IMG/VR virus record: IMGVR_UViG_3300042924_000575
Location: 1-30,778 of that record
Reading direction: 5' to 3' (one strand)
DNA from: a virus
DNA length: 30,778 bases
Shown here: piece by piece, positions 1 to 30,778 of the stretch
How positions within the stretch are numbered: position 1 is the first letter of the stretch
Layout: each line of letters begins with the position of its first letter
Position numbers and translations under genes: made by a program
The notes under the pieces: generated by a model
Told to the model about the DNA's origin: nothing
The model's database searches: none
What the model saw: the letters and a program-made list of their open reading frames with translations, nothing else

Positions 1-402
1 CAAGTGCTGGTCATTGACCAAGCCGAAATTGACACAGGCAATTGGGGTGACCCAACCAAATGGATTCAAACTAGCTACAACACGCGAGGTGGGGTGTACC
101 ACACCCCCGAAACAAACGAACCGGACCCGGATCAATCAAAAGCTTTCCGCAAAAACTTTGCGGGCATCGGCTGCATTTGGGATGGAGTGGGGTTTGCCCC
201 GCCAAAACCTGCGGAATACCCGTCTTGGATTTTTAATAGCTCCTCGTATTTGTGGGAGCCGCCTGTACCAAAACCCGTGGTAGATCGAACCAAGCCGCAC
301 CCGCCGTACTACGAATGGGACGAGGCCACCTTGTCTTGGGTTAACTTAGCTGCCAACGCCGACGGGCGCAAAGCTGAACCAATACCTGTTGCGGAAATTT
401 AA
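1..402 (+). CDS. Conserved virion-associated hypothetical protein, 5' truncated
   Basis: The reading frame is open from base 1, so the gene begins upstream of the window. The GTG at base 4 is probably an internal Val codon rather than the start. The visible product has the signature of a small protein widespread in aquatic tailed phages: WIQTSYNTRGGV near the start, then FRKNFAGIGCIWD, PPKPAEYPSWIF, a LWEPPVP block and YYEWDEATLSWV at the end. Aromatic and proline residues recur as in short beta-rich tail-associated proteins. The exact role is not known to me. It lies directly before the cupin-like gene and the lysis block, and its stop is one base from the next ATG, which fits a shared late transcript. 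Confidence 0.75.
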   Translation, partial: QVLVIDQAEIDTGNWGDPTKWIQTSYNTRGGVYHTPETNEPDPDQSKAFRKNFAGIGCIWDGVGFAPPKPAEYPSWIFNSSSYLWEPPVPKPVVDRTKPHPPYYEWDEATLSWVNLAANADGRKAEPIPVAEI

Positions 403-403
403 A

Positions 404-766
404 ATGAATGAGCCAACCATAAAAATTGCGCACGTTTACAACCTGTTCACGCGCATGATGCACTTTGCAGATGTGGGTGACACCGAGTTTGCGCACACGC
501 ACCAATTTGATCATGCGACGCTTGTTGCGCATGGGGCTGTCCTCGTTCGAGCAAACGGTAAAGAAACGGTCTTTAAAGCGCCCCAGTTGATATGGATCGC
601 AAAAGACATCCGACATGAGCTGGTTGCCCAAGAGGCTGGGACTGTTTGTGTTTGCCTGCACTCAACTTTCTACAACAAGCCGGGCGAAGACATTGTTTCG
701 CAAGACATGATTCCTGCCGGTGCCGAAGAGTCCTTTGCACGCAGCCTTTCTGGAGAGAACGTATGA
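404..766 (+). CDS. Cupin-like small protein
   Basis: A 120-residue protein. An upstream TTG at 389 is in frame, but ATG 404 avoids overlap with the previous gene and is preferred. The sequence fits one cupin (double-stranded beta-helix) domain: FAHTHQFDHATLVAHG supplies H31, H33 and H37, followed by a Gly turn, a second strand pair around FKAPQLIWIAKDIRHEL and H71. These histidines could bind a metal, but no enzyme activity can be assigned. Similar single-cupin proteins occur near tail and lysis genes in aquatic phages, where their job is unclear. The stop codon overlaps the ATG of the lipoprotein gene (ATGA), so the two are likely translationally coupled. Confidence 0.7.
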   Translation: MNEPTIKIAHVYNLFTRMMHFADVGDTEFAHTHQFDHATLVAHGAVLVRANGKETVFKAPQLIWIAKDIRHELVAQEAGTVCVCLHSTFYNKPGEDIVSQDMIPAGAEESFARSLSGENV

Positions 767-1362
767 AACTGATCGCCACCATCCTCTGCGCCGTGGCCCT
801 GACCGGCTGCGCAACCAACTCTGAGTACCAAGCCTACGCTGACGCCCACAAAGCGCAAGCAGCAGCCCAAACAGCACGTTTCCAAGCCCTTGCTGACATC
901 GCTCGGCAAGGTGACACCACAGCCAAAGTCGCTGCTGTCATGTCCTTGCAAATGGGTGGGGGCCAGCAGAACGCGCAGATCAACGCCCCCAAGTCATGGG
1001 CTGATTACGCCATGCAGTGGACCGGCTTGTTGCTGCCAACCATCGGTCAGGTGTACACAGTCAACAAACAGACCAGCTTGGGCATGCGTCAATCCGACAA
1101 CGCTACAGCTCTGGGCATCAGCACCAACGCAGCGTTCGTGGGCATCGCCTCGCAGATTCAAGCGCCAGCGGCCAATGTGACCTTGAGCGGCACAGGCGTG
1201 ATCGGTGCAGGTTCTTACTCAATAGGAGCGAACAGTGGGTCAAACTCTGGCAACAGTGGTCGCCTTGCTGGTGGCGGCATTACTGACAATACGGCTACTC
1301 CAACTGTGGTGACCAGCACCAACACCACAACGACCACAACCACCCCCGCCACGGTGCCATGA
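763..1362 (+). CDS. Phage lipoprotein, possible outer-membrane lysis component
   Basis: A 199-residue protein starting at ATG 763, preceded by GGAG. The N-terminus MKLIATILCAVALTGCATN is a signal peptide with a lipobox (LTGC), so Cys16 should be lipidated and the protein exported. Next comes a predicted helical, Ala/Gln-rich stretch (YADAHKAQAAAQTARFQALADIA), then a middle part, and a Gly/Ser/Asn-rich and Thr-rich tail that is probably disordered. The place between a cupin gene and the membrane peptide/holin/lysozyme genes suggests a role in lysis, for example as an outer-membrane spanin partner. It lacks a clear spanin family signature, so this is inference. A structural lipoprotein is the main alternative. 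Confidence 0.75.
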   Translation: MKLIATILCAVALTGCATNSEYQAYADAHKAQAAAQTARFQALADIARQGDTTAKVAAVMSLQMGGGQQNAQINAPKSWADYAMQWTGLLLPTIGQVYTVNKQTSLGMRQSDNATALGISTNAAFVGIASQIQAPAANVTLSGTGVIGAGSYSIGANSGSNSGNSGRLAGGGITDNTATPTVVTSTNTTTTTTTPATVP

Positions 1363-1466
1363 AAGACTGGGCCGTAGCATTCTTTGCAGCGGCCCTTATT
1401 GTTGGGCTGGCGGTGTGGTGCGCCAAAGTGTTGATCTGGAGTTTGAATGGCGGATTCTGGCGATAA
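1359..1466 (+). CDS. 35-residue membrane peptide
   Basis: A short ORF reads MKDWAVAFFAAALIVGLAV followed by WCAKVLIWSLNGGFWR and TAA. Its ATG overlaps the lipoprotein stop (ATGA), and its 3' end overlaps the start of the next gene by 20 bases. It is essentially one hydrophobic helix (residues about 4-28) with a charged N-end and a basic C-terminal Arg, which fits a single-pass membrane peptide. Small membrane peptides are common in phage lysis cassettes as pinholin-like, antiholin-like or spanin partners, and the setting matches. There is no strong Shine-Dalgarno, so translation would rely on coupling. It fills the only gap between two overlapping genes, which supports it being real. Confidence 0.55.
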   Translation: MKDWAVAFFAAALIVGLAVWCAKVLIWSLNGGFWR

Positions 1467-2064
1467 AGCTCTTGGCGTGCTGGACAAGGTGCTGGCTTAT
1501 GTTGATTCGCCCTTTAAGCTGGTCGCCATCCTCGTCATGGGTCTGGTTGCGTTTGCCGGGTACTTTGTCTGGCAGAACCAGACGGTGTTGATTGGTGCTT
1601 ACCAAGAGAACAAGAAGATGCCCGTGATCCACGAAGATCGGGTTGACGATGCGGCAAGTGTTTTGTTCAAACAGACCGACGCCAAGTTTGTTGCCATCTT
1701 CAAGGTCAACCCAATTTTTGGCACACGGGTCTTGTACCGCCTGTACACCAAGGACGGGCGCAGTAAGGATATGGAAGGTTTGGATGTTGGCCTGTTCACA
1801 ACGAACGTAGCAAACAACAACGACGTGGTGAAGTTGATGGCGGGTGAGACGCCGTGCAGTCCATATCTGAGGGCGCAGTCGGAGTTGGGCATTTGGTATA
1901 TTGCGCAGGGCGTTTCGTTCACCTGCCGTATCAGCATACCGCCAGATCGCAGCAGGTTCATTGGGCAGATTACGGCTGGCTGGGTAGAGCAGCCGCAGAA
2001 CATGGAGCACGTCCACTCCATGCTGGACATTGCAGCAAACATGCTTGTTAAAAGGGGTCATTGA
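1447..2064 (+). CDS. Membrane-anchored hypothetical protein of the lysis block
   Basis: A 205-residue protein with ATG 1447, preceded by GGAG five bases upstream. Residues about 24-43 (LVAILVMGLVAFAGYFVW) form one transmembrane helix after a short charged N-terminus. The remaining 160 residues are soluble and probably periplasmic, with two Cys (in ETPCSPY and SFTCRIS) that could form a disulfide. No family was recognised. It lacks the long coiled coil of a classical Rz-type inner-membrane spanin. The order lipoprotein, small membrane peptide, membrane-anchored protein, holin, lysozyme still makes a lysis or envelope role likely. Its TGA overlaps the holin ATG by one base. Confidence 0.75.
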   Translation: MADSGDKALGVLDKVLAYVDSPFKLVAILVMGLVAFAGYFVWQNQTVLIGAYQENKKMPVIHEDRVDDAASVLFKQTDAKFVAIFKVNPIFGTRVLYRLYTKDGRSKDMEGLDVGLFTTNVANNNDVVKLMAGETPCSPYLRAQSELGIWYIAQGVSFTCRISIPPDRSRFIGQITAGWVEQPQNMEHVHSMLDIAANMLVKRGH

Positions 2065-2567
2065 TGCTTTCACTGTTTTCAACTCTCGGGGGTCTGCTGA
2101 TCTCCGGCCTTCCCAAATTGCTGGAGTTCTTTCAGAACAAGGCCGACCAAGCGCATGAACTGAAACTGGCCGCGCTGCAGAACGAGCGTGAACTGGCCAT
2201 GGCCGCGCAGGGCTACGCTGCCCAATTGAAGATTGAAGAGGTCCGCACCGATCAGGTCCAGATGGAGACTGATGCCCGGATGACTGAAGCAGCGCTTGAG
2301 CACGATGCCAAGGTGCTTGAGAAGGCCTCCACATGGGTTTCCAACTACGTTGGAACTGTTCGCCCCACGGTGACCTATATCTTCGTGCTGGAGCTGGTTT
2401 TGATCAACGCCTTCATGGCTTGGTATCTGTGGAACCACCCCGGCCTAATCACCAACATTGATGACGTCATCAAGTACGCCGACCTGATCTTCAGCGCTGA
2501 CGAGATGGCAATGCTGGGCGGCATCATCGGTTTCTGGTTCGGCTCTCGCGGCTGGAGCAAGAAGTGA
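2064..2567 (+). CDS. Holin-like protein (3TM type)
   Basis: A 167-residue protein. ATG 2064 has an AAGGGG ribosome binding site and is preferred over the TTG three bases upstream. The N-terminus (residues 1-25) is a hydrophobic, amphipathic helix, followed by a long charged helix with predicted coiled-coil character (residues 28-95). Then come hydrophobic segments TVTYIFVLELVLINAFMAWY (about 103-122) and MLGGIIGFWFGSRGW near the C-terminus, ending in KK. The VRPTVTY and FWFGSRG motifs resemble the 3TM holin family found with gene-transfer-agent and phage lysozymes. It would form the inner-membrane lesion that releases the lysozyme encoded by the next gene, whose GTG overlaps this stop. Confidence 0.75.
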   Translation: MLSLFSTLGGLLISGLPKLLEFFQNKADQAHELKLAALQNERELAMAAQGYAAQLKIEEVRTDQVQMETDARMTEAALEHDAKVLEKASTWVSNYVGTVRPTVTYIFVLELVLINAFMAWYLWNHPGLITNIDDVIKYADLIFSADEMAMLGGIIGFWFGSRGWSKK

Positions 2568-3079
2568 AACTGAGCAGGGCAGGCGAAGACCTGATGCACC
2601 GGTTCGAGGGCAAACGCTCTCGGCCCTACCTTTGCCCTGCACACATCTGGACGATTGGCTACGGCCACGTCCTGTACCAAGAGCAGATCAGGCTTCCCAT
2701 GGTCCGGCCACCGGGCAAGACCAAAGAGGACATCCCCATGATCCGCAGTGAGTTCCCACTGAAACCGGAGGACAACCGTGTTTGGACGAAAGAAGAGATC
2801 GACGAATTATTCCGAGTTGATGTCGGAACTTTTGAACGGGGTGTTCTTCGTCTTGTTCCCGGCGTGGTTGGGCGTCAAGGCAGCTTTGACGCTCTGGTCT
2901 CTATATCCTTCAATTTCGGGCTAGGCAACCTCCAGCGCAGCACCATCCGAATGAAGGCAAACCGGCGTGACTGGGATGGCGCAGCCGATGCGTTCCGGGC
3001 TTGGACCAAGGGTGGCGGCAAGGTTCTCCCCGGGCTGGTCAAGCGCCGAGAGGCCGAGATTGCGCTGTTCCTGAGTTAA
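2564..3079 (+). CDS. Endolysin, GH24 (T4-type) lysozyme
   Basis: A 171-residue muramidase that cleaves the beta-1,4 MurNAc-GlcNAc bond of peptidoglycan. It starts at GTG 2564, preceded by GGAG and overlapping the holin stop. The catalytic block is RFEGKRSRPY...IWTIGYGH: E15 matches T4 E11 and T30 matches T26. The position of the catalytic Asp (T4 D20) is Cys24, giving E-x8-C-x5-T. An insertion of about 40 residues follows GYGH. The later part (FDALVSISFNFGLGNL, GLVKRREAEIALF) matches the conserved GH24 C-terminal lobe. No signal peptide or SAR helix is visible, so export should depend on the holin. Family assignment is secure; full activity of the Cys form is inferred. Confidence 0.93.
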   Translation: MKLSRAGEDLMHRFEGKRSRPYLCPAHIWTIGYGHVLYQEQIRLPMVRPPGKTKEDIPMIRSEFPLKPEDNRVWTKEEIDELFRVDVGTFERGVLRLVPGVVGRQGSFDALVSISFNFGLGNLQRSTIRMKANRRDWDGAADAFRAWTKGGGKVLPGLVKRREAEIALFLS

Positions 3080-3110
3080 GTGCGAAAATGCCACAAAGCT
3101 GAGGTAAACG

Positions 3111-5024
3111 ATGCCACTCAAGAAAATCCTGTTCAGGCCGGGTGTAAGCCGAGAAAACACCAGATATTTGTCGGAAAACGTCGGACCCACAGGGGTCAAC
3201 GGCGCATATTCGGCTGGCTGGTACGACTGCGACAAGGTTCGCTTTCGCTCTGGCACTCCCGAAAAGATCGGCGGCTGGGATCGCATCTCGGCAAACTCCT
3301 TCCTTGGTGTATGCCGGTCGCTTTGGAACTGGGTGACGTTGGGCGGGGCCAATCTGCTGGGCGTGGGTACGAACCTCAAGTTCTACATCGAGAGCGGCGG
3401 CTCGTACTATGACATCACGCCGATCCGTGGAACACCCGGAACCATCAATAACAACCCGTTTGTCGCTACTCTGGGCTCCAGCGTCATCACCGTCACAGAC
3501 ACGGCTCATGGTTGCTTCACTGGGGACTTTGTAACCTTCAGTGGGGCTGTGGGGCTTGGCGGCAACATCACGGCAGGCGTGCTCAACGCAGAGTACCAAG
3601 TCACCGTGGTAAACGCGAACACGTACACCATCACCGTCTCGGCCACCGCCAACGCCACGGACGTATCCGGCTCCCCGGGCGGCGGGGCTTCGGTTGTTGC
3701 AGCGTACCAGATCAATACGGGTTTTGAGTTTGCGGTTCCCGTGGTCGGCTGGGGTGCGGGCGGCTGGGGAACTGGTGTGTGGGGAACGGGCACTTCGTCC
3801 TTGGAAACCCTGCGGCTGTGGAGCCAGTTCAACTTTGGCGAAGACCTGATCTTCGGGCCACGAGGCGGAGCCATTTACTACTGGGATTCTTCGGCTGGCA
3901 CAGGAACCCGGGCAACCAATTTGGCTAATGCGCTCGGCGCTTCGGATGTGCCCACGGTGCAGAACACCATTCTGGTTTCGGATGTGAGCCGCTTCGTGCT
4001 GGCGTTTGGCTGCAATGATTATGGAAGCGCCGTCCAAAACCCGATGTTGATCCGTTGGTCCGACCAAGAGGACGCAATAAACTGGACGCCAGCAGCAACA
4101 AACCAAGCGGGTAGCTTGCAGCTATCTCGGGGTTCAGAAATCATCACGGCCATTCAGTCGCGCCAAGAGATTGTGGTGTTCACCGACAACGCCGTGTACG
4201 CCATGCAGTACCTTGGGCCTCCGGCTGTGTGGGGCGCAACATTGCTGGCCGACAACACCTCCATCGTCAGTCAGAACGCCGTCACTATCGCATCCGGGGT
4301 CACGTTCTGGATGGGCGTGGACAAGTTCTACAAGTACGACGGTCGAGTCCAAACCTTGCGCTGCGACCTGCGCCAGTACATCTTTTCTGATCTTGACAAA
4401 GACCAGTACTCGCAGGTGTTTGCAGGAACGAATGAGGGCTTCAACGAGGTCTGGTGGTTCTATTGCTCGGCGGGCTCTACCGTGGTGGACAAGTATGCGA
4501 TCTACAACTACCTTGAAGACATCTGGTACTACGGCAACATGAGTCGCTCGGCATGGCTGGATTCCGGCTTGCGGGACTATCCGATTGCTGCGACGTACTT
4601 GAACAACATTGTGAATCATGAGTCTGGCGTGGATGACAACTCTACGGCCACATCAACGCCAATTGCGGCAACGATCACATCCGCTGAATTCGATTTGGAC
4701 GACGGGCACAACTTCATGTTCCTGTACCGCGTCCTGCCGGACATCACTTTCCGGGGGTCTGACGCCGCATCTCCTACGGCCCGGATGTACATGCAGCCTC
4801 TGAAGAACTCGGGTTCTGGGTACACCACACCTCCTTCGGTGGGAGGTGAGAACAACAGGCCCATCACACGCACCGCAGTTCTGCCGATTGAAGAATTCAC
4901 CGGCCAGATTTTTACCCGGGTGCGGGCACGTCAGATGTCTGTGAAGGTGGAGAGCGATGGGCTTGGCGTGACGTGGCAGCTCGGGGCTCCCCGACTCGAC
5001 CTCAGACCTGACGGACGGAGATAA
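3111..5024 (+). CDS. P22 gp10-like nozzle / DNA stabilisation protein
   Basis: A 637-residue structural protein. The opening FRPGVSRENTRYLSE, the KVRFRSGTPEKIGGW block (42-56) and the SLWNW segment are typical of the phage stabilisation family related to P22 gp10, which closes the portal channel below the head and carries the tail needle or fibres. Residues about 125-200 look like an inserted Ig-like beta domain (SSVITVTDTAHGCFTGDFV, then YQVTVVNANTYTITV). The repeat GWGAGGWGTGVWGTG lies at 213-227, and the remainder is beta-propeller-like. It heads the structural genes after the lysozyme. The name rests on motif similarity, and divergence from P22 is large. Confidence 0.72.
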   Translation: MPLKKILFRPGVSRENTRYLSENVGPTGVNGAYSAGWYDCDKVRFRSGTPEKIGGWDRISANSFLGVCRSLWNWVTLGGANLLGVGTNLKFYIESGGSYYDITPIRGTPGTINNNPFVATLGSSVITVTDTAHGCFTGDFVTFSGAVGLGGNITAGVLNAEYQVTVVNANTYTITVSATANATDVSGSPGGGASVVAAYQINTGFEFAVPVVGWGAGGWGTGVWGTGTSSLETLRLWSQFNFGEDLIFGPRGGAIYYWDSSAGTGTRATNLANALGASDVPTVQNTILVSDVSRFVLAFGCNDYGSAVQNPMLIRWSDQEDAINWTPAATNQAGSLQLSRGSEIITAIQSRQEIVVFTDNAVYAMQYLGPPAVWGATLLADNTSIVSQNAVTIASGVTFWMGVDKFYKYDGRVQTLRCDLRQYIFSDLDKDQYSQVFAGTNEGFNEVWWFYCSAGSTVVDKYAIYNYLEDIWYYGNMSRSAWLDSGLRDYPIAATYLNNIVNHESGVDDNSTATSTPIAATITSAEFDLDDGHNFMFLYRVLPDITFRGSDAASPTARMYMQPLKNSGSGYTTPPSVGGENNRPITRTAVLPIEEFTGQIFTRVRARQMSVKVESDGLGVTWQLGAPRLDLRPDGRR

Positions 5025-5026
5025 AC

Positions 5027-5281
5027 ATGGGCATGTTCAGTCGCGTAACCCCACCTCGGCCAACTGCTGCACCGCAGGAGTACACCACTGCGTTCATGGA
5101 CCAGATGCAGAACATCTTCAACTTGTTCTTCAAGCAGATCAACGCTGTGCAGCAGCTTAATGTTGCCAGTTTAAACATCGACATCAACACCCTTCCCACT
5201 GAAGCTGATGTGGCCAACCTGCGCGTGGGTGACGTATACCGGGACACCACGGCGTCCAACGTATTGAAAGTGAAGGTCTGA
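5027..5281 (+). CDS. Small conserved virion/neck hypothetical protein
   Basis: An 84-residue protein with a GGAG ribosome binding site before ATG 5027, two bases after the nozzle stop. A Pro-rich N-terminus (TPPRPTAAPQEY) is followed by a helix with Phe and Gln (MDQMQNIFNLFFKQINAVQQ), then the end NLRVGDVYRDTTASNVLKVKV. That last motif recurs in small proteins next to gp10-like genes in aquatic phages. It is probably structural, perhaps a head-completion or fibre-attachment piece, but no biochemical role can be read from the sequence. Confidence 0.7.
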   Translation: MGMFSRVTPPRPTAAPQEYTTAFMDQMQNIFNLFFKQINAVQQLNVASLNIDINTLPTEADVANLRVGDVYRDTTASNVLKVKV

Positions 5282-5282
5282 T

Positions 5283-7859
5283 ATGCAGCAGCCAATGACG
5301 GCGGAACAGCTACGCGCTCAAATTGAAGCGGGGCCACGAACACAATCGGCTCTGGATCAAGCCTTTTCCACCTACACGCCAGACCAGTTGGCTGCAGCTT
5401 TTCCGGAATACGGTGGGGTCGAGCAATACACTCAAGCCGCAGCAGAGGCTGCAGCACGTAATCAGGCAAATTCCGCACCCACCACAGCCGCGCCCACTAC
5501 GCCTGCTGCCGCACCCACTGACAACTGGATGTCGGACCAATGGTACAACCCCAACGTCATGCCCGAGAACTTCGACTGGCAGCGCTACGTCGGGGCCAAC
5601 CAAGACTTGGGTGCGGCAGGGATCGACACGCAAGAAGAGGCCATGCGCCACTACTTCAACTACGGCCAGCAGGAAGGTCGGAACATCGGCGCTTTGACGC
5701 CGCAGCAAAGCGGGGATTTATCTCATGAAGATTTTCGTGCTGCTTTAGATGCTTACGGAAAAGCAAACCCGAACGCTCCTGATTTTTTTCTTGGCGTCGG
5801 CCCTGACGGGAAAGATGACTACGCCCCAGCCCGTGAATGGATTGACAAGAACTACATCCCGCAAGGCAAGTTCAAGACCGACTACGCCGCAGCAAAGCCT
5901 GCAGACAAGTTTGATTTACTGGACGAACTGAAAACTTCAAACCGACCACCAGAGCAACTTGCAAACATCAAAAAAGCTTGGGATGAGAACAAGGACAAGC
6001 CATCGGAGATGCGTCGGCTCATGCAGGAGTATGGCGTCACGCTGGGTGATTTGTCTCAAGCAACCGGCGAAACATACAGCCAGCTCAACACTTGGGTGGA
6101 GGGCGGGGATGTCCTTGGAGTGGTTGGCTTTTCTGTAAACAAACCCGGTGCCTACGACAAGTACAAGGCGCAGACGACCAAGAAAAACGACCCAAATTCT
6201 CAGTTTGTAACCGGTGCAAGCACGGCTGCTTCCCGCGAGGCCGACTTCCGTTCATCTCAGCAAAGAGCCGCCAACACTTTCGATCCTGTTGCCTACGCCA
6301 AGGACCCCGAGGCCTACGTCAAAAAGATGCGCGAGCAGGGCGGACTGGCTGGTTTGGTTGCCGAGAAGGCAGCGCCAGCTACCCCAGCTCAAGCAAAGTC
6401 TGCTACCACTCAAGCAGCCACAAAAATCACGCCCGTAAACTTTGAGTCGGAGTACAACAGGCTCAAAACAGACCCGAACCTGAACGAAGATCAGACACGG
6501 ACGTTCCTTACGAGTGCGCTGCAAGACCCAACTATCAAGGCAAAGTTTGGTGATAAGTTGCAGCCAGCGCTGGATGAGTTGAACAAGCCGCCGACTGAAA
6601 GAATGCTTGGCCAGATTGGCACTCAACAAAAGGCGCTTGGAGACAAGTACTACCAAGGTGTGTTTGCTGACCCCAAGAAGATGGCCGACATCCTTGAGGA
6701 TAAGGGTGTTAAAAGTCTTGCGGACTTGGGTCAGAAGGAAAAGTTCAAGACCACCAAGGCGGATGTTCAGTATCGGCTACCCAATGGGCGTGTTGCGACA
6801 GATTTTGGTGATGGTACTTATGGTTTTGTTGATGACACCGGCTACAACAATGAAGTTGTTCGCGTCTCTCCCGATGAGATGCAGGCTTATTACGGCAAGT
6901 ACGTGACGGAGGATGGTGGTGGAGACAGCGGCCCAATCAGTGTTTTCAAGTCGCTGTCTGAGCAAGAGCAGGAAACTTTGAAAGATGGAAAGTACCAAGA
7001 GAGTGTTGGTAATGTTGTCATAAACAAAAGAACCGGCGAGGAGCTGACCGACGCCACGCGCCAGCTTGCCTACCAATCCAGCAGTGGCGGGGCCAATAAA
7101 AAGAAAAACTGGTTGACCGTGGAGTTCACCAAAGATGGAACCCCTGTTCTAGTGGCAACCCAAGAGAAGGCTGGCCTTGGTAAAGCTTTGCAAGAGGCCG
7201 CACCACTGCTTGCTGTCGCGCTTCCATTTGTGCTTCCCGGACTGGGTGCAGCAATCAGCAGTGGTTTAGCGAGCGTCGGCGGTTCCGCAATGGCTGCGGG
7301 CTCTTTGGCCAACGCTGCGATAACCCAAGGCATCATCAGTGGTGGTATTGGCACTCTCGGTGGTCAAGACTTTGGGAAAAGTTTTCTCAGTGGTGCTGTG
7401 TCTCCCGTCATCGGCGCTGGAATTGGCTCCTTACTGCCTGCCGGTCTTGACGCAAATGCAGTCAACTCCATCAAGGGGGCTGGCACCGGAGTGGTCAAAG
7501 GGGCGCTGCAGGGTGGTGATTTGGATGATTTGCTCAAGCAGGGCGTCATTGGCGGGGCAACCAGCTACGGCCTCGGCGAAGCGACGAAGGGCATGAACCT
7601 AACCCCCCAGCAGTTGAACATGGCCTCCTCGGTTGTGTCTCCTCTGATCCAAGGGAAGAAGGTTGACCCGCTCAAGGTGCTCAGCTCGGCAATTACGTCG
7701 GGTGCTCGGACCGCAAAGCCCAAAGAAGACGTGCCCGGGAACGCAAGGGGCGGCTTGTTGGAAGGCCCCCTGCCTGTTAAAGTACCGGGTAACGCCTACG
7801 GCATGGACCCACGTATGTTGTCTGGTATCGCCACGAATATGATGGCAAGGAGCATGTAA
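5283..7859 (+). CDS. Large virion protein, putative ejection/internal protein
   Basis: An 858-residue protein starting at ATG 5283. The N-terminus has an Ala/Thr/Pro-rich linker (61-80). Residues 97-133 form a module with YVGANQDLGAAGIDTQ and HYFNYGQQEGR, a motif seen in many bacterial and phage surface or virion proteins (Y-ANPDL-AGID...HY-YG-EGR). The middle is charged and mainly helical. From about 630 a Gly/Ala-rich hydrophobic stretch begins (PLLAVALPFVLPGLGAAIS and following), with several segments able to enter a membrane. The C-terminus has GNARGGLLEGPLP. Large size, position between nozzle and other virion genes, and membrane-active character suggest an internal virion or DNA ejection protein. 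No enzymatic motif was found. Confidence 0.65.
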   Translation: MQQPMTAEQLRAQIEAGPRTQSALDQAFSTYTPDQLAAAFPEYGGVEQYTQAAAEAAARNQANSAPTTAAPTTPAAAPTDNWMSDQWYNPNVMPENFDWQRYVGANQDLGAAGIDTQEEAMRHYFNYGQQEGRNIGALTPQQSGDLSHEDFRAALDAYGKANPNAPDFFLGVGPDGKDDYAPAREWIDKNYIPQGKFKTDYAAAKPADKFDLLDELKTSNRPPEQLANIKKAWDENKDKPSEMRRLMQEYGVTLGDLSQATGETYSQLNTWVEGGDVLGVVGFSVNKPGAYDKYKAQTTKKNDPNSQFVTGASTAASREADFRSSQQRAANTFDPVAYAKDPEAYVKKMREQGGLAGLVAEKAAPATPAQAKSATTQAATKITPVNFESEYNRLKTDPNLNEDQTRTFLTSALQDPTIKAKFGDKLQPALDELNKPPTERMLGQIGTQQKALGDKYYQGVFADPKKMADILEDKGVKSLADLGQKEKFKTTKADVQYRLPNGRVATDFGDGTYGFVDDTGYNNEVVRVSPDEMQAYYGKYVTEDGGGDSGPISVFKSLSEQEQETLKDGKYQESVGNVVINKRTGEELTDATRQLAYQSSSGGANKKKNWLTVEFTKDGTPVLVATQEKAGLGKALQEAAPLLAVALPFVLPGLGAAISSGLASVGGSAMAAGSLANAAITQGIISGGIGTLGGQDFGKSFLSGAVSPVIGAGIGSLLPAGLDANAVNSIKGAGTGVVKGALQGGDLDDLLKQGVIGGATSYGLGEATKGMNLTPQQLNMASSVVSPLIQGKKVDPLKVLSSAITSGARTAKPKEDVPGNARGGLLEGPLPVKVPGNAYGMDPRMLSGIATNMMARSM

Positions 7860-9157
7860 TGGATGAATTTGATTTTGGCGACATGTCTGGCCTTGACTTT
7901 GGCGACTTCGACCTGAGTGGTTTGGAGAACATGGACCTGAGCGGCTTGGCGGACATGGACATGTCGGGCATCGACTTCGGCGACTTTGATCTGAGTGGTC
8001 TGGAGGGTCTTGATCTGAGTGGCTTAGAAGGCATGGACCTGAGCAGCGTAGACCTCGGCGACCTTGAGGGTTTGAACCTTGACTCTGCAGGGGGCAACAC
8101 CAGATCGCTTTTTGGTGGCGGAGAGTCTGGCTACTCGCCCGAGGATCAGCAGGGCCTTGATGACCTAATGGCAAAGTTCAGTGGCGAGGATGTCTCTGGA
8201 CCCCTGCTAACACCAGATGGGGTTGACGAAAGCTTTACCGGAAACTTGTCCGAAGACGAGTACAACCGATACCTTGAAACGCTTGACTCGGACTACAAGA
8301 GCCCGCTCTCTGATTTGCCAGCCCAGCAGATGCAGATCACCCCGGGGAATCAAGAGTCATTCGATAAGAACCTGACGGACATCATGCAAAACCGTGGCGG
8401 TTTTACCAGCCAATGGCAAAAGGTTGGCTCGGATCGAGTCATGGTCAACGATGACGGCACTGGTATCGGTATTAATGAAAACGGCGATCCGTATCCGCTG
8501 TCCGCAGGGCAAGTTAACAGCATGATCAAAAACGGTCAGCTCAACACTTTTGCATCTGGCTATAACACCGCCACTGGGGGTAATGAAAAAGGTCCGGGCG
8601 GCTCAATGGCTGGCAAGAGCGGAACTCCGGGCAAAGATGGCAGCGGAAACAAAAGCGGAACTGGCGAGAAAAAAGACGACTGGATGAAGTACATCATGCT
8701 GCTCATGGCCCTTGATGCTATGCGCAACAAAGGTGGCGGCTCCAGTGGCGCTGTCATTCCAAACCTCACAGCCGGTCGCAGCACAACGCCCTACGCTCAA
8801 GTTCAGAATGCTCCGGGTTATCGCCCGGGCCAAGGTGGCGTCCAGTACTTTGGCCCTACGGTCTATCGTGCAGCCGGTGGTGGCATCGGTGCTTTGGACG
8901 CGGCGGGTGGCCGACTGCTTCGCGGTCCGGGCGACGGTGTTTCTGACGACATCGTTGCGCAGATTGGCGACAACCAGCCAGCACGTCTTGCCGACGGTGA
9001 GTATGTGCTCGACGCCCGAACAGTTTCAGAGATCGGCAACGGCTCCACGGATGCAGGTGCTGACAAAATTGCTGAGATGGTGGAGCGCATACACAGCGAG
9101 CGCCGCAACGCAAAACGCGGTGAGCCCAGCAACGCCGACAAAAAACTTTTAGCTTGA
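7859..9157 (+). CDS. Virion-associated protein with acidic octa/decapeptide repeats
   Basis: A 432-residue protein. The ATG overlaps the previous stop (TAATG) and follows AAGGAG. Residues 8-74 are an acidic repeat with units such as DLSGLENM and DMSGIDFGDF; no Lys or Arg occurs before residue 82. The middle is Gly/Lys-rich (GTPGKDGSGNKSG). The hydrophobic helix YIMLLMALDAM is near residue 280. The C-terminus has a conserved phage block: GDGVSDDIVAQIGDNQPA, LADGEYVLDARTVSEIGNG, then AEMVERIHSERR, which I know from Gly-rich proteins of virion operons. The role is probably structural. The repeat domain has no assigned fold and could bind divalent cations or a basic partner; that is speculation. 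Confidence 0.65.
   Translation: MDEFDFGDMSGLDFGDFDLSGLENMDLSGLADMDMSGIDFGDFDLSGLEGLDLSGLEGMDLSSVDLGDLEGLNLDSAGGNTRSLFGGGESGYSPEDQQGLDDLMAKFSGEDVSGPLLTPDGVDESFTGNLSEDEYNRYLETLDSDYKSPLSDLPAQQMQITPGNQESFDKNLTDIMQNRGGFTSQWQKVGSDRVMVNDDGTGIGINENGDPYPLSAGQVNSMIKNGQLNTFASGYNTATGGNEKGPGGSMAGKSGTPGKDGSGNKSGTGEKKDDWMKYIMLLMALDAMRNKGGGSSGAVIPNLTAGRSTTPYAQVQNAPGYRPGQGGVQYFGPTVYRAAGGGIGALDAAGGRLLRGPGDGVSDDIVAQIGDNQPARLADGEYVLDARTVSEIGNGSTDAGADKIAEMVERIHSERRNAKRGEPSNADKKLLA
7880..8065 (+). repeat. Acidic coding repeat with 78-bp higher-order unit
   Basis: Within the 432-residue protein, units follow a 10-8-8-10-8-8-10 residue pattern: DMSGLDFGDF, DLSGLENM, DLSGLADM, DMSGIDFGDF, DLSGLEGL, DLSGLEGM, DLSSVDLGDL. 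The 10+8+8 set of 26 residues (78 bp) occurs twice (7880-7957 and 7958-8035), followed by a partial third copy. Synonymous codons differ between copies, so the protein pattern is maintained by selection or the duplication is old. Confidence 0.85.
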
Positions 9158-9166
9158 GGAATAACC

Positions 9167-10150
9167 ATGCCTGATGTAGCAACCCCCACGACACCCGGTG
9201 GAACCAACATGCAGGGCTTGGCCGACTGGGCCTCGCCTTACATCACCAGTTACCTCGGCAGAGCGCAGGCCGAAGCGCAACAGCCCTATGAGGCCTACCA
9301 AGGACCCCTGACTGCTGGTCCCTCAGCCCTCCAGAACCAAGCCTTCTCTGGCATTGCCGGTCTGACTGTGCCTACGGGTATTGGTCAGGCGGCAACCACG
9401 GCGGGTAACTTTGCAACGCAGGCTGGGAACACGCAGTACAACGCGGTTGGCTCTGACTTTGGAACGCCGCAGGCCCAGCAGTACATGAACCCGTACCTGC
9501 AGTCTGCGCTTAACCCTGCGATGGAAGAAGCTCGCAGGCAGGCTGATATCTCGCGCATGGCCGACGCTGGCCGACTGACTCAGGCCGGTGCTTTTGGTGG
9601 TAGCCGCCAAGCCATCATGGAGTCCGAAGGTCGCCGCAACCTGATGGACAAGCAAAACCAGATGCTGACATCGGGCTACTCGACTGCGTTTGACAAGGCG
9701 CAGCAGCAGTTCAACGCCGACCAAGCACGCAAGATTCAAGAGAAGCAGTTTGGCTCCGAGCTTGGGCTCAGAGGTCTGCAGACTGGCATCCAAGGTGCCC
9801 AGACACAAGGCCTGTTGTCCGAGGCACAGAACAAGGCTGGCTTGGCCAACTTGCAGCAACAACTCGCAGGCGGAGAAATCCAGCGCGGCATTGCTTCGGA
9901 AGGCGTCAAGGCCGATCTGGACGAGTACAACCGTCAGCGGGACGACCCGTTTAAGAAGCTGCAGTTTGAACGCGAAATGATTTCCGGCCTGCCAGTCGGC
10001 TCAGTAACAAACCAGACTCAAGGTTTGTCTGGGCTTGCTGCGCTGATTCAAGGCATGGGCGGAGCCGCTGCCCTCAACACTTCTTTAGCCGACAAAGAAA
10101 GCCCTCTGTACAAACTGCTTGGCAATCTCGGCTTTAACTTTGGTAGCTGA
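9167..10150 (+). CDS. Conserved virion hypothetical protein, helical
   Basis: A 327-residue protein with AGGA seven bases before ATG 9167. It is rich in Ala, Gln and Gly and mostly helical. The recognisable core is YMNPYLQSALNPAMEEARR, then ADAGRLTQAGAFGGSRQAI and a MESEGRRNLMD helix, followed by Gln-rich coiled-coil-like segments (KAQQQFNADQARKIQEKQF). The GAFGGSRQ motif is shared by proteins of virion operons in many aquatic podo- and siphoviruses. These features and its neighbours suggest an internal or ejection component or an assembly factor. No catalytic residues or signal peptide were seen. A more exact function cannot be given. Confidence 0.65.
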   Translation: MPDVATPTTPGGTNMQGLADWASPYITSYLGRAQAEAQQPYEAYQGPLTAGPSALQNQAFSGIAGLTVPTGIGQAATTAGNFATQAGNTQYNAVGSDFGTPQAQQYMNPYLQSALNPAMEEARRQADISRMADAGRLTQAGAFGGSRQAIMESEGRRNLMDKQNQMLTSGYSTAFDKAQQQFNADQARKIQEKQFGSELGLRGLQTGIQGAQTQGLLSEAQNKAGLANLQQQLAGGEIQRGIASEGVKADLDEYNRQRDDPFKKLQFEREMISGLPVGSVTNQTQGLSGLAALIQGMGGAAALNTSLADKESPLYKLLGNLGFNFGS

Positions 10151-10151
10151 T

Positions 10152-11777
10152 ATGAGCATGAATCTGATCCAAACCCAAGAGCGCCTCAAGGACGTTCCAT
10201 TGCAGGCCGTCATGCAGTACGTGAACGGCATGAACCCCGAGGTTCCGCCCTACATGGCGCTGTCCGAGCTGGACCGACGCAAACGGATACAGCAGCAGGC
10301 CCAAGCTCAGGCACCGCAAGGGACCGTCAAAGATCAGCTTGAGCAGCAGGTCGGCGGTGTTGGTGGGCTGATGCCTCCCGGTGCTCAAATGCCCGGCCAA
10401 GCGCAAGCTGCTCCGCAGGGTGCACCCCAAGGCGCTCCACAAGGAATGCCGCCCGGTATGGCTCAGCGTGGTATGCCTCCCGGCATGCCGCCTCAAGGTG
10501 CGCCCGTACAAGCTGCCGGTGGTGGCTTGATGTCCTTGATGGGCAATCGCTACGCTCGTGGCGGCATGGTTGCGTTCGCGGAAGGCGATGAAGTTGAAGG
10601 TGACGACGGTGATGAGGAATCGACTGGCCCAGTGTCCATGACGCCCGCTGCTGATTTGGCTGAGTACAAGCGCATGATGGCCAGCAAGTTGGGGGAGAAG
10701 GTGCGTGCAACTCCCTCACCGTTGGAGCAGCGCAAGAAGATGATGGAGGAAAACCCCGAGGCCTACGGCATGCTCGCCAAAAAACCCGGGGAAGAGTACC
10801 TCACTGGCATCCAAGGCATGCTCCAGCAGCGCGAAGCCGAGGCTGAAAAGCAGCGCGGTGAGAACTCCCGCCTCAAGGAGCTAGGCACATACGCAGCCAT
10901 CTCCAAAGCAGCGGAGGCCACTCGCGGGATGCGCGGTGGCAGAGGTTCCCAGATCGCAGCCATGCTCGGCAGTTTTGGCCAGCAGATGGGCGGTATCGAG
11001 AAGGAATCCGTTGGGCGCGAACAGGCACTGCGCGAGGACTTGCTCAAGCGTAGAGAACTCCAGAACGCCGCCAAGTTTGAGGTTGAGAAGCTGCAGATGG
11101 CACGGGCCGAGGGCGATGTCCAAGGCGAGCAGAAGCACACGGCCAACTTGGCCAAGCTTGAGAACGCCCTGCGTGTGTCACAGAACAGTCTGCTCAAGGG
11201 TGCCATCACTGGTGCTTACGGAGCCGCTGGTAGGGCGTACGCCGCCGATATTGCCGCCAAGGCCAAGATCAAAGCTGCGGGTATGCGCGGTGCATCGGAG
11301 AAAAAGCCGACTGATTTGGGCAACATGATCCAAATCGAGTTCGACGCACTGGTAGCCAACGGAGCCGACGCGAGCGATCCGAACACAAAACGGATTGCGG
11401 CACAAAATGCTGCACGGGCTCTGAGCAAATCGGCAGGGTCTACTCGCGCCGAAACCGAGCAAATTAGGGACGCTAACACAGAGTTTTTGAACAGGACCAT
11501 GTTGGACCGGCCTCTAAACAAGCTGCGCACAACCAACCCCCCAGCGTACGCAGCTCGGGTCAAAGAGATACGCGATGAAATTAAAGCCGAGTTTGGCGTT
11601 GAGCCCACTGCCCAGCCAAGAGTACAAGCAGCCCCCGGTGCCGCACCTAGCGCAAAGCCCGCCGCGACAAAGCCAGCAGTGGGTATAACCCCCGAACAAT
11701 TTGATGCGCAATGGGCTAAACTAAAGCCCGGCCAAACACTGGTCGGGCCAGACGGCGAAACGTACACCAAAAAATAA
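10152..11777 (+). CDS. Virion-associated protein, Pro/Gly/Gln-rich and coiled coil
   Basis: A 541-residue protein. ATG 10152 follows the previous stop by one base; an in-frame upstream ATG at 10119 would overlap the preceding gene and is less likely. The N-terminal domain (MNLIQTQERLKDVPLQAV, then NPEVPPYMALSELDRR) is a conserved phage motif. Residues about 85-120 are a degenerate APQGAPQG/MPPGM repeat, followed by RYARGGMVAFAEGDEVEGD, also a known phage motif. Residues 210-390 form a long charged helix with coiled-coil character. The C-terminus closes with PEQFDAQWAKLKPGQTLV and GPDGETYTKK. It probably belongs to the ejection or internal-core set with its neighbours. No enzymatic signature was found. 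Confidence 0.65.
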   Translation: MSMNLIQTQERLKDVPLQAVMQYVNGMNPEVPPYMALSELDRRKRIQQQAQAQAPQGTVKDQLEQQVGGVGGLMPPGAQMPGQAQAAPQGAPQGAPQGMPPGMAQRGMPPGMPPQGAPVQAAGGGLMSLMGNRYARGGMVAFAEGDEVEGDDGDEESTGPVSMTPAADLAEYKRMMASKLGEKVRATPSPLEQRKKMMEENPEAYGMLAKKPGEEYLTGIQGMLQQREAEAEKQRGENSRLKELGTYAAISKAAEATRGMRGGRGSQIAAMLGSFGQQMGGIEKESVGREQALREDLLKRRELQNAAKFEVEKLQMARAEGDVQGEQKHTANLAKLENALRVSQNSLLKGAITGAYGAAGRAYAADIAAKAKIKAAGMRGASEKKPTDLGNMIQIEFDALVANGADASDPNTKRIAAQNAARALSKSAGSTRAETEQIRDANTEFLNRTMLDRPLNKLRTTNPPAYAARVKEIRDEIKAEFGVEPTAQPRVQAAPGAAPSAKPAATKPAVGITPEQFDAQWAKLKPGQTLVGPDGETYTKK

Positions 11778-11786
11778 GGGTTAGCT

Positions 11787-14700
11787 ATGGCGTGGACTCC
11801 CCCCAGCGATGCTGTAGAGGCGCAAGCGTCCTCTGATACTACCGCCAGCATGGGGTGGACTCCGCCTTCTGATGCCATAGTAGTTCAACCTGCGGCCCTT
11901 ACAGGCTGGACTCCCCCCGCCGACGCAGTAGTAGCAACTACGCCTAAGCCCGTTGACACCCTCGACGCCAAACTCGCTGCGCAAGAGGCTAAACGCGCCC
12001 AGTTTGCTCCGGGCGAAGAGCTGAAAAAGGGTGCCATGAAAGCGGCTACCTCGGACTTGCCCTCCATGTGGGAGCAGGCGGGGATCATGAAAGACGTCGG
12101 TGCTGCACTGACGGTCAAGCAGCGCATGGACTTGTTCGACAAGATCGACAAGGGCGAAGTCACCAGCATGGACCAGTTGCGTGGGCTGGACCTGACAACC
12201 GGGCAGGGGCGCATGTATCTTGCCGCGCCCCCAGAAACACGCGAGAAGCTCAAAGGGCGACTGACTTCTGAGCTGGCCAACCGCAAAGAGTTCGTGAAGG
12301 CGTCCATCGACACAATCAATGCGTACAAAGAAAACGCCAAGAAGTACGCCCCTCGGGTGGAGAAAGCGTCCGACATTGGCTCTGTTACCGACTTCACAAA
12401 CTTCGTAGCCAGTAACGTCGGCTCTGGTGCCGTTCAGCTCGTCCCACTAATGCTTGCTGCTGCCACAACAGGTGGAGTGGGTCTGGGCGCGATGGGCGTT
12501 GGCATGGGCACATCCGAAGCTGTCGGCAACCGCTTGGAGTTTCTACAGAAAGAATTGGCGCAACTTCCCCAAGATCAACGCGCCGACGCCGTCATCAACT
12601 ACCTCGAAAAGACTGGCGGTACGTCACTGGCCGTTGGTGTTGTGTCCGGTGCGCTCGACACGGTTCTTGGCCCTGCGGCGACTTTGGTCAAGCAGATGGC
12701 GAGCAAGACGCTCAAGGATCAGACCCGCAAAGAAGCTGCCAAGGCTGCGGTCAAGGAAGTGCCCAAAACTATTGCTGGCGAGGCTGTCACAGGTGGCGCA
12801 CAAGAAGCTACTCAGATTGCCGGTAAGGTCGGGGTTGGTGAGCGGGACAAGTTCGCCACCAAAGAGACACTGGTTGACGTGCTCAACGCCGCCGCTGCTG
12901 AAGCTGCGGGTTCCCTTGCTGGTGCCGGTGCAAACGTAGGTGTTGCCGCTCTTCGCGCAGAGGGCGCACAGCCCGAAGAAACCAGAGATCGCATTGACCC
13001 AACTATGGGGGATTTGGACGCAAAACCTCCAGCGCCCACCACCGAGGCTCGGATTGCTAAGCTGGTTGAGCAGTACCGTAGTAAACAAGGCTTGATGAAG
13101 GACGACGCCGAGATGTTGGCGCGTCGGACAGTTGCCGAGCAAGATGCAGAGGCCGCGAAAGCCGCCGAGGCGGTCGTGGAAGAAACACCCGCCGAGACGA
13201 CAACTACGCCTACTGAAGAAACTCCAACCACTGAACTTGTAACTGAAGCTGCACCGACACTGGAGTCGCTCACTGCCGACCTCATTGACCAAGGGTTGCC
13301 GGAAGATGAAGCGCGTGTGTTGGCCCAGATGCGCCTCGACAAAGAGAAGCCCATCGTTACGCAGCCAGTGCAGGCTCCGTCGGCAATCATCAGCCGCGAG
13401 GCCCCTCCGACGCTGGAGTCCCTCACCACAGAATTCATCGACCAAGGGCTGACCGAGGACGAAGCTCGCGTTCAGGCCCAACTGTTTTTGGATCGGAGCA
13501 AGAGTGCGCCAACTGAAGGAAGACAAGATGTTGCAAGACCTGACGCAGAGCCAAGTGGAATCAGCACTGCAGTACCTGCACCTACAGCCGACGAGCTTTC
13601 CACCGCCAAGCGACCTGAAGGAACTAAACCCGATGGAGTGGTTCCTGCTCGACAGGATGCTGGACTGCCTACTGAAAGAGAAGGAGAGCAGCCAGTTGCA
13701 GTAGAAGAAACGGTAGAGAGACTAAATGCTTTACCTAGAGCCGTAAATGCAATACTGGGCGAAACTGAGCCCGCTGCAGTAGCCGAAGCCGAGCGGATCA
13801 AAGAGGAAGACGAGCGCAACGCCGCCTACGAGGCTAAGAAAGCCAAGGCGCAAAGTATCGCCAAGTCAAATGCAAGCACTGCGTTTGACCAAGTGGGTGA
13901 GTACGCCGACATTGATGAGGCACTGGATTCGTACCGCACAAACATGGCAGACACACTGGCGGAAGAAGGGCTCAGAGATGACCCCGACTACGACAATCTG
14001 CTCAACGCTGCAAACCGTGCATTTGACGCCGAAGTTAACAAGCAAAGAGGAACCACGACCGATGGCACTGCGACCACTGAAACCGTCCAAACAGAAGAAA
14101 AAGGACAAGAAGCACCAGCAACCAAGCGAGGCCGTCCGATAACGCTTACGCCGGAGCAGAAGGCTCAGCGGGATAAAGAGCGCAAGGATGATCGAGCCTC
14201 TCGCGGTCGGCACGAGCGTGCAGTGAACAAAGCAGAGACGTCTCTGCAGAAAGCCCTGACCCCGCTGGACGAAGGCGAGTTTGCCAACGACGCCGAGCTC
14301 AAAGAAGCTCAGGATGACCAGCGTGCCGAGCGCCGCAACGCGGTCAAAGAACTCCTGCGCGTGTCTGAGGAGTCCGGGCTCAAGCCAGAGGGCAAGCGTG
14401 CACGCAAGATTCTCAAGGATGCCAACATCCCCCAGACCGAGATCGACGACATCAAGCGTGGGCTATCTCGCGCCAAGAAAGCGCTATCGGACAAGACCAA
14501 CTTGCTAGGTCCAGTCTCTTCTACCGAGCGCAAGGGCGCAGCGGTTACCAAAGCAGACCCAGCCTTCGCTGCGTTCAAGACAGGTGCACAGGCCATCGGC
14601 CACATCATCAAGACCGGCACCCGGTTCCAGAAAGCCGTCGCCCAGCGCCTGCGCAATTTCGTGCGTGACGTTGAGTTCGTTGTGCTCGAAAAAGATTCTG

Positions 14701-17700
14701 AAGTCCCTGCGCAGCTTCAGCAAGCCAAGTACGCAGACCAGTGGGAACGGTCACGCGCTCTGTACATCGAGAACTTCAAAACCGGCAAGCGCGTGGTCTA
14801 CGTACGTGGCGCGTCGTTCGGCAACTCCCAAGGGGCCAATAACGTCACTGTGCTGCACGAGCTGCTGCACGCCGCCACGGTCAAGAAGATCGCACTGGCG
14901 CAGGAATACATCAACAAGGGCATCAACCTCAACACTCCGCTGGTACGTGCGTATCAGGACCTGCTCGACACCATGCGGGCAGCGCAGGACCGTCTGATCG
15001 AGATGAGCGACAACGGTGAGGTAACCGAGGCCCTTGCTGATTTGTACGACAGCACAGACGGAGACATCGTTGCAGACCCCCGCGAGTTCTTGGCGTACGG
15101 CATGTCGGACGAGCAGTTCCAAGAGTTCCTCATGTCTGCCGAGGGTGTGCAGGAAGACACATCGTTCTTCACGCGTTTTGTGGACTCCATCCGCCGCATG
15201 TTCGGCATGGACGACTCGGACATCAACGCCCTGTCTGACCTCATCATCGCCACTGACTCTTTGCTTACTTCCCGTGTTCCTCGCAGCGAGAGCCTGCCCG
15301 GCACTGGATTGCTGTCGCAGGTCAAAAAGAAGTCGGCAAAGATTTCCGCCGCCGAGCGCAAGCTCCTGCGCAGCAAAGACGCACAGGAAATAACCGACGA
15401 CATCGGCATACTCACAACACTGCGCGACCCCCAGTTGTTTGTGGATACGCTTGGCGCACTGTGGAGCACGGCTAACGTCAAAAAGCTGCAAGCCCTGCTA
15501 CCCTCAATCCAGACGAACAACTTGGTGGAGTGGGCACAGAACTTGGGCATACCTGAGCTGGGCCGCACTTGGCGCATGAGCCAAGACATGAGCGCGATGC
15601 GCAACAAGATGCTGGCTGCGTCTGCTGCCGTAGTGGACGAATGGCTGAAAATTCAACCCGGTGTAATCGGCAAGCTGCGCGGCAAGAAGAACGAGCTGAC
15701 TGCACTGGCTGATGTCATGCACTACTCGACCGACCAACGGATCGACCCGACCAAGAGCACCAAGGACCCCGTGCTCAACAAGATGTGGAACGCCCTGAGC
15801 CCACAAGCCCAGAAGGTCTACACCGAAGTCCGTGACTTCTACCAAGCGCAGTACGATTTGTACCGTGGGTTGCTCGACGCCCGTATTGCTGAGTCCAGCA
15901 TTCCCGGCGAGATCGACGATCCAGACACGCCCAAGGGCCAGTTGATGGCGGAGATCAAGAAGGCGTACGAGAATGGCAAGGGCATGGCCCCGTACTTCCC
16001 GTTGATGCGCTACGGTAACTTCTGGGTGCGCGTCGGCAGCGGCAAGTCCAAAGAGTTCTACATGTTTGAGAGCCAAGTGGCTCGGGAGCTGTTCATCAAG
16101 AAGCGCTTGCGCCAGTTGCAAGACGCTGGAGATAGCCGCACTGAAACACAGATGCGTGAAGACCAAGACCTCGACAGTGGTAACGAGCTGTCCGGTCTGC
16201 GCAAGTCCAGCATCGAGAACAGCACCATGCTCAAGAACATCTTTGAGCTGCTCGACGTGCCCGGGGCCAATCAAGACATTGACGCGCTCAAGGACCAGAT
16301 ATACCAGTTGTATCTGACCACGATGCCGGAGAACAATTTCCGCAGGCAGTTCATCCACCGCAAGGGCACTGCTGGTTTCTCTGGTGACGCACTGCGCAAC
16401 TTCATCACGTCGTCCGTGAACATGGCGAACCAGTTGTCGCGGATCAAGTACGGCTACCAGATGCTCAACTCCATCGACACTGCACAAGCGTCGTTAGATG
16501 GAAACCCAGACAAGCCACGGCTGGAGATGCTGGTCAAGGAGATGGGCAAGCGCATCGAGATGGACGTGTACCCGCAAGTGGACAGCCCGTTCCTGAACAC
16601 CGCAGCCAACTTCTTGAACAAGTCGGCGTTCCTGTACTTCATGACCTCAGTGAAGACTGCCCTTGTGCAGCTCTCGTCGTTGCCTATCTTCGGTGTGCCT
16701 GTGCTCATGTCTCGCCACAACCCGTTGCAGGTGGCCAAGGAGATGGGTCGCTTCATGCTGGTCTACAACCAGTTCGGTGTGGTCAAGGACGGCAAGCTGG
16801 TGATGCCGACTATCGAGGCATCCAAAGAGATCAACATGAACGCAGACGAGCGTGCGGCTATTGAAGCTATGCACGACCGGGGCATTGCAGAAGTCACGTT
16901 GACATACGACTTGATGGACCGGCAAGACAAGCCGACTACCAAGTATTCCAGTGCGTTCAACACCGGGACCAACTTGCTGGGTGCACTGTTCCATCACACC
17001 GAGCGTATCAACCGCGAGATCATCTTCATGTCTTCGTTCCGCTTGAGCCGCAACGAGGGGATGAGTGTTGAGGACGCCATCGAGCAAGCGGTAAGCGATA
17101 CGCACACAGCCCTTGGTAACTTCACAGCCCAGAACCGCCCACGTATCATGCGAGCCCCAGCCGGGCGCGTGCTGCTGCAGTTCAAGATGTTCCCGATGTT
17201 CTTGTCTACCTACCTGCTGCGTAACGGGTATCGCGCTACTGCCGGTATGGACGCAGCTACAAAGAAGGAAGCGCGGATTCAGTTGATCGGCACTCTTACC
17301 ATGTCAGCCTACCTTGCTGGCTACGTTGGTGTTCCCGGTGCAAGCATGGTGCTTGGTGCTATTCAGGCGTTTATCAATTCGATGCGGGACGAGGACGAGG
17401 AAGATGATCCACTGGAGAAGCGCGACTTGGAGTTCTGGTTCCGGTCGGTGTACTTGCCCAACCTGTTCGGTGATGTGAAGATCGGCGACCAAAAGCTCGG
17501 CGAGGTCATAGACGCAGGTGCTCTCGATTCGCTCACTGGGTACGACATGTCCAGCAGCATGTCCATGAACAACATGTGGATGCCCGAGCTCAAGGAGCAG
17601 AAGACTGCACAGGCCACGATGATGGACTACGCCATGTCTCTCTTAGGGCCAAGCGCAAGCCTGTACCTCAAGCAGTTCCCTGCAGCCTACGATGACTTCG

Positions 17701-18224
17701 CCGCTGGCAGAACGCTGCAAGGGTTTGAGAAGCTGTTACCCGCCGCGCTGAGAAATCCCGTGGTTGCGTATCGGTACTCACAAGAAGGTGCGCGTACTTC
17801 CACCGGGGCTGTGCTCAAGGAAGCCGATGAGTTCACAAACGGGCAGCTTGTTGCTCAGGCTCTGGGTTTCCGTACCGAGGGTCTGGCCGCTGTGCAAGAG
17901 GCAAACTTCAAAGCCGAGGCGATACGCCAGAAAGTTGTGCAGGAGAAGGGCGCAGTACGTACCCGTCTGGACCGCGAGCTGGAGTTGGGTTCCGACGAGG
18001 GTGTGGACGACGCGATGGAGAAGCTGCTGAAGTTCAACGCCAAGAACCCGCAGTCGGCGATCAAAGCCAATGAGCTGCCCAAGCAACTTCTCAACCGCGC
18101 CAAGCAACGTGCGATGTCCGATCGCGGGTTCAAGGTGGACAAGGACATGTACCCCTACCTCGCCGAGCTGCTCGACCTATCGCGTGAGAAGATTGAGCGG
18201 GAAGCCGCCAAGCCCGAGGAATAA
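11787..18224 (+). CDS. Giant polyvalent virion protein with zincin and PLxRFG-type domain
   Basis: A 2145-residue protein, the largest in the window and the last late gene. Order of parts: three WTPP(S/A)DAV repeats (3-48); hydrophobic segments at about 207-241 and 279-301 able to cross a membrane; an acidic Thr/Pro/Glu linker with duplicated helices (490-569); a charged helical part; a metallopeptidase with HELLHAATV (H1024, E1025, H1028) and a probable third ligand E1100 in DPREFLAYG; a large helical region with YFPLMRYG (P1405-G1410), matching the PLxRFG signature of phage polyvalent proteins; hydrophobic helices at about 1610-1650 and 1831-1866. Such proteins are thought to be injected with DNA, with the protease acting in the host or on virion proteins. 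A separate ORF is embedded at 13528-13704. Confidence 0.85.
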   Translation: MAWTPPSDAVEAQASSDTTASMGWTPPSDAIVVQPAALTGWTPPADAVVATTPKPVDTLDAKLAAQEAKRAQFAPGEELKKGAMKAATSDLPSMWEQAGIMKDVGAALTVKQRMDLFDKIDKGEVTSMDQLRGLDLTTGQGRMYLAAPPETREKLKGRLTSELANRKEFVKASIDTINAYKENAKKYAPRVEKASDIGSVTDFTNFVASNVGSGAVQLVPLMLAAATTGGVGLGAMGVGMGTSEAVGNRLEFLQKELAQLPQDQRADAVINYLEKTGGTSLAVGVVSGALDTVLGPAATLVKQMASKTLKDQTRKEAAKAAVKEVPKTIAGEAVTGGAQEATQIAGKVGVGERDKFATKETLVDVLNAAAAEAAGSLAGAGANVGVAALRAEGAQPEETRDRIDPTMGDLDAKPPAPTTEARIAKLVEQYRSKQGLMKDDAEMLARRTVAEQDAEAAKAAEAVVEETPAETTTTPTEETPTTELVTEAAPTLESLTADLIDQGLPEDEARVLAQMRLDKEKPIVTQPVQAPSAIISREAPPTLESLTTEFIDQGLTEDEARVQAQLFLDRSKSAPTEGRQDVARPDAEPSGISTAVPAPTADELSTAKRPEGTKPDGVVPARQDAGLPTEREGEQPVAVEETVERLNALPRAVNAILGETEPAAVAEAERIKEEDERNAAYEAKKAKAQSIAKSNASTAFDQVGEYADIDEALDSYRTNMADTLAEEGLRDDPDYDNLLNAANRAFDAEVNKQRGTTTDGTATTETVQTEEKGQEAPATKRGRPITLTPEQKAQRDKERKDDRASRGRHERAVNKAETSLQKALTPLDEGEFANDAELKEAQDDQRAERRNAVKELLRVSEESGLKPEGKRARKILKDANIPQTEIDDIKRGLSRAKKALSDKTNLLGPVSSTERKGAAVTKADPAFAAFKTGAQAIGHIIKTGTRFQKAVAQRLRNFVRDVEFVVLEKDSEVPAQLQQAKYADQWERSRALYIENFKTGKRVVYVRGASFGNSQGANNVTVLHELLHAATVKKIALAQEYINKGINLNTPLVRAYQDLLDTMRAAQDRLIEMSDNGEVTEALADLYDSTDGDIVADPREFLAYGMSDEQFQEFLMSAEGVQEDTSFFTRFVDSIRRMFGMDDSDINALSDLIIATDSLLTSRVPRSESLPGTGLLSQVKKKSAKISAAERKLLRSKDAQEITDDIGILTTLRDPQLFVDTLGALWSTANVKKLQALLPSIQTNNLVEWAQNLGIPELGRTWRMSQDMSAMRNKMLAASAAVVDEWLKIQPGVIGKLRGKKNELTALADVMHYSTDQRIDPTKSTKDPVLNKMWNALSPQAQKVYTEVRDFYQAQYDLYRGLLDARIAESSIPGEIDDPDTPKGQLMAEIKKAYENGKGMAPYFPLMRYGNFWVRVGSGKSKEFYMFESQVARELFIKKRLRQLQDAGDSRTETQMREDQDLDSGNELSGLRKSSIENSTMLKNIFELLDVPGANQDIDALKDQIYQLYLTTMPENNFRRQFIHRKGTAGFSGDALRNFITSSVNMANQLSRIKYGYQMLNSIDTAQASLDGNPDKPRLEMLVKEMGKRIEMDVYPQVDSPFLNTAANFLNKSAFLYFMTSVKTALVQLSSLPIFGVPVLMSRHNPLQVAKEMGRFMLVYNQFGVVKDGKLVMPTIEASKEINMNADERAAIEAMHDRGIAEVTLTYDLMDRQDKPTTKYSSAFNTGTNLLGALFHHTERINREIIFMSSFRLSRNEGMSVEDAIEQAVSDTHTALGNFTAQNRPRIMRAPAGRVLLQFKMFPMFLSTYLLRNGYRATAGMDAATKKEARIQLIGTLTMSAYLAGYVGVPGASMVLGAIQAFINSMRDEDEEDDPLEKRDLEFWFRSVYLPNLFGDVKIGDQKLGEVIDAGALDSLTGYDMSSSMSMNNMWMPELKEQKTAQATMMDYAMSLLGPSASLYLKQFPAAYDDFAAGRTLQGFEKLLPAALRNPVVAYRYSQEGARTSTGAVLKEADEFTNGQLVAQALGFRTEGLAAVQEANFKAEAIRQKVVQEKGAVRTRLDRELELGSDEGVDDAMEKLLKFNAKNPQSAIKANELPKQLLNRAKQRAMSDRGFKVDKDMYPYLAELLDLSREKIEREAAKPEE
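11793..11930 (+). repeat. Three WTPP(S/A)DAV peptide repeats at N-terminus
   Basis: The first 48 codons of the giant gene encode WTPPSDAV (3-10), WTPPSDAI (24-31) and WTPPADAV (41-48), separated by short Ala/Thr linkers. The Trp-Pro-Pro core is strictly kept while the linkers differ. This looks like a short linear motif array, for example a packaging or docking tag, rather than a folded domain. Confidence 0.85.
13254..13340 (+). repeat. Helical repeat copy 1 (PTLESLTADLIDQGL...)
   Basis: A 29-codon unit in the giant gene, residues 490-518, PTLESLTADLIDQGLPEDEA plus RVLAQMRLD. It is equal in length to copy 2 at 13407-13493 and identical at most positions; a weaker relative (IAKLVEQYRSKQGLMKDDAE) lies about 70 codons earlier. 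Each unit is probably a helical hairpin resembling small UBA-like modules. Confidence 0.8.
13407..13493 (+). repeat. Helical repeat copy 2 (PTLESLTTEFIDQGL...)
   Basis: The second 29-codon unit, residues 541-569, PTLESLTTEFIDQGLTEDEA plus RVQAQLFLD. DNA between the copies has diverged at many third positions, so the duplication is not recent. It ends 35 bases before the embedded ORF begins. Confidence 0.8.
13528..13704 (+). CDS. Small protein encoded inside the giant gene in another frame
   Basis: A 58-residue ORF in the +1 frame relative to the giant gene. ATG 13528 has AAGGA with seven bases of spacing, and it ends with TAG at 13702-13704. The product is compact and protein-like: MLQDLTQSQVESALQYLHLQ, then PPPSDLKELNPMEWFLLDRM and a charged helix CLLKEKESSQLQ. 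By hand count 45 of 58 codons end in G or C in this frame, against 17 of 59 in the host frame over the same bases, where the product is disordered. The W-LL-L-KEKE-S pattern vaguely recalls small proteins of other phages, but I assign no function. It may be an overprinted or inserted gene translated by internal initiation. Confidence 0.62.
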   Translation: MLQDLTQSQVESALQYLHLQPTSFPPPSDLKELNPMEWFLLDRMLDCLLKEKESSQLQ

Positions 18225-18248
18225 AAAACCCCCGGGCTTGCCGGGGGT
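18223..18248 (-). terminator. Rho-independent terminator for leftward transcripts
   Basis: A perfect 8-bp stem (ACCCCCGG with CCGGGGGT, 18228-18235 and 18241-18248) with a 5-base loop. On the minus strand it is followed by six U residues (complement of the A-run 18223-18228), a canonical intrinsic terminator for the replication operon. On the plus strand no U-tract follows, so it is not a good rightward terminator. The A-run overlaps the stop codon of the giant gene. The rest of the 18249-18328 gap shows no gene. Confidence 0.85.
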
Positions 18249-18328
18249 GAAAGGGAGTTTCCAGCAGAAGGAGCTAACTTCGTTGGAAGCGTTGGCAACT
18301 GCGATGTGACCAACAAAATAAGTGTAGC

Positions 18329-18523
18329 TCAAACGCGCCACACTCGCAATCCTTTGATGCCGTCCTCGACTACCACCTTCGTGACTACCTCCATGCGTAG
18401 GCGTCTGGCTACGCGAGCAACTGTTGTGCGAGCTGCCACGGAGTCAATGCAGGGGACGAAAAACGATCGCCCCTTGCGGAACTTCTGCCAGTTAATCTGG
18501 TACGACACTGTCTCGATCTTCAT
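18329..18523 (-). CDS. Small conserved hypothetical protein, basic
   Basis: A 64-residue protein whose ATG lies inside the last codons of the primase gene (32-base overlap, different frame), so coupled translation is expected. The sequence runs SYQINWQKFRKGRSFFVPCI, then ARTTVARVARRLRMEVVTKV and ends EDGIKGLRVWRV. It is basic, with an alternating hydrophobic/charged pattern suggesting an alpha/beta fold; the SFFVPCID and GLRVWRV blocks resemble small proteins in early operons of related phages. It may contact nucleic acid, given its charge and position after the primase. It is the last gene of the leftward operon before the terminator. The antisense ORF here is considered a shadow. Confidence 0.7.
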   Translation of the reverse strand: MKIETVSYQINWQKFRKGRSFFVPCIDSVAARTTVARVARRLRMEVVTKVVVEDGIKGLRVWRV

Positions 18524-21344
18524 CGCTTGCTGCAGGTTGGTCGATGTGAATAAAGTCGAAGTTCTCGGCGTTGAAGCGTAGCACGCGCACGGCAGGAGAC
18601 AGCACTTTCATGCCCTTGGCCATCCGCTTGTTCGTTGCTTCTTTGAAGGCCCCGGTGGTCGTGAGCTCGCGGATGGTGTCCTTGTAATTTATCTGGTACT
18701 TGACGCAGTAGTCCTTGAAGCTCTTAGCAGCGATGAAGAGTTCCTTTGTATCTGGCTCGTAGCGTACCAGTAACTCTCCCTTCGGCTCCATGAGGGGCAG
18801 CGACGTCAGGTTTGTCCGGGCGTCGGTCAGGCCGTTGACCACCAGCGTGTTGGCCATGTGCGCGTTGATGTATTCACCAAGGACAGACGCAGTTGAGTTG
18901 AACTCCGCAGGCTTCACATCGCCGCGCATCTCGTTGAGCATTTTGATTGTCCACTCGTAGATGGCACGCATGTCGTAGTCGTGGAGCCCGAGGTTCTTGG
19001 CGATCAAGCCACCCGCAATGTTGCAAGCCGCTGTGGCCGACCAAAAGCGTTCTTTGGCTGTGACCTGCAGTTCTTTGTCGATGCGTGCTTGGACTTTTCG
19101 GACCAAGTCGGTTGCCGACTCCAAGTTGTTGACAAGCCATTGCAGGTAGACTTCCCCGGCGTGGCCGAAGTTCTGCATCAACTGGTGGTCAAACATGTGC
19201 TTGCCCTCGGCTACCGAGATAACTGTGGTGGGGGCAATCTTGTACTCAAGCAGACGCATGTTCTCGCCGTCGGGGGAGTTCTTGGCCGCGCCCAGTTTTT
19301 CGTAGAACGATGCGTTCGACGAGGTGAGCGTGATGCCCTGCCACTTGGTGTTGTTGATCCGCATCTCGTTGCTCTGCGACTTCATGCGGTCTTTGCCTCG
19401 GCCTTGGCTGATACCGTAGATCAGGTCGGAGAACTCCATTGCCGGGATGTTCGTGATCTCGTCGATCGTGTTGGCCAAGTTGTTCATGACACCGAGGCGG
19501 AACATCTTGGAGTTGGCTGTGTCTTTCCAAATAGACGCAAGCTCAGAGGGGTGCCCCACTATGCTGTTGCACACGTACAGTGTGGTTGACTTGCCCGTAC
19601 CGGAGTCTTTGTGGATCAGGTTGATGATCGCGCCCTTCATGCCGGTGAACTTCAGAAGCGGAGAGCCAAAGCCTGTGAGTGCAGCAAACGCATTGGGCTC
19701 CAGCCCCGGCCTGTTGTACATGTTGAAGACTTCCTTCCAAGCGTCCATGTTCCCTTCAGTGCGGATGTTGGCTGAGATTTCTCTGGTCGTTGCAGACGGA
19801 GGGCTGTAGAACACGCCGTCCTTGGTAATCTCCCGGTCTCCCAAAATGAACTTGCTGTCGTCGTCGATCCACCCAAATTGTGTCCTCATAATTTCAGCTT
19901 TCTTTTTGAACTGCAGGTTCTTGATGAACGTAGTCAGGTAGTTCGACAGGGAAGTCATTTGCTTCGTAGTCGGCACCACGCCGTAATGCGCCAGAACCTC
20001 ACGTAATTTTTCTTTGACCACGATGGCCGTTGCGGGGACGGCAAACTCTTTGACCCCGTCTTGTGGCAGGTGCAGCCGCATGAGTGCGACCTCGCCCATC
20101 TCTGAATGTTTCATGCGCTTGACCACATACAGGTCGTGCTCGTACACAAGTGTCGGCTCTTCTTCGTCGTCTTCCGCCTTCTTGTACACACCGCCGTTCT
20201 TGCCCCGGAAGTAGGGGAACGGATACTCTGGAATCCGTACCGTCTCAACAACGCCGTCTTCATCCTCGACATCAACTTCGCCGTCGTCGGCTTCGGCTAT
20301 CTCCATACCCAGAACGATTGGGGACTTGATCTTGCCGTCGTGGGGGCATCCAGCGCAGCCGCTTGGGTTAAGCTTCTTGAACGTGGCGCAGTGGTGTGGG
20401 CCACCGCTCTTTTGTAGGTTAGCCAGCTTGCGGTCTACCTCGGCAGCGTCGTAGCCTGCGTATTGGTCCGACAGTTTGTGCGCAGCCCGTGAGCCATCAA
20501 TGCAGTGCGCAGCGATCGACAGCGCGGAGAACCACAGGGGCTCGTCCACATCATTCTGGTTTTCGTAGCAGTGCAGCAGTTGGTTGCATCCGTCGCCTTG
20601 GGCCGATCGAATCATGATGGTCTGAAACTTCTTGACCTTGTTGCCCATCAGGGCTTCCATCATGGGACTGACCGCACGCGGCAGGAAGTCGGGGACGGTG
20701 TCTTTTGGCTCGGGGGCTCCGAGCAGCTCCTTCATTTCTTCGTACGTAAACCGGGGGGTGTCTGTGTTCCACACTTCAACAGACTTGGGGTTTGCCTTGT
20801 CCTTGAAGTTGAACGAGCTCAGTGGGCGCAGTACCCGCGACGCCTCGAATACGGACGGGTCAACGATCAGGTTGTTTTCTTCGCACAGCTCACGTAGGCG
20901 TTGCGACAGTGGCTCCCACTCGCGGCGGGAGATTGTTTTATCAAGCAGCCAGTAGGCATGTATGCCGTTACCGGAGTTGACCAGAATGGGTTTGGGTAGG
21001 CCGACTGTCTTGCAAAAACGGGAGAACTCAGAGAGTCCGATCTGTTGGTCGAGGTAGCCCTTGATGATGCCCTTCTCGTCGGGCACGCCCTTTGTGGGGC
21101 CGCAGTCGATGTCCATCCACAGTGCTTTGAAGAACTTGGCGTTCTCATGCGTGCGGTTGTTCTCGGGGCCAAACTTGGCGCATCCGAAATAGGCGTCGAT
21201 TTTGTTCTGGACAAACTCTTGGATCAGCTCCTCAGCTTCTTCTCGCGTGTCTGCAAACCGCTGGTCTGCGTACCGACTAATCCCCATCACGCAGTACCGG
21301 CCTTCTGGCGGCAGCACTGCGTCTAGCAGGTCGAAGTTGTACAT
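18492..21344 (-). CDS. Primase-helicase (AEP primase fused to P-loop ATPase)
   Basis: A 950-residue replication protein. The N-terminal part resembles archaeo-eukaryotic-type primases: LWMDIDCG gives metal ligands D78 and D80, NSGNGIHAYW gives S124 and H129, and a later VFEASRVLRPLSSFNFKDK resembles the third motif. A Cys cluster (HHCATFKKLNPSGCAGCPHDG) follows and may bind zinc. The C-terminal half is a superfamily-3 or DUF927-like helicase: Walker A HKDSGTGKSTTL (K585) and Walker B TIDEITN. It should prime and unwind phage DNA. ATG 21344 follows the HTH gene stop by three bases. The order primase, zinc, helicase resembles plasmid and phage replication fusions. Confidence 0.9.
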   Translation of the reverse strand: MYNFDLLDAVLPPEGRYCVMGISRYADQRFADTREEAEELIQEFVQNKIDAYFGCAKFGPENNRTHENAKFFKALWMDIDCGPTKGVPDEKGIIKGYLDQQIGLSEFSRFCKTVGLPKPILVNSGNGIHAYWLLDKTISRREWEPLSQRLRELCEENNLIVDPSVFEASRVLRPLSSFNFKDKANPKSVEVWNTDTPRFTYEEMKELLGAPEPKDTVPDFLPRAVSPMMEALMGNKVKKFQTIMIRSAQGDGCNQLLHCYENQNDVDEPLWFSALSIAAHCIDGSRAAHKLSDQYAGYDAAEVDRKLANLQKSGGPHHCATFKKLNPSGCAGCPHDGKIKSPIVLGMEIAEADDGEVDVEDEDGVVETVRIPEYPFPYFRGKNGGVYKKAEDDEEEPTLVYEHDLYVVKRMKHSEMGEVALMRLHLPQDGVKEFAVPATAIVVKEKLREVLAHYGVVPTTKQMTSLSNYLTTFIKNLQFKKKAEIMRTQFGWIDDDSKFILGDREITKDGVFYSPPSATTREISANIRTEGNMDAWKEVFNMYNRPGLEPNAFAALTGFGSPLLKFTGMKGAIINLIHKDSGTGKSTTLYVCNSIVGHPSELASIWKDTANSKMFRLGVMNNLANTIDEITNIPAMEFSDLIYGISQGRGKDRMKSQSNEMRINNTKWQGITLTSSNASFYEKLGAAKNSPDGENMRLLEYKIAPTTVISVAEGKHMFDHQLMQNFGHAGEVYLQWLVNNLESATDLVRKVQARIDKELQVTAKERFWSATAACNIAGGLIAKNLGLHDYDMRAIYEWTIKMLNEMRGDVKPAEFNSTASVLGEYINAHMANTLVVNGLTDARTNLTSLPLMEPKGELLVRYEPDTKELFIAAKSFKDYCVKYQINYKDTIRELTTTGAFKEATNKRMAKGMKVLSPAVRVLRFNAENFDFIHIDQPAASDEDRDSVVPD

Positions 21345-21347
21345 GGG

Positions 21348-21602
21348 TCAATCTAGCCAGTTGTGAGTTTTGTTTTTCAGCGCGGCGATGTGCTCGCGGA
21401 TGTACCCATGCCGAGAAGGTAGGGGGACACCGTCCCCCTTGAACCAGTTGTAAATCGTCATGCGGCTCACGCCGAACGCAGACGCTACGCGATCTACACT
21501 TACGTTGGCACGGATGCACTCACGGCCCAAGGCCACACCCAGAGATTTGGCACTTGCTTGTCTGTTCGCTTGCACCAAGCTCTGGCTGTAACCGTGGCTC
21601 AT
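21348..21602 (-). CDS. Helix-turn-helix DNA-binding protein
   Basis: An 84-residue protein with GAGGAG upstream of ATG 21602. Residues 35-56 form a helix-turn-helix: VSVDRVASAFGVSRMTIYNW followed by FKG, which matches Xre/MerR-like or DUF-type phage HTH folds. The N-terminus is Gln/Ala-rich, and the tail YIREHIAALKNKTHNWLD is helical. It probably binds DNA, either as a regulator of the early operon or as an origin-recognition factor, since it lies between the SSB candidate and the primase-helicase. The target is not known; the palindrome at 23012-23024 upstream of the operon is one candidate. Confidence 0.8.
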   Translation of the reverse strand: MSHGYSQSLVQANRQASAKSLGVALGRECIRANVSVDRVASAFGVSRMTIYNWFKGDGVPLPSRHGYIREHIAALKNKTHNWLD

Positions 21603-21604
21603 GA

Positions 21605-22534
21605 TTACTCCTCTTTAGTCCATGCGTCGAGCACAGAGTTCAGGTCCTTCTTGCCTTCGGGCGCAGGTGTTGCGGCCTTCTTGCTAGGGCGAACTGTTGG
21701 CTCGGACTTCGCAGCTTCTTCTTCTTCGTCCATCAGCTCACCCATCGGGCGGGTTTGCTGTGCAGGGGCGGCAGCTTTGGGGGCTTCCAACTTCTGCTGA
21801 CGGCCAGACGCATCCGCTTGGTACGGGGTCATCACAACCATCTTGTGCACTTCAGGCTTCTGCACGGCTGCGCTCGTGACTGCGTACTCGTTCTTGTTGA
21901 TGAACCGCGCTGGAGTGAACAGCACCGACTGGTTGTCGTTGTCTTCGTTGAAGCTGATCTGGGTAACGACGTAGTCCAAGCTCTTGCCGTTGTTGGCCAG
22001 ATACTTCGCGTAGTTCTCGAACGTGTGCGCGTTGTCGGCACCGCCTTCGCCAAACAAAGACTTGGATGCCAAGTTCATCTGGTAGACCTCGCCCTCAAGC
22101 GATGTGCCGAAATCTTCTTCGAGCACAAGAGCCAGTCGGCGGGAGTAGCGGCACGACTTGGAGTTGCCCATACCCGAACCTTTGATGTTCTGTGGGCAGG
22201 CATCGCAGCGAGCTGCTTGTGGGTTTTGTGCACCAGCATCTGGTGCTGCGCCGTCATTGCTGAAGCAGTCAGGTGCGCTAGGCTCAGCATCTGGAGTCCA
22301 TTGTTTGGCGTAGAAGATACGTCCGACTTTGGGGGATGCGCTGACCACGATGGCGTTGAGGTTGCCCTTGATCTTGCCCATTTCTTCTTTGCCGACAACC
22401 TTGCGGAAGATGCCGTTTTTGGGCACGATGCGCTTGACGCCGGAGTTACCAGCCAGTTGCTTGGTGAGGTCACTGACACCGGCAGTTTGCAGGAAGTCGG
22501 GGAGGCTTTGGTCGATCACTGTAATGTTGCTCAT
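21605..22534 (-). CDS. Putative ssDNA-binding protein with Cys cluster
   Basis: A 309-residue protein. ATG 22534 has AAGGA at good spacing; an in-frame GTG six bases upstream is too close to that site. The folded part (residues 30-230) includes GKIKGNLNAIVVSASPKVGR, a zinc-ligand-like set C90, C110, C113 and C128 (DCFSNDG, ARCDACPQN, SKSCRYSRRLA), and strands around YQMNLASKSLFG and DYVVTQISFNED. The last 75 residues are Pro/Ala/Glu-rich and acidic (LMDEEEEAAKSE), ending in DAWTKEE, like the acidic tails of SSBs. Position between replication genes agrees. The Cys-cluster/acidic-tail layout recalls gp32-type proteins, but identity is inferred, not proven. Confidence 0.6.
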   Translation of the reverse strand: MSNITVIDQSLPDFLQTAGVSDLTKQLAGNSGVKRIVPKNGIFRKVVGKEEMGKIKGNLNAIVVSASPKVGRIFYAKQWTPDAEPSAPDCFSNDGAAPDAGAQNPQAARCDACPQNIKGSGMGNSKSCRYSRRLALVLEEDFGTSLEGEVYQMNLASKSLFGEGGADNAHTFENYAKYLANNGKSLDYVVTQISFNEDNDNQSVLFTPARFINKNEYAVTSAAVQKPEVHKMVVMTPYQADASGRQQKLEAPKAAAPAQQTRPMGELMDEEEEAAKSEPTVRPSKKAATPAPEGKKDLNSVLDAWTKEE

Positions 22535-22536
22535 TT

Positions 22537-22968
22537 TCACTTTTCCTTAGAACGTCTAACAACCACGGTATATTGGCTTTCGACATTTAGCCCTTGCGGG
22601 TAAACGTCTGGATTCTCTGAGAGGAAGTCCTTCATGTTGGTTTGATGGAGTCTCTTCTCAAGCAGGCCGAATGCACCTTTCTCCTCGATGAAGCGGTACA
22701 TTGAATCCCAATCATTCGTCCAGTACCGTGACTTCACTGAGCGGATGATCGTGCCGTGCGGGGTGCGGATGCTGTCGGCATCCATGTCTTTGCAGATGTC
22801 CAGCATCTTTTCAGCCAGAAGATTCTGTTGGTCTTCGAGGTCTTTGTCGCCAGCCTCGAATTGTTTTTTAAGTTCGGCGCGGTGGTCGCGAATCTTGATG
22901 TAGACCGCAGCTAGATCGCTTACGCTGCGATCTTCGGAGGGAGTTCCCCCCTGAACTTCATCGTTCAT
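22537..22968 (-). CDS. Conserved hypothetical protein of the replication operon
   Basis: A 143-residue protein with AGGAG six bases before ATG 22968, first gene behind the promoter at 22997-23024. Residues 17-60 are a charged helix with coiled-coil character (VYIKIRDHRAELKKQFEAGD). The second half has a conserved pattern: TPHGTIIRSVKSRYWTNDWD, then EKGAFGLLEKRLHQTNM and the end YPQGLNVESQYTVVVRRS. I have seen this arrangement next to SSB-like genes in related phages but know no function. It may bind or protect DNA or assist the following SSB candidate. Its TGA is two bases before the next ATG. Confidence 0.75.
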   Translation of the reverse strand: MNDEVQGGTPSEDRSVSDLAAVYIKIRDHRAELKKQFEAGDKDLEDQQNLLAEKMLDICKDMDADSIRTPHGTIIRSVKSRYWTNDWDSMYRFIEEKGAFGLLEKRLHQTNMKDFLSENPDVYPQGLNVESQYTVVVRRSKEK

Positions 22969-22996
22969 ATCAGCTCCTTCGTGTTGTGGTGAAGCT

Positions 22997-23024
22997 ATTA
23001 TATGGCTTCTGTTGACACTGTCAA
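22997..23024 (-). promoter_or_regulatory. Sigma70-type promoter with palindrome over -35
   Basis: On the minus strand: TTGACA (23024-23019), 16-base spacer, TATAAT (23002-22997), a full match to both consensus hexamers. It lies across the end of the helicase gene and would start transcription about 25 bases before the 143-residue gene. The -35 is half of a perfect inverted repeat TTGACA-G-TGTCAA (23012-23024), a possible operator. Confidence 0.75.
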
Positions 23025-24407
23025 GCGGTCATCAGAAATTTCTTCACGATAAAGATCAATTATTTTTGAGTGGTTGCTGATGTTGTTCTGCAACATGCTG
23101 TAAAGGCGCTGCTCGACTGCACTGCCCTTGATGTGCACCACTGTCATATTGTTCTTCTGACCGGGTCGGTCAATCCGTGCGTTGGCTTGCAGGTAGGTCT
23201 CAACACTGGAGACGGGAGCGTACCAGATAACAGTGTTAGCCGCAGTCAAGGTTAACCCGTGGGAGGCCGCTTGCGGCTGGATGATGAGCACCTTTGGATC
23301 AGTCTGGTTCTGGAAGCGGTGCACTGCCTCACTGCGCTTGTTCAAGCTCACCTCGCCGTTGATCACGTCGCAGGTTATGCCGTTCTTTTCGAGGTGCGTC
23401 TTCAGCAGGTTGATGGTGTGCGTGAACGGCACAAAGACGAGCACCTTGTGTGACGACTCCTCGATCACTTCCTGCACCACGTTCAGGCGGTTTGACACAT
23501 CAAAGTCCACCACCTCGCCAGTGTCGGTGTAGATGGAGCCACAGGAGATTTGCAGCAGCTTGTTGATTGCCACTGCTGCGTTAACCGCAGAGATTTCTTC
23601 ACCCGCAGCTTCGATCATGAGCTGCGACTTGAGCAGCTTGTAAAACCCGAGCTGTTGCTTTGTCAGCGGAGCGTCACGCTCTACGAACGTAACTGGTGGC
23701 AGGTCAAGACACTGGGACTTCTCAAACCGAATCGCTGGCTGCAGTGCTTTGTGCACTACGTGGATAGCCGTTGGTTTTGGCACCCACTTGTACATCGTCA
23801 TCTTGTTCATGACGGAGTCGCGAAACTGCCCAAAGAACGGGGGTACGCCTGTGGGGTTCACCAGTTTTGCCAAGCCATACGCGTCGGCGGGAGACTGCGC
23901 AGCGGGTGTGCCTGTCAGCATCCACAACCCCTTGATCTTCCGGTTGATGTCGCGCAAAACCTTCCAACGATCTGTCTGCGCGTTTTTGTACGCAGACGCT
24001 TCATCTACAACGATCAGATCGAAGCCTCCGTTGATGACCTCGTCTTTGACAATACCGAGCCCATCAAAGTTGATGATGACAAACTCGGCGTTGCCGTTGA
24101 CGATTTCTTTGCGCTTGGTCCGAGACCCATGGGCTACGGCTACAGTGCGATGCAGAGCAAACTTGAACAGGTCGTTCTGCCACGCTGGCTTCATGATCGA
24201 CAGGGGGCACACAACCAAGACACGCTTGATTGCACCCACGTTCATGAGGTAGTCGGTCGCCCAAATCACTGATGCTGTTTTGCCAGTGCCCTGCTCGTTG
24301 AAGCAGAACGCTTTGCGATTACTAACAAGGAACTCGGCAGTTAACTTCTGATGGTCGAACGGTTGAAACCCGTGAGGGCGGGGCCATTCATATTCTGATA
24401 GGTTCAT
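22998..24407 (-). CDS. SNF2-type DEAD/H helicase
   Basis: A 469-residue superfamily-2 helicase/translocase. Motifs in order: a Q-like DHQK near residue 18; Walker A NEQGTGKTA (37-45); Ia VLVVCPLSIMKPAW; II VVDEASAYKN (133-142, DEAS box); III LTGTPA (164-169); IV/V region KVLVFVPFTHTINLL and ASHGLTLTAANTVIWY; VI QANARIDRPGQ (407-417). The DRPGQ and VVHIKGSAVEQRLY ends are typical SNF2 features. ATP-driven translocation on DNA during replication or recombination is expected. ATG 24407 overlaps the HNH gene stop by 4 bases, and the strong downstream promoter sits in its last codons. Family assignment is secure. Confidence 0.93.
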   Translation of the reverse strand: MNLSEYEWPRPHGFQPFDHQKLTAEFLVSNRKAFCFNEQGTGKTASVIWATDYLMNVGAIKRVLVVCPLSIMKPAWQNDLFKFALHRTVAVAHGSRTKRKEIVNGNAEFVIINFDGLGIVKDEVINGGFDLIVVDEASAYKNAQTDRWKVLRDINRKIKGLWMLTGTPAAQSPADAYGLAKLVNPTGVPPFFGQFRDSVMNKMTMYKWVPKPTAIHVVHKALQPAIRFEKSQCLDLPPVTFVERDAPLTKQQLGFYKLLKSQLMIEAAGEEISAVNAAVAINKLLQISCGSIYTDTGEVVDFDVSNRLNVVQEVIEESSHKVLVFVPFTHTINLLKTHLEKNGITCDVINGEVSLNKRSEAVHRFQNQTDPKVLIIQPQAASHGLTLTAANTVIWYAPVSSVETYLQANARIDRPGQKNNMTVVHIKGSAVEQRLYSMLQNNISNHSKIIDLYREEISDDRLTVSTEAI

Positions 24408-24703
24408 TTTGCTTTGCGCTCTTTCGTGCTGGTTTGGGAGACGAGGTCGTGGCCGGAGTTGCGCTTGAACGAACGGTTAGCTGACGCAGGTACAGCACGC
24501 AGGTTTGACTTGGTTGTCGTGCCGCCGTTGGACAGGGCCTTCTTGTGGTCCACGTCCTTGCCGTCGCCTTTGCTGACTTCGCCAGCGGCTTCCATGAGCC
24601 GCCGCGCTTTGTTGCGCTGTGCTCGCTTCTTCTTGACAGCTTCAGTGCCGTCATACTGCTCGTACTCTTTTTTGTACGGGCGGGGTTTGTTTACGTAGGG
24701 CAT
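24404..24703 (-). CDS. HNH-family nuclease-like protein
   Basis: A 99-residue protein with AGGAG before ATG 24703. The N-terminus is highly basic (MPYVNKPRPYKKEYEQY, then EAVKKKRAQRNKARRLMEAA). The core KDVDHKKALSNGG, TTTKSNLRAVPASANRSFKR matches a compact HNH fold: D52-H53 as the metal/base pair, N67 and N76 as the later ligands. Small HNH proteins of this size are common in phages, often acting in packaging, nicking or recombination. Here the place between helicase and Cas4-like nuclease points to DNA processing. Zinc-binding Cys pairs are absent. Catalytic activity is plausible but not certain. Confidence 0.8.
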   Translation of the reverse strand: MPYVNKPRPYKKEYEQYDGTEAVKKKRAQRNKARRLMEAAGEVSKGDGKDVDHKKALSNGGTTTKSNLRAVPASANRSFKRNSGHDLVSQTSTKERKAK

Positions 24704-24712
24704 GTTGGCTCC

Positions 24713-24916
24713 TTAGTATTTGTCCATTTGTTCTTTGACGACTCGTCTTACCGAGTCTCTAAACTGCGGGCTGTGTAGCAGGTTTGCTTGCATGTGGGTG
24801 TGAAGCATGCTTGAATAGTTCTGCATCTCAGCGTAGATCGTATCCACGATCAGTCGCTTCACGTCGTCATGCAGCTTGATATACGCCGCTGCTTGGGTCT
24901 TGTCTTCGTCTGTCAT
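24713..24916 (-). CDS. Small hypothetical protein, helical
   Basis: A 67-residue protein. ATG 24916 overlaps the stop of the upstream nuclease (TGATG); a TTG three bases earlier is in frame but inferior. It is mainly helical: AAAYIKLHDDVKRLIVDTIY, then SMLHTHMQANLLHSPQFRDS and a C-terminal RRVVKEQMDKY. No family is recognised. Nothing suggests a membrane or catalytic function. Its coupling to the Cas4-like gene suggests related timing or a partner role. Confidence 0.65.
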   Translation of the reverse strand: MTDEDKTQAAAYIKLHDDVKRLIVDTIYAEMQNYSSMLHTHMQANLLHSPQFRDSVRRVVKEQMDKY

Positions 24917-25581
24917 CAATCACTCCTGTTGTGTTCACATTGTTTGACGGGGCAGAACCGGCACAGTGGTCCGGTTATGGGGTTCCAAACGCCATTCTCC
25001 ATCGCTGCTTCGATCCGGGCAAGGTCTGGGCGTAACTTTGCTACGTAGGCTTCCTTCAGGTCTGCGACGTGCTCGGCGCGTACGAATTCTTTGCTCACCA
25101 CAAACAGCAGGGCCGACTTGATCCGCGTGATCTTTGGGAAGTGGGCGAATATGGCAGCGGCCACCAAGTCCAGTTGCTGCTTGTCAGCGTAGCGAGCCGA
25201 CCTGCTAGTTTTGTAATCCACAGAATACGCAAGGCCCTTGGCCTCGTCGATCGCAAGGAAGTCCGCGATGCCCCGCCACCAAGCATTCTCGGCATCGAAC
25301 GCGCAGGGCTTGAGGTCTTCGGTCAGGCCCATCTCAAACTCGACATGCTTCTCGCCGGGTATGGCAGCAAGCGTATCCAGAAACGGCTGCATGAACGCAA
25401 ACTTCTCGGGTATCGCCGTGCCGTCCTTGACGAAATCCTCGGCGGCTTTGTGCACCGCTTGGCCGTACATCGTCGCCACGGTGGGCGCGTCTTTTATGTC
25501 CCTCGCCACCTTCAAGTGAAAGTATTTCTTCGGACACTGCTGGAATGTCTTCAGGCTGCTGTACGACCATTTAATGCTCAT
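24916..25581 (-). CDS. Cas4/RecB-like PD-(D/E)XK nuclease with Fe-S type cysteines
   Basis: A 221-residue nuclease with AAGGA before ATG 25581. Motifs: SYSSLKTFQQCPKKYFHLKV at the N-terminus (C16), GQAVHKAAEDF (H44), EFEMGL, RGIADFLAID (D107), VDYKTS (D122, K124) and KQQLDLV (Q135 or Q136, the QxxY-like motif). The C-terminus carries C207-x2-C210-x4-C215. One N-terminal plus three C-terminal cysteines is the arrangement of the Cas4/AddB 4Fe-4S cluster. It probably resects or trims DNA ends during phage replication and recombination. No CRISPR array or other cas gene is in the window, so it is not part of a CRISPR locus here. Confidence 0.88.
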   Translation of the reverse strand: MSIKWSYSSLKTFQQCPKKYFHLKVARDIKDAPTVATMYGQAVHKAAEDFVKDGTAIPEKFAFMQPFLDTLAAIPGEKHVEFEMGLTEDLKPCAFDAENAWWRGIADFLAIDEAKGLAYSVDYKTSRSARYADKQQLDLVAAAIFAHFPKITRIKSALLFVVSKEFVRAEHVADLKEAYVAKLRPDLARIEAAMENGVWNPITGPLCRFCPVKQCEHNRSD

Positions 25582-25856
25582 GTGTTGAGTCCTTTCATAA
25601 CCAAAAGTGTTGTGAGTGCTTGCGTAAGCGATTGATCCTCGGGCACGATAAACATCTCGGTCGTCCAGTCAGGTCCGTGGTTGTTGGGCTTGTACGTAGA
25701 GACCTCCAAGATGCGTCCGTTCATCGCCTTCATCACGCCAATACGGAACGAGGGGATGCTGTCACTGCGCACGGTTTCTAATTTGCCACTGCTTAGCCCC
25801 CGCATGTCTTCATCGCGTAACGCCCATTGGATTACTCGGTTGAGTAGTTTTCTCAT
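25578..25856 (-). CDS. Small hypothetical protein
   Basis: A 92-residue protein. ATG 25856 shares its A with the polymerase TAA (TAATG); the in-frame TTG upstream is less likely. Residues 1-25 are basic and helical (MRKLLNRVIQWALRDEDMRG), followed by a predicted beta-rich part (SDSIPSFRIGVMKAMNGRIL, then VSTYKPNNHGPDWTTEMFIV) and a helix SLTQALTTLLVMKGLNT. It resembles no family I can name. Overlap with both neighbours places it firmly in the polymerase-to-nuclease operon. Confidence 0.65.
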   Translation of the reverse strand: MRKLLNRVIQWALRDEDMRGLSSGKLETVRSDSIPSFRIGVMKAMNGRILEVSTYKPNNHGPDWTTEMFIVPEDQSLTQALTTLLVMKGLNT

Positions 25857-27682
25857 TAACAATCTCCGTAACTTTTACCAAAACCGGACTCACAGTTTAG
25901 CGGGAGTTCGGGTCCCCATAACGGGCGTATCTTCATGCAAAGCTCAACGTACTCCTGCGCACGTTCAGCTTCTGCCTCGGGCACGATACAGGCGATCGCG
26001 TCATGCACCGTCATGACCACTTTGTATTTCTTGGCAACCATAAGCATTTGCTCGCCGATGATGATCCGCGCAAGGGCTTGGCACACGTTCTCCACCACCT
26101 TGCCGCCGTAGATGCGGTTGGGGATGATGGCTCGGCCCTTCTTGGTATCGTAGACGTACTCGGGCTTGCCGTCTTGCTCGTTGGTGGCCCAGCGCAGGTT
26201 GGGATACTTCAGGTACAGACCGTTGGGCAGGCGTACGCCCTTCGTGCCATCTACCTTGAGCAGACCGCCTCGGCCAAGTTCGGTTAGCTGGTCGCCAATG
26301 ACTGCACCGAGGATGCCGTTGGCGGCTCTCCACAGCTCCGTGATCTTCGGGTACGTCTGGCGGTACGTGGCAATGATGCGTTGGGCTTCTTCCAGTTCAA
26401 CATCCACGCCAAAGTTTTTGAGCTGCGCCTTGAACTTAGCCGCTCCCATGCCGTACCCCGCCCCAAGGATCGTCGTTTTACCAACGAACCGTTCGTCTTT
26501 CGTAATCTGCGATACATCCTTGCCGTAGATAGCAGATGCCATGATTTTGTAAACGTCCTCGCCACGATCGAATGCCTCCACCAAGTCGTCTTGCCCAGCT
26601 AGCCATGCCAGCGTACGCGCTTCAATCTGCGAAGAGTCCGAGTCGATCATCATGTATCCGTCTGGGGCAATGATTGCCTTCTTCAGCGGAGAACTCCTCG
26701 GCAGGTTTTGCAAGTTGAGTTTGTCGTCCCCGCCCCAACGCCCGGTGTGTGCGGCGTAGTAGCGCAGTGGTACGGGCAGCTTGCCTCTTGCAGCGATGGA
26801 GATGAAGCGGTCGGTGCGGGTCTCCTCCAGTGTGGACTTTGTGCCAAGCCTAGCAGCCACAAGCGTTTGAACCGTCACGTCTTCGTGGTCCAGCAGCGCC
26901 TTGAACTCCTCGTCGTTCTTGGCAAAGGCGTAGGTCTCTTTGCCGGTTGTCGCACTGATCTTCATCGGGGGCACAACGCCATGCGCACGCAGCAGCTCGG
27001 CAAACTTCGGGTTGCTCATCAGCTCTTCTTTGCTGTGCACGATGGTGTCCATCAACGCCTGCTTCTTATCGCGCACGGAGATGATGTGGTCGGCGAGCAC
27101 TTTGGTGTCCAGCTCCAGCGTGGGCTGTGTGTACATGCGCAGCGTCAGGTCAATCAGGCGCAGCTCCGTAGCGGGGAAGCCCTGTGCCATGTGCCGGAAC
27201 AGTTGGTACGTAATGGCAACGTCGTTCTTGCAGTACTCTCCGTACGTGGCTAGGTGCTCCGGTGTGAAGTCAGCCCGGTGGAACCCTTTGGCATCGTTGA
27301 CCTCTGTGCCCTTGACGCCCACGTTGTAGTGCTCCGCAAGTACCTTCAAGCTGCCGCCCACCTCAGTGCCGTGCAGTGCACGCCCCATGCTCAGTGTGTC
27401 GAGCAGTCCCTTGGGGTGTATGTCGAACAGCCAGCCCATGATGGCCCCGTCGAATGCCGTGTTGTGCGCCAGCATCAACGAGTTCTCCCAGTCGTACTGC
27501 TTGAGGAACTTCTCGGTCTGCAACATGGAGCCGCTGAACCAAACTGGCTCGCCGTCATCCTCCTGCACTGATACACCGACCACTTCAAACTCGGAGCCGC
27601 GCACGTACTCCTCGGTGGTCATGCGGCTCAGGCTGTACTCGGTGGAGTAGAAGGTCTCGAAATCGAGTGTGATGATTTTCAC
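25856..27682 (-). CDS. Family A DNA polymerase with 3'-5' exonuclease
   Basis: A 608-residue replicative polymerase. GTG 27682 overlaps the VRR-NUC stop (GTGA) and opens directly into the exonuclease; a longer in-frame upstream extension is out-of-frame noise over that gene. Exonuclease motifs: LDFETF (D7, E9), AHNTAFD (D78) and YCKNDVAITY (D154). Polymerase motifs: A DSSQIEAR (D349, E354), B RFVGKTTILGAGYGMG (R398, K402, Y410) and C VMTVHDAIA (H560, D561). At the site of E. coli Pol I F762 the residue is Leu406. No 5' nuclease domain is present, as usual in phage PolA. It should copy the phage genome with proofreading. Confidence 0.95.
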   Translation of the reverse strand: MKIITLDFETFYSTEYSLSRMTTEEYVRGSEFEVVGVSVQEDDGEPVWFSGSMLQTEKFLKQYDWENSLMLAHNTAFDGAIMGWLFDIHPKGLLDTLSMGRALHGTEVGGSLKVLAEHYNVGVKGTEVNDAKGFHRADFTPEHLATYGEYCKNDVAITYQLFRHMAQGFPATELRLIDLTLRMYTQPTLELDTKVLADHIISVRDKKQALMDTIVHSKEELMSNPKFAELLRAHGVVPPMKISATTGKETYAFAKNDEEFKALLDHEDVTVQTLVAARLGTKSTLEETRTDRFISIAARGKLPVPLRYYAAHTGRWGGDDKLNLQNLPRSSPLKKAIIAPDGYMMIDSDSSQIEARTLAWLAGQDDLVEAFDRGEDVYKIMASAIYGKDVSQITKDERFVGKTTILGAGYGMGAAKFKAQLKNFGVDVELEEAQRIIATYRQTYPKITELWRAANGILGAVIGDQLTELGRGGLLKVDGTKGVRLPNGLYLKYPNLRWATNEQDGKPEYVYDTKKGRAIIPNRIYGGKVVENVCQALARIIIGEQMLMVAKKYKVVMTVHDAIACIVPEAEAERAQEYVELCMKIRPLWGPELPLNCESGFGKSYGDC

Positions 27683-27975
27683 TGCATGCACTCCGCTATT
27701 ACGTTTTTGAGGTAGTCGAGGTTGGTCTCGTTGATGATGCAGGTGTAGCCACCTGCCTTGTTGATCTCGCTGAGGTTCTTGAGTTGCAGGGCTGTTGCTT
27801 GCCCCTTGCCTGCCTTGGCTTCGATAGCCACGAACTTGCCGTTCACGCAGCACAGGAAGTCAGGCACGCCGCTGTTGCCGTAGCCAGTGCCGATGGGCAT
27901 GGCGTAGTAGACGTTGTGTTCGGTCAGAATCTTTTTGATCTTGGCCTTGACCTTGGCCTCTGGTGTCGTTGCCAT
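27679..27975 (-). CDS. VRR-NUC type PD-(D/E)XK nuclease
   Basis: A 98-residue stand-alone nuclease domain. ATG 27975 overlaps the preceding stop (TGATG). The VRR-NUC pattern is complete: IGTGYGNSGVPDFLCCVNG provides D39, FVAIEAKAG provides E52 and K54, and GQATALQLKNLSEINKAGG contains Q64. Such minimal phage VRR-NUC proteins are thought to act as structure-specific nucleases, for example on Holliday junctions or flaps. The gene directly precedes the polymerase, fitting replication or recombination. Family assignment is firm; the substrate is inferred. Confidence 0.92.
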   Translation of the reverse strand: MATTPEAKVKAKIKKILTEHNVYYAMPIGTGYGNSGVPDFLCCVNGKFVAIEAKAGKGQATALQLKNLSEINKAGGYTCIINETNLDYLKNVIAECMQ

Positions 27976-28322
27976 CAGTCAACCCATTCCATGAACGTGT
28001 TGCCCTTGTGCTGGAAGATAGCCAGCCGGAACGTCTTGTCAGGTGTTGAATTCTCTTGGGCGCTGTAGCTGCACTGCTCGCAAGTAAACTCGATCAGCAT
28101 GCCCTGTCGGGCCGGGCTCGGGTTGCAGGTGTCTTGTGAGGGGAACTCGGTTGCTTGTACACTGCGTCCGTCTTGCGCTATCACCGTGGTGGTGTGTGCG
28201 CTTTCGCCGCACACAAATATCGTGACGTTCTCTTGGTGGATATTGCCGCCTTGTCCGCACGGGCAAATCAACTCGCCGTAGTTCTCGCTGTCCACCACAG
28301 CGGGGTTTAAACCGAATGCCAT
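27975..28322 (-). CDS. Conserved zinc-binding hypothetical protein
   Basis: A 115-residue protein with GGAG before ATG 28322, first gene behind the promoter at 28353-28380. Likely metal ligands are C20 and C22 (LICPCGQGG), H29 (NIHQENV), C38, and C81/C84 (FTCEQCSYS). The closing LAIFQHKGNTFMEW is a conserved end. The CPxCG...NxHxxxV...IxHKGxTFxEW layout is known to me from other phage early regions but has no established role. A regulatory or nucleic-acid-binding function is possible. Its stop overlaps the VRR-NUC start. Confidence 0.75.
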   Translation of the reverse strand: MAFGLNPAVVDSENYGELICPCGQGGNIHQENVTIFVCGESAHTTTVIAQDGRSVQATEFPSQDTCNPSPARQGMLIEFTCEQCSYSAQENSTPDKTFRLAIFQHKGNTFMEWVD

Positions 28323-28352
28323 CTAATGCTCCAATTTGTTTAGGGAACGGTC

Positions 28353-28380
28353 ATAATACCATCGCTCTTTACTTTGTCAA
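28353..28380 (-). promoter_or_regulatory. Sigma70-type promoter for the polymerase/nuclease operon
   Basis: Minus strand TTGACA (28380-28375), 16-base spacer, TATTAT (28358-28353): a full -35 and five of six -10 matches. The start would be near 28346, about 25 bases before the zinc-protein ATG. It is placed just after the terminator of the upstream gene, so it re-initiates transcription for the downstream replication genes. Confidence 0.8.
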
Positions 28381-28390
28381 CACCCAGACG

Positions 28391-28415
28391 AAAAAAAGCC
28401 CGCACATGGCGGGCT
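28391..28415 (-). terminator. Rho-independent terminator after HTH-DUF3310 gene
   Basis: A 7-bp perfect stem (AGCCCGC with GCGGGCT, 28397-28403 and 28409-28415), a 5-base loop ACATG, and on the minus strand a U-tract of six to seven (complement of 28391-28397). It would stop leftward transcripts from the small early genes before the next promoter. Confidence 0.87.
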
Positions 28416-28424
28416 AGTGGTTTC

Positions 28425-28439
28425 CCTAACAATGTTAGG
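28425..28439 (-). repeat. Small hairpin CCTAAC-AAT-GTTAGG next to stop codon
   Basis: A perfect 6-bp inverted repeat with a 3-base loop, two bases downstream of the HTH-DUF3310 stop and just before the terminator. It has no U-tract. It could protect RNA ends or be a protein-binding site sharing bases with the TTCCCTAA repeat. Confidence 0.5.
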
Positions 28440-28441
28440 CG

Positions 28442-28909
28442 TTAGATACCGAGTTCGCGCTTGAGATACCACAGCGCCTTTTCTAGGTCTTGCCTGCGGT
28501 TGCCCTTGTGGTCTGAGCGGGTGATGTACTTGACCACGTTGCCGAGGTTGTACCCGAGCTCTTTGGCTTCAATGAAGTCGATGGTCTCGATACCACCGTA
28601 CTTGTAGTGTGCAGGGTGGTTCACGGGGTCGTGCTTGGGTTCGATCATTTCAATCTGCGGGTTCACGATGGGTTTGCTGGACGTTACGACCTGCGTTGCC
28701 TCCCACTTCTTCGGCACGGGGCGTGATGTTCTGGGCACCGGCACCGTCTTCTCTCCTGCTTTTTTCATGCCGTACTTGATTACTGATACGTGCTGCGCGG
28801 TGGTGTTGAACATTTCGGCTACCTTCTTAGGCATAGCCGTTGGGTTGGCTCGCAGGTACGTGCGGATTTTTGCGGCGGTTGAGTCGCTGTGTTTGATTGC
28901 TTTAGGCAT
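28442..28909 (-). CDS. HTH domain fused to DUF3310
   Basis: A 155-residue protein with GGAG before ATG 28909, overlapping the ribbon-helix-helix gene by 8 bases. Residues 11-50 form a helix-turn-helix (KIRTYLRANPTAMPKKVAEM, then FNTTAQHVSVIKYGMKK), followed by a Pro-rich linker (56-90). The C-terminal part has the DUF3310 pattern: DPVNHPAHYKYGGIETIDFI (N97-H98-P99, H101), LGYNLGNVVKYITRSDHKG and DLEKALWYLKRELG. DUF3310 occurs in T7 gp1.7, a nucleotide kinase, and many phage proteins, so nucleotide metabolism is possible. Fusion with a DNA-binding domain suggests a regulatory twist. A terminator follows. Confidence 0.87.
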   Translation of the reverse strand: MPKAIKHSDSTAAKIRTYLRANPTAMPKKVAEMFNTTAQHVSVIKYGMKKAGEKTVPVPRTSRPVPKKWEATQVVTSSKPIVNPQIEMIEPKHDPVNHPAHYKYGGIETIDFIEAKELGYNLGNVVKYITRSDHKGNRRQDLEKALWYLKRELGI

Positions 28910-29105
28910 TGTTTGCTCCAGTCTGTTGGTTAACGTAGTTCACTAAAATCTCCCTGATCTTGGCTTGTTTTGAGTATTCGTGGTGCTTGTCAAAGTAGTC
29001 CAGCACATGCACAGGTAGCCGTAGGCTTGTGCACAGCAGGCGTGGTTTCTTGCCGGGGCCTCGCCCCTTGCGTTCTTTGGTAGGTTCAAGTGCTTCTTTG
29101 TTCAT
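28902..29105 (-). CDS. Ribbon-helix-helix-like DNA-binding protein
   Basis: A 67-residue protein. The N-terminus is basic and disordered (KERKGRGPGKKPRLL). Residues 24-60 have the RHH layout: strand LCTSLRLPVHVLDYF, then HHEYSKQAKIREILVNYVNQ as helix A-turn-helix B. The RLP start of helix A and a second helix of IREIL type are characteristic. It probably forms a dimer binding DNA as an early regulator. ATG 29105 overlaps the stop of the 71-residue frame upstream (ATGA), implying coupling to that frame. Confidence 0.75.
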   Translation of the reverse strand: MNKEALEPTKERKGRGPGKKPRLLCTSLRLPVHVLDYFDKHHEYSKQAKIREILVNYVNQQTGANNA

Positions 29106-29317
29106 AGCAGTGCTTCGAGTTGGTTAGTCGTTGGCTTCTTTCTTTCGACGGTAGACAGGTGCATCAAGTTCAACACCTTCGGGTCGGCCCGATCGAACGG
29201 CCACCATGCGTTTGTCACGAGGGCGTGGAGTTGTTCCCGCTGTGACTTGTTCAAGCGTGATGAATGTGTGGGTGTTGCCGCATTCTTTTCTGCGCCAGAT
29301 TTCATTGGTGTCTTCAT
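29102..29317 (-). CDS. Overlapping ORF, possible frameshift continuation of zinc-ribbon gene
   Basis: A 71-residue ORF in the +1 frame relative to the zinc-ribbon gene and overlapping it. Its N-terminal part looks like shadow sequence, but from about residue 22 the product is protein-like: LNKSQREQLHALVTNAWWPF, then DRADPKVLNLMHLSTVERKK and ending NQLEALL. By hand count 29 of the last 41 codons end in G or C, while in the overlapped tail of the other frame 15 of 36 do. It ends in ATGA overlap with the ribbon-helix-helix gene. It may start internally (TTG 29254) or be reached by a frameshift from the zinc-ribbon gene. The exact start is undecided. Confidence 0.5.
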   Translation of the reverse strand: MKTPMKSGAEKNAATPTHSSRLNKSQREQLHALVTNAWWPFDRADPKVLNLMHLSTVERKKPTTNQLEALL

Positions 29318-29369
29318 TGGTTCTTGTCTCCAGTGTGCGTGTCCATACGCCGCAAATGGGGCATTTCAT
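29124..29369 (-). CDS. Small zinc-ribbon protein
   Basis: An 81-residue ORF; ATG 29369 overlaps the upstream stop (ATGA). The N-terminal half is an NrdR-like zinc ribbon: MKCPICGVWTRTLETRTNED and RRKECGNTHTFITLEQV, with ligands C3, C6, C30 and probably H34. Phages often encode similar mini ribbons of unknown function. The last 36 residues (after EQV) are rich in Arg and Pro and look non-native; codon use here is weaker than in the alternative frame. The true C-terminus may lie in the overlapping 71-residue frame. The ribbon itself is well supported. Confidence 0.72.
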   Translation of the reverse strand: MKCPICGVWTRTLETRTNEDTNEIWRRKECGNTHTFITLEQVTAGTTPRPRDKRMVAVRSGRPEGVELDAPVYRRKKEAND

Positions 29370-29626
29370 ATTTCATGTTTGTTGAGTTGTGGTTTGATGT
29401 GCGGCGTGGCTCGGCTGTAGATACCGAACGCCTTGTAATCTGTGCTTGCCGCAGTACCCTTAGCTCTGAACGCGGCGTCTTGCATGAAGATGCTCGGTTG
29501 CTTGTTGTGCGCCCAGTGGAAGGGGGAGTTGGGGTGGCAGTTGCAGGTTTGTTTTTTCATGGTGCCTTTCAAAACGAAACAGTTTAGTGCGGGGTCGTAT
29601 CGCGTGATTGCAATGGTGTCGATCAT
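29366..29626 (-). CDS. Small hypothetical protein
   Basis: An 86-residue ORF with ATG 29626 overlapping the previous stop by 4 bases (ATGA). An internal ATG (residue 23) could give a 64-residue product, MKKQTCNCHPNSPFHWAHNK onward. Contains CNCHP with C28, C30, H31, which could bind a metal with H37 or H40, then KAFGIYSRATPHIKPQLN. No family recognised. Ends with an ATGA overlap into the zinc-ribbon gene. Real by its neat fit in the overlap chain. Confidence 0.6.
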   Translation of the reverse strand: MIDTIAITRYDPALNCFVLKGTMKKQTCNCHPNSPFHWAHNKQPSIFMQDAAFRAKGTAASTDYKAFGIYSRATPHIKPQLNKHEI

Positions 29627-30027
29627 GTCTGACCTTGGTTGAGGTTCTTGCGTACCTGCCGAACAGCGTCACGGTTTAAGCCCATGTTGAACACGCTGTT
29701 CATACGGAATGTTTTGTTGCGCTTGTGTTCACTGCGCTTGCGGTTCTCCCGGATATCGGGCTTGGGCTTCTTCTTATCTTCCTTGTCTCCAAGCATGAAC
29801 ACCGCCCGTGGGTAGCGCCGCGCATCATCGTGCTCGTAGGTCCAGTCGGCAACGTGGATGCGCTTCTCGCCAGCCTTGGTGCGCTTGTTCATGCGGTTGA
29901 GCACAGCATGTGCATCGTAGCGTCCGATGTCGGCGTAGTCGGCAAACTCCTGCGCAGTTATGCGCTTGAACTCCGCGAACGCTTCCAGCGCCTTGATGAC
30001 ATGCATGCCTGTGTTGGTTGTTCCCAT
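29623..30027 (-). CDS. Winged-helix-like hypothetical protein
   Basis: A 134-residue protein, ATG 30027 sharing its A with the previous TAA (TAATG). Residues 8-80 have a winged-helix pattern: HVIKALEAFAEFKRITAQEF, then ADYADIGRYDAHAVLNRMNK as recognition part and wing strands KRIHVADWTYE and RRYPRAVFMLG. The C-terminal 50 residues are basic and disordered (KEDKKKPKPDIRENRKRSEH), likely nucleic-acid-contacting. It may be a host-takeover or early regulatory DNA-binding protein. Function inferred from fold pattern only. Confidence 0.72.
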   Translation of the reverse strand: MGTTNTGMHVIKALEAFAEFKRITAQEFADYADIGRYDAHAVLNRMNKRTKAGEKRIHVADWTYEHDDARRYPRAVFMLGDKEDKKKPKPDIRENRKRSEHKRNKTFRMNSVFNMGLNRDAVRQVRKNLNQGQT

Positions 30028-30206
30028 TACGCGCTTTTGCTCCTTGCCATATCAATCAATCGGCTCATTTGGTCTGCCCTGAGTGTCACCACCCAAGGGG
30101 CCGGGTCAAATACTTTACGCCCGAGGTGGTCGTCCATCGCGCACCCCTGCAGCATTGCCAACAGTACCTTTGCCTCAACGGCGTCCAGAAATTCTTCGTC
30201 AGTCAT
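30027..30206 (-). CDS. Small hypothetical protein
   Basis: A 59-residue protein. ATG 30206 follows GGGGAA and overlaps the upstream stop; the longer in-frame start at 30260 would lie inside the upstream gene and is rejected. Sequence MTDEEFLDAVEAKVLLAMLQ, then GRKVFDPAPWVVTLRADQMS and RLIDMARSKSA: a helix, a short strand part, a helix. No family recognised. It belongs to the early operon by overlap with both neighbours. Confidence 0.62.
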   Translation of the reverse strand: MTDEEFLDAVEAKVLLAMLQGCAMDDHLGRKVFDPAPWVVTLRADQMSRLIDMARSKSA

Positions 30207-30451
30207 GTGTTTCCCCTGTTTCGGATGGCTTCGGCGCAGTCCAAAGTAGCTGCCTCCCACAAAGATTCGTTATCTAGTGACATGCGCTCAGGAGTGGGTA
30301 AGCCATCACACACCTTTGCACACGCCTCACGCTCATCAGCACGGACAAGGGCGACAAAGGCTTTGAGTTCTTGTGGGGTTGAACCTGTCTCGTCGTAGTG
30401 GCCGCGAATTGAAACGCCAGCCTCACGGGCCAGTTCAGTCATTGTTCTCAT
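30203..30451 (-). CDS. Small conserved early protein
   Basis: An 82-residue protein with AAGGAG before ATG 30451. It contains MTELAREAGV, then ELKAFVALVRADEREACAKV and a final AEAIRNRGNT. The ADEREACA motif is very common in short phage proteins of Burkholderiales and related hosts, where the function is unknown. It starts at residue 1 or 4 (both Met). Stop overlaps the next ATG. It helps suggest a betaproteobacterial host. Confidence 0.7.
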   Translation of the reverse strand: MRTMTELAREAGVSIRGHYDETGSTPQELKAFVALVRADEREACAKVCDGLPTPERMSLDNESLWEAATLDCAEAIRNRGNT

Positions 30452-30460
30452 GTGTTCTCC

Positions 30461-30769
30461 TTAATTTTGGTTGTAAAAGTGCTCTGCCAGTTCACGGGCC
30501 TTGTGCTTGTTGACGCCTTCACGGACAAGATTTGCCGTGACCATTTCCATCCATGATGCGGGTGGGGTGGTTGTGACTTTCGGTGTAGCCATCAGCTTGT
30601 TGCCGACCCATTCGACAAGGCCAACTTCAAACGCCACAGGCTCTTGCACAGGTGCTGCAAGGGCTTGCTTGAATATCTCATCCACCCGCTTTGCAAACGA
30701 TGATGTCTCCATGTGGTATTCCGCAATCAGATCATCCAGCGCCAGCTTCAGTGCTTCGTCTTTGGTCAT
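30461..30769 (-). CDS. Small conserved early protein
   Basis: A 102-residue protein with GGAG directly before ATG 30769 at the right end of the window. It has MTKDEALKLALDDLIAEYHM, a KQALAAPVQEPVAFEVG linker of a kind common in Burkholderiales phages, and a C-terminal TANLVREGVNKHKARELAEH helix. The function is unknown. The 12-base block before and including the start (GGAGAACACATG) is identical to that of the next gene. Promoters for this cluster must lie outside the window. Confidence 0.68.
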   Translation of the reverse strand: MTKDEALKLALDDLIAEYHMETSSFAKRVDEIFKQALAAPVQEPVAFEVGLVEWVGNKLMATPKVTTTPPASWMEMVTANLVREGVNKHKARELAEHFYNQN

Positions 30770-30778
30770 GTGTTCTCC

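Follow-up and report, generated by a model that had tools for sequence, protein, structure and literature searches.

Inside the giant gene of the linear IMG/VR virus record IMGVR_UViG_3300042924_000575 (30,778 bases; this whole stretch of DNA is hereinafter designated the window), a 58-codon open reading frame (ORF) is, to judge from sequence comparison, very probably a real protein-coding gene that has overprinted the outer gene (Table 1); its expression is without experimental data. The relatives put the embedded gene beyond reasonable doubt and indicate that, along these 58 codons, selection has passed entirely from the outer frame to the inner one. The case shows that disordered linkers of giant phage proteins can hold conserved genes discarded by standard gene callers.

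Table 1 Positions of the features of the window referred to in the text.
Feature	Position	Strand	Description
Nested gene (inferred)	13528–13704	+	58 codons and a stop, in the +1 frame relative to the giant gene; product MLQDLTQSQVESALQYLHLQPTSFPPPSDLKELNPMEWFLLDRMLDCLLKEKESSQLQ
Shine-Dalgarno sequence AAGGA	13516–13520	+	seven-base gap before the ATG of the nested ORF
Giant gene	11787–18224	+	2145-residue PLxRFG / DarB-like protein
Low-complexity linker overprinted by the nested gene	13407–13770	+	linker-type residues GPASTEQDKRNV
Phage lysozyme	2564–3079		PF00959, E 4.1e-34
Replication module	18492–27853	−	DUF927 primase/helicase-like, helicase, PD-(D/E)XK nuclease, family A DNA polymerase

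A preliminary description of the window had pointed to an ATG-initiated 58-residue ORF lying wholly inside the 2145-residue ORF in the +1 frame, preceded by AAGGA at seven-base spacing and encoding a product with a PMEWFLLDRM core, all of which we locate as described. It had further reported that 78 percent of the inner codons end in G or C against 29 percent for the outer frame, and that the latter uses the rare codons AGA and GGA. Our counts agree: in the overlap the fraction of codons ending in G or C (GC3) is 0.78 for the inner frame against 0.29 for the outer frame, and AGA and GGA there make up 3.4% and 8.6% of the outer codons compared with 0.5% and 0.6% gene-wide, an enrichment of about 7 times and about 14 times, respectively. 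The GC3 of the whole giant gene is 0.68, and the two 60-codon windows with its lowest GC3 (0.30) lie over the nested ORF, the next lowest being 0.45. High GC3 in the inner frame is partly expected because the third position of an inner codon is the first position of an outer codon, which is GC-rich anyway; the real composition anomaly is the fall of outer GC3 in the overlap, not the high inner GC3. Long stop-free stretches are common in the giant gene, which contains 14 same-strand ORFs of at least 50 codons in alternative frames, the nested ORF and 13 others (50–161 codons), and the nested ORF alone is therefore no proof of a gene; the relatives decide.

Relatives were collected in two ways. 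With the inner protein as query, 93 relatives were matched in IMG/VR and 80 of these were retrieved (set 1); in 80/80 the ORF sits in the +1 frame inside a long open outer ORF. The 58 distinct relatives were used for the counts of start, length, stop and composition given below. Set 2, which is unbiased in that its query was the last 750 residues of the giant protein and not the inner protein, and from which duplicates were removed, carries a +1 nested ORF in 64 of 66 intact, 5′-complete giant genes. The two exceptions, L315 and L335, are near-identical giants without the nested ORF, and every other miss is a giant gene cut by a contig end. The preliminary description had stated that a lack of homologues outside this region, together with relatives that keep the outer frame but have stops in the inner one, would refute its proposal; neither is what we find, since homologues are widespread and only the two near-identical giants lack the inner frame. 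In L187 and L195 the nested ORF is intact and the outer frame carries a single lesion (frame change or stop) further downstream, at about 632–700 and about 1172, respectively, which may reflect an assembly error or gene splitting.

The core of the nested protein is well conserved, with 16 of its 58 positions invariant. More distant members, with matches as weak as about 30 bits, likewise always sit in the +1 frame and retain the pattern LS..QV..A...L......P..L..L....W..L..L...L..E...S.[LV][HQ]-stop, and in some of them the codon at the aligned start is not ATG. Standalone homologues were found neither in six-frame translations of the 80 loci (10–20 kb) nor in further diverged sets; tblastn with four different family members returned no match in cultured phages, and a weak scan of bacterial genomes, with a single exact peptide only, revealed no standalone homologue. 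A nested homologue is likewise absent from ten cultured DarB-like phages, from phages Rollin and RHph_TM29, and from four Vibrio/Photobacterium loci, the closest bacterial loci (27–30% identical). As far as the collections searched can tell, the family occurs solely in nested form.

The signals for translation of the nested ORF are conserved together with its sequence. Among the 58 distinct members the start codon is ATG in 55, CTG in 2 and GTG in 1, every ORF measures 57 or 58 codons, with the inner frame open throughout in 58/58, and the stop codon is TAG in 36, TAA in 17 and TGA in 5. A GGAG-type Shine-Dalgarno (SD) sequence precedes the start at fixed spacing (G at –10 in 58/58, G at –9 in 56, A at –8 in 54 and G at –7 in 49), and an SD match of at least 5 nt accompanies 45/58 nested starts, against a background of 3.4% among 2943 further out-of-frame ATGs of these genes. 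Inner-frame identity climbs at the start codon, upstream of which the SD alone is conserved, and stops lie 0–8 codons upstream of the start in several members, with TAA directly before the ATG in L123. A GTG upstream, at 13504, would yield 66 residues, but conservation begins at the ATG instead. This 66-codon version is open in 35/52 relatives and looks less conserved, both because its upstream extension lies beyond the conserved gene and because the global alignment slips over that extension. The conserved SD and start codon give the nested gene a translation start of its own, without experimental confirmation, and the conserved start, SD, length and stop fit independent initiation and a defined protein rather than frameshifting or a nucleic-acid signal.

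To the comparison of rates in both frames, which the preliminary description had proposed as a check, the substitutions give a clear answer. An OLGenie-like count, in which each change is classed by what it does to either reading frame, was made in 52 close pairs. In the overlap the inner ratio dNN/dNS is 0.114 (95% interval 0.078–0.159), and the outer ratio dNN/dSN is 1.34–1.47 (interval 0.91–2.60 for 1.47). Over the rest of the giant genes, analyzed pairwise in the same pairs as a control, the non-coding +1 frame gives 0.65–0.69 and the outer frame 0.17–0.20, the outer frame being under purifying selection on either side of the overlap. The unbiased set yields an inner ratio of 0.064 and an outer ratio of 0.97. 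Inner-synonymous changes amount to 0.36 per site in the close pairs and inner-nonsynonymous changes to 0.04, and the mean pairwise identity is 0.63 for the inner protein vs 0.38 for the outer one. The diversity at outer codon positions 1, 2 and 3 is 0.46/0.33/0.22 in the overlap compared with about 0.57–0.60/0.53–0.56/0.68–0.70 outside it; the outer third position, normally the freest, is the most conserved in the overlap because it coincides with the inner second position. Strong inner constraint without constraint on outer residues, reversed elsewhere in the gene, is thus seen in both the ratios and the codon-position diversity, and what had been suggested from composition, that the inner frame is under selection and has overprinted the outer, is borne out.

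Outer protein residues are unconstrained in the overlap, and the outer frame is still kept open. No outer-frame stop occurs in the overlap of any of the 58 sequences, whereas 2.7 per sequence are expected when synonymous inner codons are re-drawn with the codon usage of the giant genes. With the inner gene's own codon usage the expectation is 0.37 per sequence, a lower figure because that usage already reflects avoidance of outer stops.

The abundance of stop-free stretches in the giant gene and the low complexity of the outer sequence would suit an open frame that arose by chance from the codon bias of the outer gene and has no product. Each of the 13 other ORFs, however, is open in merely 0–6 of the 27–51 relatives compared, whereas the nested ORF is open from its ATG in every one of the 58, with inner identity above outer identity and inverted selection ratios; the substitution pattern has already refuted this explanation, to which we attach virtually no weight. 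The overlap is also the most conserved DNA in that part of the giant gene, and its strong SD-like sequence could pause ribosomes on the outer frame, as might be expected of an RNA or DNA element (a structure, packaging or pause signal) in place of a protein gene. Such an element is extremely improbable, in that the very frequent inner-synonymous and rare nonsynonymous changes are a protein-level signature and conservation ends at an inner stop that itself varies among TAG, TAA and TGA. Programmed frameshifting into the inner frame, which would produce a truncated giant protein with a 58-residue tail, is compatible with the shared strand, the +1 relation and an inner frame that is open some way upstream in many members. 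Yet conservation starts at the start codon with the SD alone before it, a stop lies just upstream in L123 and 3–8 codons upstream in others, and start codon and SD spacing are themselves conserved. With no conserved slippery site seen, by-eye inspection only, we consider frameshifting very unlikely, and an overprinted gene with its own start remains our reading.

The outer gene encodes a protein that matches the NCBIfam PLxRFG domain NF032893 (E 3.8e-115, 385.9 bits, cut-off 100), the Pfam LPD39 domain PF18858 (E 4.5e-13) and the PHROG 10089 DarB-like antirestriction family (E 3.5e-79). The outer residues of the overlap are 90–100% linker-type (GPASTEQDKRNV) in all 58 relatives, and the sequences flanking the nested gene cannot be aligned between relatives, whereas the overlap can. 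The nested gene lies upstream of a conserved HExxH motif of the giant protein. This motif (TVLHELLHAATVKK), found at 14856–14870 after the linker and present in nearly all relatives, suggests a zinc metallopeptidase-like domain.

The nested product is predicted to be an acidic, soluble helical hairpin with a proline-rich loop between its helices. The AlphaFold2 model, built from the family alignment, contains two helices (residues 7–18 and 35–55; mean pLDDT 77), and the pI is 4.1–5.7. No transmembrane stretch is found in the 58 members, among which the highest 19-residue hydropathy is 0.87, and no signal or lipobox is seen in the product sequence. The family has no significant match in Pfam, PHROGs, NCBIfam or PDB sequences, and comparison of the model with the PDB and BFVD returned nothing significant.

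In the mechanism that we propose, one mRNA serves both genes, and ribosomes would start independently at the conserved SD and ATG within the giant ORF; this internal initiation would yield an acidic soluble protein of 57–58 residues. Within the overlap the residues are now dictated by the inner frame, and all that is required of the outer frame is to stay open and in phase. The nested product would be made in step with the giant protein from one transcript. We tentatively propose, from position and analogy and with rather less than even confidence, that the product serves the giant protein as a small dedicated partner made late, for example as a chaperone for its assembly or packaging or as an ejection component packaged with it. 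The nested gene is part of a virion-type operon, and a partner role is preferred on account of the shared mRNA, the occurrence only with the giant gene and the retention nearly everywhere in the clade. The analogy is with phage P1, whose DarB is packaged in the head and believed to be ejected into the cell, and needs small helpers to enter the capsid: Ulx is listed as aiding DarB localization and DdrB as aiding its addition to the capsid (PMC9024508). A DarB-like giant has also been detected in JC1 virions by mass spectrometry (PMC9144972). The lack of a structural neighbour for the model fold limits what can be said of such a role; restriction to one outer gene is also predicted by single-origin overprinting whatever the function, and the absence of the nested gene from L315 and L335 implies that the giant protein can work without the nested product. 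It is possible, if somewhat doubtful, that the family represents small proteins existing solely out of frame in a giant ejected virion protein, made in fixed proportion to it and acting with it, the disordered linker of the giant providing the genomic home of their gene. If so, an ejection machine and the chaperone or co-injected cofactor that goes with it are encoded in one DNA stretch.

Host factors are often the targets of small, acidic, soluble phage proteins, and the nested product could instead be host-directed (in counter-defence or takeover, for example), its location reflecting only the available frame. The link of large polyvalent and DarB families to anti-restriction (PMC5512222, PMC9024508) points the same way. 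We hold this to be somewhat unlikely, on two arguments that are not tests: almost every member of a diverse clade retains the gene, and its core is well conserved, in contrast to most host-directed genes of fast turnover; and its operon position suggests late expression. Lysis is the function served by the best known nested genes of DNA phages, the classic examples being lambda Rz1 inside Rz and phiX174 E inside D. For the present gene a lysis function is extremely remote given the hydropathy and the missing signal and lipobox described above, and the phage lysozyme gene of the window indicates that lysis is encoded elsewhere.

Like Rz1, the nested gene is small, lies wholly inside another gene in the +1 frame, has its own start and belongs to a tailed phage. 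Rz1, however, is a lipoprotein of a lysis module, whereas the nested product has no signal or membrane stretch and is encoded in a giant virion-type gene, the outer frame of which is unconstrained in the overlap. An Rz1/spanin-type nested lysis gene was considered as a candidate and rejected, as the lipoprotein signal/transmembrane criterion is not met. With phiX174 E the nested gene shares overprinting and internal initiation, but E comes from a small phage with single-stranded DNA and is a membrane lysis protein, and the nested product is predicted to be soluble and comes from a large tailed phage. The outer gene is of the same DarB-like/PLxRFG kind as DarB of P1 and the DarB-like giants of Bcep22-like phages, virion proteins in P1 and JC1; by contrast, the P1 helpers are ordinary separate genes, and the cultured Bcep22-like relatives examined have no nested gene. 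Fremin et al. 2022 reportedly catalogued small phage genes missed by standard annotation; the nested gene is also small and overlooked by standard annotation, and its family might be in that catalogue. Embedded genes have been described as rare in tailed phages, and annotators are urged to extreme caution in recording them (PMC8785237). Nested genes as such are known; what is new is a family that seems to have no lysis function and is housed in a giant virion-type gene, with constraint handed over completely from one frame to the other. It offers a ready test set for methods of overlapping-gene detection, and its small, deeply conserved product lends itself to functional tests through start-codon changes to which the outer frame is silent.

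Placed on a tree of the giant protein C-terminus, the carriers and non-carriers require only two changes, a pattern that fits one gain at the base of an uncultivated phage clade and one later loss (L315/L335). The cultured Bcep22-like relatives, Rollin, RHph_TM29 and the Vibrio loci all fall outside the carrier clade, and long branches near the base of the tree make it uncertain where exactly the gain took place. The natural reading is that the gene originated when a disordered linker in the giant protein was overprinted.

The linker region varies in other respects. Between L315 (giant gene at 4494–10382) and L335 (4512–10382) a whole cassette within the linker differs, one of them carrying a YHVTTEDNVPTIQQNGL segment, which suggests that the linker is a hot spot for module swapping. 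Directly before the nested gene, the outer frame of the window contains two similar repeats of about 51 residues at 13270–13500 (LESLTADLIDQGLPEDEARVLAQ... and LESLTTEFIDQGLTEDEARVQAQ...), which are absent in many relatives. In the replication module, the closest cultured match of the DUF927 primase is in Pseudomonas phage Rollin, at 30%.
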